Assembly (NCBI GenBank): GCA_021405325.1
Contig: QWII01000035.1
Location: 90,666 to 154,665, forward strand
DNA length: 64,000 nt
DNA from: Caldilinea sp. CFX5
GTDB lineage: Bacteria; Chloroflexota; Anaerolineae; Caldilineales; Caldilineaceae
Reading direction: 5' to 3'
Translations under genes and position numbers: made by a program
Shown here: positions 1 through 64,000 of the stretch, piece by piece
Layout: each line of letters starts with the position of its first letter
Numbering within the stretch: position 1 is the stretch's first letter
The notes under the pieces: model-generated
What the model was told of the DNA's origin: nothing
The model's input: the letters and a program-made list of their open reading frames with translations, nothing else
The model's database searches: none

Positions 1-1089
1 GTTTTTGTTTTGCACCAGACGGCCCAACTCGGTGTTGAGCCAATAGACCCCCTCGCCGGCCGTGCCGATCCAGAGAATCATGGGGGACTGCTCATCCAGC
101 CGTGTAACTGTAATGTCCGTTGGCCGGTTCGACAGCAGTGACCAGCGCTCCCCGTGATCATTGCTCTGGTAAACGCCTTGATCCTCCGTGCCGGCAAAAA
201 AGATGGCATTGACATTGACAACGGACCGGGGGCGCACGAGGGCCGTCGCTGCCGGCGCCCAGTGCTGGCCACCGTCGGTGCTGCGATAAATCCCGGCGTC
301 ATAAGAAGCGACCAACCCCTTGCTGCCGGCAAAGGTGATACTATAGATGCTCTCGCCGCCGGGGCGATTGATCGCACTGACCCTGGTCAGCGCCGGCGGG
401 TTGGGACAATTGGTCAGCGTCGCGCGATAAAGACCGCGATCGCTGCCGCTGTTCCCACTGGCGCCGATAAAGAGCGTCTCTCCCTGAATCGCCAGGGCGG
501 CGACGGTTAAGCCATTGCCGACAAGCTGGCGCCATGCCGGTTGCGCCGTGGCAGTGGGAGGCGGTGGCTCGCGTTTGATCACGAGCGGCAAATAGTTGGC
601 GCAGCGATTGTTGGCCCTGGTTTGCCCATCACCACAAGTCGCAGCGGGCGCGGGCGTGCCGGTTGGCGGGGCCGGCACGGGGACAGCCGTTGGATCGTCG
701 CTGCTGGTCGGCGTGAGCGTTGGCGTGGGATTGGCGGCCACAGGGGTGGCAGTTGCCGCTGCCGTGCGCACGATCATCGCTTCGTAGCCGCCAAACAAGC
801 GGTAATGGGCGCTTGTCAGCGGCGTGGCGGCGGCCGGCTCGCCCAGCGTGCTGTGGAGGGAAAAGCTGGTTGAACGTTGTTCTCCGGCCGCGGCGGCAAA
901 GCTCCAAAGGCGCAGGACAAAATTGGCGGAAACCGGTTGTTGCTCGCCGCTCGCACCAGGCGACCGGGGCCGCATCGGACGTTGCTCCGGCTCGGCATTG
1001 ACCGGCCCCGAACGGGTGGTCGCCAGGAGAATGCCCAGGATCAGCAGGCTGCCGAGTAGCAGGTATTGGATGAAGTTGGCTCTTTGCAT
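1..1089 (-). CDS. Asp-box (BNR) repeat surface protein, C-terminal end cut by window edge
   Basis: The frame runs open from an ATG at 1089 to the left edge, giving 363 codons without a stop, so the C-terminus is missing. Residues about 7-23 are strongly hydrophobic (IQYLLLGSLLILGILLA), as in a signal peptide or N-terminal anchor. A Thr/Pro-rich linker follows at roughly residues 110-160, and then come repeats like sialidase/BNR Asp-boxes (STDGGQHW near residue 270, SNDHGERW near 310), which usually fold as a beta-propeller. An AAGGAT ribosome site precedes the ATG, and the tail-collar gene ends 14 bases upstream, so the two are probably co-transcribed. An exported propeller protein is a fair inference. 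The ligand is unknown. Confidence 0.75.
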   Translation of the reverse strand, partial: MQRANFIQYLLLGSLLILGILLATTRSGPVNAEPEQRPMRPRSPGASGEQQPVSANFVLRLWSFAAAAGEQRSTSFSLHSTLGEPAAATPLTSAHYRLFGGYEAMIVRTAAATATPVAANPTPTLTPTSSDDPTAVPVPAPPTGTPAPAATCGDGQTRANNRCANYLPLVIKREPPPPTATAQPAWRQLVGNGLTVAALAIQGETLFIGASGNSGSDRGLYRATLTNCPNPPALTRVSAINRPGGESIYSITFAGSKGLVASYDAGIYRSTDGGQHWAPAATALVRPRSVVNVNAIFFAGTEDQGVYQSNDHGERWSLLSNRPTDITVTRLDEQSPMILWIGTAGEGVYWLNTELGRLVQNKN

Positions 1090-1103
1090 ATCCTTGCCCC
1101 TTG

Positions 1104-2075
1104 CTACTGTTTACAGATATAACCCAGTGCGTAATAGGGTGGGCGGTTGTCAAAGGGCTGGTTGCCGCCGGTTTCGCCGGTGGTTTTATTTTCTGTTACA
1201 TACCTGGGATTTTTGTCAAATGTCGCGTCCCAAGCATGACTCCCGTTGTCGCGATTGCCATCTGTAAATTTATCGCTATAGGTATGCGTGTGGGCAGGTA
1301 AGTGGGCTATGGTCAATGTCACCTGCTCAACCCCACCGGTCGCCCCGATGGGATAAGTCGCGCCGGCGCCGACCACAAAGCGGTTGCGGAGATCTGGGGT
1401 GCTGTTGCTGCCGTCACACAGTTGCCAGCCGGCAGGAAGGGTTGCCAGGTTCCCTGACCAGAGAATGACGGCGCCGGTGGGCAAGCTGAGTTGGACATCC
1501 GGCGCCAATTTCGCTTGCGTAACCGCCTGGTCAGCCAACTTGGCCGTGGTGATCAGCCCGTCTGCTACACTCCAGGCTTGGGCGGCAAAGGGAACGCTGC
1601 CCAATTTGACGCGTGGTTGCATCTCCGCATCATTGTTGATGGTAACGCCAAGGTATAGCTCAGGGTTAGCGCTAAAGAGATTGGGCGCCAGGGCAACACG
1701 ACTCCCTAGCAACACGGTGAAAAGCCCTTCCGCCACCGTCACCTGATTGGCCTCCTGGTAGCTCTCACTCCAGAGTGGTTGCCCGCCGCCGGCAGTGTTG
1801 TAGAGGGCAAAGGTCATCGCGACCTTGCCCTGTAAGTTTACGCCATGCTGATCCACCAGCCGCCCTTGGTAGGGGATGGTGACCGGCGGCGCCGTGACCA
1901 AAGCGGCCAGCGCACCGGCATTCGGCGACCATAGTACGCTGATGACAACGAGCAGGGTAAAAATGACATTGCCAGGGGTTGGCAACCAGTGACGTGCATG
2001 GATAAGCGAAGTTGTCTGGGTGTTATCTGTTTGGGTGTTGTTTGTCTGGGCGTGATGCCGTAGCTGAATTTGCAT
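1104..2075 (-). CDS. Phage tail-collar-domain protein, probably exported
   Basis: I chose the ATG at 2075 because AGGAGG lies just upstream; a longer frame to 2111 lacks such a site. The 323-residue product has a hydrophobic segment near residues 35-50 (VIFTLLVVISVLW). A beta-rich middle part begins TIPYQGRLVDQHG and resembles N-terminal modules of secreted Chloroflexi proteins. The C-terminal domain has the hallmarks of tail-collar/microcystin-dependent-protein domains: PTGAVILWSG, LPAGWQLCDG, TPDLRNRFVVGAG and a His-rich HLPAHTHTYS. Such domains occur in tail fibres and in non-phage adhesins. No other phage genes are nearby, so a cell-surface adhesin is the better guess. Confidence 0.75.
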   Translation of the reverse strand: MQIQLRHHAQTNNTQTDNTQTTSLIHARHWLPTPGNVIFTLLVVISVLWSPNAGALAALVTAPPVTIPYQGRLVDQHGVNLQGKVAMTFALYNTAGGGQPLWSESYQEANQVTVAEGLFTVLLGSRVALAPNLFSANPELYLGVTINNDAEMQPRVKLGSVPFAAQAWSVADGLITTAKLADQAVTQAKLAPDVQLSLPTGAVILWSGNLATLPAGWQLCDGSNSTPDLRNRFVVGAGATYPIGATGGVEQVTLTIAHLPAHTHTYSDKFTDGNRDNGSHAWDATFDKNPRYVTENKTTGETGGNQPFDNRPPYYALGYICKQ

Positions 2076-2370
2076 AAAACCTCCTGCCAGAAGCAAAAGA
2101 CCGTGGGCCACAGGTTGTCAGGATTTATGCTGCGAGGTATGGCCGGGGTGTTATGTGGATTACGATAAATTTTACTTGATCACGCCTAAATTAACAAAAT
2201 GTCGAATTGGTTAGTTTTTTGATTTCTTCTTGCGTTCCTCTCTGCTAATCCGCTATCCTCACCGCACTCAGTAGATCGCAGTCGTGTGGTCGCGTCGTCC
2301 AGCGTCAATCGATAGCCACTTTGGCTGCATTGCGGTCTACTGACACGCAGTCTCCGGTATCTTCGTTTTG
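2076..2370. other. Intergenic region between tail-collar gene and CRISPR trailer
   Basis: No convincing gene is seen. The part next to the tail-collar gene (about 2150-2230) is AT-rich and is likely to carry its minus-strand promoter. The part next to the array (2280-2370) is the trailer beyond the oldest, decayed repeat. A short GTCGTGTGGTCGCGTCGTCC stretch at 2281-2300 belongs to the octamer-like repeat family seen elsewhere in the window. Confidence 0.5.
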
Positions 2371-3555
2371 TCTAGCCGTACTTGCTTGGGTTGATGTTGA
2401 TTCCGGCCTCACCCCAACAAGGAGCCGAAGAACTGGAAGAACGTGTTGTAATCCCGCGACTGGGTTGATGTTGATTCCGGCCTTCAGCATGAAAGACGCC
2501 GACATCAACCAAGTTTGAGTTGTAATCCCGCGACTGGGTTGATGTTGATTCCGGCTATGCCTAATGCCCCAAGCGCCACAGCGGCCATGTTGTAATCCCG
2601 CGACTGGGTTGATGTTGATTCCGGCAGGTCTCGCTGGCCTGTCACGCGCGCAACATTGTGTTGTAATCCCGCGACTGGGTTGATGTTGATTCCGGCCCGT
2701 TGGTGATAACACCGGAACGAACAGCGCCGAAGTTGTAATCCCGCGACTGGGTTGATGTTGATTCCGGCCGGCCAGTATCGGTTGCATCGCGGCGATACGC
2801 TCATGGTTGTAATCCCGCGACTGGGTTGATGTTGATTCCGGCTTGATGACGCTGGCACGCTGGCGGCGTTCGGCGGCGGTTGTAATCCCGCGACTGGGTT
2901 GATGTTGATTCCGGCTTTGGCAGCCTGGGGAGATGGTCACGGATGCGGCTATGTTGTAATCCCGCGACTGGGTTGATGTTGATTCCGGCCCGACGCCAAT
3001 GGTAACGGGCAACACGACTTTGGCGGTTGTAATCCCGCGACTGGGTTGATGTTGATTCCGGCTGATGAGATCAAGATCACGCAAACGTCGCATGGCTTGT
3101 TGTAATCCCGCGACTGGGTTGATGTTGATTCCGGCCACCGGCTCCTGGGACATGGAAGGGTGGCTGCTGGACGTTTCAATCCCGCGACTGGGTTGATGTT
3201 GATTCCGGCAGGGCCAGCGCTGGTTGTCGATAGTGACGCTCGCTTGTTTCAATCCCGCGACTGGGTTGATGTTGATTCCGGCGTCTTTGCGCATTTTTAT
3301 GGCGTTTTGTAGCATCAGTTTCAATCCCGCGACTGGGTTGATGTTGATTCCGGCGACGCAGTTCCAGCGACTTCAAACTAAGCGCCCCAGTTTCAATCCC
3401 GCGACTGGGTTGATGTTGATTCCGGCTCAGCGAAACGGGAAGACATGGATTGAGGACTGGAAGAGTTTCAATCCCGCGACTGGGTTGATGTTGATTCCGG
3501 CTGTGGCCGGGACTATTGGCCAGCGCCGCAAACATCAGGTTTCAATCCCGCGACT
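2371..3555 (-). CRISPR. CRISPR array, leader-distal segment (16 repeats plus a half repeat)
   Basis: Direct repeats of 37 bp start at 2371 (degenerate first half, the trailer-end repeat), 2445, 2519, 2589, 2660, 2732, 2806, 2879, 2953, 3026, 3099, 3173, 3246, 3318, 3390 and 3465. A half repeat at 3539-3555 is cut by an insertion sequence. Spacers are 33-38 bp and all look unique. On the minus strand each repeat begins GCCGGAATCAAC and ends GATTACAAC (2445-3135) or GATTGAAAC (3173 onward). The ATTGAAAC end is the usual crRNA 5' tag, which sets the direction of transcription. The decayed last repeat on the left and the cas genes and leader on the right agree with minus-strand transcription. This segment is separated from the leader by 6.5 kb of mobile DNA. 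Confidence 0.97.
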
Positions 3556-3587
3556 GGAGGGGGAAACAAACTAAATATTAAGTTACG

Positions 3588-3624
3588 CTCGACGCGACCA
3601 GTTTTGACATCTGGTCGCGTCGAG
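3588..3624. repeat. Perfect 14-bp hairpin near the left end of IS-A
   Basis: CTCGACGCGACCAG at 3588-3601 pairs perfectly with 3611-3624 around a 9-base loop. It lies between the terminal repeat and the transposase start. It could block incoming transcription or bind transposase; neither is shown. Related CGCGACCAG text recurs near the right end (7981-7989). Confidence 0.75.
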
Positions 3625-3898
3625 GTGGAAGAAACGCGACAGATAAAAAAAGTGGTTGCGTGGAACGCGTAGGGATAGCCAAACGGGTCGCGCCTGGGGT
3701 AGGCAACCGCGACGCGAAAAACAATTCGTCGCGTTTTTGCGGATCGCGGCCGCGCCGGGGGTCTACGAATGGGTAACGAGCTGCGACGCCATGACGGGTG
3801 GGGGAAAACCGGCGTCAGCGCCGTAAAAAAGGGTAACATGGGCTTGCTTTTGGCGTAAAATTGGGTTGCACAACCATTTTCGCCAGAAAGGAAAGACC

Positions 3899-4910
3899 AT
3901 GTTACTGCTTCATTTTACCACAATCGGGCGTTGGCTGGCGAGCCAACGCCAAACGCTGCGGCGGTATTGGTGTCGTCTCCGCCGAGCAGGGCGCCCACCC
4001 GTGCTAACCGTTTGTCCGTTGCAACAGTGGCGGCCGGACGAAGGGATGTCTCTCCCCCCGTTCGTCCAAAGCTCGCCGGTAGCGCTGCACTATCTGGCCT
4101 GGTTGGGCCGCCTGGATTGGCAGCACTTCCCCGAACGCCCTGAGCAAATGCCACAAGGCCAGGGCTGGCGTGGCCCAACGCCACAAGCCACGGCGCCCTA
4201 CGTGGCGGCCTTGCTGATCAAAGTGGAGCGGCACTTGCCCCACTTGACCGACCTGCGCCAGTTTCTGGTGGACCACCCGGCCTTAGCCTGGGTGCTGGGC
4301 TTTCCGCTGACCGTCGATGCGCGCTACCCGTGGGGCTTTGATGTGGAAGCTTCGTTGCCCAGCCATCACCACTTTACTCGTGTGCTACGGCAGTTGCCCA
4401 ATGCGGCGCTCCAATGGTTGTTAAGCCGCACGGTGACGTTACTCCAGGCCGAACTACCGGCTGACCATCGGCTGGGTGAGGTGATTTCCCTGGACACCAA
4501 ACATATTCTCGCCTGGGTGCGCGAGAATAACCCCAAAGAGTTCATCAAAGGTGGGCGCTTTCACCAGGAGCGGCAGCCGAAGGGGGATCGCGATTGTCGG
4601 GTTGGGTTTAAAGCGAACGGCAATCAAGTCAAAAGCCAGGCGCCGCCTGTGCCCGCAACGGCGCCGACCCCAACGACCGAAGCCACGCCCGGCAGTCAAG
4701 CGCGTCCCGGCGACTACCTCTGGGGCTATGCCTCCGGCGTGGTCGCCACCAAAATTCCCCAGTGGGGCGAAGTCGTGCTGGCCGAACTGACCCAACCCTT
4801 TGACCAAAGCGAAGTCAGCTACTTTTTCCCGCTCATGACCATGGTGGAACAGCGCTTGGGGCGCCGCCCTCGCTTTGCCGCCCTGGATGCGGCGTTTGAT
4901 GCCTTCTATG
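3899..4910 (+). CDS. IS-A DDE transposase, 5' exon
   Basis: The ATG at 3899 follows GAAAGGAAAG and aligns with the start of the intact IS-B transposase (MLLLHFTT against MLRKHCTT). It holds the N-terminal two thirds of the enzyme, including the first catalytic Asp region (ISLDTKHILAWVREN) and the second (FAALDAAFDAF). A Pro/Thr-rich insert (about residues 255-275) is longer than in IS-B. The frame is interrupted at 4910/4911 by a group II intron. The 1012 bases leave one extra base (G4910) past the last whole codon. The rest of the gene resumes at 7319. Confidence 0.88.
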
Positions 4911-5416
4911 GTGCGACGTGCGCTGCATGATGGTATTGAGTTCAGAACTCTGTGTTAGGGTCAACACAAGCCCATCTGACTTAGTGAAAGGAGAAATCTA
5001 GACACGACCAAAGCCTGTCAGAAAAGCGGACTGAGCCGAACCAAACTAGGCAAGAAGGTGCCGCAAGGGCTGTCCGACAAGGTGAAAGCTAGACTGCCTG
5101 AAGCCCAATCTCTGGCGTCAAAGCGTGACGCTACGGAAAGTTTGGCGAAACCGTAGCCTTGCTGCGCTGGCTGTTAGACGTAGAGACAGACCAGGACCCA
5201 CTCGCACAAGGACACGATTCAGTCAGAATCGGCAAGGAGATGAATGGGCCACCTAAAGCGGACAAATGTATCATCATGACAGACCACGTGATGGCCTACC
5301 TGGTGCGAGCCACAAGGCCACGGAGCCACCGTAGTAGTCAGCAAGCGGGAAAACCGCTTACACGGCGAAGGGTGGCAGGCGACAACGGGTCTAGGCATAA
5401 CCGGGAGAAAAGCGTA

Positions 5417-7213
5417 ATGCTCGATGCTCAAAGTTACCTAAACCTAATCCATGAGAGAGGACAGCAAGGACTTGGCCTCGAACGGGTCTACCGGAATCTA
5501 CGGCGACGCGATTTGTTCCTGATGGCCTATGGGAAACTGTATGCCAATACCGGTGCAATGACCGTCGGCGTCAACCCGCACGACACTATTGACGGCATGT
5601 CCTTAGACCGCATTGACCGCATCATTGCTGACCTGGCAACCGGTGACTATCACTGGACGCCCGTTCGGCGCACCTATATCCCGAAAGCCAACGGCAAACA
5701 ACGACCCCTGGGTGTGCCAGGTTGGAAAGATAAGCTCGTCCAAGAAGTCCTCAGACGCATTCTGGAAGCGTACTACGAACCACAGTTTTCCACCCATTCG
5801 CACGGCTTCCGCCCCCAACGGGGTTGTCATACCGCGTTGGCGGAAATCGTGCAAGGCTGGAAAGGGACACGCTGGTTTATTGAGGGCGACATCAAGGGGT
5901 GTTTCGACCAGATCAACCACGAGATTCTCTTGCGTCTCATCGGTGCGAAGGTCAAAGACAACCGCTTGCTGAAGTTACTCAAAACCATGCTCCGGGCAGG
6001 CTATATGGAAGCTTGGCAGTACCACCGCACCTACTCCGGTACGCCACAGGGTGGCATCCTCAGCCCCCTGCTCGCCAACATCTACCTGAACGAACTCGAC
6101 CAGTTTGTTGAACAAGAACTGCTGCCTGCGTATAACCGCGGACGAAAACGACAGCAAAACCCGACGTATGCGGCCATTCTTCGTGGCCGAGCGCTGGCCA
6201 AAGCGACCGGCAACCGGGAAACGTATCAACAACTCACCCAACAGATGTATCGGACGCCGTCACGAGCGGCCATCGACCCGAACTATCGCCGCTTACGTTA
6301 TGTCCGCTATGCCGATGACTTCCTCCTCGGCTTTGAAGGCCCAAAAGCGGAAGCCGAAGCCATCAAGCAACGCCTACGCACCTTCTTGGCCGAACGACTG
6401 GGCTTGGCGCTATCGGCAGAAAAGACCCTCATCACCAACGCCCAGGAAACCCCCGCACACTTCCTGGGATACAACATCCATATCTGTTGGGAGAATGCAC
6501 GAATCACGGCCCAAGTCAACGGAACGAAGCGCAGAGCGGTTAATGGCTTGCCCATGCTCCGGGTGCCACCGGAAGTCAAACAACAATGGCTACGCAAGTT
6601 CAGCACCAACGGAAAACCGGCCAGACGACCGGAACTCCAAGAGCGAACCGACTATGACATTGTGATGTGGTATCAAACCCAATGGTCAGGACTGGTCAAC
6701 TACTACCAAATGGCGGTGAACGTCACGTCACTCCACCGCGTCAAATGGACGATGGAAGTCTCGTTGGTCAAAACCCTCGCCAACAAACACAAATGTAGCG
6801 TCAGAACGGTCTATCGGAACTACCGCGATTGCCCAAAGGGCGGGCTGAAAGGCATTCGGGCCACCCTCCAGCGAGAAGGAAAACCACCTTTGGTGGCTAC
6901 CTTTGGTACCAAGCCTGTCCACTATCAACGGGTGACGACGGAACTCAACGACAACCACTTTGTTCCCTACGGCGCCACTTCACAACTCTCCGACCGGCTA
7001 CAAGCCGAACAATGTGAACTATGTGGTTCGACCAAGAACATTGAGGTGCATCATGTCAAAAAGTTGGCGGATGTCCGCGAGCAATACCGCAAAGGCCACA
7101 AACCGGCCTGGGTGGTCAAGATGCTGGCGATTCGCCGCAAGACCCTGGTGGTCTGCCGCGAATGTCATCACCGCATCCATGCCGGCACCTATGATGGCCC
7201 CAAACTCACCTAG
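5417..7213 (+). CDS. ltrA: Group II intron reverse transcriptase/maturase with HNH endonuclease
   Basis: The 598-residue protein splices and mobilises its host intron. From the ATG at 5417 (GGGAGA upstream) it shows the RT fingers/palm motifs (PKANGKQRPLGVPGWKDK, then FIEGDIKGCFDQINH), the motif GTPQGGILSPLLANIYLNELD, and the catalytic YADD in YVRYADDFLLGF. A maturase X domain follows. The C-terminal HNH/En domain has paired cysteines and histidines (CELCGSTKNIEVHHV, CRECHHRIHAG). All key residues are intact, so the intron may still be active. The frame is open further upstream to 5159, but those residues lie in intron RNA domains and lack family similarity. Confidence 0.93.
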   Translation: MLDAQSYLNLIHERGQQGLGLERVYRNLRRRDLFLMAYGKLYANTGAMTVGVNPHDTIDGMSLDRIDRIIADLATGDYHWTPVRRTYIPKANGKQRPLGVPGWKDKLVQEVLRRILEAYYEPQFSTHSHGFRPQRGCHTALAEIVQGWKGTRWFIEGDIKGCFDQINHEILLRLIGAKVKDNRLLKLLKTMLRAGYMEAWQYHRTYSGTPQGGILSPLLANIYLNELDQFVEQELLPAYNRGRKRQQNPTYAAILRGRALAKATGNRETYQQLTQQMYRTPSRAAIDPNYRRLRYVRYADDFLLGFEGPKAEAEAIKQRLRTFLAERLGLALSAEKTLITNAQETPAHFLGYNIHICWENARITAQVNGTKRRAVNGLPMLRVPPEVKQQWLRKFSTNGKPARRPELQERTDYDIVMWYQTQWSGLVNYYQMAVNVTSLHRVKWTMEVSLVKTLANKHKCSVRTVYRNYRDCPKGGLKGIRATLQREGKPPLVATFGTKPVHYQRVTTELNDNHFVPYGATSQLSDRLQAEQCELCGSTKNIEVHHVKKLADVREQYRKGHKPAWVVKMLAIRRKTLVVCRECHHRIHAGTYDGPKLT

Positions 7214-7222
7214 TCGCCGGAA

Positions 7223-7256
7223 AGCCGGATGACGGGAAACTGTCACGTCCGGTTTG
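7223..7256 (+). ncRNA. Group II intron domain V catalytic hairpin
   Basis: A 34-base hairpin begins with the AGC catalytic triad (7223-7225), has a GAAA tetraloop, and closes with a GGTTT strand. It lies just past the maturase stop codon (7213), where domain V is expected. Domain VI-like sequence follows to 7318. Confidence 0.8.
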
Positions 7257-7318
7257 GAGGGGGGCGGTTGGAAAAGTACTCACTCAGAGCAACTCGCTGG
7301 CCGTCTACCCTACTCTAT

Positions 7319-7870
7319 GAATATTTCCATCCCAAGACGCCAGACACACCAGGCTTTGCGGCGGTCCCCCTCCGTTTCGATGAGACGCGGGGCTTTTCCC
7401 CCGACGGCTTGCCCTTGTGTGAGGCCAACTTGCCGATGCCGCTCAAAGCCACCTACGTGGATCGCACCCATCTCTTTGTCCATCAGTGTGGGCGCTATGC
7501 CTGTCCCTTGCGCTACCCCACCCAAACGGCGCCCACCTGCCCCATTGCTCACGCCCGTTGGGAAAAAGGGGGCTGTGTGACCACCATGGCAACGAGTATC
7601 GGTGCACGCCTCCGTCATCAACTCGACCGCCAAAGTGCCGACTATCAGCGCATCTATCAGCAACGCACCGCCACGGAACGGATCAATAGTCAGGCTGTGG
7701 CGTTGGGCATTGAGCGACCTCATCTGCGCAATCAACGTTCTATTGCCAACCAAAACACACTCATTTATATCGTGATTAACTTACGCGCACTCGATCGGGT
7801 GACCAACAGCAAGCAACACGCCTCACCCTGGCCTCGGCGACTCGCTTCGTTCATCCGTCACACCGCATAA
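7319..7870 (+). CDS. IS-A DDE transposase, 3' exon
   Basis: It continues the transposase after the intron with EYFHPK, then sequence collinear with IS-B (GFAAVPLR, GLPLCEANLPMP, CGRYACPLRYP). It includes the C-terminal signature YQQRTATER, which resembles the Y-x2-R-x3-E motif around the catalytic Glu of IS4/IS5-like DDE enzymes. It ends in RRLASFIRHTA at 7870. It has no start of its own, so it is made only if the intron is spliced, and the reading frame across the junction is doubtful (see intron entry). Confidence 0.85.
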   Translation, partial: EYFHPKTPDTPGFAAVPLRFDETRGFSPDGLPLCEANLPMPLKATYVDRTHLFVHQCGRYACPLRYPTQTAPTCPIAHARWEKGGCVTTMATSIGARLRHQLDRQSADYQRIYQQRTATERINSQAVALGIERPHLRNQRSIANQNTLIYIVINLRALDRVTNSKQHASPWPRRLASFIRHTA

Positions 7871-8052
7871 GAAGGGACATTGTTGGTGGCAAAATGGTTG
7901 TGCAGCCTTTTTTGTAGATCCGCAAATTGTCCATCCGTCTCGTGTAAATAATTCATGAAATAATGCTAAATTTAATTCGTCGCGACCAGTTTAATTCGTC
8001 GCTCCCCCTTTTTATTTCGTTTTCCCCTCCGCGACTGGAGGTTAGGACAAAT

Positions 8053-8289
8053 AAGAAACTGGTTCCGGTCAAAGGGGACACGTTGGAAAACCAGCCCCAC
8101 AAGAAGCGAGCAAACGGGACAGAAAAAGAACTGGTTCCGGTTGGATAAGGCCGAAAAGCAAACGGGTTCCTCAATACCGACGGTAAGCGGGACAAAAAAA
8201 GAATGCGTCCCGGTTTAGCCGAAAGAACAACGCAGTTGCAGGCTCGTGACTCATCGTGAGCGGGACGAAAAGAAAACTTGCCCCGGTTT
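8053..8289. repeat. Four subterminal repeats in the left end of IS-B
   Basis: Copies lie at about 8053-8070, 8114-8142, 8188-8217 and 8260-8289. The shared pattern is CGGGAC, an A-rich stretch, then CTGGTTCCGGTT or TGCGTCCCGGTTT. They are direct repeats about 70-75 bp apart, between the terminal repeat and the transposase start. Transposase binding sites are a reasonable guess. Confidence 0.65.
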
Positions 8290-8364
8290 AGGCGTGTAAC
8301 ATGGCGCTCCTTCCGGTACAATAGGTTTGCCACAACCAGCATTATCCCTGAAAAGGAGCAAACC

Positions 8365-9855
8365 ATGTTACGGAAGCATTGTACCACAGTGACGCATTGG
8401 CTTGTTGACCGCATCCGGTTAGTGTGTGCGTTTATCGGCACCAAGTGCCGACCGCACCCCGTTCCCTGCTGGCAACTCGACAAACGTCCACCGCTGAATC
8501 ACCTGGCGGCCCTGCCGCGCCACCAACTGCCAGGTTTTGTACAAGAATCAACGGTGGCCTGCCATTACCTGGACTGGCTTGGCGCGCTCGACTGGGAACA
8601 CTTTCCCGAAAGTCGGTGCTACCCAGCCGAAACTGACCGGCACCGTGGCCCTGTCTCGCAACCAACGGCCCCTTATGTTGCGGCCTTCTTGGTAAAGGTT
8701 GATCGACAATTGCCTCACATGGCGCAGTTGCGGCGTTACCTCATCGAACAACCAGCACTGCCGTGGCTCTTTGGTTTCCCCCTTGTGGCCTCGACCGCTT
8801 TCCCTTGGGGGTTTGATGTGGTCGCTAGTCTACCTGCGCATCGCCACTTCAACCGCGTCCTACGACAACTGCCCAACCGGGATCTCCAGTGGTTGTTGAG
8901 CCGTTCGCTTGACCTGCTGCGTCCTTTATTGCCGCCGGGTACGCTGCTGGGTGATGAAATCTCGCTGGATACGAAGCACATTATCGCCTGGGTGAAAGAG
9001 AACAACCCCAAAGAATTTATCAAAGGGGGGCGCTTCCATAAAGAACGACAGCCTAAAGGCGATCCGGACTGCAAAGTTGGCTTCAAGGCAAACGCCAACC
9101 AAACCGCCGCTGCCCCCAAAACCGACGGCAAGCCTGGCAGCAAAGCGCGCGTGGGAGAGTATTATTGGGGGTACGCCAGCGGTCTGGTCGCCACCAAAGT
9201 GCCACACTGGGGCGAAGTGGTGTTGGCCGAACAGACATTACCCTTTGATCATGGCGAATTGAGCTACTTCTTGCCTCTGATGCGCCAAGTCGAAGCGCGC
9301 TTGGGCCGCCGCCCACGCTTTGCCGCCCTAGATGCCGCCTTCGACGCCTTCGACGTCTACGCCTATTTTTATCATGCGGGTGGCTTGGCTGCGGTGCCGT
9401 TACGCAATCCCGGTGAACCCTTGCGCCAATTCACGCCCACGGGACTCCCGCTCTGTGCTGCTGGCTTGCCCATGCCACGCAAAATGCGCTATCGTGACCG
9501 CACTCACCTGCTGCATCACCACTGCGCTCGGTATGCCTGTCCGCTTTGCTTTCCCGCAGCCACCGCAACCCCTTGCCCCATTGACCACAAAAGTCGGGCC
9601 AAAGGCGGCTGTGTCACGGCAATGCCCACCAGTATCGGTGTACGCTTGCGTTCGCAACTCGATCGCAAAGGCGAGCGCTTTCAACAAATCTATCACCAGC
9701 GCACCGCCACGGAACGGATCTTTAGCCAAGCGCTTGAACTTGGCATTGAACGGCCTAAACTGCGCAATGGTCGTTCTATCGCCAACCTCAACACCTTGAT
9801 CTATCTAACCATCAATCTGCGCACACGACAACGCATTCGCCAACCAGCGACCTAA
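8365..9855 (+). CDS. IS-B DDE transposase
   Basis: The 496-residue transposase starts at ATG 8365, preceded by AAAAGGAG. Candidate catalytic residues are D in EISLDTKHIIAW, D in FAALDAAFDAFDVYAYF, and E in YHQRTATERIF, the last in an IS4/IS5-like Y-x2-R-x3-E arrangement. A Cys-containing segment, CARYACPLCFP, precedes it. The N-terminal third (GFVQESTVACHYLDWLG, PTAPYVAAFLVK) is shared with IS-A. There are no frameshifts, so the element could be active. The frame remains open upstream to 8278, but that part overlaps the subterminal repeats. Confidence 0.92.
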   Translation: MLRKHCTTVTHWLVDRIRLVCAFIGTKCRPHPVPCWQLDKRPPLNHLAALPRHQLPGFVQESTVACHYLDWLGALDWEHFPESRCYPAETDRHRGPVSQPTAPYVAAFLVKVDRQLPHMAQLRRYLIEQPALPWLFGFPLVASTAFPWGFDVVASLPAHRHFNRVLRQLPNRDLQWLLSRSLDLLRPLLPPGTLLGDEISLDTKHIIAWVKENNPKEFIKGGRFHKERQPKGDPDCKVGFKANANQTAAAPKTDGKPGSKARVGEYYWGYASGLVATKVPHWGEVVLAEQTLPFDHGELSYFLPLMRQVEARLGRRPRFAALDAAFDAFDVYAYFYHAGGLAAVPLRNPGEPLRQFTPTGLPLCAAGLPMPRKMRYRDRTHLLHHHCARYACPLCFPAATATPCPIDHKSRAKGGCVTAMPTSIGVRLRSQLDRKGERFQQIYHQRTATERIFSQALELGIERPKLRNGRSIANLNTLIYLTINLRTRQRIRQPAT

Positions 9856-10106
9856 CGCATCTACTATCCCCCGAGGTCACTATTCCCACCAGCACCCGTT
9901 GTTTCCCTTTCTGGTTGTGGCTCGGCGCATCGACCCTGGTTACTCTGGCTCGATGCGCCAACTTTTTTTTGCCCACCAACGGTTTCACTCCCTTCGTCCC
10001 TTTTTCCTCTGGTGTCCCAGCAAACCGGGGCCACTTTCGTCCTTTTTTACGCAATTTCTATGTCTTCTTGTTGCCTTTTCGCAACTTCTATCTTGTCCTA
10101 ACCTCC

Positions 10107-12518
10107 GCGACTGGGTTGATGTTGATTCCGGCTAATGTTTAGGGGAGGTCAAATGTACGTACTACAGTTTCAATCCCGCGACTGGGTTGATGTTGATTCC
10201 GGCACGAACGCAATCCCGTATCCAGCATTGAAGGCAATGTTTCAATCCCGCGACTGGGTTGATGTTGATTCCGGCAAGACACTAAAAAAGAGTATGTGTT
10301 GGACATCGAGTTTCAATCCCGCGACTGGGTTGATGTTGATTCCGGCTTTCAAGTTGTAACACGAGTACTGTTAGCTGCTAAAGTTTCAATCCCGCGACTG
10401 GGTTGATGTTGATTCCGGCCTCTTGTGGAACGGCGTCGCCTGGGAGAGCAAGCCCGGGTTTCAATCCCGCGACTGGGTTGATGTTGATTCCGGCCCGGTC
10501 GAAGGTGTACCAGCCGCTTGGCGCCCTCACGGTTTCAATCCCGCGACTGGGTTGATGTTGATTCCGGCCCAGTGCCCCACGATTTAGCGCCGGCGCCGCT
10601 GGTGTTTCAATCCCGCGACTGGGTTGATGTTGATTCCGGCGCTGTGCTGATAGGCCGCTATGCTGCCCTCGCGGTAGTTTCAATCCCGCGACTGGGTTGA
10701 TGTTGATTCCGGCTTGATTTGCGCAAATGACGGAGAATGCAATTGGGTGTTTCAATCCCGCGACTGGGTTGATGTTGATTCCGGCTGCCCAAAGCACCCC
10801 GGAAGATGTCTTTTGAGTAGTTTCAATCCCGCGACTGGGTTGATGTTGATTCCGGCACGACTTGGCGAACAGGGAAGGTCTTCAGATGATTGTTTCAATC
10901 CCGCGACTGGGTTGATGTTGATTCCGGCGTTACAACCCAAGCGGTTATCCGTACAGGTACAACTGTTTCAATCCCGCGACTGGGTTGATGTTGATTCCGG
11001 CTAGCAAGCCGGGTGACATTTACTATGTCTACGACTTGTTTCAATCCCGCGACTGGGTTGATGTTGATTCCGGCGCGCAAGCCTTCAATGTCGATTTGTT
11101 TGGAGAGAGGTTTCAATCCCGCGACTGGGTTGATGTTGATTCCGGCGATTTTCCGTTGATTCTAGGACTCTATTTTACGGTTGTTTCAATCCCGCGACTG
11201 GGTTGATGTTGATTCCGGCTTCCGGTGTGGGAGTTACTCCTTTTGGCATTTGATCGTTTCAATCCCGCGACTGGGTTGATGTTGATTCCGGCAAATCATA
11301 GAAGCGATGTAGCTCATCTGGTACAGTGGTTTCAATCCCGCGACTGGGTTGATGTTGATTCCGGCAACCAGATTCATTTCAGTAGCTCTGAGAGACGGAT
11401 GTTTCAATCCCGCGACTGGGTTGATGTTGATTCCGGCGTCAATTTGTGCAGACTCACATCTTTCGTATAGTAGTTGTAATCCCGCGACTGGGTTGATGTT
11501 GATTCCGGCAAAACGATTGGGTTGCTACAGGCTGACCTAACAAGTTGTAATCCCGCGACTGGGTTGATGTTGATTCCGGCGACTTTTTTTGTTCTACTTT
11601 TGAGATGAGACTTGTTGTAATCCCGCGACTGGGTTGATGTTGATTCCGGCTTGCGGTACTCGGCTGGGGTGGGGGTGAGCGAAGCTTGTTGTAATCCCGC
11701 GACTGGGTTGATGTTGATTCCGGCACAGCCCCTATTCGTGGTCGGGTTACATCGATTTGTTGTAATCCCGCGACTGGGTTGATGTTGATTCCGGCCTGGA
11801 AAGTTGCATCGGGCGAACTCGCCAAATCTCTGTTGTAATCCCGCGACTGGGTTGATGTTGATTCCGGCCCAGGTCAGCCACATAGCCGGCATAGGTGAAC
11901 ATCAGTTGTAATCCCGCGACTGGGTTGATGTTGATTCCGGCCCCCGGTCGCCGCTTTTTGTTATCTTCGCTGCTTCATCGGTTGTAATCCCGCGACTGGG
12001 TTGATGTTGATTCCGGCTTCCCTCTCATCGCACAACACTCTCTATGTTGACCTGTTGTAATCCCGCGACTGGGTTGATGTTGATTCCGGCCTCAAATTAC
12101 TTATTTGGTTTAACCAAAGTTCAGTTGTAATCCCGCGACTGGGTTGATGTTGATTCCGGCGCGTGTCCCTGTGTAAGGGTTGCTACTATCAAGCAAGTTG
12201 TAATCCCGCGACTGGGTTGATGTTGATTCCGGCCTGAATATCAGTCAACTCAGATTCAAACAATTGTGTTGTAATCCCGCGACTGGGTTGATGTTGATTC
12301 CGGCAACTCCACAAAGCACCAGGGTTGTCTAGCAGTGTTGTAATCCCGCGACTGGGTTGATGTTGATTCCGGCTTTCAAATTAAGTTACCAGACGGAAGT
12401 TTGGTAGGAGTTGTAATCCCGCGACTGGGTTGATGTTGATTCCGGCTGAGCCTGTAGGAGCGATTGATACAGTAGTAATATGTTGTAATCCCGCGACTGG
12501 GTTGATGTTGATTCCGGC
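10107..12518 (-). CRISPR. CRISPR array, leader-proximal segment (half repeat plus 33 repeats)
   Basis: It begins with the hexamer copy (10107-10112) and the second half of the split repeat (10113-10132). Full repeats follow, starting at 10167, 10239, 10310, 10383, 10458, 10532, 10604, 10677, 10749, 10820, 10892, 10965, 11038, 11110, 11183, 11256, 11329 and 11401 (minus-strand end GATTGAAAC). Those at 11473, 11544, 11614, 11688, 11759, 11832, 11905, 11981, 12054, 12124, 12197, 12268, 12337, 12410 and 12482 end GATTACAAC. Spacers are 32-39 bp. The repeat at 12482-12518 is leader-adjacent, so spacers near 12500 are the newest. I saw no duplicated spacer. Confidence 0.98.
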
Positions 12519-12864
12519 GCCTTGCTCGCATCGTCCCACCGCTCAGAGAGCGATTTACGCTTTTCTCCCACTTTGGGGGAAAACCGGGCGAAAAATAGGG
12601 AAAGGAGCGACAAAAGGGCAGGGTTTTTGTCCTTTTTCTCCTACCGGCGAGCATCGCCGCTTTGGCCGGTTTTTCTCGTTCATCCTGACGGGTAATTTGG
12701 CCCGTTTCTGATGGCAACGGCGCCACGTAACGGCAGCGCTACCACTGGTAATCGGGGCCATTGTCTGGCCTTGCGAGCATCACCGCCAGCCAAGTGGCCT
12801 ACCGCGATGCTCGCAACCGGTCGATCGTTGGTAAGATGCTGTTGTTAAAGAACGGCTTACAAAA
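12519..12864 (-). promoter_or_regulatory. CRISPR leader
   Basis: This gene-free stretch of about 345 bp lies between the newest repeat and a minus-strand promoter downstream of cas2. The core GCGAGCATC or its complement recurs at 12650-12658, 12773-12781 and 12803-12811. The sequence touching the first repeat (12519-12532, minus strand GATGCGAGCAAGGC) differs from 12768-12781 (GATGCTCGCAAGGC) only in three central bases. Such a repeated leader motif could anchor spacer integration. An A/G-rich section at 12585-12640 separates the copies. Confidence 0.65.
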
Positions 12865-12893
12865 AGTATACCTCACTGCGCTGTGTTTGCCAA
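12865..12893 (-). promoter_or_regulatory. Sigma70-type promoter for pre-crRNA
   Basis: On the minus strand TTGGCA (12893-12888) is followed by a 17-base spacer and TATACT (12870-12865). Transcription would start near 12858 and run through the leader into the array. It lies 48 bases past the cas2 stop codon, so the array probably has its own promoter. Confidence 0.65.
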
Positions 12894-12941
12894 ATTGTAG
12901 GAGGAACGATGTTTGACGAGTTGCTATCGGTATCAAGCTGC

Positions 12942-13238
12942 CTAGATCAGATAAAGCGTCGGCTCCGCCGGCGGCGGGTCGCCCACTGTCTCCACCTTGT
13001 GGCGACAACTGCCGCAGAGGGCGTAGAAGCGCACCGAATCGTGGCTCTCCTCCAGATGGCGCTCCAGTTGACGGCGCAACTGCAAATATTGCTTCTCGCT
13101 CAGAAAACACTCAAAGAGGCTATACTGCGTCCACTGTCCATAGCCACTCAACGTCTTATGCACCTTCGCCCGCCGTTTATCCGAGCTAATATCATAGGCG
13201 ATAACGTAAAAAGTTGTCTCTTTTGCCAACCGTTTCAT
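12942..13238 (-). CDS. cas2: CRISPR adaptation endoribonuclease-fold protein Cas2
   Basis: The 98-residue protein pairs with Cas1 as the spacer integrase scaffold. The ferredoxin-like Cas2 fold is recognisable from FYVIAYDISSDKRRAKVHKTL, with the Asp at the end of the first strand, and from GQWTQYSLFECFLSEKQYLQL. Length and order (last adaptation gene before the leader) are typical. It ends 49 bases before the predicted leader promoter. The cas1 stop lies 88 bases upstream, so the two genes are not overlapping here. Confidence 0.95.
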   Translation of the reverse strand: MKRLAKETTFYVIAYDISSDKRRAKVHKTLSGYGQWTQYSLFECFLSEKQYLQLRRQLERHLEESHDSVRFYALCGSCRHKVETVGDPPPAEPTLYLI

Positions 13239-13326
13239 CCTTTACATACCGTGTACCGTGTTGCGTATTCCGTGTTGCATCTCCACAACCAGAACTTCTT
13301 GTCTTCTTGTCCTCTTGTCTTCTTGT

Positions 13327-14403
13327 CTACCGCACCTGAAACGCACGATAGGTTGGGATTTCCCCAAGCAGGAACTTGGCAAGCAGGCGCGCTTGCAATT
13401 CCAGGCAGCGGCGGTAGGTGGCTTTATAGCCGAAGACGGGGTGTTGGATTTCAGTGTTGAGGCGCGCTTCAAATTGTTGGAGGAAGAGCTTGCGACCAGC
13501 GGCGGTCAGTTGCCAGGCGCCCAGTTGTTCCTCAAAATGTTTGGCCTGCAGGATCTGCTTGTTGATCACCGTCAGCACCACTGAATCGACAATCGGTGTG
13601 CGCATCTCTTCCATCAGGTCGAGCGCCAGGGCCGGTTTGCCGTAGCCTTCGCTGTGGAGAAAGCCGATGTAGGGGGCGAAGCCGACAATTTGCACCGCGC
13701 TGAGGACATGGTTCAGCAACAGCGTATAGCCAAAACTGAGCAGCGCGTTGACCGGGTCGGTGGGCGGGCGACGGTGGCGACCGGTGAAGCCGAGATCCTG
13801 TTTGAGCAGCGGGCCAAAGCCGCGAAAAAAGGCGGCGGCGCCGGCCCCTTCCATGCCCTGGAGCGTCCCCAGCGCCGAGCCTTGTTGCGGGCGGGTCGGA
13901 TCGAGCGGGCCATCCTCTTCGATCTCCAGGCGATCGACCTCGCTGATCATGGCGGCCAGCGTTTCGGCGGCGGCGGTCAGCGTGGCCGATTGGGCCGGAT
14001 CATCTACGGTACGGTTGCTGCGCAGGAGCAGCGTGCGCTGGTTGTGGAGCTTGCCGCGCACAAAGCGGGCCGCCAGTGTCACCCGTTGGCGATAATTTTC
14101 ATGGGCGCGAAATTGGGCGGTGCGCACAAAGACATTTTTGGTCACTTCCGGCGCCAGTCGCCCCTTGAAGCGCCCCCAGAAGTCACAAAAACAGATGTCG
14201 GCGTTCTGCTCAAGCAGGGCCAGCAGCGCCGGCGTGGTGACGGTGCTGTCGCCCAGGACGACGACCTGTTCCACCTTCATGAGGGGAATCGTCACTTTGC
14301 GCGCTTCGGCGCCGGTCTCCTGGTTGGCGGGAATTTTGACGGTTAGTGTCTCGCCGTCCTTGTTGACGACGCTATACGGTTCAGTTAAGTAAAGAGTAGT
14401 CAT
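13327..14403 (-). CDS. cas1: CRISPR integrase Cas1
   Basis: The 358-residue integrase joins prespacers to the leader end of the array. The ATG at 14403 follows AGGAGT. The N-terminal beta domain (LGDSTVTTPALLALLEQNADICFCDFWGR, residues about 50-80, quoted only in part by family knowledge) is followed by the helical catalytic domain. That domain has the conserved Glu in GMEGAGAAAFFRGF, the His in IGFLHSEGYGKPAL and the Asp in LALDLMEEMRTPIVD. The protein is intact and of normal length. Together with cas4 and cas2 it forms the only adaptation module seen, serving an array flanked by both type I-D and type III-C effector genes. Confidence 0.96.
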   Translation of the reverse strand: MTTLYLTEPYSVVNKDGETLTVKIPANQETGAEARKVTIPLMKVEQVVVLGDSTVTTPALLALLEQNADICFCDFWGRFKGRLAPEVTKNVFVRTAQFRAHENYRQRVTLAARFVRGKLHNQRTLLLRSNRTVDDPAQSATLTAAAETLAAMISEVDRLEIEEDGPLDPTRPQQGSALGTLQGMEGAGAAAFFRGFGPLLKQDLGFTGRHRRPPTDPVNALLSFGYTLLLNHVLSAVQIVGFAPYIGFLHSEGYGKPALALDLMEEMRTPIVDSVVLTVINKQILQAKHFEEQLGAWQLTAAGRKLFLQQFEARLNTEIQHPVFGYKATYRRCLELQARLLAKFLLGEIPTYRAFQVR

Positions 14404-14411
14404 GTGTACTC

Positions 14412-14542
14412 CTATGGCTGGTTCCCACGCTCAGCGTGGGAATCCAGAGGGGACGCACTGCGTCCGGCGTTTTGACGTACCGAGAGGTGGACGCGGAGCG
14501 TCCTGTCGGCATTACGCCGCTGAGCGGCGTAACGAGCAAGGG
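14412..14542. repeat. Cluster of four short palindromes between cas1 and cas4
   Basis: Four consecutive stem-loops fill the gap: TTCCCACGCTCAGCGTGGGAA-type (about 14422-14442), GGACGCACTGCGTCC (about 14451-14465), GGACGCGGAGCGTCC (about 14489-14503) and a TTACGCCGCT/AGCGGCGTAA hairpin (about 14512-14532). Their arms differ, so they are separate hairpins. They resemble dispersed intergenic REP-like palindromes. They could reduce read-through or stabilise mRNA ends between the two genes. Confidence 0.75.
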
Positions 14543-14563
14543 CGGCTTATGGGCGCCAATCGC

Positions 14564-15154
14564 TCAATTGGACAATGTTTGGAGCGCTGCCGTCTCTGTC
14601 GGCAAGCAAACCTCGATCAGGCTGCACCCACGACAGCGCTCCCGGTGATCGGTGTGGGTGGGAAGCGTGCCGCGCGCTAATGTCCATTGCATCTGTTGGA
14701 TATATTGGCGGGTCTGGTCGCGCAAGGCTGGGGTAAACACGACCGTCACCCGGCGGCGGCTGCCAAAGTAGAAGAGCGCACCTTCGCTGATCGTTTTGCC
14801 GGTCATCTCTTCCAGACAGAGCGCCTGGGCGCAGAGTTGGGCTTCGTCGTTGCTCCATTTGCCCTGCTGCCCCTGTTTGTACTCCACCGGCACGAGCCGC
14901 CCGTCGGCCTGTTCTTCCAGCAGGTCGGTGTAACCGGTGATGCCGAGGGTGTGGCTATAGACATAGACGCGGCGGTGGATGGTGACGCCGCTGGGGATGG
15001 TCTCGTAGCCGGGCGTGTGGGCGCGTTCATGGTTGATGACGCCGCGCAAGACATGGGCGTTTTCTTTCATCTCGCCCTGGACATACATGTACCAAAAGCG
15101 CCGCGGGCAATAGGCGAATTGGTTGATGTAGGAGAGGGGTAGTAGATCGTTCAT
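14564..15154 (-). CDS. cas4: CRISPR adaptation exonuclease Cas4
   Basis: The 196-residue RecB-like nuclease trims prespacers and helps select PAM and orientation. The start at 15154 follows AAGGAGGG. The Fe-S cluster cysteines are present: one near the N-terminus (FAYCPRRFWYMY) and three near the C-terminus (RCRGCSLIEVC). Nuclease residues include GYTDLLE and PVEYKQG, followed by the QLCAQALCLEE helix (QxxxY-like motif IV). It has a normal size. Cas4 is standard in type I-D loci and uncommon in stand-alone type III loci, which suggests the adaptation genes came with the I-D part. Confidence 0.94.
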   Translation of the reverse strand: MNDLLPLSYINQFAYCPRRFWYMYVQGEMKENAHVLRGVINHERAHTPGYETIPSGVTIHRRVYVYSHTLGITGYTDLLEEQADGRLVPVEYKQGQQGKWSNDEAQLCAQALCLEEMTGKTISEGALFYFGSRRRVTVVFTPALRDQTRQYIQQMQWTLARGTLPTHTDHRERCRGCSLIEVCLPTETAALQTLSN

Positions 15155-15244
15155 TTGTACCCTCCTTTCTAGCGGATTGAAATTTCCGGGAAGTGGCGTG
15201 AAAAATTTGTGCCAATAGCCGTGCTGTGATGCCAGATCTTTATG

Positions 15245-16087
15245 CTATACAACTTCCCAAATGCCATACGGACCAATGCGAAACGTGCCAGCGCCAGTCA
15301 TCGTACTGCCGGGGGCATAGCAGATCTGTACTTTGGCAAGCTGCCAATGATGTCCATTTTGGGTAGCTCGTTCCCAGCCGGTAAGCGGTTCGACTGCACC
15401 TGCTAAGGGGGGGCGCGGGTCGGCACGGACGTGCGCCGATACAAATTCAGCCGTGGACAGTGTGATCATAGGATCATCCACATGTGTGGGGGGAGCTAGC
15501 GGCAACGGTTGCACCCGTCCCCAGCCATAACCCCGTTCGGCGCCAAAACATAGCTGCGTCAGCGCTGCCTGCCAGTCACCTAACACGGCGCCATTCGACA
15601 ACTCCTGTTTTACAAAGAGATCGCCTTTGAGATAAACCGGCAACGCCGTCGTCGCGCCGGGGCCGGGACGACTATATGGGCGAACAAACTCGGTTTCATG
15701 GAGCAGCGCATCTTCTGCACTTTGTTGCTCATAATTTAAGGCTGTGCTGGCATAACTGCCGAAGAAGCGATAGGCGAATAATTTATCATTCCACGGGTAG
15801 TGGGCTGTCAGCTCCTCAGCCGACGCTACTGCTTTGTCGGCATTCTGCGGCAGCGCCGGGTAAAGATAGCCAAAACGGAAGTTCTCGTGTAGTGTCTCTC
15901 CGCTTTGAACATAGCTTTGCGTGTCTGCTCCCTTGCTAGTACGGCGCGTCAAACGCTCGGTAAGCGCCGCCCAAACATTTTTGCCCGGTACATAGCCACG
16001 CGTCTGCATTAAGTTGCCAGTTTTGCGCCAGCCGATGTGCATCGGTGTACAGAGGCGGAAGGCTAGCGTGTATTTATGCCAACTCAT
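15245..16087 (-). CDS. RAMP-superfamily subunit of the type III-C-like effector
   Basis: The 280-residue protein opens like a RAMP domain (YTLAFRLCTPMHIGWRKTGNL) and has a glycine-rich loop GAERGYGWGRV near residues 190-200. Such subunits bind crRNA in Cas7/Cas5-type positions. Its start overlaps the cmr5 stop by 4 bases, so it belongs to the csx11-cmr4-cmr5 operon. The set has Cmr1-, Cmr4-, Cmr5- and Cmr6-like genes but no obvious Cmr3, so this may be the Cas5/Cmr3-position subunit. That assignment is by elimination, not by sequence. The gap to cas4 is 90 bases. Confidence 0.75.
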   Translation of the reverse strand: MSWHKYTLAFRLCTPMHIGWRKTGNLMQTRGYVPGKNVWAALTERLTRRTSKGADTQSYVQSGETLHENFRFGYLYPALPQNADKAVASAEELTAHYPWNDKLFAYRFFGSYASTALNYEQQSAEDALLHETEFVRPYSRPGPGATTALPVYLKGDLFVKQELSNGAVLGDWQAALTQLCFGAERGYGWGRVQPLPLAPPTHVDDPMITLSTAEFVSAHVRADPRPPLAGAVEPLTGWERATQNGHHWQLAKVQICYAPGSTMTGAGTFRIGPYGIWEVV

Positions 16088-16464
16088 CTTTCTGCCTCCG
16101 CTTTGGCGCCATAACGCGCATAGATGAGCGTCTGTTCGTAAAGCTCTTTGACCAGAAGCAAGGTGTCCAGGTCAGCACAAACGGTGTCAGCAAAGAATTT
16201 AAGCGCATTTTGATCCGTGATCTCACTGGCGGTAAAAGCCGGCAGTTCTTTGAGCAAGGCATAGAGGTGAGGACGTATCTTTGCCACCAGATCTTTCTCC
16301 TGACGACTACTGCGCGAAAAGAGAAAGAGGAGACAGGCATAAACGCCCTGTTCTTGTAAAACGCCCAACGTTTTAGTGATCAGGATTTCGCACTCGGCTT
16401 TGCCGGCGGCAACGATCCCCTGGGCAGATTGGGCGGCAAGTTGGTCTAGGTTTAAACGGTTCAT
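16084..16464 (-). CDS. cmr5: Small subunit Cmr5 (Cas11)
   Basis: The all-helical protein of 126 residues is the size and place of Cmr5, which forms the inner filament of type III effectors. It has the helix GVYACLLFLFSRSSRQEKD and a C-terminal LIYARYGAKAEAE helix, as in Cmr5-family proteins. It overlaps cmr4 upstream and the RAMP gene downstream by 4 bases each, a translational coupling that fits a stoichiometric complex. Confidence 0.8.
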   Translation of the reverse strand: MNRLNLDQLAAQSAQGIVAAGKAECEILITKTLGVLQEQGVYACLLFLFSRSSRQEKDLVAKIRPHLYALLKELPAFTASEITDQNALKFFADTVCADLDTLLLVKELYEQTLIYARYGAKAEAER

Positions 16465-17438
16465 TGGCCATTCCCTCCATTTAACAGACGCACCCGGCCA
16501 AAGCCGCGCGTCCCCATGCCGCCGATGCCCAGGTGTTCGGCCAGTTTTAGCCCGGCTTCCACCACCTGGATTGGCTTGTGCCAGGTTTCACCTAAAGAGT
16601 CACCAGCGTTGTGCGTATAGATCTTCTTTTTCTCGCCGTTTGCTTCCTGTTTTTCTTCAACTTTGCACTTTTTAGCTGTCAGCGGGAAGTTGTTGCGATA
16701 GTCGTCCTGCACTACATCCAGCCAAAGCAGGGCCGCGCGCGGAATGGCTTCGTAGGTGAAAAGCGCCTTGTCAGCGGCGGCGCCGGTCTCCGGGTCAATG
16801 CTGACCGAAGTGCGCACTTCCAAATTACTGTTGACGATCTGTCCAAATAATTTATCGGCAACAAGAACAGCGCGGGTTTTGATTGTCTCCGGCACGGACG
16901 GGATGCTCTGCGGCCAAGTGAACGGCGCATTCGCTTTGGGTAACATGAGCCAACCGAGGTTGAGATGACTATGGTTGCTGAGCGCCTGTGGCAGGTGCAC
17001 CTGTTCGCCAGGATCAGTTGCGTTTTCGTCAAACTCCGCCAGCACACTAGGGCAAGTTACCCACACCGGACCGGCCAGCGAATGGACCGGAAAGAGCAAC
17101 AGGCGCGCATCGCCAATGCTCACCGTGCCGCTTTGGCCGCCAGCTTGCCCGCGAATATAGCCAAAGGTGTAGCAAATGGGGCATGTTCTATCGGCGCAAT
17201 GACCTTCTTTGCCCTTCTCCTGGTTCTCTTGACCGGCGCCGGCGCACCGACGGCTTTCATAGTGGTAGGCGGCGTATTGGCGAATGGCGCCGTGCAGGGC
17301 TGTGCCAGGAATTTTGGGCAGTTTTGTGCCCGGCTCGCGCACAATGCTCAGATCGACGCGGCCCAACCGGTTGCCCCCTGTCCCCACATGAACTGGGTCG
17401 AGGGTCATAAGAAAAAAATGTTGATGGTAATAGTTCAT
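16461..17438 (-). CDS. cmr4: Backbone RAMP and target RNase Cmr4 (Cas7)
   Basis: The 325-residue Cmr4-like Cas7 subunit would form the crRNA-binding backbone and cut target RNA at 6-nt intervals. Typical features are PVHVGTGGNRLGRVDLSIVRE near the N-terminus, KIPGTALHGAIRQY, GDARLLLFPVHSLAGPVWVTCPSVL, and the C-terminal glycine loop GIGGMGTRGFGRVRLL. Asp29 in GRVDLS sits where the catalytic Asp of known Cmr4 lies, so RNA cleavage is probably kept. A Cys-rich insert (CADRTCPICYTFG, residues about 80-93) may bind zinc. It overlaps csx11 by 4 bases. Confidence 0.9.
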   Translation of the reverse strand: MNYYHQHFFLMTLDPVHVGTGGNRLGRVDLSIVREPGTKLPKIPGTALHGAIRQYAAYHYESRRCAGAGQENQEKGKEGHCADRTCPICYTFGYIRGQAGGQSGTVSIGDARLLLFPVHSLAGPVWVTCPSVLAEFDENATDPGEQVHLPQALSNHSHLNLGWLMLPKANAPFTWPQSIPSVPETIKTRAVLVADKLFGQIVNSNLEVRTSVSIDPETGAAADKALFTYEAIPRAALLWLDVVQDDYRNNFPLTAKKCKVEEKQEANGEKKKIYTHNAGDSLGETWHKPIQVVEAGLKLAEHLGIGGMGTRGFGRVRLLNGGNGQ

Positions 17439-20400
17439 GATGAAGCGTCCTCCTCGGTGCGTTGGGGCTTCTGTTTCATAATGCCCATATAAAGTTCAAT
17501 TACATCGGCCAGCAGACCGGAGACGGCAGCGGTTGTGACCACGGTTAGATCCTCACACGTCGGCCGCTTTTTCCATTGTGCATTGTACACGGCAGCAGAA
17601 CAGAGTTGGCGAAAGGTAGCATTGACCGCCCAGGTGTCACGCTTGGTCTCTACCAGATCGCGCAGGGCATAAATTTGGCTGGTGGTCAACCCATTCTCGT
17701 CGGAAAGGAGATCCCAAACCTTCTGTATTGTCGCCAGATCATCAAGCAGATAGGGACGGGTGGGGTGGGTGAGGCGCTGCCCAGTAGCATCATAGGCAAT
17801 CTCAAAGCGCTGTTCGCTGATGCCCAGCCATTGGACGTCAAAGGTAGCGGCGGTGAAGTAGATCTGGTCGCCCTTCTGTAATTCGGCAGCATGGATAAGC
17901 CAGCACTCCGTAGTTGTGCCATCACTTTGGGGGCGCCGCCCTTTGACGATGCGCTGGCGGCGGCTGACATCATTTTGTACAAATACATAGGGATACCACT
18001 GATCAGGTGTGACGCCGTCACCCATGACCGCCGGAATGTGCCAGGTGAAGGTGCGGCTTTGCTGTTCGAGTTCGACACTGATGGTGATGGTGAATTGTTG
18101 CGTCCCAGTAGCCAATGGTTTACCTGCTTTTGGCAATGGGCCTGATTGCACTTGTTTGACAATCCACGGTGTATCACCGCCCAACGCTGTTTGCTGTAAC
18201 ATCTGGCGGCCGGCGTCAAGGGCCACACGCAAGGGTGTGCGCCGATGAAAGTAGACGGCGCCCAGGTGGAGGGGCAGCCGGTTGCGCACCTTGCCCATCT
18301 CCCGTTCATACTTGGTTTTGATGGCGTCGATGACGGTCAGCGCTTTGTCCGCAGGAACCAACGCCATAAAGGTGCGCGGCTCGGCGAGGATAGGGATGGC
18401 GGTGGAATAGGCAGTAGCTTGGTAGGTAACTCGAACAATGGAGCAACCAGTGGCCAGGTTGCGCTGTTCCTTCCTAGTCTTATCTGCGTTGTATAACACT
18501 GGACTTTGCCGTGTCTCTATGAATCGCTTGTTGATATATTCTTCGATGAAAATGGCAGATGTAGCTGAATCTATATAAATTTCTGGTTCTGCCCCCAAGC
18601 AGCGCGCTAAATAGCAAAAATTGTCAGCACTAATAAAATATCCCCCAGTTCCATCAGCAGTGGATGGATGCCAGACTAGGCTCAAGTTTGTACCATCTAA
18701 CTCAAGCTCATACACATGGAATGCACCAAGGTTAGGTATTGGATTAAACCACAAGAAAAGACGACGACGATCATCTGCTAAAAGCGTTGAAAAGGTGTCT
18801 TGTTCGATTTCCTGCCAAAACGTTCTGGTTGTTTCCCAGATACGGCGACTGCGGGCAAAAGAAACAGGCTTTTTCATTGTTTCAACCAGCCTGCCATTTA
18901 ACCAATCATTTAGTTCAAATTGACCTACCACCAATGCCGCTCGCCCATTTACATCTGCTACTTCATCGAGCCAAATGGTATTAGTCAAAGCAACAGTATT
19001 TGTAGCCCAGGTTTGGGAACGATCCGCCCTTCGCTGTTCACAGGTTTGACAAACGGCACGCTCTTGCGCTTTACATACTTGACAACTGTCAGGCTTTTCG
19101 CCCGTTTTGTGGCGTTCGTGCTGGTGTTTTTTCCAGTGCTGTGGCCCGTACCCTTGCAGCCGTACACCACAGACAGTACAGATTTCTCCGCTTATTTCGA
19201 CTTCCTGCCATGTTTTGTTCAATAGTTCCAGATCGGAACGTAAGGGTGGTTCATGCCAATCCGTAATTTCTGTGAGACGGAGTTCTCTGCCACGAAGCGG
19301 CCCACTAAGTACAATTACAGGAGCTAACTCGCCGTCTAGAGGACTTTTCTCATGGGCATTGGCGAAACGGTGCGCTAACAAGCGTTCTAACACTAGAGAA
19401 TCTCTATCTTCACCTGTGTATAGCTGTAGAAAGTCAAGTTCTTGCGTATCGCTAGCCAGCGAAGGTACAACGAGTACACTACCATTTTCATCACGGTATA
19501 TTTCGTTACCGAGAGGTAATTCTGCTTCAACTATAACCTGTACAGCATCTAGCGCCTGATTTAGGGCATCACGTCGGGCTAGTAAATCACTAATTCGATG
19601 AACTTGACTCAAATAACCTAGCCCATCGTATCTTATCGAGAGCAGTCGCCACCGCATGTCCCCGAGCTTGGGTAACTTTCTTTCAAAAACAGCTTTTGCG
19701 ACTGAACTCTTGAAAAGAGCAGTGATTGTACTTGCATAATCCCACAAATTAATCTCATTGATTGGCCACTGTGTATCACCGAGACCTAGTTTGAGGATTG
19801 TTTCTGCTGTAGTCAAGAAATTTGTTCGCTCTTCTTGCGTCAGCGCCCAACAGGTACTCAAAGCATCGTTTAGCAATTGCTGGCGCTCTACGGCCATCAC
19901 ATAGGGTGCGACTGCCGTCTTTTCATACCCAAAGGCAGTTGCCACACACAGGTGTTCCCAAGGCGTCTGCTGCGCTTCCACATTTTCCTTCTCGGCGCCA
20001 GAAATCTCACCATGTGAAAGGATAAGCAACGCTGGTAGTTGCACCTTCGGCGTTGATAGCCAGTATGCCAGCGCCGACTGGCGTTTGTACCCATCTCCAT
20101 TTAGCTGATAAAAGAAATCGTCCCAAAAAAGCGCCAGCAGGTCTGCAATAGACCAACTTTCATCTACAATAGACAGCTTGATGTCCCGAAATTTGGTTTC
20201 AAGACTCTGCTGCTGTCTTTTCTCTTCTGCATAAATAGCATCTCGGGTTTTCTGAAAATTCTCCTCTGCTTCTTTGGCTGCTTTTTGTAACTTTTCTCGT
20301 ATCGTGTGTCTTTCTTTGGGCGGAACAGCAGTCATGTCAAAGCTAGCTAATGCTTCCTGGCTACGTTCGTAGGTTTCTTTGAGAGAGTGTAATTCGATCT

Positions 20401-20857
20401 GTCTACGCAATGCAAGACATTGATAGAGCGGGCCGTTGCTAATTTGAAAAGCATGGAATTGCCAGATAGCCTCAAGTTGCTTGGCTATCAATGGGTGAAT
20501 TTTCTTCGCTTCATCCCAATTTTGAATTAGGGCTTCAATGGCAGCTTTTTCCGCTGAAGTACCGAATTGCACCTTCAATTCGTTGGCCAGTTTAGCTCGT
20601 GATTCCCAATCACGTTCTGTAATGCGATCTTTTACCTCTTTGTGTAATAAAGTAACATCTGGCGCGGAAAAGCGGTCAAATCGGTAGTTAGGAATATCAA
20701 GCCAGTGCTCTACAATCTTCTGTTTCGCAACAGATTCATTATTCACTTTTGAGGCTAAAAAGTTAGGATCTAGTTTGCCGACGTTGTGGAGCAACCCCGC
20801 TAGTTCTGCCAGCAAGATCTCCTTGCGATGTTGTGCTAGTATTCCAAGTTGGCTCAT
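17435..20857 (-). CDS. csx11: Large subunit Csx11 (Cas10-like) with degenerate HD and palm sites
   Basis: The 1140-residue Cas10-like large subunit is of the Csx11 group that marks subtype III-C. The N-terminal HD-type segment reads ELAGLLHNVGKL, with His24-Asn25 in place of the usual HD (codon AAC at 20785-20783). A zinc region with paired cysteines (CTVC, CQVC, CQTC) spans about residues 560-610. The palm position near residue 835 reads ALVPADKAL, not GGDD, followed by LPLHLGAVYFHRRTPLRVALDAGRQML (in part), typical of the family. DNase and cyclic-oligoadenylate synthesis are therefore predicted lost. The 5' two thirds looks more AT-rich than the 3' third. Confidence 0.85.
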   Translation of the reverse strand: MSQLGILAQHRKEILLAELAGLLHNVGKLDPNFLASKVNNESVAKQKIVEHWLDIPNYRFDRFSAPDVTLLHKEVKDRITERDWESRAKLANELKVQFGTSAEKAAIEALIQNWDEAKKIHPLIAKQLEAIWQFHAFQISNGPLYQCLALRRQIELHSLKETYERSQEALASFDMTAVPPKERHTIREKLQKAAKEAEENFQKTRDAIYAEEKRQQQSLETKFRDIKLSIVDESWSIADLLALFWDDFFYQLNGDGYKRQSALAYWLSTPKVQLPALLILSHGEISGAEKENVEAQQTPWEHLCVATAFGYEKTAVAPYVMAVERQQLLNDALSTCWALTQEERTNFLTTAETILKLGLGDTQWPINEINLWDYASTITALFKSSVAKAVFERKLPKLGDMRWRLLSIRYDGLGYLSQVHRISDLLARRDALNQALDAVQVIVEAELPLGNEIYRDENGSVLVVPSLASDTQELDFLQLYTGEDRDSLVLERLLAHRFANAHEKSPLDGELAPVIVLSGPLRGRELRLTEITDWHEPPLRSDLELLNKTWQEVEISGEICTVCGVRLQGYGPQHWKKHQHERHKTGEKPDSCQVCKAQERAVCQTCEQRRADRSQTWATNTVALTNTIWLDEVADVNGRAALVVGQFELNDWLNGRLVETMKKPVSFARSRRIWETTRTFWQEIEQDTFSTLLADDRRRLFLWFNPIPNLGAFHVYELELDGTNLSLVWHPSTADGTGGYFISADNFCYLARCLGAEPEIYIDSATSAIFIEEYINKRFIETRQSPVLYNADKTRKEQRNLATGCSIVRVTYQATAYSTAIPILAEPRTFMALVPADKALTVIDAIKTKYEREMGKVRNRLPLHLGAVYFHRRTPLRVALDAGRQMLQQTALGGDTPWIVKQVQSGPLPKAGKPLATGTQQFTITISVELEQQSRTFTWHIPAVMGDGVTPDQWYPYVFVQNDVSRRQRIVKGRRPQSDGTTTECWLIHAAELQKGDQIYFTAATFDVQWLGISEQRFEIAYDATGQRLTHPTRPYLLDDLATIQKVWDLLSDENGLTTSQIYALRDLVETKRDTWAVNATFRQLCSAAVYNAQWKKRPTCEDLTVVTTAAVSGLLADVIELYMGIMKQKPQRTEEDASS

Positions 20858-21909
20858 ATGTTACCTCTGTTTGATTTGATCTGTTCGGCAGCGAGCCGTT
20901 CCGCCGCCTGGCATAGACCGCGAAAACTATTGGGCCGTAATGGTTTTCCACCTTTGATCTGAATACGAGCGTTAGCCTTGCCTTGTTGGTCTTTGGCGAA
21001 CTCCGTTTCGGCCAGGCCAAAGCCGCTGCTCGTCTTGGCGCCAAAGCCATAAAGGGTGAACATGGCCCGTATGCCTTGCGCGAGCAATGCTAGATCGGCG
21101 GCCACCTGGTGGCGCGTTTCGGCTTCGTCTTCCCCAATGCGGTCGAAGGGGGCGTAGAGCGAGGTGAAAGTTCCTGTTGCGCCAGCAGGGACGGATTCGA
21201 GCAGAATTGGATTTTTGCCGACACGCCGGGTGCGGTCGTGCGGGTTGATGATTTCCAGGCTGGTTTTGGTAAAAAATGTAGGGTAGAAGATCAACCGCCC
21301 GCTCTGCCCCCGTTCATCGTCATCAGTCGCATCGCCAAAGAGCCGTTGGATCTGGCTATCCTGGCGCGTGTCGCCATCATGTTGATGCCCCTGCTGCCAG
21401 AGCGCGTGACGCAGGCTACCCTTCCAACTCGACGGGCGCACCAGCGGCAGCTGAAAAACCTTGTCGCGTACAATTGGGTTGTCGATAATGTAGAAGGGGT
21501 TGTCATCTTTCGACAAGTAAGGTTGAGCCAGCGTGAAGGTGAATTGGAGCGCGAAGGTGTAAGCCGGCAACATTGTCAGATCAAGACTTGGCAAAGCCCA
21601 GATCGAGTCGAACAATGATTTCAATGGCCCTTGTTGTTCAGAAGCGATCGGTTGAACCATTTGTTGCCAAGCGGTTTTTACTGCCTCGGCATCAGCAACG
21701 CCGGTTGCCGTCAGATAAGTGCGTAAAACGGTTGGCGCATCCGGGTTGATCTGCAGTAGCTGCCCTCGTAGTTTTTTTGCACGATCTTCGGCTTGTCTAC
21801 GCACATCTCTTTGCTGGCGTTTGTCGTTTGTCACTCTTTCCTGAACGATCAATTGTTCGAGCAATGGTTGTGCATCCATTGCAATTTGAGCTGAGGGATC
21901 GTAGGTCAT
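20854..21909 (-). CDS. cmr6: RAMP subunit, Cmr6-like
   Basis: The 351-residue RAMP protein has the segment PLVRPSSWKGSLRHALWQ, then SGRLIFYPTFF, and a C-terminal glycine loop GFGAKTSSGFGLAE, the pattern of Cmr6-type backbone-capping subunits. Residues 1-100 form a charged helical extension (QRDVRRQAEDRAKKLRGQL). It ends in a 4-base overlap with csx11 and starts at the stop codon of cmr1. Cmr6 identity is by motif and position; other III-C RAMP subunits are possible. Confidence 0.75.
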   Translation of the reverse strand: MTYDPSAQIAMDAQPLLEQLIVQERVTNDKRQQRDVRRQAEDRAKKLRGQLLQINPDAPTVLRTYLTATGVADAEAVKTAWQQMVQPIASEQQGPLKSLFDSIWALPSLDLTMLPAYTFALQFTFTLAQPYLSKDDNPFYIIDNPIVRDKVFQLPLVRPSSWKGSLRHALWQQGHQHDGDTRQDSQIQRLFGDATDDDERGQSGRLIFYPTFFTKTSLEIINPHDRTRRVGKNPILLESVPAGATGTFTSLYAPFDRIGEDEAETRHQVAADLALLAQGIRAMFTLYGFGAKTSSGFGLAETEFAKDQQGKANARIQIKGGKPLRPNSFRGLCQAAERLAAEQIKSNRGNI

Positions 21910-22940
21910 TATACGTTTTCTCCCTGGAGCAACGAACGCAAGAAGGTCGTCATGTTTGTATGTAATGCCAGCGTATCGCGTGCTGAATTAAATTCACGCC
22001 AATAGACAAGTTTCCCATACGTGTTCATCGTTTTCATAATCTCATCTACCACCTGCTCGCGTAACAGATTGTTTACGGGCAGTTGGTGCGGAATCCAGCC
22101 CCAAACCGGCATTACACCATTGATTGCCTGCCCGGTCTGAATTTTTGAGGCTTGACGCTCATTCTGCACTGTACCACAGACCCAATGGCGTAGTTTCTGG
22201 TTATTTCCAAATGTGTTGCGGAATGCCGCACGTATATCAAATTTCAAGTTAACCGTTGCTGTCAAGCCTTGCTCCTTAGTTTGAATCTGCGCAAAAAACA
22301 TCTCGGTAAATGCAGGCAATTCTGCCGCCCTGGTGCTAATCTTTTGTTTCGCTGCCGTATCCTCCATTGTTTGTAAAAATTTCATTAGCTCGAATTGTTC
22401 ATCCGGCTTTACCTGAATCCGCCCATATCCCAACTGGGTTTTAGCCGCCAGTCCAGCGTACTGCTCAATCAATTTGAGTAGGCCATAGATGATCATCGGA
22501 TCAAAGTTGGGATCCGTTGGAATCACCTTCAGGCTGAATTCTCCGCCGCGACCCGGCCCATTATTAAAATACCAAGAAGGCGCTTGTTGTTTACCATCTC
22601 TGGGGCGTCCCAGTCGATTGTTTGTTGCGCGAATTGTTTTGGTTTCACCTTCCGCCCTTGTTGAATCCTCAACGATTAGACGGAATCTGCGCGCCCATCC
22701 CGTTGCCCCGAAAATCTGACAACCTAAACATAAATTCTTGTTCGCTTGTTCAGGCTCATAAATACAAGCATCTTCAATCGGATCACACGCATAGCCTCCT
22801 AACCCGCGCACAACAGCTTCATACCACCAGCGCAGGCTACCGAGAATGCCGGTGGCGTGGAGGCGGTCGCTTTTGCCGTCAATGCCGCCCGTCCACAGCG
22901 GGGTGAGGGTTTTGAGCTTGATAGTTAGTGGTTCATTCAT
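21909..22940 (-). CDS. cmr1: RAMP subunit Cmr1-like
   Basis: I place the start at ATG 22940 (MNEPLTIKLKTLTPLWTGG), which overlaps the cas6 stop by 8 bases; a longer frame to 23000 lies inside cas6. The first 60 residues match the Cmr1 pattern: a first strand, then SDRLHATGILGSLRWWYEAV and RGLGGYACDP. A Cys pair (NLCLGCQIFGATG) follows. In type III-B/C effectors Cmr1 sits at the head and helps capture target RNA. The protein is 343 residues, a usual length. Confidence 0.85.
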   Translation of the reverse strand: MNEPLTIKLKTLTPLWTGGIDGKSDRLHATGILGSLRWWYEAVVRGLGGYACDPIEDACIYEPEQANKNLCLGCQIFGATGWARRFRLIVEDSTRAEGETKTIRATNNRLGRPRDGKQQAPSWYFNNGPGRGGEFSLKVIPTDPNFDPMIIYGLLKLIEQYAGLAAKTQLGYGRIQVKPDEQFELMKFLQTMEDTAAKQKISTRAAELPAFTEMFFAQIQTKEQGLTATVNLKFDIRAAFRNTFGNNQKLRHWVCGTVQNERQASKIQTGQAINGVMPVWGWIPHQLPVNNLLREQVVDEIMKTMNTYGKLVYWREFNSARDTLALHTNMTTFLRSLLQGENV

Positions 22941-23826
22941 CCTGATGGTTCCTTTCGTCGGCGCTGGATGCCTGGAGCAGACGCATTTGCCCCAAACCAT
23001 GTGTTGTTTTATAGCCTATTCCAGCATAGAAAGCCAAATGGAGCAAACGGTTAAAATGGGCGACGTTGGCGCGGTTGCGGCCATCGAGGACGCGATATTC
23101 GAGTTTGCCGACGCCGCCGACATAGGTCTGTTTTTGGTAGCGGAAGGGGTCGCTCTGCCAATGCCAGACCCGCCCGACGGCAATGTTGCGTTCAACCCAT
23201 TCCTCAAAGGCAATGCCCCAGTTTTGGCCGGTGAGCTTGTCCCAGCGGCTGCGCAAGCTGGCAATGGCCAGGCGGGGCAGTGGGAAGATCTCGACGCGGC
23301 GTGCCTTGTTGTCAGCCTCGCCCCAGCGGATGGCGGTGGGGCTGGCAAAGTCCACCACCCAGCGCTCTGGTGTTTCGTGTAGCGATGATAAGGCTTCCCA
23401 CGTCGTGTAGCCCACCCACGGGTGACTGCCGGGGCTGCCCAGCGCTTCGGTGATGGTGAAGGGGATGCGCCCCAGCCGGATGCCGGCCGCGCCGCCGGTG
23501 ATGCCACTATAAAGAATGTGCTGCATAAAGACGGCAAAGAGTTCTTCATCAAGCAGGCCGAGGCGCAACCAACCCGGTTGGCCGGCGCTGACGTGGATGC
23601 GCCCATCTTGCGGGCTTTGCCAATAACCATACAGGGGCGAGAGGCTAAAGGCTTTGCGCTCCTGAGCGTCGTGGATGTGCGCCGCCAGCGCCGGATCGAC
23701 GGCGTCGATGGCGGCGTAGAAGGCGGCATGGGCCAGCTCCCCCACCGTGCCGGGCAGCGTGCCGGCCTCCTGGGCGATGAGGTTGATGACGATGGCGTGG
23801 ATGGATCGATTCTGGTGGTGGGTCAT
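22933..23826 (-). CDS. cas6: crRNA-processing endoribonuclease Cas6
   Basis: The 297-residue double-RAMP protein cleaves pre-crRNA within repeats, leaving an 8-nt 5' tag. The C-terminal glycine-rich loop GIGYKTTHGLGQMRLL is characteristic. It is the only cas6 in the window and so is likely to serve both the I-D and the III-C complexes. Its start codon at 23826 abuts the -35 of a divergent promoter, so its own promoter must lie inside the opposite-strand gene at 23865-24251, or it relies on read-through from upstream. It overlaps cmr1 downstream. Confidence 0.92.
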   Translation of the reverse strand: MTHHQNRSIHAIVINLIAQEAGTLPGTVGELAHAAFYAAIDAVDPALAAHIHDAQERKAFSLSPLYGYWQSPQDGRIHVSAGQPGWLRLGLLDEELFAVFMQHILYSGITGGAAGIRLGRIPFTITEALGSPGSHPWVGYTTWEALSSLHETPERWVVDFASPTAIRWGEADNKARRVEIFPLPRLAIASLRSRWDKLTGQNWGIAFEEWVERNIAVGRVWHWQSDPFRYQKQTYVGGVGKLEYRVLDGRNRANVAHFNRLLHLAFYAGIGYKTTHGLGQMRLLQASSADERNHQDE

Positions 23827-23855
23827 TGAATTTTTCTTTCCCCATGTGGTATACT
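23826..23855 (+). promoter_or_regulatory. Sigma70 promoter of the divergent pair; message nearly leaderless
   Basis: TTGAAT (23826-23831), an 18-base gap and TATACT (23850-23855) point right. The predicted start near 23862 leaves almost no 5' leader before the ATG at 23865, which has no Shine-Dalgarno site. The -35 box touches the cas6 start codon on the other strand. Confidence 0.6.
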
Positions 23856-23864
23856 ATGACTTCT

Positions 23865-24251
23865 ATGAGCAAGTATCCAGTAGTTGAGCGCAAACAAATC
23901 GTTGCGGCTATTCGTATTGTCCAAACCGAACTGCATTGGAAACCGGGTAGCGCAGAGCGTCACCTTGCCAAGCGTATCCTCCGTGGTCATTTGCCGATAA
24001 CGGCTCGGATGGAAGATTACGAGCAAATCATCCGGTTAGTCGTCCATAGTAGCCGAGCTTACGTCTATCTCTTTTGGTATGATGGTACGCCTTATGTTAC
24101 TGTAGCCGATGATATCCATGAAAATCATTGGTTGGTTATGTTCGACCTGGATGGCCTGCTTGAGAGTGCTTATCTGGTGGAACGACCGGATCGCTACTTT
24201 CAAAAAGAAAACGTTGAGTTTATTGATCGATTAGAGGCGGTGTTGCCATGA
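23865..24251 (+). CDS. Unknown small protein, first gene of a divergent pair in the cas locus
   Basis: I do not recognise the family. The 128-residue product starts at MSKYPVVERK, since the longer frame overlaps the promoter. It has an N-terminal helical part with H-x4-R-x3-R-H-type basic residues (ERHLAKRILRGHLP), then predicted strands AYVYLFWYDGTPYVTVAD and HWLVMFDLDG. A basic-helix-then-beta-sheet layout resembles BECR/RelE-like RNase toxins, but this is only a hypothesis. Its stop overlaps the next gene's ATG (ATGA). It is the only plus-strand unit in the cas locus and divides the I-D block from the III-C block. Confidence 0.7.
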   Translation: MSKYPVVERKQIVAAIRIVQTELHWKPGSAERHLAKRILRGHLPITARMEDYEQIIRLVVHSSRAYVYLFWYDGTPYVTVADDIHENHWLVMFDLDGLLESAYLVERPDRYFQKENVEFIDRLEAVLP

Positions 24252-24583
24252 CGAGTACCGAAGAACGATTATACGCCTATGAAGTTGATGTACGTTTTCC
24301 ACAGGTAAGCGGCATGGAGCATATTGAAATGTTCTATAACCGCAGTGAACTTGCAACCTTGGCAGCCGAGCTTTCACCCGAACAAAAGAAACGATTGGCA
24401 AAAGCTGACCAAATTCTCTTACGTGATGCTTCCTTGTTTTATGATGCGATTCAACAAATCGTAAATTTAAAGCGTTGGCGCGAGCAAGACAATGTCGCAC
24501 CTGATCACTGGTGGTGGTATCTGGATGTGCTAACCGCAGCGCCCATCGTGCCGGCTGCTGTGAGTGAACTTGTGTCGGCATGA
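24248..24583 (+). CDS. Unknown small protein, second gene of the divergent pair
   Basis: The 111-residue protein is not recognised. It has a strand-like start (LYAYEVDVRFPQVSG), then acidic and basic helices (ELSPEQKKRLAKADQILLRD) and an aromatic DHWWWYLDVL near the C-terminus. It overlaps the preceding gene by 4 bases, so the two are coupled and probably act together. A toxin-antitoxin or accessory CRISPR role is possible but unproven. A palindrome of the REP element begins about 20 bases after its stop. Confidence 0.65.
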   Translation: MTSTEERLYAYEVDVRFPQVSGMEHIEMFYNRSELATLAAELSPEQKKRLAKADQILLRDASLFYDAIQQIVNLKRWREQDNVAPDHWWWYLDVLTAAPIVPAAVSELVSA

Positions 24584-24599
24584 ACACGTCGCAGCAGGG

Positions 24600-24752
24600 A
24601 TGAATCCCGCTCCTAACAGCGAGAAGCCGCCTCAGCGGCTGAGATAATGTTGTACCAGCCGCTGAGGCGGCTTCTCGCTGTTAGGGGGTGAATTGATTCA
24701 CCTCGTTGGGAATCACCTCGTTGGGAATCACCTCGTTGGGATTCACCCCTAA
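24600..24752. repeat. Hairpin end with TCACCTCGTTGGGA tandem repeats (distal end)
   Basis: Arms built on AGCGAGAAGCCGCCTCAGCG (from about 24619) pair with the complement ending near 24683 around a loop containing ATAATGTTGTACC. GGGGTGAATTGATTC follows, and then three or four tandem copies of TCACCTCGTTGGGAA up to about 24750. The near copy at 25386-25530 shares both parts. Confidence 0.8.
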
Positions 24753-24773
24753 TTTTATGATAACTATCACATG

Positions 24774-25256
24774 TCACCGTTTATTTGCATGTTGATGCTG
24801 CGCCTCTTGCAAAAAGTCATCATGGCTTTGATCCACGGTTGCCGGCCCCAGGTTCCATTCGTGGCTTTCCTCCCATTCGGGGATAAGCTCTTGACCGGCA
24901 TGATGGCTCTTTTGACGAAGCACATACGCCTTGACGGTATCGATCAAACTATCAGAGACGCTAAAAACGCCATACCCTTCTTGCCAATAGAACGGGAGGT
25001 GAAATTCCTGGGTGATAAACCAGGAAGAGCTGCCTTTGAGTTGGTGCATAAAGTCGGAGGGGGCCACACTAGGGCGCACCGCTGTTACGACATGGACATG
25101 CTCCGGCATCCCGCCGATGTAAAAGAAGGGACAATACATCTTTTTTGCCTCATTATAGAGCCACCGGTAGAGCGGGCGTTCGATCTTGGGGGTGATCCAC
25201 GGTTGCCGATCTTTGGTAGTCCAGACAAAATGATAACAAAGTCGCCAGTAGGCCAT
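24774..25256 (-). CDS. REP-associated / IS200-like tyrosine transposase
   Basis: The 160-residue Y1 transposase starts at ATG 25256 with AAGGAG 6-7 bases upstream; the frame is open further to 25436, but that part has no family resemblance. It shows MAYWRLCYHFVWTTKDRQP at the N-terminus and the HUH metal motif in IGGMPEHVHVVTAV. It also has a candidate catalytic Tyr in FYWQEGYGVFSVS and a helix with VKAYVLRQKSHH. Such enzymes nick single-stranded hairpin DNA, and the flanking hairpins are the likely substrates. Confidence 0.88.
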   Translation of the reverse strand: MAYWRLCYHFVWTTKDRQPWITPKIERPLYRWLYNEAKKMYCPFFYIGGMPEHVHVVTAVRPSVAPSDFMHQLKGSSSWFITQEFHLPFYWQEGYGVFSVSDSLIDTVKAYVLRQKSHHAGQELIPEWEESHEWNLGPATVDQSHDDFLQEAQHQHANKR

Positions 25257-25385
25257 ACGCTTCTCCTTGCCCATGCGTGATTGGTGTAGAAAAAGCCCAT
25301 GATACTGGAACGATATGTAAGGATCAATCCGCTGAACGATGGGTTTGAGGTACGTCTTTGGCTGTAGGGGATCAATCCTAAAGAG

Positions 25386-25530
25386 GGGATCAATCCCCCC
25401 GCCAACAGCGAGAAGCCGCCTCAGCGGCTGGTGCAATGTTGGTCCAGCGCCTGAGGGCGCTTCTCGCTGTTAGGGGGTGAATTGATTCACCTCGTTGGGA
25501 TTCACCTCGTTCGATTCACCTTGTTGTAAC
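25386..25530. repeat. Hairpin end with TCACCTCGTTGGGA repeats (proximal end)
   Basis: It carries the same arm sequence as the distal copy (AGCGAGAAGCCGCCTCAGCG from about 25407), an imperfect complement ending near 25470, GTTAGGGGGTGAATTGATTC, then shorter TCACCTCGTT repeats. The arms are less well paired than in the distal copy, a sign of independent drift. Confidence 0.78.
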
Positions 25531-25538
25531 CCTCCTCC

Positions 25539-26117
25539 CTACTGCAACCGCTCCCCCATCGCCCGATACGCCAGCCCCGCCGCCACACACCGCCCATCGG
25601 CCAGTCGGTAATGGGGGCCGGCAAGCTGGGCATGATCGAGTAGAGAGACCGGCGGCATGGCGATGAGATCATAGGTCAGCAAGCGCGTCTCCGCCGGCAA
25701 ATCGACCGGGTTGACCGGCGTGGCGCTGGTAAAGCGGCCGGTTGCCACCGCCTTGACCGCTTGTTGTCCCCGCACCTGCACCGCCGCTTTGCTCAACCCT
25801 TTGCCCAACCGCACCCACGGCGGCACCCGCAAGCGATCCACACTCAAGACCATAAACTCAAAGCGGTTGCCTGTCGCCAACGCTTTGGCCCGCCCAACGA
25901 TTCGTGTGTGTGGTTTGGCCGGTAAGACATAAATGTGCTGAGCATTGAGCGTCGCAAAATCCTCGGCATACCGCGGCACGGCGGAGTTGTTGAAATAGGG
26001 CGCCGCCACCAGGCCCAATGCAAAGGTCAGCCCGTAGTTGTGCAGATAGCGGCCAGTCTGATATGGCGCACAAAAGAGATCTTTCTGTAAGAGCAGTTGG
26101 CAGGTGGTGATGTACAT
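25539..26117 (-). CDS. csc1: Second, short Csc1-like (Cas5-type) type I-D protein
   Basis: The 192-residue intact ORF is clearly homologous to the 259-residue Csc1 encoded at 28497-29276. Shared blocks are NYGLTFALGLVAAPY, RYAEDFATLN, IYVLPA, WVRLGKGLSKA, NPVDLPAETRLLTYDLIAMPPVSLL. It lacks about 65 residues in the middle (between IYVLPA and the RLGK motif). Csc1 is the Cas5 subunit that holds the crRNA 5' tag in I-D Cascade. A second copy could be an alternative subunit or a relic. It starts 51 bases after the cas3' stop and reads intact, which argues against simple decay. Confidence 0.85.
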   Translation of the reverse strand: MYITTCQLLLQKDLFCAPYQTGRYLHNYGLTFALGLVAAPYFNNSAVPRYAEDFATLNAQHIYVLPAKPHTRIVGRAKALATGNRFEFMVLSVDRLRVPPWVRLGKGLSKAAVQVRGQQAVKAVATGRFTSATPVNPVDLPAETRLLTYDLIAMPPVSLLDHAQLAGPHYRLADGRCVAAGLAYRAMGERLQ

Positions 26118-26167
26118 CCGTACTCTTTCTTATAAATGCTTGATCGACTTTTTGACTTGTCTTGTGA

Positions 26168-28507
26168 TTAACAGATAATCGCTGTTTCCTCTTTACGCCG
26201 CTCCAATTGAAAGAGCCACCAGAGCAACGGCGACATCAAGAGGGCATTGGTTCCTAAAATGGCTTGAAACTCTTCGTTCTGTTGCCCAACACGCACGGTT
26301 AGCTTTCTTGGATAGACTGGGCGTTGTGCAATGGCGCGCTGTAAGAAGCCCCGCTTTTCATAGGGGATCAACAGCGCCGGCACATATCGATTCTCTAGTG
26401 AGCGACGGAGATCATCGGTCAAAGGCTCATCCGCCTCAACGATTAACCCTTTGATTGCGATGGGCGCACCATTAACAAAGCAGCGTGTAAAGGTTGTTTG
26501 ATCCCATTGCAAGCTGCCATGCTTGGGTAAGTTGCGCCAACAGAGCGTAATCTTTTGTCTTGGCTGACGCAGATGGTCGATGCGGAGACAAATGCTCTCT
26601 GGCTCAACGCGTTCACCGCTTTGTGCTTGAAACAGATCAGGCGGTAATGGTGTATAATGATAATTCTGCACCACATGGATCAGGTCGTATTCTGTGGTTG
26701 GCGCCCCGGAGAGCAGCCGATGGGGGTCGAAAATTGCTGCCACCGGCCCGCTAAAACTGTCGCGAAAGGTAAATTGCGCCCGGTGCAGCGCCTGTTTCAT
26801 CTCGCAGTAGAGACGAAAACCCTGCCGAAAGTCAACCATTTCCCGCTGTATGAGCTGGGGGAAAACTTCGCCGGCATCTTCTTCACTAACACTTTCCTGG
26901 ATCGCCCAGCCCAGGTATTCGGCCATGACCTGTCCTAACAACTGTTTGTCATAGGTTCCTTCCCGTAACCAGGTATTGATGGCGTCGGCACGCTTGTAGC
27001 AGCCAATCACGGTTTTGTAGCCAAGCTTGCTTTGTGGTGCAAAGACCGCCCGCACCCGTTCAAAGAGTTCTTCGAGCCGCGGTTGCTCCACTTTGGCAAA
27101 CATGGGCGACAGCTTATAGAGCGGATAGGCATTTTCGAGCAAGCCGCCGCTGCGGATGTAGGCCACAAAGTCATCTTTTTGCGGAACAAGCCCTTGTTGT
27201 TCAAGGTGCTGCCGCAATTCGGCGCGTGTTAGGGTTTGGCCCTGTAGCGCACCAAAGCGACTAACGCTTTCATCATCCAGCAAGGCCACGGCATGAGACG
27301 GTACATCGGTTTGCTCCTTCCCCAGTACCCGCCCGGCGCGTCCTAACCGTTGGACAAACTCATCACGAAAACGGGCATCAAAAACCACAAAATCAAGATT
27401 CTGCCGTGTTTTCTCCGCTTTGATAAAGTTGTAGCCGATATCAACCGTTGGCGTTGCCAAAATCAACCGTTTGCGCTGATCCTGCCGCCGTTCCGTCAGC
27501 GGCTGTGCGCCGGTGATCCGCCCCATGATTGCCGGGTCAAGCGTTCCTCGCAACGCTGCATAAGCGCCGTTAACCCGCCAAAGGGCGCTGGAAATGAGCG
27601 CGCCATCTTGGCCTTGCGTCAACCATTGTTTGACCGTCTTTGCTTCTGCCGCGGCGAACTCTTCCAGACTACCGATTTGTACACGCAAATGCAGCGGCGC
27701 GAGGGTTGCCACTTGCGCCAGATTGGCTGCTTCGAGGGGTTCATTACCGGGAGAAATCAACGACCAACCGCCTTGACCAAAGATGCTGGTTAGGAAGCTT
27801 TGCGTTGCTTCATCCGGTGTCGCCGAGAGCAGACAGATCCGCCGCCCGCGTTCCGCAAAATACCCAAACTCTTTAGAGAGAATCATAAAGAAGAGAAAGT
27901 TTGCCAGTTGTTTGCTGTTGTAATAATGAAACTCATCGATCACAATGTAGCAGAATTTGGCGACAAACTCTTCAAAGAGATTCCGCTGGTCGCTGGCGTT
28001 GAATTGCCAGAAGAACGCGTAGTAGAAGAGATCTGGATTAGTGACAAAGATCGTCGGCTTGGGCCGTCTGTCGTCGGCGGCAAGGCCAAGCTGCTCTCTA
28101 AATTCCAGCGGATTACGCACTAGTCGCGTCAAACGTTCGCCTTGACGGTCGACAACGTCAGGAGCGGCCAATTGTCGCAGGAGGGCGGCGTTCACTTCCA
28201 CAACGCGAAAGGGTAGCGAGTGTTTTGTCACAAAGCTCTGAATATCGGCCACATGCTGGTGCAATAGCTCGTTGGTCGGCGCAATGACCAGGACATGGTT
28301 ATCCCGTTGATTGGGAATCTCAAAGAGATGCAACAAACTCGCCAGCGTCTTGCCGGTGCCGGTGTTGTAGACATTCATCACCAGCGGAAATTGCTGCAAT
28401 GCCATTACCGTGCGCCACTGGTGATAGAGCAGATATGGGTTAATGGCGTATGGATTTTCCGACGCGACCTTTTCATACTGCCCATGCAGATCGAGATCAA
28501 CGACCAT
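26168..28507 (-). CDS. cas3: Type I-D Cas3' helicase
   Basis: The 779-residue DExH helicase unwinds target DNA after Cascade binding. The ATG at 28507 overlaps the csc1 stop; the frame is open up to 28600 inside csc1. Motifs in order are Walker A in VYNTGTGKTLASLLHL (residues about 47-62), APTNELLHQHV (Ia), VIDEFHYYNSKQL (motif II, DEFH), LLSATPDEATQSF (III) and RLGRAGRVLG (VI). It has no HD nuclease domain, as expected for I-D, where the HD sits on Cas10d. Confidence 0.93.
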   Translation of the reverse strand: MVVDLDLHGQYEKVASENPYAINPYLLYHQWRTVMALQQFPLVMNVYNTGTGKTLASLLHLFEIPNQRDNHVLVIAPTNELLHQHVADIQSFVTKHSLPFRVVEVNAALLRQLAAPDVVDRQGERLTRLVRNPLEFREQLGLAADDRRPKPTIFVTNPDLFYYAFFWQFNASDQRNLFEEFVAKFCYIVIDEFHYYNSKQLANFLFFMILSKEFGYFAERGRRICLLSATPDEATQSFLTSIFGQGGWSLISPGNEPLEAANLAQVATLAPLHLRVQIGSLEEFAAAEAKTVKQWLTQGQDGALISSALWRVNGAYAALRGTLDPAIMGRITGAQPLTERRQDQRKRLILATPTVDIGYNFIKAEKTRQNLDFVVFDARFRDEFVQRLGRAGRVLGKEQTDVPSHAVALLDDESVSRFGALQGQTLTRAELRQHLEQQGLVPQKDDFVAYIRSGGLLENAYPLYKLSPMFAKVEQPRLEELFERVRAVFAPQSKLGYKTVIGCYKRADAINTWLREGTYDKQLLGQVMAEYLGWAIQESVSEEDAGEVFPQLIQREMVDFRQGFRLYCEMKQALHRAQFTFRDSFSGPVAAIFDPHRLLSGAPTTEYDLIHVVQNYHYTPLPPDLFQAQSGERVEPESICLRIDHLRQPRQKITLCWRNLPKHGSLQWDQTTFTRCFVNGAPIAIKGLIVEADEPLTDDLRRSLENRYVPALLIPYEKRGFLQRAIAQRPVYPRKLTVRVGQQNEEFQAILGTNALLMSPLLWWLFQLERRKEETAIIC

Positions 28508-29276
28508 GATACGCCTCCTCAATGCCAAAGCGCATCTGCACCGGCAGCAACGTTTTCTCCCCATCGGCAAGTTGATAGAAGCCCCCGGAGATGACCGCAT
28601 TGCGAATCAACGGGACAGGATGGATGCCAATCATATCAAAGGTCTGCAACTGGGTGGTCTGCGCCAGATCCACCGGATTTAACAAAGGCGTCCCACTGGC
28701 GCGCTCCAATTGCACTGTTTGAAAGGCAACCGCCTGTGCTGTCACCTTGGCCTTGCTGTTCCATTTTCCCAGCCGGATATAGCTGGGAATCCGTGGCTGC
28801 TCACCGGTACAAAGCAAGTAAAAGCGCGCCTGATTGCCGATGCCCAACATTTTGATGCGCCCGATTTGGGGATAGTTACTGGTGCCGATCTTTTTGCGTC
28901 TGCCAGTTGCCCGCTCGACAATGTACCAGGCGGAACCGCTCTGCTCGGCATCCCACCCATCGGGTTTGGTGATCAAGGCATTGTTGCCCATAGCATACCA
29001 GTAACTATCGGTCATGGCGTTGAACTGTTCGATCTTAAAGCGTGCCTGCCCGATAATCTGCGCCGGGGTGACATAAATTCCCTGTTGGTTAAGCGCTGCC
29101 AAATCTTCGGCATAGCGGATTTGCCCCCGATTTTCATACGGAGCCACCGCCAAACCCAGCGCATATGCAAGGGCGTAGTTGCCAATCACCGGCTCGGTTT
29201 GATAAAAATTGCCCACTTCCCGGCTGGAAAAGAAAGTGTTCTCCAGCAAGGTCAGGTCACACCGCAGGATTTGCAT
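28497..29276 (-). CDS. csc1: Type I-D Cas5 subunit Csc1
   Basis: The 259-residue RAMP protein of I-D Cascade is expected to cap the crRNA 5' tag. It has the N-terminal strand MQILRCDLTLLENTFF, YALAYALGLAVAPYENRG, RYAEDLAALNQQGIYVTPAQ, then a central insert and IRLGKWNSKAKV and LLNPVDLAQTTQLQTFDMI. It starts 15 bases after csc2 and overlaps cas3'. Its size fits Csc1 better than the shorter paralogue at 25539. Confidence 0.92.
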   Translation of the reverse strand: MQILRCDLTLLENTFFSSREVGNFYQTEPVIGNYALAYALGLAVAPYENRGQIRYAEDLAALNQQGIYVTPAQIIGQARFKIEQFNAMTDSYWYAMGNNALITKPDGWDAEQSGSAWYIVERATGRRKKIGTSNYPQIGRIKMLGIGNQARFYLLCTGEQPRIPSYIRLGKWNSKAKVTAQAVAFQTVQLERASGTPLLNPVDLAQTTQLQTFDMIGIHPVPLIRNAVISGGFYQLADGEKTLLPVQMRFGIEEAYHGR

Positions 29277-29291
29277 TGTCCCTCCTGTGGG

Positions 29292-30248
29292 TTACTTACT
29301 CTTATAGGCGGCTTGCATTTCTGTGAGCAAGCGTTGAATGGCGGTTTCATCGGCATAGAGCGCCTGTACTTCGCCCAATAGGGCTGCCAGATCGGCTTCA
29401 CTCATCGGAATCACCCGACCGACAACTTGTTTTTGTAGCGCGGCAACCGCCATCTGTACGGCATGACGCACCGCTTCATCGCCTAGCGGGAAATCGGGGG
29501 CATCGCCATTCTTGGGTAATTGATCCCAGACACGTTGGGTTAGTTCCAGGGTGCTAAAGAGTTCACAATCACTAAAGATACAGGCGACAAGCTGATTCTG
29601 GATCTTCCCCACCCGACTCGAAATCGCGCCATAGCGACTGGTGCGCAGGATGTTGCCCAACACGTAGGTAAATTCCCCCGGCGTCACATCTTTGAGCGTT
29701 TCAATATCCACAAAGTGGGTTTCCGGACGCACATATTCATCAGTACCAATGCTGGAAGATGGCGTTTTTGTCTCTGGATGACGCATGGTGCCATCTTCAA
29801 ACGGTGCGTTGAACTGTCGCTTGCCAATGACCTGGGTTGCCGGCAGAATGGTGAAGGCATCGTCGGTGATCACGCGTGATTTTTGCGCACCCCCTGTGCC
29901 GACAGCGTACCCATAGACCATCGAATCAATGCTATCCGGCTCTGGTTCGCCTTCGTTGATACCGGCATTCTCTGCGATCAGACCAGTGCGCCGTAACAAC
30001 TCGCGCCCGGTGCGTCGTTCCACGGCGGTCTGTTTGCGTTTGCTGATCACCACCCGCGGAATCACTGGCGTGCTATCAGCCAGACCGGCATGGACAAATT
30101 CACGGTTGAGCGGCTCACCGCTGCCTTCGGTGCGGAAGATCGCTTCGCCTTCCACCTTGCGCAGCAAAATCAGACTGACATAATAGCCGCGTGGATAGGC
30201 GCTGTAGCGCGCCGGGAGGTAGTTGGTATATTTTTGTAGCGTTTGCAT
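29292..30248 (-). CDS. csc2: Type I-D Cas7 backbone Csc2
   Basis: The ATG at 30248 follows AGGAGA; the upstream extension to 30347 overlaps a palindrome and is rejected. The 318-residue protein begins QKYTNYLPARYSAYPRGYY, typical of Csc2, and contains YGYAVGTGGAQKSRVITDDAF and TPGEFTYVLGNILRTSRYGA, the backbone region that binds crRNA. Multiple copies form the Cascade filament. A 30-bp perfect palindrome lies just upstream, between it and cas10d. Confidence 0.93.
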   Translation of the reverse strand: MQTLQKYTNYLPARYSAYPRGYYVSLILLRKVEGEAIFRTEGSGEPLNREFVHAGLADSTPVIPRVVISKRKQTAVERRTGRELLRRTGLIAENAGINEGEPEPDSIDSMVYGYAVGTGGAQKSRVITDDAFTILPATQVIGKRQFNAPFEDGTMRHPETKTPSSSIGTDEYVRPETHFVDIETLKDVTPGEFTYVLGNILRTSRYGAISSRVGKIQNQLVACIFSDCELFSTLELTQRVWDQLPKNGDAPDFPLGDEAVRHAVQMAVAALQKQVVGRVIPMSEADLAALLGEVQALYADETAIQRLLTEMQAAYKSK

Positions 30249-30304
30249 GAAAAGAGTTCTCCTGTTCGTGAATAAAGAATGGAATAGTTCTGACACCGCC
30301 GCCT

Positions 30305-30370
30305 TAACGAGGAGTTCGCACGCCCACGTGCGAACCAGACTTCGCACGTGGGCGTGCGAACTCCTCGTTA
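30305..30370. repeat. Perfect 30-bp palindrome between cas10d and csc2
   Basis: The arm at 30305-30334 (starts TAACGAGGAGTTCGCACG) is exactly complementary to 30341-30370, with loop CCAGAC. The RNA would form a very stable hairpin with GTTCGCACGCCCAC repeats. No U-tract follows on the minus strand, so it is not a classical terminator. It could reduce downstream expression relative to cas10d or protect the mRNA end. Confidence 0.95.
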
Positions 30371-30390
30371 CCGGTTTATTTACGCAACTT

Positions 30391-33222
30391 TCATGAGTTC
30401 AAAGCCGCTGGTTGGCCTTTGCTTTCGTTCGCCTTTTCCGCCGAACGTTTGGCAAGAATTTCACGGATATGAAAGAGAAAAGCAGACCGAATTAACTTTT
30501 CATCGGTCAAGAGCCGTTGGCGATTATTAGCATAGTGATTGCCCCATAGTTCATCGAAAAAAGCGTCCACAAAGGCTTTGGCCTTGCGTTGCGTCTCCTG
30601 GCCAACCATGCCTTCGTCGCGAATCCGTTCCAGATAGGAATAGATGTCGGTGATGGTCACGGCGCGTAGGGTTTCTTTATCCACGGGCGGTTGCATCATC
30701 TGCACCTTTTCAAAGCAGTGATCCAGCGGCATCATCAATGCGTTTTTCGCAAGCGTCTGTCCTTTTAGATTGCCGTCCCAGGCTAATTGCGCCAGTCTTT
30801 GGATGGTTTCGTTCACCTTTTCGCCTCCTTGTTGGGTTGTGATGGTGCGCAGATCATTGGCCAGCGTCTGCGCGCTTTGGATGGTCAGCCATTCAGGATT
30901 CTTGGCCTTTTTGTCGTTTTTGATTCGTTTGAGCAAAAAGCGTTCGGCGGCAAAGTAAATGCCCAGTGCGCCGTCATTCAAACTGCGGATCAGTGGTAAT
31001 AGCTCATCGCCATCACTCCGCACGCTCCGATAGATGTTGTAGAGCGCGCCCAGTTGTTTTTCGAGTTTGGGCAGCGTTTCATAGTTGTAGCCATTGTCAC
31101 GGAGCAAGGCGTTGATACTCAACGGGATTTCATCCGTGAAGATTTCAAAGTTAGCCGCCTCTTCGCCGCTCTGGATGGGCGCTGCTGAACGCGTCAACAC
31201 TACACGCCCGCCGACAAAATGGTGCATAGCAAGCGCGCAGGTAAAGGCATACCAAAAGCATTCGGTATCGTTGTCGCCTGGTGCATTGAGCGGCCAGATC
31301 AACAAGTTGCCCAGCAACTCCGGCGCGCCCGGTAAGGGCAAGCCATTACTGTTGGCTGCTGAGGCCGTTAGTTGAACCTGTTCCGCGCCGGTGAAGAGAT
31401 CGCGCAAAGTGTCGTCGGTCTTGAGGAAAAGCGCATTGAGTTTGTCATCCTCCAAATAGGTATTAGCGAGCATTTCCACCGTGTCGCGCCACATGCGTAA
31501 GTAGGCGTCACTAAAGAACGCATGTGGATAAATATGGAGATAGTAGGTGGTGGCATTAAAGGCGGGTGCATAGCAAAGCTTCTCCAGCAGAAATTGCGCT
31601 TTGGTAATCGGATCAACATATTTGACGGGATCGCCTGGCCCGGCCATCAAGCGGTTGCTAAATTGTTGGACTTTGATGCTCTTGGCAACATCGCCGGCTC
31701 GCCACAATTCGGTGGCGAAGCTGCTGCTGGCAAAGGCTGATTGCCGGTAGTTGTTTTGGACATAGTGTTGTAGATGCCCAACCAACGCAGGAGACGGCGG
31801 CGTCTGAAAAGAGAATTGCACCTGCTGCTGTACGTAGTCGGCAAAGATGGGCGTCCACACACTCTCAATCACCTTGTCGCCCAAAAGTTGACTGCCATCG
31901 GTCACGATCTGCTGAAACAGATCATCGTAGCTCACGGTGAGATCACCGGCTACGACATACGCGCGGTCATAGTTGATCTCGAAAAAATTGTAGACGGCCT
32001 GCGCCGTCGCGTCGATCCCTAACAAATCATAAAGCCGCAACCACGGATCTTTCACCTGTTTCTTCAAATGCTTGCTCAGAAAGATATAGTAACTGCGGAT
32101 CAGTTCGCCTAGTCGCAATTGCGCCTTTGTCGTGGGTAATAGTCGCTCACTTGCCAGTTTGGTGCGCACTGCGTCGGCGGCTGGTGATTGCGTTGCGCCA
32201 ACACTATCAGTGGCGCGTTTACGGGCTTTGCTTTCCATGTCTTCCACAGCGGCATAATTCTTGCCTTGGATAATGTTATCGACCTCCTGCCAGATGTCAG
32301 CAAAGGGGACGCCCAATTCTAAACACTTGTCATCCACTTTGATACCCTGATTGCCGGCCTTGACAAAGCTGCGCCATTTGCCACGCGTCTGTTCTTCGAG
32401 GAACGCCGCCAACTTTTCGGCTATCTGCAAATAGTCTTCCTCTGTCACTGTAAGTTGCTGTCCCTGCTCAACCAAATAAACCACGCCGTCGGGATAATAG
32501 AGTAATGGTTGCGCCTGCTTCTTCCGTTGTATAAACTCAGCTACCCGATTGTGTAACACGTTGCTCAAGATGCCCCGTTGTTCGGCCACACGATGGCTGA
32601 TCAGTTTATACTGAGTGTCGCTAAAGGCGTTGAGATGACTGATAAAGCTCTGCTTGTGTTGCTGTTCGTGCAAGCTGTGTGAAAGATCAAGCGTGTCAAA
32701 CGCCTTCATCAGTTTACACAATTGACGAACGCGCTCACCGTCCAGAGCGAACCGTTCATCCTGCGTTTTGCGCACATCCAGCAGAAGGCCGGCGTGATGG
32801 TAGTGGCCGCCATGCGCCCGAATCAAAGCGCAAATATCTTCAATGTACACACGCCACGCCGGGAAAAAGCCTTCCGCGCCCAGCCGTTCTAATTCGGGCG
32901 CAACATGTTCTGGTTGCGCCTGATCGGCAAAACGCAAGGGGCGACCTTCACCCAACACTTTGTTGATGTCATGCGCACTAAGGGCCAGCATGACAACCCG
33001 CTGTTCGATTGCTGTCAATCCCAATGATTCAGCCAGGCGCGCAAAGGTAAAGACAAGATCAATCACATGGGCATAAAGCGGCTGGCCCTCTTTGTTACCC
33101 CATTGCACGACGCGGCGATACCGCGTGAGGCCGCCGTTAGCAATGTGATTGATGTAATCGCCTAGTACATCATCTGGCGGCCCGCTGAATTTGAGTAGAA
33201 TATTTTTTAAGTCTATTGCCAC
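30391..33222 (-). CDS. cas10d: Type I-D large subunit Cas10d (Csc3) with HD nuclease
   Basis: The 943-residue signature protein of subtype I-D starts at GTG 33222 with AAGGAG upstream. The N-terminal HD domain is intact: MLALSAHDINKVLGEG (His84-Asp85), then RAHGGHYHHAG near residue 140. A long middle region with no GGDD motif follows, and a helical C-terminus (about residues 800-940) that in I-D systems can also be made separately as Cas11d. This subunit is expected to supply both PAM recognition and DNA cleavage, with Cas3' as helicase. It is the first gene of the operon. Confidence 0.93.
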   Translation of the reverse strand: MAIDLKNILLKFSGPPDDVLGDYINHIANGGLTRYRRVVQWGNKEGQPLYAHVIDLVFTFARLAESLGLTAIEQRVVMLALSAHDINKVLGEGRPLRFADQAQPEHVAPELERLGAEGFFPAWRVYIEDICALIRAHGGHYHHAGLLLDVRKTQDERFALDGERVRQLCKLMKAFDTLDLSHSLHEQQHKQSFISHLNAFSDTQYKLISHRVAEQRGILSNVLHNRVAEFIQRKKQAQPLLYYPDGVVYLVEQGQQLTVTEEDYLQIAEKLAAFLEEQTRGKWRSFVKAGNQGIKVDDKCLELGVPFADIWQEVDNIIQGKNYAAVEDMESKARKRATDSVGATQSPAADAVRTKLASERLLPTTKAQLRLGELIRSYYIFLSKHLKKQVKDPWLRLYDLLGIDATAQAVYNFFEINYDRAYVVAGDLTVSYDDLFQQIVTDGSQLLGDKVIESVWTPIFADYVQQQVQFSFQTPPSPALVGHLQHYVQNNYRQSAFASSSFATELWRAGDVAKSIKVQQFSNRLMAGPGDPVKYVDPITKAQFLLEKLCYAPAFNATTYYLHIYPHAFFSDAYLRMWRDTVEMLANTYLEDDKLNALFLKTDDTLRDLFTGAEQVQLTASAANSNGLPLPGAPELLGNLLIWPLNAPGDNDTECFWYAFTCALAMHHFVGGRVVLTRSAAPIQSGEEAANFEIFTDEIPLSINALLRDNGYNYETLPKLEKQLGALYNIYRSVRSDGDELLPLIRSLNDGALGIYFAAERFLLKRIKNDKKAKNPEWLTIQSAQTLANDLRTITTQQGGEKVNETIQRLAQLAWDGNLKGQTLAKNALMMPLDHCFEKVQMMQPPVDKETLRAVTITDIYSYLERIRDEGMVGQETQRKAKAFVDAFFDELWGNHYANNRQRLLTDEKLIRSAFLFHIREILAKRSAEKANESKGQPAALNS

Positions 33223-33622
33223 GCATATTCTCCTTAGATTTGCTCAAGTCTCGACATTTTCATTCTCGCACAGGGCCGCCCCGTTTAAATGGGGAGTTTT
33301 TTCATAATCGCCGGCAAAACAAAACGCCCCTGATCAAGCCACCAAAGGATGGTGATCAAGGGCGCGGTTGAACTCATAAATGATGGGCTATGGATTGGGG
33401 GTAGTGGTGATTTCGTTGTTACCGCAACGACGTACATCGATGAGAGCCTTTCACTGCTAATACTTTTGTCGCAAGTATAACGTAACAAGCCCCTGTATTG
33501 AGTTTACAAATTACTTACTTTTTCATGGACTTTCTCTCATTGCAGGATGTTTTTATCCCACTTTCGTCGCAGCGCTTGTGTAGTTGCGCAGTAGGCCAAA
33601 AGTACAGTATAGTGATGGAACC
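33223..33622 (-). promoter_or_regulatory. Upstream region of the cas10d operon
   Basis: This 400-bp gap carries no supported gene. On the minus strand a TATACT box lies at 33479-33474, within GTTATACTT, without a good -35. A hairpin with arms CGCCCCTGATCA (from about 33325) and TGATCAAGGGCG (ending near 33365) stands between that box and cas10d and could act as an attenuator. The WYL regulator gene lies just beyond and may act here. Confidence 0.45.
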
Positions 33623-33850
33623 ATGAACAAGCAACCATTGATTGAACGCGACCCACTACCTGAATCCTTTGCCTCTCTCGAGGAAGCCGGCGAGTTTTGG
33701 GACACCCATTGTTCTGCTGATTATGAAGATTTGATGGAGGATGTTACCTTTGAGATCACGTTAACCCGTAAGCCAACTAGACCTCATAGACCTTCCCCAT
33801 CGCCTGCACCAACGCCACCATCTCCCGCCGCGCTTCGCTACCGCCGGTGA
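33623..33850 (+). pseudogene. Truncated CopG-type antitoxin-like ORF
   Basis: From the ATG at 33623 the first 50 residues (PLPESFASLEEAGEFWDTHCSADYEDL, quoted by its core FWDTHCSADYED) match the N-terminal motif of BrnA/CopG-type antitoxins. The DNA-binding C-terminus is missing. Instead the frame runs into low-complexity Pro/Arg sequence that is the antisense of the WYL gene's 3' end. No toxin gene is adjacent. It is best read as a remnant. Confidence 0.6.
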
Positions 33851-34820
33851 CTTTGCAGTTAGGACCATAGCTCAGCAGCAGACGCACGGCGCGGAAGAGA
33901 TCATCGGTTGTCGCCGTCACCGGCACCCAGCCGGCGGCGTCGGGTTGACCGACACGCATTTCGTCAAAGTGGCCGGTGATCTCGCCCAAACGCGCGATCT
34001 CCGGCGCCAGCCAATAGTCGAGACGATAGCGAGGCCGCTTGGGCGGAATGGTGGGAAATTTGTCGGGCAACACTTCGATCCCCTCCGCCAGGATGCGACC
34101 GGGGCGATAGCGTTGCCACTGCGCCTCTTGCCAGACGCCATACGGCCCGCTCACTTCCAAGCGGTACGCCTCCAAGTAGAGATGCCGTCGCACGGTGTCA
34201 AAGTCGAGCGACCAGGGCTGCACCGTATGAACCCGCGGCGCGCCATCACTCTGCCCCGGCGCGCGGTAGTGAAAGCGCAGCAACCGATGTTGACTCAGGG
34301 CGCGATCAATGGCATTCTGCACTCGCTGGTCAATCTGGTCATCATCGCGGCGGCGCAGGTCGAGTCGCAACCGTTGCCGGCGCATGGGGATCGAATCGCG
34401 TTGCTGGCTGGGCAGCCAATCGATAATTGTGCGCAACAGGTGCTGAATCGCCTCGTGGTGGGGCGCGCCGGGGCCAAAGGTTTCACTTAAAAAGGCCAGC
34501 ATCTCCAGCGCCCGATCCGGCAAGCCCACCGGGCTAAACTCGCCGTAACTCAGCAACCGGTAATGCCCTTCGTAATAATCGGTCTCTACTCCCCATTCCT
34601 TTAACCGCTTTAGATCATTCTCAAAACCCTTCCGGCTCTGCTTCTGTGTAAAATCAGGATACGCGTGCGGATCACATTCAATATGCACAAAACTCGCCAA
34701 CGTGTCGCGATCCTGCGGCCCATCTTGCAAATGGCGCAACAAACACAAACTCCGCTGCAACGGCAAATGCTCCGCCACCCGTCCCCCTTTACAACACCAT
34801 CTGACCCTTCGACAATCCAA
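33777..34820 (-). CDS. WYL-domain transcriptional regulator
   Basis: The product is 347 residues from an ATG at 34820; a GTG about 14 codons in (VAEHLPLQRSLCLLRHL) may be the real start. It has an N-terminal winged-helix region (residues 15-90, with KGFENDLKRLKEWGV), then a WYL-type ligand domain (LLRFHYRAPGQSDG, VQPWSLDFDTVRRHLYLEAYR) and a C-terminal WCX-like part (LGEITGHFDEMRVG). WYL regulators often sit beside CRISPR and other defence loci and sense nucleic acid or nucleotide signals. It lies upstream of cas10d on the same strand and is a good candidate for its regulator. Confidence 0.85.
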   Translation of the reverse strand: MDCRRVRWCCKGGRVAEHLPLQRSLCLLRHLQDGPQDRDTLASFVHIECDPHAYPDFTQKQSRKGFENDLKRLKEWGVETDYYEGHYRLLSYGEFSPVGLPDRALEMLAFLSETFGPGAPHHEAIQHLLRTIIDWLPSQQRDSIPMRRQRLRLDLRRRDDDQIDQRVQNAIDRALSQHRLLRFHYRAPGQSDGAPRVHTVQPWSLDFDTVRRHLYLEAYRLEVSGPYGVWQEAQWQRYRPGRILAEGIEVLPDKFPTIPPKRPRYRLDYWLAPEIARLGEITGHFDEMRVGQPDAAGWVPVTATTDDLFRAVRLLLSYGPNCKVTGGSEARREMVALVQAMGKVYEV

Positions 34821-34851
34821 CCCAATGACAACAAACCAAGCCTGGACTCCA

Positions 34852-34896
34852 CGACTCCGGACTACGCGACTCCGGACTACGCGACTCCGGACTACG
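34852..34896. repeat. Three tandem 15-bp repeats
   Basis: CGACTCCGGACTACG occurs three times in a row (34852-34896), with related text on both sides. It is a short tandem repeat in the gap between the WYL and peptidase genes and resembles the CGAC-rich repeats at 38922, 39395 and 63588-63826. Confidence 0.85.
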
Positions 34897-34898
34897 GA

Positions 34899-36236
34899 CT
34901 ACATCTCCCCCAACGTCACCAACAACGCCGCCCCGGTCTTGATCCCCTTGATAAAGCGTTCCACCTCCAAATTCTCATTGGGCGCGTGGTTGCGCTCATC
35001 CGGGTTGGCATAGGGCGTACCAAAGGCCGGTACGCCCAGAATTTTGGTAAAGACATAATCGGGCAGACTGCCGCCGGCGGATGGGATCAGCAACGGCTCT
35101 TCCCCCTGTCCGGCGCGCAACGCCTGTTGTAGCGCCGCCGTATAGAGCGAATCGAGCGGCGCTTTTGACGGTTCCATCGCACCTTGCTCGATCACCTCCA
35201 CCGTCGGTGCATAGCGGGCGACATGGGCTTTAACTTTCGCCAGGGTTTTCTCAACCGTCATCGCCTCGACCAGCCGGATGTCACATTTGACAAGCGCTTC
35301 ATGGGGCAAGACCGTCTTGGAACCGGGGCCGCCATAGCCGCCATGAAAGCCGTTAATGGTAAAAGTCGGGTAGAACATCAGCCGCTCAAAGAAGGGCCGG
35401 TCAACGGGCGCGTCCAGGGTGGTCAAGCCCAGCTCCGCCATAATGCGCGCCTGGTCGAGCGGTAGCGCGGCGAGCGCCGTTTGTTCCAATGGCGTAGGCG
35501 GCTGGACATCCTCATAAAAGCCGTCAATGGTGATTTCGCCTTGGGCATTTTTCATGGTGGCGAGTAGGTGGATCAGGGTCCAGATCGGGTTGGGGACCAC
35601 GCCGCCCCAGTTGCCTGAATGGAGATCGGTGTTGGCCCCACGGGCGCGCAACTGGAACGACAACACCCCGCGCACGCCAAACATGATGCACGACCGGCCA
35701 CTCTCATGCACCGGCCCATCCGCTGTCACCACCAGATCGCACTTCAACAAATCACCATGTTGGCGGATAAAGTCGGCAATGTGGGGGCTACCGATCTCCT
35801 CTTCGCCCTCTAATAGGACAATGACATTACAGGGTAACTTTTCCTGCGTGGCGAGCAGCGACTCCAGTGCTAACAACTGGGCAAAGTGTTGTCCCTTGTT
35901 GTCACCGACGCCACGCCCATAAATCCGCCCGTCACGGATTGTCGGCTCGAAAGGGGGCGAGAGCCAGGCATCGAGCGGGTCGGGCGGCTGGACATCGTAG
36001 TGACCATAGAGCAACACCGTCGGCTTGCCAGGTGCATCAAAGCGGCGGCCTAGTACGAACGGCCAGCCCGGCGTCGGCATCAACTGGGCGCTCATGCCCA
36101 GCGCTTGCAAGCGGGCCAGCAAAAAAGCCGCCACTTCCGTCATACCGACCCCATGCGCACTAATGCTCGGTTGGCGCACATAGGCCAGCAAGCGGTATAT
36201 TTGTCTGCTCATCATACTCGTGATCGCTTTTTCCAT
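34899..36236 (-). CDS. M20-family dipeptidase
   Basis: The 445-residue zinc peptidase (M20A, CNDP-like) is expected to hydrolyse di- or small peptides in the cytoplasm. Metal and catalytic motifs are visible: LLYGHYDVQPPDPLDAW (first His and Asp), GRGVGDNKGQHFAQLLA (bridging Asp), VLLEGEEEIGSPH (general base Glu and metal Glu) and AFGTPYANPDERNHAPNENL (C-terminal His). Start choice is uncertain because several Met codons lie in the first 10 residues. It is a complete housekeeping gene, divergent from the MFS gene at 36323. Confidence 0.93.
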   Translation of the reverse strand: MEKAITSMMSRQIYRLLAYVRQPSISAHGVGMTEVAAFLLARLQALGMSAQLMPTPGWPFVLGRRFDAPGKPTVLLYGHYDVQPPDPLDAWLSPPFEPTIRDGRIYGRGVGDNKGQHFAQLLALESLLATQEKLPCNVIVLLEGEEEIGSPHIADFIRQHGDLLKCDLVVTADGPVHESGRSCIMFGVRGVLSFQLRARGANTDLHSGNWGGVVPNPIWTLIHLLATMKNAQGEITIDGFYEDVQPPTPLEQTALAALPLDQARIMAELGLTTLDAPVDRPFFERLMFYPTFTINGFHGGYGGPGSKTVLPHEALVKCDIRLVEAMTVEKTLAKVKAHVARYAPTVEVIEQGAMEPSKAPLDSLYTAALQQALRAGQGEEPLLIPSAGGSLPDYVFTKILGVPAFGTPYANPDERNHAPNENLEVERFIKGIKTGAALLVTLGEM

Positions 36237-36322
36237 CAACCTATTGACAAAAGGAAAACCATGTGTTATGTTATTCTTGATTTCTTGATAATGTGAGAAA
36301 TTGCGAGATGGGGAGCGACTTT

Positions 36323-37696
36323 ATGCAAAATCATGGGCTACTACACAGTGGGATGCGTGGCTTTACGGTGATTTGGTTGGGACAGTTGATCTCATTACTC
36401 GGCACAGGGATGACGCGTTTTGCCCTCACGATTTGGGCCTATCAGGAAACCGGTTCAGCCACCGCGCTGGCGCTGGTGGCATTTTTCTCCTTTGGCCCGG
36501 TTGTCCTCTTAAGCCCGGTGGCCGGGGCCTTGGTGGATCGCTGGAATCGTAAGCTGGTGGTGATGATCAGCGACCTGGCGGCCGGCACGACGACCATTCT
36601 CTTACTGTTGCTCTACGCGACCGGCAACCTCCAGATCTGGCATCTCTATGTCATGGGCGCCTTGGCCGGCGCTTTTGAATCCTTCCAATTTCCGGCCTTT
36701 TCTGCGGCCATGACCATGATGTTGAGCAAAGAGCAATATGGCCGCGCCAACGGCATGATGGCGGTGGCCGAAGCGGCATCCGGCATTGCGGCGCCGCTCC
36801 TGGCCGGCATCTTGCTGACCCTGATCGGCATCGGCGGGGTGATGACCATTGATGTGATCACCTTTGTGCTGGCCGTGCTGGCGGTGCTGGTGACCCACAT
36901 CCCCCAACCGGCTACCACTGCTGTCGGCGCCGCCGCGCAGGGCAGCCTGTGGCAGGAATCGCTCTTTGGCTTCCGCTACATCTGGGCGCGCCCCAGCCTG
37001 TTGGGAATGCAGATGATCTTCTTTCTCTCCAACTTCTTTGGCGGTTACAGTTGGGTGTTGCTGGCGCCGCTGATCTTGGCGCGCACCGCCAATAATGAAC
37101 TGCTGCTGGGGACGGTGCAATCGGCGCTGGGGATCGGCGGTCTGTTGGGCGGGATTGCCCTGAGCCTCTGGGGCGGCCCGCGGCGCAAGGTGCATGGCGT
37201 CCTCATGGGCATGGTGCTGAGTTCGCTGCTTGGCTCCTTTGTGCTGGGGATCGGGCAATCGGTGCCGGTCTGGCTGGTCGGCGCCTTCTTCGCCATGTTC
37301 TTTATCCCGGTCTTAAACGGCTCCAATCAAGCGATCTGGCAAGCGAAGGTGGCGCCCGATGTCCAGGGCCGCGTCTTTGCCACCCGCCGTCTGATCGCCC
37401 AAATCACCGCCCCCCTCGCCATGCTCACCGCCGGTCCCTTGGCCGACCGGCTCTTTGAACCGGCCATGCAAGCCGGCAGCCGCTGGGCCGATCTCTGCGG
37501 CTGGCTGGTTGGCGTCGGCCCCGGCGCCGGCATGGGTCTCCTTTTTGTGATCACCAGCCTGACAGGTGCATTTGCCGCCCTCTTGGGGTATACTATCCCG
37601 GCTGTGCGCGAGATTGAAACCATCCTCCCCGACTACGCGCCCGTCGCCCAACCGGAAGCGGTGGCGGCGCCGGCGCCGGAGGCAGTGATGGCGTAA
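36323..37696 (+). CDS. MFS transporter (MFS_3/EntS-like)
   Basis: The 457-residue membrane protein starts at MQNHGLLHSG, preceded by GGGGAG. It has about 12 hydrophobic segments, with the MFS loop motif GALVDRWNRKLVVM after helix 2 and VQGRVFATRRLIAQ in the second half. The family exports small molecules such as siderophores or drugs. It shares an intergenic region with the divergent M20 peptidase and is followed by an ArsR-type regulator, which may control it. The substrate cannot be told. Confidence 0.88.
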   Translation: MQNHGLLHSGMRGFTVIWLGQLISLLGTGMTRFALTIWAYQETGSATALALVAFFSFGPVVLLSPVAGALVDRWNRKLVVMISDLAAGTTTILLLLLYATGNLQIWHLYVMGALAGAFESFQFPAFSAAMTMMLSKEQYGRANGMMAVAEAASGIAAPLLAGILLTLIGIGGVMTIDVITFVLAVLAVLVTHIPQPATTAVGAAAQGSLWQESLFGFRYIWARPSLLGMQMIFFLSNFFGGYSWVLLAPLILARTANNELLLGTVQSALGIGGLLGGIALSLWGGPRRKVHGVLMGMVLSSLLGSFVLGIGQSVPVWLVGAFFAMFFIPVLNGSNQAIWQAKVAPDVQGRVFATRRLIAQITAPLAMLTAGPLADRLFEPAMQAGSRWADLCGWLVGVGPGAGMGLLFVITSLTGAFAALLGYTIPAVREIETILPDYAPVAQPEAVAAPAPEAVMA

Positions 37697-37802
37697 GCGA
37701 AGACAAGCAGACCAGGAGACAAGAAGACCTGGAGATAGTGCGACACGAAAATATTTTTCTGTCTCCTTGTCTTCTTGCCCAACCAGAAGGAGCAATCGAC
37801 CC

Positions 37803-38915
37803 ATGCCCATATCTCCCCTCATGACCCCACTGCCGCAGCCGGTGACCGCAGTGGTGGCGTTGGAACCGGTCTATAATATTCTAATGAGCATGGTGGCATT
37901 GCGTGATCCGGAGAATTACGGCGGTTTGGATGAGTGGGTGCTGCACGTCGTTAGCCGGATGGCGCCGGCCTTGCAAGAGCAACATCGCTTGCTCTTTGAC
38001 TGGCTCTGGCTGGATGCTCTGACCAATGCCGTTGACCGTGGGCCGGCGACGGAGAGTTTTCCGGCTTACCTGGCGGCACTGGCTGCGCAACCGGCGACTG
38101 GGTTGCGGGATAAGCTCTTTTATTGGTTCTTGCATTCGCCACATATGCGGGTGGGCTATGAATATCGTTTGATAACGCCCCCTGAACCTGCTGACCTCCT
38201 GGCTGATTATGACGCCTTTGCGCTTTTTATGGAGGAGCGAGCACGCGCCAAAATCGATGAAGTGAGCGGTGTCCATCAGATGTATACCCTCTTCAACCAA
38301 CCGGAACAATTGCAACTTACTTTAGTCACCCATCTGCAAACGCTCTGGGAGGAGTACTTGGCTGCTGAATGGCAGCGCGTCCAGCCCAAATTGCAGGCCA
38401 CGGTTGATGCCTTTCAAGCCGCGCGTCTAGATGGGCTGCCAATGTTGGAAGCGATCCAGGTGGTCACAGGGCGTGATTTGCGTCCGGCTTTTCGCTTGGA
38501 TGCGCTGTTGGCCTATCGACGCGTCCGTTTCATTCCACACCTGCACAATGGGCCTTACGTGCTTTGGTTTGGCGATGACGAAGAATTACGCATCGGCTTT
38601 GCCGCCCACCAACCGCCGATGACAGCCCAAGCCGGCGCCCTCTTTGATCTTGGCACGCTGACCAATCGTTACCAGGCCCTGGCCGATGAAACACGCCTGG
38701 CCATGTTGTTGGCGCTTCGCACCGCCCAAGAGTTGAGTACGCAAGAACTGATCGACCGCTTTGGCCTGGACAAATCCGCCGCCTCACGCCACCTGCGCCA
38801 ACTGGTCGCCACTAGTTTGATTGAAGAACGACGGGTCGATGGCGCAAAAAAGGTCTACCGAGTTAACAGAGGAGCCGTGACTGAACTAATTGAACTCTTA
38901 ACCAGTTTGGGGTAG
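37803..38915 (+). CDS. ArsR-type winged-helix regulator with long N-terminal domain
   Basis: The 370-residue protein starts at MPISPLM (AAGGAG upstream). The first 280 residues are a helical domain of unknown role found in regulators of this size. The last 75 (LTNRYQALADETRLAMLLAL, STQELIDRFGLDKSAASRHL, VYRVNRGAVTELIE) are an ArsR winged helix. No metal-binding CxC is seen near the DNA-binding helix, so this is probably not a metal sensor. Regulation of the preceding MFS gene is plausible from position. Confidence 0.85.
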   Translation: MPISPLMTPLPQPVTAVVALEPVYNILMSMVALRDPENYGGLDEWVLHVVSRMAPALQEQHRLLFDWLWLDALTNAVDRGPATESFPAYLAALAAQPATGLRDKLFYWFLHSPHMRVGYEYRLITPPEPADLLADYDAFALFMEERARAKIDEVSGVHQMYTLFNQPEQLQLTLVTHLQTLWEEYLAAEWQRVQPKLQATVDAFQAARLDGLPMLEAIQVVTGRDLRPAFRLDALLAYRRVRFIPHLHNGPYVLWFGDDEELRIGFAAHQPPMTAQAGALFDLGTLTNRYQALADETRLAMLLALRTAQELSTQELIDRFGLDKSAASRHLRQLVATSLIEERRVDGAKKVYRVNRGAVTELIELLTSLG

Positions 38916-38921
38916 GGCATG

Positions 38922-38978
38922 GCGTGGTCGTGTGGTCGTGTGGTCGCGTGGTCGCGTGGTCGTGTGGTCGCGTAGTCA
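38922..38978. repeat. Tandem octamer repeat (GTGGTCGT-type), 7 units
   Basis: About seven copies of an 8-bp unit, TGTGGTCG or CGTGGTCG, lie in a row directly after the ArsR gene. The same unit, in both orientations, builds the repeats at 63588-63826. Confidence 0.9.
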
Positions 38979-39032
38979 TGGAGTTGCTCAATCGTTTAGT
39001 GGGGACTCAGGACTACGCGACCTCTTTAAAAT

Positions 39033-39066
39033 ACGAAAGGGCCAGTCAGCCCGACCGGCCCTTCGT
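39033..39066. terminator. Hairpin terminator after the ArsR gene
   Basis: ACGAAAGGGCC (39033-39043) pairs with GGCCCTTCGT (39057-39066) with a one-base bulge. No strong T-run follows on the plus strand; TTTAAAAT precedes it, so it may work better on the minus strand. The rest of the gap 38979-39475 holds a further weak hairpin at 39138-39165 and no gene. Confidence 0.5.
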
Positions 39067-39254
39067 AGGTCTCTGGCGCCAGAGTGGGTCACTTTGGCCA
39101 CACCCCCGCAATTGATGAATGTTGATATTGGTTGGCTTGATAAGCAACATCATCTGTGTGTTGCTTGATGGTTGTTAGTATACATCAACTTCCTTGCATT
39201 TTTGCTTTCAGATAACTTACAACTATAGGCGTCAGCCAATTCCTTTCCCCTTGT

Positions 39255-39283
39255 TTGCGCCAATAGCGCATATCAGGTATAGT
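39255..39283 (+). promoter_or_regulatory. Possible promoter of the sulfotransferase gene
   Basis: TTGCGC (39255-39260), 17 bases, TATAGT (39278-39283). The -35 is poor. It would leave a 5' leader of nearly 190 bases before the ATG at 39476, a region that also contains CGACTATGCGAC-type repeats (39395-39430). Confidence 0.35.
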
Positions 39284-39475
39284 ATACGCTATCAATGTAA
39301 CCTTGCGTCCGATCCGGCACCCGCGGCGTGAGGTCCAATCGATTCATCCAATTCATTTTCAATAGACCGCAACGCACCAGAAGCTGCATAGATCGACTTT
39401 GGACTATGCGACTATGCGACTGCGGACTATTGATGCTAGATCACCGCCACAACGGTGAGGAGTCATTGAACGTTT

Positions 39476-40198
39476 ATGTCCCTGATTACCATTATCGGGC
39501 GCGGCCATGGCGGTACGCGCGCTATGTCGCACACCCTACAAGCCAGCGGCGTCTATATGGGCCACCCGCTCAATGTTTCGGGCGATCTGCTGCCGCCCCA
39601 AGCCATGTATGACGCCTGCCGGGTGCTGGCGCGCTATGTCAAGTGGCAAGGCGGCTTGCAATGGGATTTTAGCGCCCTCCACACCATGCCGATTCCCCAG
39701 GAGTTTACCGACCTGATCCACAGCTACCTGGTCAATGTCCTCAACGCCCCGGCTCCGCACAAAGGCTGGAAGATCCCGGAAACCACCCTGGTCTTCCCCT
39801 GGATTATACGGATGTTTCCCGACGCCAAGTATATCCACTGGGTGCGCAACCCGCGCGACAACATCCTGGCCCGTCACCTCACCGATGACCTGCGCGACTT
39901 TGGCATCGACTACCCGCCAACTGATGACGAGCGGTTGCAGCGCGCCATCTCCTGGCAATATCAATACGCGATTGTCAAAGCCACGCCCAAACCGGCCAAC
40001 TGGATTATTGTGCGCTTTGAAGATTTTATCCAGCAGCAAGCCGATACGCTAGAGCGCCTCAGTGCCTTCTTGGGCCATCGGCTTGATGCCATCACCGTGC
40101 GCGCCGAATCGGTCGGTCGCTACACGGCGGCAGATGGGGTAAGCTATTTTGATTTTCTGGATGAAGGGATGAAAACCTACGGGTATGAAATTCCGTAG
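39476..40198 (+). CDS. Sulfotransferase-family protein
   Basis: The 240-residue cytosolic enzyme probably transfers a sulfuryl group from PAPS. The N-terminal P-loop-like ITIIGRGHGGTRAMSHTL matches the 5'-phosphosulfate-binding loop. FPDAKYIHWVRNPRDNILAR matches the 3'-phosphate-binding region (R-N-P-R-D). A C-terminal ESVGRYTAADGVSYFDF follows. The acceptor is unknown. It stands alone and ends at a shared terminator with the converging pair at 40241. Confidence 0.8.
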   Translation: MSLITIIGRGHGGTRAMSHTLQASGVYMGHPLNVSGDLLPPQAMYDACRVLARYVKWQGGLQWDFSALHTMPIPQEFTDLIHSYLVNVLNAPAPHKGWKIPETTLVFPWIIRMFPDAKYIHWVRNPRDNILARHLTDDLRDFGIDYPPTDDERLQRAISWQYQYAIVKATPKPANWIIVRFEDFIQQQADTLERLSAFLGHRLDAITVRAESVGRYTAADGVSYFDFLDEGMKTYGYEIP

Positions 40199-40205
40199 AT
40201 GAAAT

Positions 40206-40237
40206 GGTGCGGCATTGTAAACAATAGATGCCGCACC
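40206..40237. terminator. Bidirectional hairpin terminator
   Basis: GGTGCGGCAT (40206-40215) pairs perfectly with ATGCCGCACC (40228-40237), with CTTT following on the plus strand. It separates the converging sulfotransferase and the minus-strand pair. Confidence 0.75.
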
Positions 40238-40240
40238 CTT

Positions 40241-40642
40241 TCAAGCTGTCGTTTTCACATCTGCTGGATCGAAGGCCGTACTTTCATCATGGCGCAAGAT
40301 GGGAACAACTTCATGGCTAAAGTTAAAAAGAACGGCAAATAATAAATCTTTCCATGAACCATAGAGCGCTTTTTGTCGGAATGTATAGCGGGCTTGTGTC
40401 GGTGAATCAAACTCGACAACAGGTTCACTGACAAATTCAGCTTCAAACTGTTGTGAAAAGTAAACAGTATAATAAAAGCCAATTAAAACCTCGGCAAATA
40501 GGCGACGTTCTGCTGTTGACAATGGTCTGCCAAAGATGACCGTATGGGTATGACTAATCACATCCCCTTCGCGTACAAATTTAGCAATCTTACTAACCTT
40601 TTTAATATCGGCCTCTGTATATTTTCGTTTGGTTTCCATCAT
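40241..40642 (-). CDS. Unknown protein, partner of the ADP-ribosyltransferase-like gene
   Basis: The 133-residue protein is basic at the N-terminus (METKRKYTEADIKKVSKIAKFV) and has a mixed alpha/beta body with DSPTQARYTFRQKALYGSWKDLLF. I do not recognise it. Its start overlaps the upstream gene stop by 4 bases, so the pair is coupled. The local sequence is much more AT-rich than the flanks, a sign of recent transfer. As the second gene of a toxin-like pair it may be the antitoxin or immunity factor. This is inference. Confidence 0.65.
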   Translation of the reverse strand: MMETKRKYTEADIKKVSKIAKFVREGDVISHTHTVIFGRPLSTAERRLFAEVLIGFYYTVYFSQQFEAEFVSEPVVEFDSPTQARYTFRQKALYGSWKDLLFAVLFNFSHEVVPILRHDESTAFDPADVKTTA

Positions 40643-41031
40643 TCCTCCGGCGGTTCGTATGGCCTGAACGCAGCGTGCTGATTTAAAAATTCAAAAGCTT
40701 GTATGTCGAAAAGATATTGATCAGCATTAAAATGTACGTTAACAATCTTGCTCTTTTTCACCAACCCTTGCTCGACCAACAGTTCAAAGTGTTCGATGAA
40801 AAGTTCAATCTCGACAACTGCACTACCCTTATACGCGTTGCCATAAGCAATTGTCGCAAAATACCAGGCAGCCCTTATATCATCGGTAACATACCAACCT
40901 GTGCCAGTCTGTACTGTACGCATGGACTGCAAATAGCGAAGTCTGTCTACTTGTAGGCCCTCATTCAAAATGCTCAATAAACTATCTAAATCAGTGCCAT
41001 GATAAAAAATTACTGTACCTTGCTCTGTCAT
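40639..41031 (-). CDS. ADP-ribosyltransferase-fold (DUF3990/PARP-like) protein, putative toxin
   Basis: From the ATG at 41031 the 130-residue protein begins MTEQGTVIFYHGTDLDSLLSILNEGL, and later has TGTGWYVTDDIRAAWYFATIAYGN. The YHGT start and the GWYVT strand match the NAD-binding pattern of small ART-fold proteins, in which a His, a Tyr/Ser and a Glu act. VVEIELF may carry the last acidic residue. A TATAAT box in TGGTATAATGG lies upstream near 41078-41088. The frame can be extended with a TTG to 41076. Pairing with a second small gene suggests a toxin-antitoxin module. Confidence 0.65.
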   Translation of the reverse strand: MTEQGTVIFYHGTDLDSLLSILNEGLQVDRLRYLQSMRTVQTGTGWYVTDDIRAAWYFATIAYGNAYKGSAVVEIELFIEHFELLVEQGLVKKSKIVNVHFNADQYLFDIQAFEFLNQHAAFRPYEPPEE

Positions 41032-41121
41032 TAACTTTGCCCAACTATCAAGAATCAAGTAAAGTATTGTTATCAACCATTATACCACAAACGCATCACA
41101 TCTAGACAAGGACTCTGACCT

Positions 41122-42531
41122 ATGGCATCCCAACGTCGCGGCAAGCGCCGCCCGAATATTGTCTTGTTGGCCATCGACTCGATCAGCGCCCGCAATATGA
41201 GTTGCTATGGCTACCGCCGGCATACTACGCCCCACATGGATCGCTTTGCCCAAGGCGGCACTCTCTTTGAAAAGAACTTTAGCCCCAGCGTTCCCACGAC
41301 ACCCGCCTATGCCTCCATGCTCACCGGGCGCGACTGCTTTGGCACCCAGGTAGTTGCCCTGCGCCACAAAGGGCCGCTGCGCGCCGAAGTGCCGACGCTG
41401 GCGGAGATTCTGCGCGAAGAAGGCTATGAAAGCACCTGTGTCGGTTTCAACGGTAACCCCTCGTCGCGCGGCTTTGACAACTATCTTTCTTTCGCCAACT
41501 GGGGCAGTTGGAACGAGGGGCGTAGCCCCAAGGCGCAAAATCTCAACGATGTCACCATTCCCGAACTGAACCGGCTGGTTAAGGGGCGCAAACCCTTCTT
41601 CCTCTTCCTGCGCCACATGGACCCCCACTCGCCCTATCTGCCGCCGGCCCCCTATGAGCGCATGTTCTACCACGGCAACGAGACCGACCCCAAAAACAAG
41701 TCGATGGAGCCGGTGATGAGCTTCAAACCCTTCCGCGACTACTTTGCCAGTTGGATGCCGCCGGGGATCACCGACAAGGAGTACATCATCGCCCAGTATG
41801 ATGGGGCCGTGGCTTATATGGACGCTTGTATCCAGACCATTTTCAACGCCCTCGAAGCGCACGGCATTCTCGACGAAACCATTGTTGTCATCAACGGCGA
41901 CCACGGCGAGACGCTCTATGACCACGAGTGCTGGTTTGATCATCACGGCATGTATGACAACGTGTTGCATGTGCCGTTGATCATCCGCTATCCGGGCAAG
42001 GTGCCGGCGGGCGTGCGCGTGAAGGGCTTTACGCAACACAAAGATCTGGTCCCGACCCTGCTCGAACTGGCGGAAATTGAACGCCCCAATCTGGCCTTTG
42101 ACGGGCGCAGCCTCTTACCCCTCATGCGCGGCGAAATTCCCTCTTACGAGAGCGAATTTTACATCACCGAGTGCACCTGGATGCGCAAACATGGCTGGCG
42201 CACGCCGCAGTGGAAGCTGATGATCGCACTGGAGCCGGATTTCCACTTTAAGCCCGCCGTTGAACTCTACAACCTGGTCGAAGACCCCGACGAAAACAAC
42301 AACCTGGCCGACAGCCAACCCGCCGTTGTCGCCATGTTGCGCGACCGTATGAACGCCTGGATCATCAAGCGCGAAACCGAAACCGGCTTCCCCAACCCCA
42401 TGCACCACCAGGGCGACTGGCACGGCCATGAAGGCGTCGGTCCGTTCAAAACCTCGCAGCAAGCCTATGACACCCTGCACATTGGTGATCCGGCGCAAGC
42501 GGCGCGTCTGCAAGCGAAGTCACGCGACTGA
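41122..42531 (+). CDS. Sulfatase/alkaline-phosphatase-superfamily hydrolase without the formylglycine Cys
   Basis: The 469-residue cytoplasmic-looking enzyme (no signal peptide) has the superfamily metal motifs: NIVLLAIDSISARNM with the first Asp, INGDHGETLYDH with the Asp-His pair, and HHGMYDNVLHVPLIIRYPG. The nucleophile region reads SVPTTPAYASMLTGR, so the C/S-x-P-x-R formylglycine motif is replaced by a Thr at the nucleophile position. It is therefore more likely a phosphodiesterase, phosphonate monoester hydrolase or similar than a true sulfatase. Neighbours handle sugars. Confidence 0.85.
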   Translation: MASQRRGKRRPNIVLLAIDSISARNMSCYGYRRHTTPHMDRFAQGGTLFEKNFSPSVPTTPAYASMLTGRDCFGTQVVALRHKGPLRAEVPTLAEILREEGYESTCVGFNGNPSSRGFDNYLSFANWGSWNEGRSPKAQNLNDVTIPELNRLVKGRKPFFLFLRHMDPHSPYLPPAPYERMFYHGNETDPKNKSMEPVMSFKPFRDYFASWMPPGITDKEYIIAQYDGAVAYMDACIQTIFNALEAHGILDETIVVINGDHGETLYDHECWFDHHGMYDNVLHVPLIIRYPGKVPAGVRVKGFTQHKDLVPTLLELAEIERPNLAFDGRSLLPLMRGEIPSYESEFYITECTWMRKHGWRTPQWKLMIALEPDFHFKPAVELYNLVEDPDENNNLADSQPAVVAMLRDRMNAWIIKRETETGFPNPMHHQGDWHGHEGVGPFKTSQQAYDTLHIGDPAQAARLQAKSRD

Positions 42532-42609
42532 TTTGGCGTCCCTGTGGTATAATCATGAGTGATCGCTTGCCGGTCACTCATGTTGAAGTGGCTAGATGAA
42601 GGAGCAGCA

Positions 42610-42966
42610 ATGAGCGTTCAGATCGAAAGCTTATTACCGAGTACAGGACAACTACAAATTAATATCCAACTCGCCGCAACGATTAATGTAACGGCGTTTA
42701 GCGCCAAACAGAAGGTGACAGGCTTTGTTGCAGATGCCATTAGCACTAACATGCACGCCGCAGACCCTACCTTGATTGTGGGTGATAAGATTTGCTGGCG
42801 TGTTCCCATCATCCTTTCTTTACCACCCACTGGTGATCGTGGACAGGTCGGCGCGATAGATGTCGATGTTGCCACCGGTCAATTGCAAATTACCTCCAAA
42901 CTTATTACGGAGATTGAACGTCGTGCCGACTATCTCGCTACCAGTCCCACATCAACGCCAACGTGA
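42610..42966 (+). CDS. Conserved small protein, partner of the C39-like peptidase
   Basis: The 118-residue protein starts at MSVQIESLL after AAGGAG. It is beta-rich, with the pattern VTAFSAKQKVTGFVADAIST and LIVGDKICWRVPIILSLP, then GAIDVDVATGQLQI. There are no membrane segments. The function is not recognised. The next gene overlaps it by 44 bases, so the two are tightly linked. Confidence 0.7.
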   Translation: MSVQIESLLPSTGQLQINIQLAATINVTAFSAKQKVTGFVADAISTNMHAADPTLIVGDKICWRVPIILSLPPTGDRGQVGAIDVDVATGQLQITSKLITEIERRADYLATSPTSTPT

Positions 42967-43381
42967 AGACGCAGATTGCCTGCCGACTTGTGTGGCAATG
43001 GTGCTGGCTTATCTTGGTAAAGATGTGAGTTACCGTCGTATTAAAAACCTGCTGAAAACGAAATCCTTCGGTACGCCGGGACACCACCTGCTGCATTTGA
43101 CTGAGTTGGGCCTACAGGTGCTTTACCGTGAAGGATCGATGGAAGAATTAAAGGCTCATCTGGCAAAAGGTGATCCTTGTATTGTGCTTGTACGCACCGC
43201 AGACCTCCCCTATTGGCATTTCACAACCGACCACGCGCTGGTTGTTGTCGGTTGTGATGATCGCAATATTTATGTCAATGATCCCGCTTTTGACAACTAC
43301 CCAATTGCTGTTCCTTTGGTGAAATTTGAATTAGCATGGATGGCTTTTGATTACCGCTATGGCTCTTTGCGATTAAAGTGA
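42923..43381 (+). CDS. Papain-like C39-type peptidase
   Basis: I take the GTG at 42923 (GGAGATTG upstream) as start, overlapping the previous gene by 44 bases; an ATG at 42860 is also possible. The product is about 152 residues with the C39 pattern: HQRQREDADCLPTCVAMVLAYLG carries the catalytic Cys, and TTDHALVVVGCDDRNIYVNDP carries the His and Asp. No transporter domain or leader-peptide gene is near, so it is a stand-alone peptidase. It may process or be regulated by its beta-rich partner. Confidence 0.75.
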   Translation: MPTISLPVPHQRQREDADCLPTCVAMVLAYLGKDVSYRRIKNLLKTKSFGTPGHHLLHLTELGLQVLYREGSMEELKAHLAKGDPCIVLVRTADLPYWHFTTDHALVVVGCDDRNIYVNDPAFDNYPIAVPLVKFELAWMAFDYRYGSLRLK

Positions 43382-43428
43382 AACGAAACAAGATCAATTC
43401 AAGCTAAATTTATGTGGGGGCATTGTTT

Positions 43429-44481
43429 ATGACAACAAAAATTGGTATCGGTGTGATCAGCTTTGCCCACGGCCACGCCAACGCCTACTGCCAGCGCATG
43501 TTGACCTATGACGATGTCAAGCTGGTCGCCTGCTGGGATGACAACGCACAACGAGGCCAGGACGCCGCCGGCAAATATGGCATGACGTTTACGCCTCATG
43601 TGGAAGATGTTCTGAATCACCCGGAGATTCACGGCGTCATCATCACCTGCGAGACCAACCGCCATGCTGAGATGGTGCTGGCGGCAGCCGCGGCGGGCAA
43701 GGACATCCTCTGTCAAAAACCGATGGCGTTGACCCTGGCCGACTGTGATCGCATGGCCGCCGCCGTGGACAAAGCCGGGGTCCGCTTTATGATGGCTTAC
43801 CAGATGCGTCGTGACCCTTCCAACATCAAGATGAAAGAGATCTTGGAAAGCGGCGCGCTGGGCAAGATCAGCCTCTTCCGCCGCCGCCACTCGATTCCGG
43901 TGCTGCTCAACCCCGGTTTTGTCAACGGCTTGACCCGCTGGCACTTCGACCCGGAAAAGAATATGGGTATGTTCATGGACGACGCCTCCCACGCCACCGA
44001 CTTGATCCACTGGATGATGGGCAAGCCGATCAGCGTCATGGCCGAGATTCAGAACACCGTCACCGACTTCTCGCCGGATGACACGGGTGTTGCCATCTAT
44101 CGCTTTGCCGGCGGTGCTATGGCCGTGCTGGTCAACTCCTCGGTGACGCTGGCCGGTGAAAATACCACCGAAATCTATGGCGACCAGGGCGTCTTGATCC
44201 AAAACCATGACGACGCCCCATCGACAACGCCCCCCTTACCGCCCGGTGCGATCAACCTCAAAGTGTGGACCAAAACCAAACCAGCTTGGGAAGACCTGGG
44301 CATCCCCATCCCCTCCAGCCACGGTGAACGTATTGCCGGCGTCCCGCGCTCTTTCGTCGATTGTTTAAAAAATGACACCCCGCCCGATGTCACCGCCGCC
44401 GATGGCCGCATGTCGGTAGAAATGGTGCTGGCCGCCTACCAATCGGCCAAAGAAGGACGCCGGGTAACCTTTCCGTTGTGA
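43429..44481 (+). CDS. Gfo/Idh/MocA-family oxidoreductase
   Basis: The 350-residue NAD(P)-dependent sugar or inositol dehydrogenase starts at MTTKIGIGVISFAHG. The Rossmann start is unusual (GIGVISFAHGHANAY; the normal GxGxxG is weakly kept). The catalytic Lys region is clear in GKDILCQKPMALTLADCDRM, and a C-terminal beta domain follows. It is paired with a second family member at 44597, from which it is separated by a 31-bp perfect palindrome. Confidence 0.88.
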   Translation: MTTKIGIGVISFAHGHANAYCQRMLTYDDVKLVACWDDNAQRGQDAAGKYGMTFTPHVEDVLNHPEIHGVIITCETNRHAEMVLAAAAAGKDILCQKPMALTLADCDRMAAAVDKAGVRFMMAYQMRRDPSNIKMKEILESGALGKISLFRRRHSIPVLLNPGFVNGLTRWHFDPEKNMGMFMDDASHATDLIHWMMGKPISVMAEIQNTVTDFSPDDTGVAIYRFAGGAMAVLVNSSVTLAGENTTEIYGDQGVLIQNHDDAPSTTPPLPPGAINLKVWTKTKPAWEDLGIPIPSSHGERIAGVPRSFVDCLKNDTPPDVTAADGRMSVEMVLAAYQSAKEGRRVTFPL

Positions 44482-44493
44482 GTGAATACGAAC

Positions 44494-44571
44494 CACAACA
44501 ACGGATTTAGGAAGTAACGGATTTGCTCCTCTTGCAGAAAAAATCCGTTACTTCCTAAATCCGTTGTTGTG
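44494..44571. repeat. Perfect 31-bp palindrome between the two oxidoreductase genes
   Basis: The arm at 44494-44524 (starts CACAACAACGGATTTAGG) is exactly complementary to 44541-44571, with a 16-base loop. It begins 12 bases after a stop codon and ends 25 bases before the next ATG. It could be a terminator, an mRNA-stabilising hairpin or a miniature mobile element. Confidence 0.95.
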
Positions 44572-44596
44572 TTGTGTGGAAAGAAAGATAACATGT

Positions 44597-45760
44597 ATGA
44601 CTGACTTACAAATCGGCGTCATCGGGGCCGGGGGGCGAGGTGGACTGGCGGCCTATGCCCATCAACCGGGCGCGGGTTCACGGATTGTGGCCTGTTGCGA
44701 CATGGATGCGGCGACTCTTCAACGCTGTCGCGAACGCTACGGCAACGACATTTTTACCACAAACGAATATCAAGCGCTCCTGGAACGGGACCTGGACGCC
44801 GTCTTTGTCGCCACGCCGGATTACTGGCACGAAGAACATGCGATTGCCGCGCTCGCCGCCGGCAAAGCGGTCTACTTGGAAAAGCCATTAGCCATCACCA
44901 TCCCCGGCTGTGACCGCATTCTGGCAACCGCTGTGCGCACCAACGGCACGCTCTACCTTGGCCACAACATGCGCCACATGGCCTTTGTCCTCAAGATGAA
45001 AGAACTGATCGACAGCGGCGCCATCGGCGAAATCAAGACCGCCTGGTGTCGCCACTTTGTCGGTCACGGCGGCGACTTCTACTACAAAGACTGGCACGCC
45101 GACCGCCGCTACAGCACCGGTTTGTTGCTGCAAAAAGCGACCCATGATCTCGATGTGATGCACTGGCTCTGTGGTGGGTACAGCCGGTTGGTCAACGCCC
45201 TCGGCGGCTTGACCCTCTTCGGCCAAATCACCGACCGTATCGGGCCGGACGAGAAGGGGCGCAACCCCGGCGCGCGCCTGGAACATTGGCCGCCGCTCAC
45301 CCACAAGCAACTCTTCCACACCGTCGATGTCGAAGATGTGAGCATGATGAACATGCTGCTCGACAACGGCATCTATGCCGCCTACCAGCAGTGTCACTTC
45401 ACGCCCGACTACTGGCGCAACTACACCTTTATCGGCACCGAAGGCCGGCTCGAAAATGTGGGCAACGGTGAAGATGAGAAAACGGTGATCAAGATCTGGA
45501 ATAAGCGCCATCATGGCTATGCCGAAGCCGATGTCATTGTCCCCATTTCCATCGAAAAAGGCAGCCACGGCGGTGCTGATCCAAAGATTGTCAACGAGTT
45601 TTTGGCAGTGGTGCGTGGGAATGCCAGGCCAAGCACGTCACCGGTAGCGGCGCGCTACAGTGTGGCGGCGGGCTGTGCGGCGACAGAGTCGTTGCGGAAT
45701 GGCGGCAAGCCGGTGGAGATTGAACGGTTGCCGGCGACAGTTGAAGCCTATTTTGCCTAA
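44597..45760 (+). CDS. Gfo/Idh/MocA-family oxidoreductase
   Basis: The 387-residue protein starts at MTDLQIGVIGAGGRGGLAAY, with a good Rossmann GxGxxG. The catalytic-lysine motif GKAVYLEKPLAI (EKP) is present, as is a substrate-side His in KATHDLDVMHWLCGG. It is longer than its upstream neighbour and only distantly similar. An earlier in-frame ATG at 44564 overlaps the palindrome and is unlikely. Probable role: oxidation or epimerisation of a sugar released by the nearby glycosidase and lyase. Confidence 0.9.
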   Translation: MTDLQIGVIGAGGRGGLAAYAHQPGAGSRIVACCDMDAATLQRCRERYGNDIFTTNEYQALLERDLDAVFVATPDYWHEEHAIAALAAGKAVYLEKPLAITIPGCDRILATAVRTNGTLYLGHNMRHMAFVLKMKELIDSGAIGEIKTAWCRHFVGHGGDFYYKDWHADRRYSTGLLLQKATHDLDVMHWLCGGYSRLVNALGGLTLFGQITDRIGPDEKGRNPGARLEHWPPLTHKQLFHTVDVEDVSMMNMLLDNGIYAAYQQCHFTPDYWRNYTFIGTEGRLENVGNGEDEKTVIKIWNKRHHGYAEADVIVPISIEKGSHGGADPKIVNEFLAVVRGNARPSTSPVAARYSVAAGCAATESLRNGGKPVEIERLPATVEAYFA

Positions 45761-45785
45761 GAGGCTGTTTGAAAAGGGAACTTTC

Positions 45786-45955
45786 GGGGATAGTAGGTGC
45801 GGTTTGTAACCGCACGGGTTTATCGGAACTACGAGGCCGTGCGGTTATATGAAGGTTAGGAAAATAAACCGGTAATCGTAGTAATCGTAGGTGCGGTTTG
45901 TAACCGCACGGTTCTCAGGGAACAAGTGCGGTTACAAACCGCACCTTAGACCATG
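45786..45955. repeat. Repeated GTGCGGTTTGTAACCGCAC palindromes
   Basis: The 308-bp gap 45761-46068 has no gene. A GTGCGGTT/AACCGCAC hairpin lies at about 45797-45815. A second, larger palindrome has a perfect 20-bp arm, GGTGCGGTTTGTAACCGCAC, at about 45890-45910, with its complement near 45927-45947. These look like dispersed intergenic repeats. Confidence 0.8.
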
Positions 45956-46068
45956 GTGGTTCCGCCAACCAAATAGTAACCGTAACTGTCCAAAAAACAG
46001 ATCGATCGTAGTCGTCAACGCCGCTAACCGGTTGAACGGATAACGCGATCTGGCTTTCCACATATCTG

Positions 46069-46473
46069 CTAAATCGTATAGTCCCGCTTTCCCGAAATGC
46101 TCATCAGCGGGCGCAACCCCATTTGCGCTGAGAAGAGGTCAGGTAATAAACGAGTGTTGTCGATATAGAAACCAAGCCGCATTCGCCACAGCCGCTGTAA
46201 GTAGACGGAAGCCATATAATAAGTTTTCAGATCTAGCGCTAACCCTGAATCGAGTTGATTAACGAGTTGTTCGACGATTGGCGCTAACTCTGGTCGACGG
46301 ATAAACAACGGTACCAACGCCAGTTGTAACCGTGAATCGGGTTGACTGACCAATGCCAAAAGCAGCGCCTCATCATCCGGCGCTGGGTCGAGCAACAGGG
46401 CATCGCTGGGGGCGAGATAACGAATGACCTGTTGGCGCAAAGTTGCCACAAGCGTTTCGCGTTGATAGTTCAT
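46069..46473 (-). CDS. Unknown helical protein
   Basis: The 134-residue, largely helical and Leu-rich protein (ETLVATLRQQVIRYL, LYLQRLWRMRLGFYI-type text) has no recognised motif. It has no membrane segment or signal peptide. It is divergent from the oligogalacturonate-lyase-like gene at 46627. A regulatory or chaperone-like role cannot be judged from sequence alone. Confidence 0.6.
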   Translation of the reverse strand: MNYQRETLVATLRQQVIRYLAPSDALLLDPAPDDEALLLALVSQPDSRLQLALVPLFIRRPELAPIVEQLVNQLDSGLALDLKTYYMASVYLQRLWRMRLGFYIDNTRLLPDLFSAQMGLRPLMSISGKRDYTI

Positions 46474-46626
46474 GGCAAACCATTATAGCGTTACCCAGGG
46501 ATTTGGCGAAATTTACAAGTCGATCTCGGGGCCACCCCTTCCCATCAATTGCCGTCTCTAGCCATCTTACGCTATACTACCATTGGATGCGTAGCCAAAA
46601 ACGCTAGTGAACATGGAGATACAACA

Positions 46627-47772
46627 ATGAGCAAAGGTGAGCAGTTTCCGACCGAGTGGCGTATCTATCCCGACCCGATCAGCGGTGTGCCGGTGCAGCA
46701 ACTGACCAACTATAAAGGGCATAGCCACCATTTCTATTTCACCAATCCCGGTTGGTATGACCATGACCGCCGGCTGCTCTTTTCATCGGATCGAGGCAAC
46801 CGCACCAATCTGTACAGCCTTGAACTAGAGAGCGGGATAATTACCCAGTTGACCGATCTCGACCCCGTGCCTTTGCCGCGCGAAGTTGAGTTCCTGCGCG
46901 CCTGTGTCAGCGCGCAAAACAACGAAGCCTATTTCTGGCACGAATACAAACTGATGGCGCTCGATCTGGCGACGTTGGACGAGCGGGTACTCTATACGAT
47001 GCCCTATAACTTTGATGTCTCCATGATCAACGTCACGGCCGACGGTAAATTTGTCTGTGCCAGCATCTCTGAAGATATGTCGGGGCGCTTTCCGGTTGAT
47101 CTGCTGCGGGGCTATGTCGGCTTTCGCGAGACTTGGGAGGCGCGCCCGCTCAGCCGGATTATGCGGGTGGCGGTCAATGGCCGCGGCGCCGATGTCGTCT
47201 GGGAAGAGGAATATTGGGTCGGCCATGTCAACACCTCACCGACCCAACCCCATCTGCTCACCTTCTGTCATGAAGGCCCCTGGCAACTGGTCGATAATCG
47301 GATCTGGGGGCTGGACATGGACACCGGTCGCGCCTGGCAAATCCGCCCCCGTGAAGAGCCGGAAGAGCGGATCGGCCATGAATATTGGCACGCCGATGGT
47401 ATTCATGTCAGCTATCATGGCTGGAAAACCAGTGGCGACAAATTCTTCGGCAAAGTGCGCTATGACAACACCGAACGGCAGGAGTACGCCTTCCCCCACA
47501 CCACCGGTCACATCCACTCTAACGATTTCAACCTGATCGTCGGCGATGGCGGCCAGGTAGTGCGCCTCTGGCAGTGGAATGGCAACGGCTTTGACGGCCC
47601 CAAAGCGCTCTGTCAACACCGCAGCAGTATGCACATCCAACAGACCCACGTCCACCCGCGCTTCAGCCCCGATGGCGGTTATGTGGTTTTCACCAGCGAT
47701 GTGTCGGGGTATGGGAATGTGTACCGGGTGGCGGTGACGGATTTTCAAACGCTTCCTGATGTAGAGGACTAA
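46627..47772 (+). CDS. Oligogalacturonate-lyase-like beta-propeller protein (PL22 type)
   Basis: The 381-residue protein starts at MSKGEQFPTEW. It has propeller motifs (HHFYFTNPGWYDHDRRLLFSSDR shortened to its core NPGWYDHDRRLLFSSD, and VHPRFSPDGGYVVFTSDVSG) and conserved His residues (GHEYWHADG, IQQTHVHPRFS), typical of oligogalacturonate lyases that cut unsaturated pectin fragments in the cytoplasm by beta-elimination using a metal held by His and Gln. It fits with the neighbouring oxidoreductases and GH3 enzyme as a plant-polysaccharide set. Confidence 0.85.
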   Translation: MSKGEQFPTEWRIYPDPISGVPVQQLTNYKGHSHHFYFTNPGWYDHDRRLLFSSDRGNRTNLYSLELESGIITQLTDLDPVPLPREVEFLRACVSAQNNEAYFWHEYKLMALDLATLDERVLYTMPYNFDVSMINVTADGKFVCASISEDMSGRFPVDLLRGYVGFRETWEARPLSRIMRVAVNGRGADVVWEEEYWVGHVNTSPTQPHLLTFCHEGPWQLVDNRIWGLDMDTGRAWQIRPREEPEERIGHEYWHADGIHVSYHGWKTSGDKFFGKVRYDNTERQEYAFPHTTGHIHSNDFNLIVGDGGQVVRLWQWNGNGFDGPKALCQHRSSMHIQQTHVHPRFSPDGGYVVFTSDVSGYGNVYRVAVTDFQTLPDVED

Positions 47773-47811
47773 CTGATCGGCAAGGTGTCAGCGCCTGTGT
47801 TGTGCTGCGGT

Positions 47812-48117
47812 TCAGGCGTGCGTAAGCAGGTCTGGGGCTTCCTGGGCGAGTTTTTCTGTGAGCCAGGTTTGGATCAAGCGTTGGTAAGGAATCCCACAGC
47901 GGTCGGCGAGGGTTTCCAACGCTTTGAGGAAGTCCGTGCGTAGGCGCAGATCGACGGGTGCGGTGAGAGAGTCGGTGCGAATGAAGACAAATGGTTCTTC
48001 AGCCGGCTCCATTTCGCCGATGTAAGGAGCGGTATCATTTGTTTGAAACCAGGCAATCAATTCTTCATCAGTTTGGAAATCTGGTAGCTTTGGCATAGTT
48101 GTTTTCTCGGTTGCCAC
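47812..48117 (-). CDS. BrnA/CopG-type antitoxin-like protein
   Basis: The product is 101 residues from a GTG at 48117 (or an ATG at 48096). The start MPKLPDFQTDEELIAWFQTND and the ribbon-helix-helix-like tail VDLRLRTDFLKALETLADRCGIPYQRLIQTWL (core DLRLRTDFLKALETLA) match the type II antitoxins that pair with BrnT. The toxin gene immediately upstream on the same strand is reduced to its C-terminal end, so this antitoxin is an orphan. Confidence 0.75.
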   Translation of the reverse strand: MATEKTTMPKLPDFQTDEELIAWFQTNDTAPYIGEMEPAEEPFVFIRTDSLTAPVDLRLRTDFLKALETLADRCGIPYQRLIQTWLTEKLAQEAPDLLTHA

Positions 48118-48119
48118 CC

Positions 48120-48248
48120 TTAGCGGCGAACCCGACGTTTTTCAGCAGGGATTAGATCACGAGCGGTAATGACGCATACACGACCATTGTCTTTGTGAGC
48201 AAAGATGACAAGTAAAACGAAGCGGTCGCGGTTGCCTATCGGCGCGCC
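48120..48248 (-). pseudogene. BrnT toxin remnant (C-terminal 42 residues)
   Basis: The last part of a minus-strand frame reads GAPIGNRDRFVLLVIFAHKDNG, then VCVITARDLIPAEKRRVRR, which matches the C-terminal half of BrnT RNase toxins (R-x-V-I-S-A-R-x-A-x3-E-R-R). The N-terminal half is absent: upstream sequence in all three minus frames lacks it, and the GH3 gene begins at 48325. It precedes the antitoxin-like gene, the normal BrnT-BrnA order. Confidence 0.65.
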
Positions 48249-48324
48249 ATGCAGGGGCAGGACTTTGCCGAAAGCGCACCTGTAGGGGCTGGTGACTGAG
48301 GAAGCGTGATGAAAGGAAGAAATC

Positions 48325-50154
48325 ATGTCCACACAATGCGCTGTTACCGAAGATGGTTTCGCTTTTCGCGATCTCAACAAAAATGGTCGCCTCGATCCCT
48401 ATGAAGATCCTCGCCTGCCCCTTGAGGAACGGGTGGCCGATCTCCTCGCACAGATGACGCTGGCCGAAAAGGCGGGGCTGATGTTTCAAACCTTTGCCGC
48501 CTCACCGATGGATCGCGCTTCATTGTTGAATGCTGATCTACGGGAAACCCCAGCCGGTCAAATGGTGGTTACGTTGTTGATGAATCATTTCAATTTCCCG
48601 AACTTCCCGACGGCGCGGGCGGCGGCCGAATGGCAGAACAAGATGCAGGCGTTGGCCGAAAGCACACGACTTGGCATCCCCATCACCTTTGCCAGCGACC
48701 CGCGCCATGCCTTTGCCAACAACCCGGCGGTGAGCGCCAACCGCGGCAGCTTTTCGCAGTGGCCGGAGCCGATTGGCCTGGCCGCGACCGGCGACCCGGC
48801 GCTGGTGCAAGAATTTGCCGACATTGCCCGCCAGGAATATGGCGCCGTCGGCATTCGTGTGGCGATCCACCCCATGGCCGACCTGGCGACCGAACCGCGC
48901 TGGGCGCGCATTAACGGCACCTTTGGCGAAGATGCTCACTTATCTGCCCGGATGACCGGCGCCTACATTCGCGGCTTTCAGGGCGCCGAACTAGGCCCGC
49001 AGAGCGTCGCCTGCATGACCAAACATTTCCCCGGCGGCGGCCCGCAGAAGGATGGCGAAGACCCCCACTTCCCCTATGGCAAAGAGCAGATCTATCCCGG
49101 CAACAACTTTGACTATCACCTCATTCCCTTTGAAGCGGCCTTTGCTGCCGGCACCGCCCAGATGATGCCCTATTACGGCCAACCCATCGGTCTGCAATAT
49201 GAGGAGGTCGGCTTTGGCTTCAACAAAGGCATTGTCACCGACCTGCTGCGCGGCAAATATGGCTTCGACGGCGTCGTCTGTACCGACTACAGCCTGGTGA
49301 CGGACAAACAACTGGGGGGCGGCATCTTGTTTGCCACCGCCTGGGGTGTCGAGGAGCTGAGCATCCCCGAACGAGTGAAGAAAATCCTGGACGCCGGTTG
49401 CGACATCCTGGGTGGCGAGAGTTGCCCGGAGGTGATCGTCGAACTGGTGCAGCGCGGGCAGATCAGCGAAGCGCGCCTTGATGAATCGGTGCGGCGCGTC
49501 TTGCGTGATAAGTTCCGGTTGGGGCTTTTCGATAATCCCTATGTGGATGTAGAGGCGGCTGGGCAATTGGTTGGCAATGCGGCCTTTACCGCCGCAGGGG
49601 AATCGGCGCAACGCAAAGCCATCGTTTTGCTGAAAAATGGCGCTGCCGGCGCTAGCTTACCGCTCAGTGGGCGACCGAAGCTTTATGTGGAAAACATTGC
49701 CCCGGCGGTAGCCACTACTTACGGCGAAATCGTACAAGAGCTGGCCGATGCTGATTTCGCCATTCTACGCCTCACCACGCCGTGGGAACAGCGTCAAGGC
49801 AATTTCCTGGAGCAGATGTTTCATGCCGGCGATCTCGATTTCAAAGAGCCGGAAAAGCGTCGCATTCTGAATATTCTCGCCCAACGGCCCACCATTGTCG
49901 TCATCCACCTGGATCGCCCTGCCGTCATCCCTGAAATTGCCGACGGTTGCGCAGCGCTGCTTGGCGAATTTGGCGCCAGTGATGCTGCCGTGCTGGATGT
50001 GCTGTGGGGGAAATTTAACCCCACCGGCAAATTACCCTTTGAGTTGCCATCGTCGATGGACGCTGTGCGCAGTCAACACCCTGATCTGCCCTGTGATTCG
50101 GCAAATCCGCTCTTTCCGTTTGGTCATGGCCTGAGCTATACAACCCATGCCTAG
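48325..50154 (+). CDS. Glycoside hydrolase family 3 beta-glycosidase
   Basis: The 609-residue protein starts at ATG 48325 (GAAAGGAAG upstream) and shows the GH3 layout: LPLEERVADLLAQMTLAEKAG at the start, ACMTKHFPGGGPQKDGED with the conserved KHFPG, and FDGVVCTDYSL, where the Asp is the nucleophile (usually SDW). A second domain ends with GKLPFELPSSMDAV and PLFPFGHGLSYTTH. There is no signal peptide, so it is probably cytoplasmic. It would release glucose- or xylose-type sugars from oligosaccharides. Confidence 0.93.
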   Translation: MSTQCAVTEDGFAFRDLNKNGRLDPYEDPRLPLEERVADLLAQMTLAEKAGLMFQTFAASPMDRASLLNADLRETPAGQMVVTLLMNHFNFPNFPTARAAAEWQNKMQALAESTRLGIPITFASDPRHAFANNPAVSANRGSFSQWPEPIGLAATGDPALVQEFADIARQEYGAVGIRVAIHPMADLATEPRWARINGTFGEDAHLSARMTGAYIRGFQGAELGPQSVACMTKHFPGGGPQKDGEDPHFPYGKEQIYPGNNFDYHLIPFEAAFAAGTAQMMPYYGQPIGLQYEEVGFGFNKGIVTDLLRGKYGFDGVVCTDYSLVTDKQLGGGILFATAWGVEELSIPERVKKILDAGCDILGGESCPEVIVELVQRGQISEARLDESVRRVLRDKFRLGLFDNPYVDVEAAGQLVGNAAFTAAGESAQRKAIVLLKNGAAGASLPLSGRPKLYVENIAPAVATTYGEIVQELADADFAILRLTTPWEQRQGNFLEQMFHAGDLDFKEPEKRRILNILAQRPTIVVIHLDRPAVIPEIADGCAALLGEFGASDAAVLDVLWGKFNPTGKLPFELPSSMDAVRSQHPDLPCDSANPLFPFGHGLSYTTHA

Positions 50155-50166
50155 GGAGAACCACTC

Positions 50167-50904
50167 ATGTCAACGCTGTTAGCCCAAGCAGCCTACGATC
50201 AAATCGCCACCCAATATGCCCAGTCACAACAGCGCTCTGCTGATGACGGTTTTTCCTGGAACCATGATCTGGTCATTCCGAAGCTCTTGCAAGGTGCGGG
50301 TGCTGTGACCGGCCGCGTAGTGTTGGATGCCGGTTGTGGTGAAGGCGTCGTCGCTCGTTACCTGGCCGAACAGGGAGCGACTGTGGTCGGGATCGACATC
50401 TCTGCCCGGCTAATCGAACTAGCGCAGGCGCAAAAGACCGCGCTGTCTATCCACTATGCCGTGCATGATCTGAGCCAACCCTTGCCTCGATATGCGGATC
50501 ACTTTGACCTGGTGGTCAGTAATCTTGTCCTTACTGATGTGGCCGATTACGCCGGCTTTGCCGCCACCCTTACGGCTGTGACCAAAGCCGGGGGCCGGAT
50601 CATGTTGTCACTAACCAACCCCTACTCAGCAGTGATGCGCCAGAAGGTGGCGAGCTACTTCGACTCCGGCACGGCGACGCCCTACCCCTGGGGCGCGGGG
50701 CAAGTCTTTTTCTACCACCGCACCATGCAAGAATACATGGCCGCCTTCCGCGACGCCGGTTGCTATTTGCAAAGCCTGACCGACGTGCAGATGACCGCCG
50801 ACATGGTCGCACAACTGCCGGCGTCCAACCAGGAAATGCCCTGGTTCGCCATGTACGACCGCTTCCCCTTCTTTGTCATCCTCGAATTTGTGCGGATGCG
50901 GTAA
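50167..50904 (+). CDS. SAM-dependent class I methyltransferase
   Basis: The 245-residue methyltransferase has motif I VVLDAGCGEGVVARYLAEQGA, followed by VGIDISARLIELAQAQ and FDLVVSNLVLTDVADY. The start at 50167, 12 bases after the GH3 stop, has GGGAGAA upstream, so it may be co-transcribed with it. The substrate is unknown; it resembles small-molecule or quinone-type methyltransferases only in general. Confidence 0.88.
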   Translation: MSTLLAQAAYDQIATQYAQSQQRSADDGFSWNHDLVIPKLLQGAGAVTGRVVLDAGCGEGVVARYLAEQGATVVGIDISARLIELAQAQKTALSIHYAVHDLSQPLPRYADHFDLVVSNLVLTDVADYAGFAATLTAVTKAGGRIMLSLTNPYSAVMRQKVASYFDSGTATPYPWGAGQVFFYHRTMQEYMAAFRDAGCYLQSLTDVQMTADMVAQLPASNQEMPWFAMYDRFPFFVILEFVRMR

Positions 50905-50951
50905 GCGCGGTGGCGCCACCATCCTGAATGGAAAATACCTGATATGAAAAT

Positions 50952-51019
50952 AACAGGGATTTCACCGATTCCGCCGATTAACGAATAGAAAAATCGGTGC
51001 AATCGGTGAAATCCCTGTT
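50952..51019. repeat. Perfect 19-bp palindrome in the methyltransferase-TetR gap
   Basis: AACAGGGATTTCACCGATT (50952-50970) is exactly complementary to 51001-51019, with weaker pairing beyond. A second, looser palindrome with AACCACAAAGGCACGAAG / CTTCGTGGTT occupies 51071-51131. Both are typical dispersed intergenic repeats. The gap 50905-51256 otherwise holds only the TetR promoter. Confidence 0.9.
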
Positions 51020-51180
51020 GCATTTTCATCGTTATTGGTGTCGAAGACATGTAACCTGATGGGAAAATCAACCACAAAGGCACGAAGTTCACGAAGAAAA
51101 ACCTTTGTGTCCTTGGCGTCTTCGTGGTTCATTTTCATGGTTTGCGGTGTAGTCATTCATGTGGCCTGAATGGAAAATAG

Positions 51181-51209
51181 TTGACAACACTCATCATTCA
51201 TGATAAGAT
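51181..51209 (+). promoter_or_regulatory. Sigma70 promoter of the TetR operon
   Basis: A consensus TTGACA (51181-51186), 17 bases and TAAGAT (51204-51209) lie 48 bases before the TetR start codon. Confidence 0.75.
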
Positions 51210-51235
51210 TTGACCAATTATTTATTTTTGGTCAA
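51210..51235. promoter_or_regulatory. Palindromic operator, probably for the TetR regulator
   Basis: TTGACCAA (51210-51217) and its exact complement TTGGTCAA (51228-51235) are spaced by 10 bases and begin right after the -10 box. A further GGTCAAT follows. The position fits autorepression by the adjacent TetR gene. Confidence 0.7.
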
Positions 51236-51256
51236 TAGGTCAATCGAAGAATACTC

Positions 51257-51964
51257 ATGAGTCAAAATAGATCCGATAACACCGACCGTGAACAACGCAT
51301 TCTTGCTGCGGCGGCCCAGCTAATCGTCCATTACGGCTATGACAAGACCAACGTTAGCGACATTGCCGAGGCGGCGGGTATTAGCAAGGGGGCGGTCTAT
51401 TTACATTTCACCAGCAAAGATGACCTCTTTGAAGCGCTGCTTTACCGCGAAGTGATCAAGTATGGCGAAAGCTGGTTGGCGCATATTGAGGCCGACCCCC
51501 AAGGCGGCACAATCGGCGGCATCTATAAGGCGGTGCTGTATGCGATCAACCACAACCCTTTTATGCGGGCGATTGTCAAACAAGATCCCCGCATTTTTGG
51601 CAACTATCTGCGGAAGCCGCAGCATCTCTTTACCGCCAGCGCCTCGCCGGCGCTGCGGGTCGAATTTCTGCAGGCCATGCAAGCCGCCGGCGCCATTCGT
51701 CGTGATGTTGACCCACAGGTGATGAGCCACATTATGGACATGCTCTCGTATGGGCTGGTTGGGCTGCCGACCAGCAAGCCGGCCCACCAGATCCCGCCCT
51801 TTGACGCCGTGATCGACGCCATCGCCGAGATGATGGATCGCATGTTGACGCCGACAGCGGGTGATCCTGGCGCCGCCGGGAAGCAGGTCATTCGTGACCT
51901 GGCGGCAACAGCGCGCACCCAATTGGATCTGATGTATCGGGCCGCAAAGGAAGGCAATTCATGA
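51257..51964 (+). CDS. TetR-family transcriptional regulator
   Basis: The 235-residue repressor has the TetR HTH at residues 10-55 (EQRILAAAAQLIVHYGYDKTN, core GYDKTNVSDIAEAAGISKGAVYLHF in pieces). The C-terminal ligand domain is variable. The stop overlaps the start of the glycosyltransferase (ATGA at 51961), so regulator and enzyme are one operon. A palindromic site at 51210-51235 over the promoter suggests autorepression lifted by a small-molecule ligand. Confidence 0.92.
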   Translation: MSQNRSDNTDREQRILAAAAQLIVHYGYDKTNVSDIAEAAGISKGAVYLHFTSKDDLFEALLYREVIKYGESWLAHIEADPQGGTIGGIYKAVLYAINHNPFMRAIVKQDPRIFGNYLRKPQHLFTASASPALRVEFLQAMQAAGAIRRDVDPQVMSHIMDMLSYGLVGLPTSKPAHQIPPFDAVIDAIAEMMDRMLTPTAGDPGAAGKQVIRDLAATARTQLDLMYRAAKEGNS

Positions 51965-53277
51965 AAATTTTTCTAAGTGCAATGGGCACCCGTGGCGATA
52001 TTCAGCCCTTCATTGCGCTGGGCCAGGGGTTACAGGCCGCCGGCCATGAAGTAGCGCTTTGTACAGCCGAAGGCTACCGCCCCTTTATCGCGGAATATGG
52101 CGTCCCCTACGCCTTTATGGACAATGAATTTCTAGCGATCATCCAATCGCAGACCGGGCAGGCCGCCATCGAGAGCAAGCGCGGGGTGTGGGAAATCTAC
52201 CGGCAGATCGGCCCGATCATCCGTCGCTCGTTGGAGGATGAGTGGCGCGCTGTGCAAGCCTTTCAACCGGACGTGATGGTCTATCACCCGAAGATGCTGG
52301 GCAGCTATCACATTGCCGAAAAGCTGGGGATTCCCAGTTGGCTTTCCCTGGCGCTGCCCTTCCAGACGCCGACGCGCGCCTTTCCCAACCCCATGTTTAC
52401 CGGCGTCAAGCTTGGGCTGAGCTTAGGTCGAAGCCTGGGCGGCTGGTTCAACCGAGTTAGCTACCGGTTGATGGATCTGGCCGGGCTGATGTATGGCGGC
52501 GTCACCAATGATTTTCGCGTAAAGACACTGGGGTTGCCGCCGAAAGGGCGCTTTGCCCGTTCCACAATCAAAACCAACGGCGCGCCGGTGCCGGTGCTCT
52601 ATGCCTATAGTCCGCAGCTCGTGCCGCGCCCGGACGATTTCCCGCCGGAAGTGCATGTGACCGGTTTCTGGTTTCTCGATCACACGCCCGCCTGGCAACC
52701 ATCGCCGGAACTTCGGGCCTTTTTAGCCGCGGGGCCGCCGCCGGTTTATGTCGGCTTTGGCAGTATGAGCGGCAGCGCCGGGGCCGAACGGGGCAGGATT
52801 GTGGTGGCGGCGTTGCAAAAGGCCGGTCAGCGCGGGGTCGTGGCGAGCGGCTGGGGTGGTCTCCAGGCCGGCGATCTGCCGGCGAGCATCTTTCCAATCG
52901 ACGCGGCGCCCCATGATTGGCTCTTTCCGCGCATGGCGGCTGTCGTCCATCATGGCGGCTCCGGCACAACGGCGGCGGGTTTGCGCGCCGGCAAGCCGAC
53001 GGTGATCTGTCCCTTTATTGCCGATCAACCCTTTTGGGGCAAAGTGGTCTATGACCGTGGCGTCGGGCCGCAGCCAATCCCGCAGAAAAAACTCACCGTC
53101 GATCAGTTGGCGGCGGCCATCACCACCGCCGTCAATGATAGGGCGATGCAACAACGGGCGGCGGAACTTGGCGCCCGGATCCGGGCCGAAGATGGGGTGG
53201 CGTGCGCCGTTGCGCTCATTACGGCAAGTCGTCCAGAGACCAGCCGGGTACAGCAACGCGCGGTAGCAATGCCATGA
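51961..53277 (+). CDS. UDP-glycosyltransferase (GT1/GT28-like)
   Basis: The 438-residue GT-B enzyme has an N-terminal acceptor domain starting MKIFLSAMGTRGDIQPFIALG, the pattern of sterol- and macrolide-type glucosyltransferases. The C-terminal nucleotide-sugar domain has VYVGFGSMSG, then APHDWLFPRMAAVVHHGGSGTTAAGLRAGKP (core HHGGSGTTAAGLRAG) and PFIADQPFWGKVV. It may glycosylate a lipid or a toxic aromatic compound. It overlaps the TetR gene upstream and the methyltransferase downstream by 4 bases each. Confidence 0.9.
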   Translation: MKIFLSAMGTRGDIQPFIALGQGLQAAGHEVALCTAEGYRPFIAEYGVPYAFMDNEFLAIIQSQTGQAAIESKRGVWEIYRQIGPIIRRSLEDEWRAVQAFQPDVMVYHPKMLGSYHIAEKLGIPSWLSLALPFQTPTRAFPNPMFTGVKLGLSLGRSLGGWFNRVSYRLMDLAGLMYGGVTNDFRVKTLGLPPKGRFARSTIKTNGAPVPVLYAYSPQLVPRPDDFPPEVHVTGFWFLDHTPAWQPSPELRAFLAAGPPPVYVGFGSMSGSAGAERGRIVVAALQKAGQRGVVASGWGGLQAGDLPASIFPIDAAPHDWLFPRMAAVVHHGGSGTTAAGLRAGKPTVICPFIADQPFWGKVVYDRGVGPQPIPQKKLTVDQLAAAITTAVNDRAMQQRAAELGARIRAEDGVACAVALITASRPETSRVQQRAVAMP

Positions 53278-53858
53278 GCGATTTCTGGTTGAAGGCCGCG
53301 TTTCTGGTGGCGATCGTGGCGCAAATTGTGATTCGCAGCCCCTACAACCGGCTACGACAGCAGAACCGTGTCACCACGGATCGGGTCACCACCCAGGAAA
53401 TGGTGTTGCTGTGGCTGCTTTTGTTGGGCCTGCTGCTCTCGCTGATCTATATTTTTACCGATTGGCTGGCCTTTGCGGACTATCACTTGCCGCCCTGGCT
53501 GGGCAATGTTGGCATCCTGCTGCTCCTGCTGGCGCTCTGGCTCTTCTGGCGTTCCCATGTAGACTTGGGGCGCAACTGGTCGCCCTCGTTGCAGATCATT
53601 GAGCAGCATACACTGGTGACCAACGGGGTCTATCGCCATATTCGCCACCCCATGTATGCCGCACAGTGGCTCTTTGTCCTGGCGCAACTGTTTCTGCTGC
53701 AAAATTGGCTTGCCGGGCCGGCCAATCTGCTGTGCTTTATCCCCTTCTATTTCCTGCGCGTGCCGCAGGAAGAACAGATGATGATCGAGCAGTTTGGCGC
53801 GGCATATCGTGAGTACATGGCGCGCACGGGTCGCCTCTTGCCGCAATTGAGGAGGTAA
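53274..53858 (+). CDS. Isoprenylcysteine-carboxyl-methyltransferase-family membrane protein
   Basis: The 194-residue protein has about five membrane segments; the ATG at 53274 overlaps the glycosyltransferase stop. The SAM-binding C-terminal motif is visible as HTLVTNGVYRHIRHPMYAAQW (core GVYRHIRHPMY), then FYFLRVPQEEQMMIEQFG. The family methylates lipids or small hydrophobic acceptors in the membrane. With TetR and the glycosyltransferase it forms a three-gene tailoring or detoxification operon. Confidence 0.9.
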   Translation: MSDFWLKAAFLVAIVAQIVIRSPYNRLRQQNRVTTDRVTTQEMVLLWLLLLGLLLSLIYIFTDWLAFADYHLPPWLGNVGILLLLLALWLFWRSHVDLGRNWSPSLQIIEQHTLVTNGVYRHIRHPMYAAQWLFVLAQLFLLQNWLAGPANLLCFIPFYFLRVPQEEQMMIEQFGAAYREYMARTGRLLPQLRR

Positions 53859-54167
53859 GGGTTGTTATTTGCTCTCCTGGCAATCAGCGTAGTTGACCGT
53901 TGGTCGGCTGCCGGCCAGGCGCAAATCACGCCCTATTTGGTATGTTTGACCGCATTAATCTGACCCAGTGATGCAGTCATTGGTGCAAGATCCCCCTAAA
54001 GCCGCTAAAAAGCCAATAAAAAGCGCTCAGAATGATAAAATATGGCCATGCTAAAGTATTGAGATAGCTAATAATCTTTGAAATAATAGCAGTATAAAAG
54101 CTAACAGAAAGCCTAATCAATACAGAAATAAAGCAAGTATCCAGCCTAAAAGCAGAGAGGAGGCGTG
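53859..54167. other. AT-rich intergenic region
   Basis: No gene is supported. The segment 54000-54150 is markedly AT-rich with several TATAA- and AATAAT-like boxes and probably contains the promoter of the next gene; I cannot choose among them. Confidence 0.4.
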
Positions 54168-54623
54168 ATGACGGAGCAGAGCTTTCAAACCACCGTACAG
54201 AAACAGGGCAGCCGCGTCTTTGTTCTCTTGCCGTTTGACCCAAACCAAAGCTGGGGCGCCAAGGAGCGTCATAATGTTCACGGCGCCATCAACGGCGTCA
54301 CGATTCGTGGCACGTTACTGTTGGATGGTGGCAGCTATTACCTTGCTTTGGGGCCGGCTTGGCGGCGCGCTAGTGGCATTGAAGCCGGGGCGAATGTAAC
54401 CGTGCAGTTAACGGCGGAAGGTCCACAAGTGGCAACTATGGCTGCGGATCTGAGCGCCGCCTTTGCCGGTGCGCCAACCGCCCAGGAATTTTTCAATTCT
54501 CTGCCCACCTTTTATCAAAAGAATTACATGCGTTGGGTGGAGAGCGCCAAGCGCCCGGAAACACGGGCCAAGCGCATTGAGGAGATGATCGAACTGTTAA
54601 AAGCCGGCAAACGCGAGCGGTAA
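54168..54623 (+). CDS. YdeI/DUF1905-type small protein
   Basis: The 151-residue protein starts at ATG 54168 (a GTG precedes it; GGAGGCG upstream). The N-terminal half is the DUF1905 beta-barrel pattern (RVFVLLPFDPNQSWGAKERHNV, core PNQSWGAKERHNVHGAING). The C-terminal helix pair FFNSLPTFYQKNYMRWVESAKRPETRAKRI (core YMRWVESAKRPETRAKRI) is the YdeI/OmpD-associated module. The family's role is poorly known, with reported links to stress or bacteriocin protection. Confidence 0.85.
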   Translation: MTEQSFQTTVQKQGSRVFVLLPFDPNQSWGAKERHNVHGAINGVTIRGTLLLDGGSYYLALGPAWRRASGIEAGANVTVQLTAEGPQVATMAADLSAAFAGAPTAQEFFNSLPTFYQKNYMRWVESAKRPETRAKRIEEMIELLKAGKRER

Positions 54624-54642
54624 CAACCAAATTTAACCGATT

Positions 54643-54732
54643 GGCTCATCTACGGAAAGTGTGAACACCTGTCAGGTTTCCAAAACCTGACAGGTGTGGC
54701 GGGTCGAAACCTCACACTTTCTGTAGATGAGC
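54643..54732. repeat. Nested double hairpin (21-bp outer, 14-bp inner stems)
   Basis: The outer arms 54643-54663 and 54712-54732 match at 20 of 21 positions (GCTCATCTACGGAAAGTGTG...). The inner arms 54665-54678 and 54684-54697 (ACACCTGTCAGGTT) are perfect. A cruciform-like, miniature-element architecture. Confidence 0.9.
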
Positions 54733-54786
54733 GAACCGATTTTGCCGCCAAAAGCGCTATAAAATTTTAACCGGAGGAGCAACCAG

Positions 54787-55248
54787 ATGAATGAACTTTT
54801 CAAAAAATTGCAATACAAAGGCAGTGACAAAATCCTTGTTCTCAATGCGCCGGATGAGTTTCAACCCCAGTTGGCGGCGATTGCCGACCGCGTGCGCGTC
54901 GATACGCAGCCCGTCGGTGACGAGCGCTATGACTTTGTGATGGTCTTTGTTAAGTCGTGCGCCGAGGTGCAAGCCAATGCCGAACCGGCGGTCAAGCGTG
55001 TCAAGGAGGATGCACTCCTCTGGTTTGCCTACCCGAAGAAGTCATCGAAGAAATATAAAACGGATCTCGGTCGCGATGATGGTTGGCAACCGTTAGGTGT
55101 ACTTGGCTACGAGGGCGTGCGCATGATCGCCATCGACGACGATTGGTCAGCCTTCCGCGTCCGTCATGTCAGCAAGATCAAGTCACTGACGCGCAGCGAA
55201 AAAATGGCGCTTAGCGATGACGGGAAACAACGGGCAAAGAAGGGGTAG
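54787..55248 (+). CDS. Conserved protein of unknown function (DUF3052-like)
   Basis: The 153-residue protein starts at ATG 54787 after CCGGAGGAGC. It begins MNELFKKLQYKGSDKILVLNAP and has YDFVMVFVKSCAEVQANAE, then LLWFAYPKKSSKKYKTDLGRD. A similar layout occurs in small DUF3052-type proteins, whose role is unclear. It is followed by a strong terminator, so it is a single-gene unit, and is unrelated in sequence to the YdeI-type gene upstream. Confidence 0.75.
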   Translation: MNELFKKLQYKGSDKILVLNAPDEFQPQLAAIADRVRVDTQPVGDERYDFVMVFVKSCAEVQANAEPAVKRVKEDALLWFAYPKKSSKKYKTDLGRDDGWQPLGVLGYEGVRMIAIDDDWSAFRVRHVSKIKSLTRSEKMALSDDGKQRAKKG

Positions 55249-55295
55249 CCGATTGGGTCTCCCGGTTCATAGGGCAAGCAAATTGATCGCATCGA

Positions 55296-55335
55296 CAGCA
55301 GTCCGCCTTTTGCCAAAAGGCGGACTGCTGCTTTT
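55296..55335 (+). terminator. Rho-independent terminator
   Basis: CAGCAGTCCGCCTTTT (55296-55311) pairs perfectly with 55315-55330, and CTTTT follows. It ends the gene at 54787-55248. Confidence 0.9.
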
Positions 55336-55378
55336 CCTGCCCGTCAGCGGTCGCATCGCGATTTAGTCAATTGATGGA

Positions 55379-55407
55379 TTGACAAAATAGTTCACATTTT
55401 GTAATAT
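55379..55407 (+). promoter_or_regulatory. Sigma70 promoter with a TTCACA/TGTGAA operator-like repeat
   Basis: TTGACA (55379-55384), 17 bases, TAATAT (55402-55407). An inverted repeat TTCACA (from 55391) and TGTGAA (to about 55424) spans the -10 region and could be the site of the IclR regulator encoded just downstream. Confidence 0.65.
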
Positions 55408-55452
55408 ATTTCCATATTGTGAAACAAACTGTTGATTATCATCAGAAGGCCG

Positions 55453-56271
55453 ATGACAACTTCGCAACTGGTAGAAGCCTATCCGGGCGCCCAAGCCATA
55501 GCACGGGCAATCGCTATCCTAAAGAGCTTTGATGACCGCCACCCTGAATGGGGGTTGAGCGAATTGAGCGAGCATGTAGGCTTGAACAAGACAACGACCC
55601 ATCGCTTGTTGGCGGCGCTGGAAAGTGAAGGCTTGATTGCACGCAACCCCATTTCCGGCGGCTACCGGTTGGGCTTGGAGTTAGTGGCCCTAGGCGGTGC
55701 GGCGCTACGCGCCAATGATCTCCACACGGTCGCCCGCCCGGAAATGGAACGACTGGCGCAGGAGTCGGGTGTTGCGGTCGCTTTAGAGGTTTTGCAGCGT
55801 GGTCAAATGCTGGTGTTGGACGAGGTGAGTAGCCGCGAGCCGGCCGGCGCCCCCCGCGATATGGGGATACGCCTCCCCCTGCACGCCACCTCGACCGGCA
55901 AGCTGCTCCTGGCCTACCGCCCGGAAGCGGAGGTCGAAAAATATCTAGGAACGCCGCTCCTGGCGTTGACAGCCCGGACTATGACCGAACCGGCGCAACT
56001 ACGGGAGGCATTACGCCAAATTCGGCAGCAAGGGTATGCCGTTGCCAGCGAGGAATTAGAGGTGGGCTTTATGGCGATAGCAGCGCCCATCTATGATTAT
56101 ACGAATCATGTAATCGCAGCGATCAGCCTTGGCGGTCCCCGAATTTGGATCACAGAGGAACGTTTACCGGTGCTGATCGCCCAGTTGCAAATCGCTGGGC
56201 GCACCATTTCGCGCCAGCTTGGCTATCGACCAGGCTGCGGCGCAGCGCCGGTGGCGCCGCATGTAAAGTAA
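55453..56271 (+). CDS. IclR-family transcriptional regulator
   Basis: The 272-residue regulator starts at MTTSQLVEAYPG. The winged HTH lies at residues 12-75 (AIARAIAILKSFDDRHPEWG, LSELSEHVGLNKTTTHRLL), and the GAF-like effector domain follows (RLPLHATSTGKLLLAY, the conserved effector loop, and EELEVGFMAIAAPIYDY). The next gene, an aminotransferase, starts 37 bases after its stop and is probably its target. An operator-like inverted repeat lies over the promoter at 55379-55424. Confidence 0.93.
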   Translation: MTTSQLVEAYPGAQAIARAIAILKSFDDRHPEWGLSELSEHVGLNKTTTHRLLAALESEGLIARNPISGGYRLGLELVALGGAALRANDLHTVARPEMERLAQESGVAVALEVLQRGQMLVLDEVSSREPAGAPRDMGIRLPLHATSTGKLLLAYRPEAEVEKYLGTPLLALTARTMTEPAQLREALRQIRQQGYAVASEELEVGFMAIAAPIYDYTNHVIAAISLGGPRIWITEERLPVLIAQLQIAGRTISRQLGYRPGCGAAPVAPHVK

Positions 56272-56307
56272 AAGAGTCAAGTGAGTGTACTGCGGAAGGA
56301 GTACGAT

Positions 56308-57657
56308 ATGTTGGCAGAACGACAACAAGCGCCATTGATCCGGCTCACCGTGCCTGGCCCCAAAGCCCAGGCGATCTTGGCGCGCGACCGGAAGGTCGTC
56401 ACCGCGGCCTACGGTCGCGAACATGAATTTGTCATGGCTTATGGCCGCGGGTGTGAGGTCTTTGATGTCGACGACAACCGCTTTCTCGACTTTGCCAGCG
56501 GTATCGCCGTTAACTCCACTGGTCACAGTCACCCGCTTGTCGTTGACGCCATCAAAGCGCAAGCTGAAAAATTCTTACACATTTCCTCTGATTTTTATCA
56601 TGAACCGTGGGTGGCTTTAAGCGAAAAACTGGATGAGATCGCGCCCTTTGACGAAGATGCCCAGATTTTTCTGGCCAACTCCGGCACCGAAGCGGTGGAA
56701 GCAGCGATCAAATTAGCCCGCTATCACACCGGCCGCCCGCGCGCCATCGGCTGCATCGGCAGTTTTCATGGGCGCACGCAAGGGTCACTGGGCTTCACCG
56801 CCAGCAAACCGGTGCAGCGCCGCGGTTTTGCCGATCCTTCCTATGTCACCCACATTCCCTACCCCAACGCCTATCGCCCCTTGTTGGCGATGCAACCCAC
56901 CGACGCCGACTATGGCGAAACGGTGGTCAACTATTTGGAACATGTCATTTTCAAGACCATGACGCCGCCGGATGAAGTCGCCGCCATTTTGGTCGAGCCG
57001 ATTCAGGGCGAGGGCGGCTATCTGGTGCCGCCGGCCAGCTTCTTGCCCCGTCTGCGCCAAGTATGTGATCAACATGGCATTTTGCTGATTGTCGATGAAG
57101 TGCAGAGCGGCGTCGGGCGCACCGGTCGCTGGTGGGCGGTGGAGCATTGGGGCATTGAGCCGGATATTGTTTGCACGGCCAAGGGCATTGCCAGCGGCGT
57201 GCCATTAGGCGGCATTATCGGGCGCAAAAGCATCATGAGCTGGCCGCGCAGCGCACATGGCAATACCTTTGGCGGCAACCCCATCGCCTGTGCCGCAGCG
57301 CTGGCGACACTCAATGTTTTAGAGAATGGCGGCATTGCCAACGCCGACAAGCAAGGCGCTTACCTCTTGTCGGCGCTGGAAGCAATGGCAACCCGCCACC
57401 CCAGCATCGGCGACGTGCGCGGCAAGGGCTTGATGATCGGCGTCGAGTTCGTCAAGGATCGCGCCACCAAAGCGCCGGCCCCCGAACTGCGCAATCGGGT
57501 CAACCACTTGGCCTTTGAACATGGTCTGCTACTGATCGGCTGTGGCGTCAGCACCACCCGCTTTATCCCGCCGCTGATTATCAGCCGGGCCGAGGTTGAA
57601 GAAGGGCTGGCGATCTTTGAACATGCCTTGACACTGGCGGAGGCGGAGCTACTGTAA
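56308..57657 (+). CDS. Class III aminotransferase (4-aminobutyrate type)
   Basis: The 449-residue PLP enzyme starts at ATG 56308, preceded by GGAAGGAG; a GTG at 56281 is less likely. Family motifs are FLDFASGIAVNSTGHSHP, FLANSGTEAVEAAIKLAR, FHGRTQGSLGFTASK, VEPIQGEGGYLVP, LLIVDEVQSGVGRTGRWWA (Asp for PLP) and the Schiff-base Lys in CTAKGIASGVPLGG. It would move an amino group from 4-aminobutyrate or a similar omega-amino acid to 2-oxoglutarate. It is likely controlled by the IclR gene upstream. Confidence 0.93.
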   Translation: MLAERQQAPLIRLTVPGPKAQAILARDRKVVTAAYGREHEFVMAYGRGCEVFDVDDNRFLDFASGIAVNSTGHSHPLVVDAIKAQAEKFLHISSDFYHEPWVALSEKLDEIAPFDEDAQIFLANSGTEAVEAAIKLARYHTGRPRAIGCIGSFHGRTQGSLGFTASKPVQRRGFADPSYVTHIPYPNAYRPLLAMQPTDADYGETVVNYLEHVIFKTMTPPDEVAAILVEPIQGEGGYLVPPASFLPRLRQVCDQHGILLIVDEVQSGVGRTGRWWAVEHWGIEPDIVCTAKGIASGVPLGGIIGRKSIMSWPRSAHGNTFGGNPIACAAALATLNVLENGGIANADKQGAYLLSALEAMATRHPSIGDVRGKGLMIGVEFVKDRATKAPAPELRNRVNHLAFEHGLLLIGCGVSTTRFIPPLIISRAEVEEGLAIFEHALTLAEAELL

Positions 57658-57685
57658 CCCAAAGCGGCTACCATGTGCGGCTTGC

Positions 57686-59389
57686 CTAATGTCCGCCGGT
57701 CGTCCCCTGGACCGTCTGATAGGCGCCGCGGCCCAGCCAGCGGCCCGGCCAACCCGGCAAAAAGGCGCCGATGACCAATGCCACCAAGGCGGCATAAAAG
57801 GTGATGCGATAGGTATGTTCAAAGCCGAGAATATTCTCGGCGCAAATTTGATCCAACTGCGCCCGCACCTGGGCTTTGACGGTCTCCCCTTGTGCCTGCA
57901 CCGCCGGCAGCACATTGTTTTCCGGGGCAACACCGGGCGTTTCACAGATGCCAAAGGCTTGGATATGGCCCGCCTGTTGCTCCTCGGATGAGACCAGCGC
58001 TTGCTGTTGTTGCTGGGTGGACACGGAAAGGCTGCCGGCCAGCACCGAGGCCAGCGCCGCCACCGCCACCGCCTGCACGACAAAGCGCGTTGAGTTTTGC
58101 AGTGAGGAGCCACGCGGCAACAAGTCACGCGGGACGCTGCTCATGGCGGTGGTAAAGGTGGTTTGCAAAGTCATCCCCACCGCCACCCCCCGCAGCGCCA
58201 GCAGAAACATGATGTAGCCAATGGGCGTCAGCGCTTCTAATTGGGAAAGTTGCCAGGTGTTGATGCACAAAATGATAAAGCCGACCACCACCAGCGGGCG
58301 CGGCCCGACCTTGTCATATAGCCGCCCGGCGAGCGGTGTGGTAATGCCGGAGGCAATGGCGACGGCTAATAAGACGTAGCCGCTCTCCAAGGCCGTGCGT
58401 CCGCGCATGGCCTGGAGGTAGATCGGCATCAAAAACTCAGCGCCAAAGAGCGCCACCGTTGCCACATAGCCGACCAGGGTGGCATTAAGAAAAACCCGGT
58501 TTGTATAGAGCCGCAAATTGAGCAACGGATCGCTCACCACATACAACTCGATGATGGCAAAGGCCGCCAGCGAGACTATACCGACCCCAAACCAGAAAAT
58601 GACGCCACCCGCCGTCCAGCCCTGCGCTTCCGCCTGGGAGGCCGCATAGAGGACGGCGCCAAAGCCAACCGCCGCTGTGAGCAACCCCAACGGGTCAAAG
58701 CGTGGTTTGAGCGGTCGCTTCTCATTGCGCAAAAAGCGCGAACCCAGAAACACACCGACAATGCCGATGGGCAGATTGAGAAAGAAGATATAGCGCCACA
58801 AGTCGGCATCCACCAACAGGCCGCCGAGAATTGGCCCCAACGCCGGTGCCACCACCAGGGCAATGCCAAAGAGGCCCAACGCCGTGCCGATTTCGCGCGG
58901 CGGAAACGCCCGGTAAAGCATGGCCGGTCCCAACGGTTGCGCCAGCCCGCCGCCGATGCCTTGTAAGGCGCGGGCTGCAATCAAAAAGCCCAAGGTCGAC
59001 GCCAGGCCACAACACAACGACCCCACGACAAATAACGCTAAACCAGTCAGGTAGACCCGTTTGGTGCCGAAACGGTCACCTAAAAAGCCGGAGATAGGCG
59101 TCGTGATGCCCAACGCCAGCACATAGATGCTGATGACCCACTGCGCCGCCGCCAGCGTGCTGCCAAACTCCCGGCGTAAGGTCTGAAAGGCCACATTCAC
59201 CACCGTACTGTCCAGGATGATCATAAAGATCCCAAAAAGCACCGAAATCAAAACCCGCCATTTATAGGCCAACCGTCCCGGCGTCTCCACCGCAGCGGCG
59301 TCGACGGGGGGCTGGCCGTTATGGCGAGCCGTCACCGACGCCGCCGGAACGGATTCTGCCGATTGAACGGCAATGCGATCGTCACGCAT
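57686..59389 (-). CDS. DHA2-family drug:H+ antiporter (EmrB/QacA type)
   Basis: The 567-residue membrane protein has about 14 hydrophobic segments after a soluble N-terminus of some 45 residues. Motifs are the DHA2 LDSTVVNVAFQTL in helix 1, GFLGDRFGTKRVYLTG (motif A) and ALGPILGGLLVDADLWRYIFFLNLPIG (core GPILGGLLVD, motif C). It exports hydrophobic or cationic compounds. A TTG 4 codons upstream (59401) is an alternative start. It converges with the aminotransferase gene and diverges from the HTH-PocR regulator. Confidence 0.92.
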   Translation of the reverse strand: MRDDRIAVQSAESVPAASVTARHNGQPPVDAAAVETPGRLAYKWRVLISVLFGIFMIILDSTVVNVAFQTLRREFGSTLAAAQWVISIYVLALGITTPISGFLGDRFGTKRVYLTGLALFVVGSLCCGLASTLGFLIAARALQGIGGGLAQPLGPAMLYRAFPPREIGTALGLFGIALVVAPALGPILGGLLVDADLWRYIFFLNLPIGIVGVFLGSRFLRNEKRPLKPRFDPLGLLTAAVGFGAVLYAASQAEAQGWTAGGVIFWFGVGIVSLAAFAIIELYVVSDPLLNLRLYTNRVFLNATLVGYVATVALFGAEFLMPIYLQAMRGRTALESGYVLLAVAIASGITTPLAGRLYDKVGPRPLVVVGFIILCINTWQLSQLEALTPIGYIMFLLALRGVAVGMTLQTTFTTAMSSVPRDLLPRGSSLQNSTRFVVQAVAVAALASVLAGSLSVSTQQQQQALVSSEEQQAGHIQAFGICETPGVAPENNVLPAVQAQGETVKAQVRAQLDQICAENILGFEHTYRITFYAALVALVIGAFLPGWPGRWLGRGAYQTVQGTTGGH

Positions 59390-59661
59390 GATCGAAAACA
59401 ATCTATTTTCTATACCTCACCCTGCAACAGGCGGAGGGCTGCTGCTGTGTAAGTCTCTACGATAGCACAAAAGTGAGCTTTATTGTGTAGGGAGTATCCT
59501 CAGATAGCTTAGAAAAGGATGATCAGACTGCTATAAACGCCAGCAACATAAGCAATGCAAGCATTTTCATTTTATATTGTTGATAACAAAAATTTACCAT
59601 GTTATTTTGCAGAAACTGTTTATTATTGTTGTTTTTGATGCAAATAGTTATTTTTGATGTA
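59390..59661. other. AT-rich divergent intergenic region with TTTTTGATG direct repeats
   Basis: No gene. Two copies of TTTTTGATG (about 59632-59640 and 59651-59659) lie just upstream of the -35 box of the HTH-PocR gene and could be activator or repressor sites. Poly-A/T tracts suggest curved DNA. Confidence 0.5.
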
Positions 59662-59690
59662 TTGACAGCAAAAATAAAGTGCGCTATACT
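59662..59690 (+). promoter_or_regulatory. Consensus sigma70 promoter of the sulfur gene set
   Basis: TTGACA (59662-59667), exactly 17 bases, TATACT (59685-59690). It overlaps an in-frame upstream Met of the following gene and so rules out that start. Confidence 0.8.
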
Positions 59691-59738
59691 ATAAACAAGA
59701 TTGTGAAATTAAGAGCAAATGGAGCGCAAAGCGTACCA

Positions 59739-60554
59739 ATGGCTAACTTGCTAACAACCCGTCAAGTGCAGGAAATCTTAAAAATTGATCGGACCACCAT
59801 CTACCGCATGGTGGAAAGCGGCCAACTGCCGGCGGTACGGGTTGGCAAACAGTGGCGCTTTGCCCGTACTGACCTGGATCAGTTGCTCAACGGGGCCAAG
59901 CCGCCGGTAGAGATGAATCCGGCGCTGGTTCAGCCGGCCCCTGCTATGGCCACCCAGTCCAATAACGAGCAGCCGTTAGGCGAATTACTGCCCTTGGCTG
60001 CCGCGCAGATGATTCAGGATGTCGTGGCCGATGCCCTAGGCGTGACGATGGTGATCACCGACATGGCCGGCCAGCCCGTCACCCAAGTGAGCAATCCTTG
60101 CGGTCTCTATCATACGCTGCTGGCGGATGAAGAAGCGGTCTCCCATTGCATCCACGAGTGGCAACGGCTGGCCGGCGCGGTGACGCTGGAACCCAAATTT
60201 TCCCCCAACGACTTGGGCTTGCTCTGCGCTCGCGGCCTGATCCGCACCGGCAACCTGTTGAAAGGTATGGTCTTTGTCGGCGGCATTGCGCCCGAGCAGT
60301 GGCCGCCTGCCAGGGAACAGGTGAAAGCGATCGCCGCCCAATTCAAGATGACGCCGCAAGCCCTGGCCCCCCACATTGATGAGGTCTATCGGCTGGATCG
60401 GCGCCAGCGGGAGCGGGTGCTGAGTTTTGTCCAACGCATTGCCGACATCTTTTCCCTGCTCTTGGAAGATCGCAGTCAGGCGGGCAAGGAGACAGCGGAT
60501 CTCTATCACATGTTAGCGACGCCACAGGGGCAAACGGTAACAGTGAAAGCGTAG
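59739..60554 (+). CDS. HTH regulator with PocR sensory domain
   Basis: The 271-residue protein starts at MANLLTTRQVQEILKIDRTT. The first 55 residues are an excisionase/MerR-like HTH (TTIYRMVESGQLPAVRVGKQWRFARTDLDQLL, core RMVESGQLPAVRVGKQWRF). Residues about 85-250 form a PocR-type ligand domain, with the Cys residues in NPCGLYHTL, SHCIHEW and GLLCARGLIRTG and the closing GNLLKGMVFVGGI. PocR domains sense small metabolites; three kept cysteines may bind metal or react with sulfur species. It leads the sulfide oxidation genes and is their likely regulator. Confidence 0.88.
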   Translation: MANLLTTRQVQEILKIDRTTIYRMVESGQLPAVRVGKQWRFARTDLDQLLNGAKPPVEMNPALVQPAPAMATQSNNEQPLGELLPLAAAQMIQDVVADALGVTMVITDMAGQPVTQVSNPCGLYHTLLADEEAVSHCIHEWQRLAGAVTLEPKFSPNDLGLLCARGLIRTGNLLKGMVFVGGIAPEQWPPAREQVKAIAAQFKMTPQALAPHIDEVYRLDRRQRERVLSFVQRIADIFSLLLEDRSQAGKETADLYHMLATPQGQTVTVKA

Positions 60555-60639
60555 CCCCCGGTTGTAAGATAAATTTTACTTCGCATAGCCAAAAATAGGC
60601 TTACACAATGATGCGTTTACACTTCAAAGGAGAAGTGCT

Positions 60640-61875
60640 ATGAAACGTCTACTCGTTCTCGGCGCCGGCACCGCCGGCACCATGGTTGTCAACCGGCTGC
60701 ATCGCCTGCTCGATTCGGGCGAATGGCAGATCACGGTGGTCGACCAGGACGCGACCCACTACTACCAACCCGGTTTCCTCTTTATTCCGTTTGGCCTGTA
60801 CCAAAAACAGGATGTGATCAAGCCCAAAAAGGCGTTTATCCCTTATGGCGTCGAACTGATCCAACAGGCGATTGAAGTCATTGACGCCGACCAGAATCGG
60901 GTGCAGTTGGCCGATGGCCGCACGTTGTCCTACGACTTTCTCGTCATTGCCACCGGCGCCCAAACGCGTCCCGACCAAACGCCCGGTCTGCAAGACGGCG
61001 AGTGGTACAAGTCGATCTATGATTTCTACACGATTGATGGTTCGCTGGCCTTAGCCCGTCAACTTGCTACCTGGCAAGGGGGACGGCTGGTGGTCAACGT
61101 GGTGGAAAACCCGATTAAGTGCCCCGTGGCGCCGCTGGAATTCCTCATGCTGGCCGACTGGTATTTCCATGAAAAGGGAATGCGCGACCGCGTGGAGTTG
61201 ATCTACGCCACCCCGCTCTCCGGCGCCTTTACCAAACCGCTGGCGGCCAAGAAACTGGGCTATCTGCTCGAAGAGAAGGGTATCAAAGTGGTCCCCGACT
61301 TTATGATCGAACGGGTCGAGCCGACGGACAAAAAAATTGTCGCCTATGACGAGACCGAAGTGGCCTATGACTTGCTGGTCTCTATTCCGCTCAACATGGG
61401 TAACGAAGCCATTGCCCGCTCCGGTTTGGGCGATGAACTGAACTTTATCCCGGTGGACAAGCACACTTTCGTTTCGCCCAAACACCCCAACATCTTTGTC
61501 CTGGGCGATGCGGCGGCGGTGCCAACCTCGAAAGCCGGTTCAGTGGCCCATTTTGCCGTTGATTGCTTTGCCGAGAACTTTGTCCGTTATGTGCAAGGGC
61601 AGGAAATGGCAGTCGCCTTTGACGGCCATGCCAACTGCTTTATTGAGTCCGGTTTTGGCAAAGGGTTGCTCATCGACTTTAACTATGAGACTGAACCGCT
61701 GCCTGGTCGCTACCCCCTTCCCGGTGTAGGCCCCTTTACCCTGCTCGAAGAATCAGAGGCCAACCACTGGGGCAAGCTGATGTTCCGCTGGATGTATTGG
61801 AATATCCTGCTCAAGGGTCAAGACATGCCGTTGCCCGCGCTCATGAGCATGGCCGGCAAGTGGCGCCAGAATTGA
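60640..61875 (+). CDS. Sulfide:quinone oxidoreductase-like flavoprotein
   Basis: The 411-residue FAD enzyme starts after AAAGGAGAAG. It has the dinucleotide fold RLLVLGAGTAGTMVVNRL, ATGAQTRPDQTPG, the Cys in NPIKCPVAPLEFLMLADW, the second FAD motif IFVLGDAAAVPTSKAGSVAHF, and a second Cys in HANCFIESGFGKGLLIDF. Two cysteines in these places fit sulfide:quinone oxidoreductases, which oxidise sulfide to polysulfide or persulfide and reduce membrane quinones. The C-terminal amphipathic tail (LMFRWMYWNILLKG) may touch the membrane. DUF1641, DsrC and DsrE2 genes follow. Confidence 0.88.
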   Translation: MKRLLVLGAGTAGTMVVNRLHRLLDSGEWQITVVDQDATHYYQPGFLFIPFGLYQKQDVIKPKKAFIPYGVELIQQAIEVIDADQNRVQLADGRTLSYDFLVIATGAQTRPDQTPGLQDGEWYKSIYDFYTIDGSLALARQLATWQGGRLVVNVVENPIKCPVAPLEFLMLADWYFHEKGMRDRVELIYATPLSGAFTKPLAAKKLGYLLEEKGIKVVPDFMIERVEPTDKKIVAYDETEVAYDLLVSIPLNMGNEAIARSGLGDELNFIPVDKHTFVSPKHPNIFVLGDAAAVPTSKAGSVAHFAVDCFAENFVRYVQGQEMAVAFDGHANCFIESGFGKGLLIDFNYETEPLPGRYPLPGVGPFTLLEESEANHWGKLMFRWMYWNILLKGQDMPLPALMSMAGKWRQN

Positions 61876-61886
61876 GGAGGCAGGCT

Positions 61887-62573
61887 ATGGAACGTGAATT
61901 GACTGAACTAACCCAAAAAATCGATGCGCTGACCACTCAAGTCGCCTACCTGACCGACCAAGCACACCTGGCCGAGCGCAGTCGCCAGGAGCGGGCGGAA
62001 CTGATGCACGATCTCATGCCGGCCGTCAATGGCTTCTACAGCATTGCCGTGAGCGAATTACAGGAAGTCGAAGACTATGTCCGGCCCGAAGAACTGATGG
62101 CCCTGCTCAAGCGGCTGCTGCGCAATCGACGCAACATTGAGCTGCTGCTTGATCAACTAGAAAGTGTCGGTGATCTGGTCGAGACCGTGGGGCCGGTCAG
62201 CAAGGCGGCTTTTGACAGTGCTGTCGGAACACTGGAACAGATGGAGCGCAAGGGGTATTTTGCCTTTAGTCGTGGCGGTCTACAGATCCTTGACAACATC
62301 GTCACTTCCTTTAATGAGGAAGATGTCAAAGCGCTGGGCGACAACATTGTGCTCATCCTCCAGACCATCAAGTCGATGACCCAGCCGGAGATTCTGAACT
62401 TTGTGCGCAACACGGTCATGGTGGTGGAAGGGGAGAAAGATAAAGAACTCGACACTTCTTACATGTCCCTATTGCGCGGCGTCAAAGACCCCAATGTGCG
62501 GCGTGGGCTGGCGTTGACCATGCGGGTGCTGGGCACCATCGGCGCCCAAACCGCCACGCCAACCACGGTGTGA
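61887..62573 (+). CDS. DUF1641-family protein
   Basis: The 228-residue helical protein starts at ATG 61887 after GAGGAGG, 11 bases past the previous stop. The N-terminus is a short coiled coil (ERELTELTQKIDALTTQV), and the DUF1641 core lies at residues about 150-200 (VKALGDNIVLILQTIKSMTQP, then NFVRNTVMVVEG). DUF1641 proteins are commonly encoded next to sulfide:quinone oxidoreductases and formate dehydrogenases. Their biochemical role is not settled. Co-operon placement suggests it is an accessory to the flavoprotein. Confidence 0.88.
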   Translation: MERELTELTQKIDALTTQVAYLTDQAHLAERSRQERAELMHDLMPAVNGFYSIAVSELQEVEDYVRPEELMALLKRLLRNRRNIELLLDQLESVGDLVETVGPVSKAAFDSAVGTLEQMERKGYFAFSRGGLQILDNIVTSFNEEDVKALGDNIVLILQTIKSMTQPEILNFVRNTVMVVEGEKDKELDTSYMSLLRGVKDPNVRRGLALTMRVLGTIGAQTATPTTV

Positions 62574-62663
62574 AGGATAGAAAACGATATAACCGTTTCA
62601 ACCAAGATTGACCAGAGGCGGTGAGCGCTTCTGTGAATGTAAAAAGATGCAAGGAGCAAACTT

Positions 62664-62984
62664 ATGACAACCCGTACAATCGCCGGTAAAACCATCCAGG
62701 TCAACGACGAAGGCTTCCTGATCAACCCCGCCGAATGGGACAAAGAAATTGCCATGTCGATTGCCCAGGAAGAGGGCGTCCCGGAACTGACTCCCGCCCA
62801 CTGGCAGGTGATCGACTTCTGTCGCAGCAGCGCTCCCAAACTCAACGGCAAATCCCCAACGCTCCGCCAGATCACGAATGGCGCCAACGTGCCGACCAAA
62901 GAACTCTTTGCCCTCTTCCCCAAAGGGCCGGCCAAGAAGGTCGCCAAAATTGCCGGGCTAGGCAAACCGGAAGGTTGTGTTTAA
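62664..62984 (+). CDS. DsrC/TusE-family sulfur carrier with a single C-terminal Cys
   Basis: The 106-residue protein has the family pattern: DEGFLINPAEWDKEIA, then LTPAHWQVIDFCRS, and a C-terminal arm ending GLGKPEGCV with the penultimate Cys that carries sulfur. The second Cys about 11 residues upstream, found in true dissimilatory DsrC, is replaced (KKVAKIAG), so this is a TusE- or RspA-like single-Cys form. It would pass persulfide sulfur between DsrE2/rhodanese-type donors and an acceptor. Confidence 0.9.
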   Translation: MTTRTIAGKTIQVNDEGFLINPAEWDKEIAMSIAQEEGVPELTPAHWQVIDFCRSSAPKLNGKSPTLRQITNGANVPTKELFALFPKGPAKKVAKIAGLGKPEGCV

Positions 62985-62997
62985 GACTATTTTGGGG

Positions 62998-63065
62998 CGT
63001 GATTCGTGCTGCGTGATTCGTGAAGTAATTGAACATGCAACACGAAGCACGCAACACGAATCACG
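62998..63065. repeat. Near-perfect 25-bp palindrome
   Basis: The arms 62998-63022 and 63041-63065 (CGTGATTCGTGCTGCGTGATT-type) match at 23 of 25 positions. It lies between the dsrC-like and dsrE2-like genes and 14 bases before the latter's ATG. Confidence 0.88.
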
Positions 63066-63080
63066 AAAAAGAGGTTACTT

Positions 63081-63578
63081 ATGAGCGAAGATAGAAAAGT
63101 TGCCTTTATCTGTTCCAAAGGCACCCTCGATATGGCCTATCCGGCCCTCGTTATGGGTTGGGCGGCGTTGGGTAATGGCATTGATGTCACCATCTTCTTT
63201 ACCTTTTGGGGGCTGGACATTATCAACAAAGAACGCGTTGATCATCTGGAACTGGCGCCTGTCGCCAACACCAGCATGAAGATGGATATGATGGGCGTCC
63301 CCGGCCATCTGGGCATTCCCAACATCGTCGGTGTGCTGCCCGGCATGACGGCGGTTGCCACCAAGTTGATGAAAGACAAGATGAACCAACTCGAAGTGCC
63401 GCCCGTGCGTGAATATCTGGAAATGATGGTCGATGGCGGCGCCAAGCTCTATGCTTGCAAGATGTCGGTGGACATGATGGGGCTGGATAAAAAGGACTTT
63501 GTTGACGGCGTGATCGACATTGTCACCGCCGGGGATTTTATGGATATGACCGAAGGGGCGCAGGTTATCTTTATTTGA
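63081..63578 (+). CDS. DsrE2-type sulfurtransferase (DsrE/DsrF/DrsH-like)
   Basis: The 165-residue protein begins KVAFICSKGTLDMAYPALVMGW and has TIFFTFWGLDIINKERV, typical of DsrE2 proteins. Candidate persulfide-carrying Cys residues are in FICSKG and in GAKLYACKMSVDMMG, the latter being the conserved family Cys. Met-rich segments (TSMKMDMMGVPGHLG) are also usual. It probably accepts sulfane sulfur from a rhodanese and passes it toward DsrC/TusA-type carriers in the cytoplasm. Confidence 0.9.
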   Translation: MSEDRKVAFICSKGTLDMAYPALVMGWAALGNGIDVTIFFTFWGLDIINKERVDHLELAPVANTSMKMDMMGVPGHLGIPNIVGVLPGMTAVATKLMKDKMNQLEVPPVREYLEMMVDGGAKLYACKMSVDMMGLDKKDFVDGVIDIVTAGDFMDMTEGAQVIFI

Positions 63579-63587
63579 GGAAGCTGT

Positions 63588-63826
63588 CGCGTGGTCGTTT
63601 AGTCATTTAGTCGCGTGGTCGTGTGGTCGTTTAGTCGCGTGGTCACATAGCGCTGTGCCAGATCGGTTCTTGTTGCTAAATCTCCTATGGATACGAACGA
63701 GCAGCACAAGAAGTAACCTATTAAACGACCCCATGACTCTGCGACCCTACGACCACACGACCACACGACCACACGACCACACGACCACGCGACTAAACGA
63801 CTAAACGACCACACGACTAAACGACC
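63588..63826. repeat. Inverted arrays of tandem octamers
   Basis: About eight 8-bp units of CGCGTGGT / CGTTTAGT type (63588-63650) face about thirteen units of CACACGAC / TAAACGAC type (63722-63826). The two arms are complementary in sense and could fold into one long imperfect hairpin between the convergent dsrE2-like and rhodanese genes. A minus-strand reading frame through it is a by-product of the repeats. Confidence 0.9.
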
Positions 63827-64000
63827 TTACTCCACCGGTTCACCCGCCGCTTCCCAGCCGGCATAGCTGGGGGGGAAGGAGCGGACATTGCTGTAGCCCA
63901 GGATCTGTAAGGCGGCGGTTGACAAGGCCGCCCGGAAGCCTGAGGCACAGTAGATCACAACCGGTTGATCGGTCGGGATCTTGTCCAGGTTTTGGGCCAG
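63827..64000 (-). CDS. Rhodanese-domain protein, N-terminus cut by window edge
   Basis: The last 57 residues are present: LAQNLDKIPTDQPVVIYCAS, then GFRAALSTAALQILGY and SNVRSFPPSYAGWEAAGEPVE, ending at TAA (63829-63827). The active-site Cys lies in the rhodanese loop VIYCASGFRA. The protein would be a thiosulfate or persulfide sulfurtransferase. It faces the sulfide oxidation and DsrC/DsrE2 genes and fits their role. Confidence 0.88.
   Translation of the reverse strand: MAQNLDKIPTDQPVVIYCASGFRAALSTAALQILGYSNVRSFPPSYAGWEAAGEPVE

Follow-up and report, generated by a model that had tools for sequence, protein, structure and literature searches.

A CRISPR repeat interrupted by two insertion sequences

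The window (the whole stretch of DNA that was analysed, 64,000 nucleotides from Caldilinea sp. CFX5, contig QWII01000035.1, positions 90,666 to 154,665) carries a CRISPR array in which a single repeat is interrupted by two related insertion sequences, IS-A and IS-B, and a set of cas genes on the minus strand. The features are as follows.

2380..12518, no strand assigned: CRISPR array, 37-bp repeat, mean unit 72.5 bp, split by IS-A and IS-B; its first unit, before 2445, is degenerate
3539..3548, + strand: left 10 bases of the interrupted repeat, GTTTCAATCC, read from the sequence
3549..3556, + strand: copy 1 of the probable target duplication, CGCGACTG
3557..8029, + strand: IS-A, 4473 bp including an intron, ends GAGGGGGAAAC...GTTTTCCCCTC
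3899..4910, + strand: IS-A transposase, part before the intron, carrying the residues equivalent to D202 and D323 in the putative DDE triad
4911..7313, + strand: group II intron within the IS-A transposase gene, its 5′ boundary at 4911 read by eye
5159..7213, + strand: intron-encoded reverse transcriptase/maturase with an HNH domain
7314..7870, + strand: IS-A transposase, part after the intron
8030..8037, + strand: copy 2 of the duplication, CGCGACTG, separating IS-A from IS-B
8038..10105, + strand: IS-B, 2068 bp, ends GAGGTTAGGACAA...TTGTCCTAACCTC
8045..8287, + strand: four left-end iterons of IS-B, about 25 bp each, at spacings of 72, 73 and 73 bp
8365..9855, + strand: IS-B transposase, 496 aa, putative DDE triad D202, D323 and E450
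10106..10113, + strand: copy 3 of the duplication, CGCGACTG
10114..10132, + strand: right 19 bases of the interrupted repeat, GGTTGATGTTGATTCCGGC
12942..20857, - strand: cas2, cas1 (type I-D model), cas4, two unassigned ORFs, a Cmr4-like RAMP gene and Csx11

The left and right parts of the interrupted repeat, joined by one 8-mer, rebuild the full 37-bp repeat of the array. This bears out an earlier note on this DNA, which described two related insertion sequences back to back within one CRISPR repeat (3539-10132) and held that removing both, together with two hexamers, would restore that repeat. The 28-bp core of the repeat is present in 49 copies in the window's array, with the right half of the interrupted repeat counted as one. 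Its 47 spacers are all different; none matches IS-A or IS-B, and one gives a 16-base match (E 0.007) to locus L061.

Since the 10-bp stretch CCGCGACTGG is common to all three junctions, the length of the duplication cannot be fixed from the window alone. The clean ends of relatives are mostly GAGGG...CCCTC, which points to a duplication of 8 bp in the window and to element ends GAGG...CCTC; among relatives the duplicated target is 6 to 9 bp long. The duplicated stretch is therefore probably the 8-mer, judged by this alignment of ends, and the hexamer GCGACT, which the earlier note took for the duplicated unit, lies within it but is probably not the whole of it. The terminal ends match at 17 of 25 positions in IS-A and at 19 of 25 in IS-B.

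The elements, their transposases and the order of insertion

IS-A owes its length to the 2.4-kb intron in its transposase gene, which is assigned to group II by the reverse transcriptase (RVT_1, 3.3e-37) and maturase (1.4e-13) matches of the intron ORF; its 3′ part (7220-7313) also matches Rfam RF00029, with 64.6 bits. Among named families, the IS-B transposase matches NCBIfam NF033551, the IS1182 family, best (E 4e-7), with a score of 29.3 bits where the curated cut-off is 270 bits; the first part of the IS-A transposase reaches 18.2 bits, and its second part gives no match to this model. D202 and D323 are nearly invariant, and E450 invariant, across 19 aligned members, and these residues would form the catalytic triad, which in the IS1182 family is expected within an RNase H fold. 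A predicted structure of the transposase (a weak model, mean pLDDT 63) gave no fold match with E < 0.001, ISCth4 coming closest at 0.18, and a sequence search for a solved relative gave no convincing hit, its one match (E 0.88) being to a ribosomal protein. The left-end iterons are spaced 72-75 bp apart, nearly the length of one repeat-spacer unit in the arrays.

The transposases of IS-A and IS-B are sister sequences with 63% identity, and the terminal repeats of the two elements differ. This divergence supports two separate insertion events, as the earlier note had proposed. A ready-made pair moving jointly was also considered and is judged unlikely, since the target copy between the elements is identical to the outer ones. 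The simplest order is that the second element entered the duplicated target, but this falls short of proof because one hit in each of two adjacent repeats, with a short deletion afterwards, would leave the same arrangement. We regard such an origin, by insertions in two adjacent repeats and then deletion between short CCGCGACTGG copies, as improbable: two elements do lie in neighbouring repeats with a single spacer between them at L196 (genome G170), and the 8-10 bp of identity at the junctions would permit slippage, but an extra step is required, and the left edge of L182 shows an apparent second tandem, in which another element's right end, then CCTCGC, then the L182 element stand directly one after another. 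If it is the left end of the repeat that is recognised, IS-B probably came first, and IS-A then entered the left one of the two target copies that IS-B had produced.

Preference of the family for CRISPR arrays

The insertion sites of the family were searched in 80 copies, each 900 bp or longer, of which 31 have clean ends; copies with a transposase match below 900 bp and opposite-strand noise were excluded before counting, several short family fragments were omitted from the region-level analysis, and L001 was dropped from the CRISPR count. CRISPR repeats recur among these sites, and the preference is strong: 18 of the 31 clean copies lie directly in CRISPR arrays by the automatic rule, and a 19th does so by inspection. 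Among the 49 copies without clean ends, 20 of which have a contig end within 300 bp of the transposase match, an array lies within 700 bp of the transposase in 11. For control transposases from 26 host genomes, with arrays counted anywhere in the 1500-bp flanks, the corresponding figures were 0/30 for other transposases and 1/28 for IS1182 loci above and below the cut-off, leaving 27 IS1182 loci with no array (L271 and L272 were dropped from this control, as they belong to the IS-A/IS-B family). The single positive is a member of a second IS1182-like lineage, inserted at the same spot. The difference between 29/80 family copies and 1/58 controls gives a Fisher p of 1.8e-7, in a sample where some copies are near relatives (L193-L195). 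It is this recurrence in relatives, and not the window alone, that argues against chance.

The preference is not exclusive. According to the earlier note, copies at unrelated sites and with no CRISPR preference would reduce the arrangement to chance; such sites do exist, accounting for 11 of the 31 clean insertions, but the preference is present nonetheless. L139 and L140 have identical transposases, one inserted in CRISPR and the other off-target, and a clade of 15 tree rows includes five from loci outside arrays and none labelled CRISPR. L156 adjoins an array, but the repeat at its junction is intact. Of the 21 loci of the second IS1182-like lineage, 8 have the element within or next to an array, and its inspected junctions share the position and orientation described below. 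The family was found here mainly in Chloroflexota; in the phylum of G039 (labelled Trueperaceae) it occurs in 1 of 111 genomes, G039 itself. No match to the family came from the plasmid collection, and among viral contigs there was one relative, which sits at the end of its contig in a lone CRISPR-like unit; this unit was left out of the array counts.

Position and orientation in the repeat

Comparison of relatives shows that the element joins the repeat about 10-12 bp from one end. The target centre falls at repeat position 13.5-15.5 at all 21 hand-curated sites, despite differing host repeats; junctions were curated by hand because the automatic finder at times matched intact repeats (e.g. 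L173, L182 and L190). Orientation relative to the repeat, judged by junction position, is the same in 32 of 32 mapped copies or fragments at 25 loci (21 genomes and the window), a set that includes fragments below 900 bp (in L188, L205 and L213) and excludes L156. In 4 of the 24 repeats the ends cannot be named by sequence (three ties, and one opposite by one base), so that orientation in these four was taken solely from the junction position. The earlier note had named either CCC-GCGACT-GGG or CRISPR repeats as what might recur at other insertion sites; the duplicated sequence itself differs from host to host (and by one base between the copies of L214), and what recurs is position and orientation.

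The 11 clean sites outside arrays resemble the repeat end weakly and without consistent orientation. When local positions are ranked by how closely they resemble the start of the repeat, read in the orientation of the transposase, six of these sites are among the highest 3.3% (combined p 0.01). At five (L142, L144, L157, L180 and L212) the opposite orientation scores higher, strongly so at L144 (12.3). Read in the transposase orientation, none of the 11 scores as high as the 17 CRISPR sites.

The best explanation overall, which we hold with considerable confidence on the strength of sequence comparison, is that IS-A and IS-B are members of an IS1182-like, putatively DDE-type family for which the CRISPR repeat is the preferred integration site. 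It is very improbable that insertion is random and that copies persist in arrays because arrays are dispensable: arrays are non-coding, which speaks for it, but none of the 30 other transposases from the host genomes lies near one, and random insertion predicts spacer hits and both orientations, neither of which occurs in the 32 mapped copies or fragments, L156 beside its intact repeat being the sole array-side exception to the mapped pattern. A transposase that recognises any hairpin or cruciform, CRISPR repeats being abundant hairpins, seems unlikely, even though 16 of 21 sites have their target centre no more than 1 nt from the middle of the best hairpin in the repeat (1.9 expected at random positions), hairpins at the 13 tested CRISPR sites exceed local background (combined p 5e-5), and there is precedent in the inverted-repeat targets of IS1272 and in the palindromes targeted by some IS1182 members, as cited in the available text of PMC5678879. 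The 11 sites outside arrays show no hairpin (p 0.998), six rows with a hairpin centre at 16.5 still have their target centre at 13.5-15.5, a symmetric hairpin would not predict a fixed orientation, and the target is retained in duplicate instead of being replaced.

Guidance of the transposase by a host factor that binds the repeat, e.g. Cas6 or Cas1-Cas2, would accommodate the constancy of position and orientation across varying repeat sequences, as well as the poor and inconsistently oriented likeness of off-target sites to the repeat, and we nevertheless think it rather unlikely. One target edge would fall 2-3 bp from the Cas6 cut in the transcript, a proximity in its favour; against it, a partial copy sits in the 29-nt repeat of L214, which looks type I-E and would presumably be served by a different Cas6.

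Proposed mechanism and meaning

For a family that integrates preferentially into CRISPR repeats, we favour a mechanism in which the transposase would recognise mainly the conserved, GTTTCAATCC-like end of the repeat, while the palindrome in the repeat may either help or simply coincide. The left-end iterons would give the element asymmetry and may set its fixed orientation. In the window the same repeat was probably hit twice; the array would thereby be cut in two, and the spacers past the elements may have lost transcription from the leader.

Tentatively, and as a possibility short of a probable one, we suggest that at least two diverged IS1182-like lineages may have become specialised for homing to CRISPR repeats, which would serve them as attachment sites at fixed position and orientation in dissimilar repeats and CRISPR types, with arrays as their main genomic home and with iterons that may help the transposase complex to read the array. 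Such lineages would repeatedly split immune memory. If the CRISPR repeat is a preferred integration site, an IS family lands in the immune memory bank other than by chance encounter, which would provide a natural route to split or silenced arrays and a ready marker of broken CRISPR annotations in Chloroflexota metagenomes; it would also represent a site-specific DDE-type transposase aimed at a host-variable class of sequence, whose target recognition is directly testable.

Comparison with known systems

CRISPR repeats broken by transposons were already known: PMC4852346 (2016) records IS elements or MITEs that break the repeats of 59 CRISPR arrays, and describes Thermoanaerobacter arrays with repeated IS110 copies, an IS110 dimer and IS1634. 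These share the transposon-broken repeat with the window, but the available text of that study, supplementary figures aside, presents them as separate cases and not as a family with fixed position and orientation. PMC10359306 likewise concerns IS elements that disable CRISPR-Cas, and cites IS in CRISPR loci and prophage integration into arrays; the insertions that it reports inactivate cas genes, and its available text makes no mention of array homing. Our literature search, whose coverage left out supplements, most subscription journals and bioRxiv, found no IS family homing to CRISPR repeats.

IS1111/IS110 elements select specific targets by means of a seekRNA (PMC11187229, as far as its available text goes); they combine a DEDD enzyme with a guide RNA, whereas IS-A and IS-B have a DDE-like transposase, terminal inverted repeats and target duplications, and the transposase ORFs, searched up to E 10, matched no DEDD family of this type. 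Of the ORFs in the elements, those of the transposases and the intron were searched, and they gave no match to Cas1, the integrase type expected of a casposon, nor to TnsB, TnsC or TniQ, as expected of CRISPR-associated Tn7-like elements. The IS1182 family, to which IS1272 belongs, is the best named match, yet at a score far below its cut-off. The family described here has an inverted-repeat target at CRISPR repeats and not at the 11 other sites; and while IS1272, according to the available text of PMC5678879, replaces the stem-loop, so that the inverted repeat is lost and no target duplication is left, the IS-A/IS-B family keeps both halves of the repeat and duplicates 6-9 bp between them.

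Two insertion sequences in a single CRISPR repeat

The tandem of two insertion sequences within one CRISPR repeat is real and can be read directly from the window: one copy of the array's 37-bp repeat, GTTTCAATCCCGCGACTGGGTTGATGTTGATTCCGGC, is split and runs, from left to right, GTTTCAATCC, CGCGACTG, IS-A, CGCGACTG, IS-B, CGCGACTG, GGTTGATGTTGATTCCGGC. The 28-bp repeat core occurs 49 times in the window, counting the right half of this interrupted copy as one.

Features of the tandem
3539-10132, interrupted CRISPR repeat
3557-8029, IS-A
8038-10105, IS-B
8045-8287, left-end iterons of IS-B

The earlier note took the hexamer GCGACT as the duplicated target. As CCGCGACTGG is common to all three junctions, the window alone allows a duplication of 6 to 10 bp; the family termini, GAGGG...CCCTC, favour 8 bp, CGCGACTG, so that the hexamer probably stands as the inner part of a longer target. 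Two variants of the repeat alternate along the array (2445-12518) to form three blocks, ten copies of GTTGTAATC, then 23 intact copies of GTTTCAATC, then fifteen of GTTGTAATC, with the split repeat inside the GTTTCAATC block. At 12942-20857, cas2, cas1 and cas4 adjoin a Cmr4-like protein and Csx11; cas1 matches a type I-D model, and the locus is apparently mixed.

The IS-B transposase has 496 amino acids, with D202, D323 and E450 as its putative DDE triad, and its named matches are weak (DDE_Tnp_1, 0.018; IS1182, 4e-7, scoring 29.3 bits where the cut-off is 270). That of IS-A is of the same kind but split by a group II intron (4911-7313; 5′ boundary placed by eye, Rfam group II match stopping at 7313), whose ORF encodes a reverse transcriptase/maturase/HNH protein and whose splicing would leave the transposase frame open. 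The intron lies directly past the second putative catalytic D, giving a nested arrangement of intron within insertion sequence within CRISPR repeat. The two transposases are sisters (SH-aLRT 99, in a quick tree of sampled relatives), and at 63% identity over 473 columns they belong to different elements, which means two events, in agreement with the separate insertions originally proposed.

A family that prefers CRISPR arrays

A protein search scored 7998 candidates, of which 3064 were relatives at E ≤ 1e-10, 120 of them among the matches listed. A species-genome scan gave 63 loci, 52 labelled Chloroflexota, and whole-genome searches found family matches in all 46 genomes behind 46 of these loci. 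In further genome sets, which overlap, matches occurred in 22 of 400 genomes drawn from the phylum of G002 and 28 of 396 from its class (at most three candidates scored per genome in both), in 12/158 from the class of G022 and in 1/111 from the phylum of G039. Transposase copies were located in 80 regions, in the window and at L001. The L001 copy is full-length and comes from an IMG/VR contig, where it sits in a single CRISPR-like unit at the end of the contig, a hint that a virus may carry it.

In the set of 80 copies (each at least 900 bp), 31 had clean ends, defined by GAGG at the start, 13 or more matches over 25 end bases and a duplication of at least 6 bp. A CRISPR array of three or more repeats lay no further than 70 bp from the element in 18 of the 31; inspection added a nineteenth, L196, missed by the automatic rule because its neighbouring repeats are themselves interrupted, and 11 lay outside arrays. 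L001, with its single unit, was left out of this count. Of the 49 copies lacking clean ends, 11 had an array no more than 700 bp from the transposase and 20 a contig end within 300 bp. As controls, 30 loci with 1500-bp flanks were extracted for each of DDE_Tnp_1 and IS1182 in searches of 26 host genomes: arrays accompanied 0 of 30 DDE_Tnp_1 loci and 1 of 28 IS1182 loci, two of the original 30 having been dropped as members of the present family. The difference (29/80 against 1/58; Fisher p 1.8e-7) bears out the suggestion that the family targets CRISPR repeats, a preference that is strong but non-exclusive.

L268, the one control locus with an array, belongs to a lineage diverged from the present family; it is an IS1182-like element of 610 aa (111 bits for its best stretch against the IS1182 model, below cut-off), inserted at the same spot of its repeat; another repeat of that array holds the apparent end of a present-family member, seen from the end alone. 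In 158 genomes its relatives gave 21 loci, 8 with arrays; L278 is L268 itself, and L286 and L294 come from a single place (with arrays: L268/L278, L281, L286/L294, L289, L291, L292, L296). At the junctions inspected, this lineage shares the position and orientation of the present family.

Position and orientation within the repeat

We curated 21 sites by hand, 20 of the present family (the window counted once; L001 and L214 included) and one of the second lineage. Despite differing repeats, the centre of the duplicated target fell at repeat position 13.5-15.5 in all 21. The repeat's best hairpin was centred within 1 nt of the target centre in 16 of 21, where random placement would give 1.9; in six rows the hairpin centre was 16.5 and the target centre still 13.5-15.5. 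L214, a partial copy in a 29-nt repeat resembling type I-E (G550), again lies in the repeat's palindrome, on the same side relative to the transposase.

All 32 mapped copies or fragments (25 loci; 21 genomes and the window) share one orientation, and in all 32 the junction is close to whichever end of the repeat lies upstream of the transposase gene. By sequence alone this end was named the GTTTCAAT end in 20 of 24 repeats, with three ties and one opposite by a single base. If it is the GTTTCAAT end that holds the crRNA 5′ handle, as in other repeats of this kind, the transposase gene would be antisense to the CRISPR transcript. The cas genes of the window flank the array on its right, which is where one would expect a leftward transcript to have its leader.

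What the transposase may recognise

Hairpins were present at the 13 CRISPR sites tested (p 5e-5), whereas none was seen at the 11 off-target sites (p 0.998), which argues against pure stem-loop targeting. A weight matrix from 17 CRISPR sites held most of its information within the first 10-12 bases; in the transposase orientation it ranked 6 of the 11 off-target sites among the best 3.3% of local positions (combined p 0.01, three registers corrected for). As evidence to the contrary, none of the 11 scored as high as the 17 CRISPR sites, and five did better in the opposite orientation (L142, L144, L157, L180, L212; L144 strongly, at 12.3). These comparisons lean weakly towards recognition of the end sequence of the repeat; Cas proteins may also take part in target choice.

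The element itself is made asymmetric by left-end iterons. The strongest internal repeat lag was 72-75 bp at the left end of 13 of 21 elements, against 0 of 21 at the right; the 13 are IS-B, L001, L139, L144, L157, L162 (a tie), L168, L173, L176, L180, L200, L205 (signal no higher than the top shuffle) and L206. The mean array unit, taken at 15 loci, is 71.8-76.5 bp long, close to this spacing; the agreement, at about seven DNA turns, may be chance. Since iterons also occur in elements outside arrays (L144, L157, L162, L180), they are no marker of CRISPR use.

If the recognised end is the left one, it survives a first insertion in the left duplicate only, so that IS-A would probably be the later arrival. 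Alternatively, the tandem could possibly reflect hits in two adjacent repeats followed by a short deletion. L196 (G170) holds three insertions in near-consecutive repeats: two full elements in adjacent repeats, one of them between target copies that are not identical, and a short one that has no room for a transposase and ends matching those of a full element. L182 shows an apparent second tandem at its left edge; the contig there includes no more of the left-hand element than its last bases.

Relation to known insertions into CRISPR loci

Transposon-broken repeats have been described in 59 arrays, with IS110 recurrent in Thermoanaerobacter (PMC4852346), and Bifidobacterium arrays are interrupted by transposases (PMC5626976); a paper on insertion sequences in cas genes cites their insertion into CRISPR loci (PMC10359306). 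IS1272 is reported to target stem-loops (PMC5678879), CRISPR repeats identical to an IS1000 end have been noted in Thermus (PMC6352166), and a Sulfolobales CRISPR-repeat-binding protein is reported to bind IS110-type transposons as well, via a repeat-like motif (PMC10883916). Our literature search found no family that inserts into CRISPR repeats at one fixed position and in one orientation. Insertion of such elements into CRISPR repeats is already known; a family homing to them is, as far as we have searched, not.
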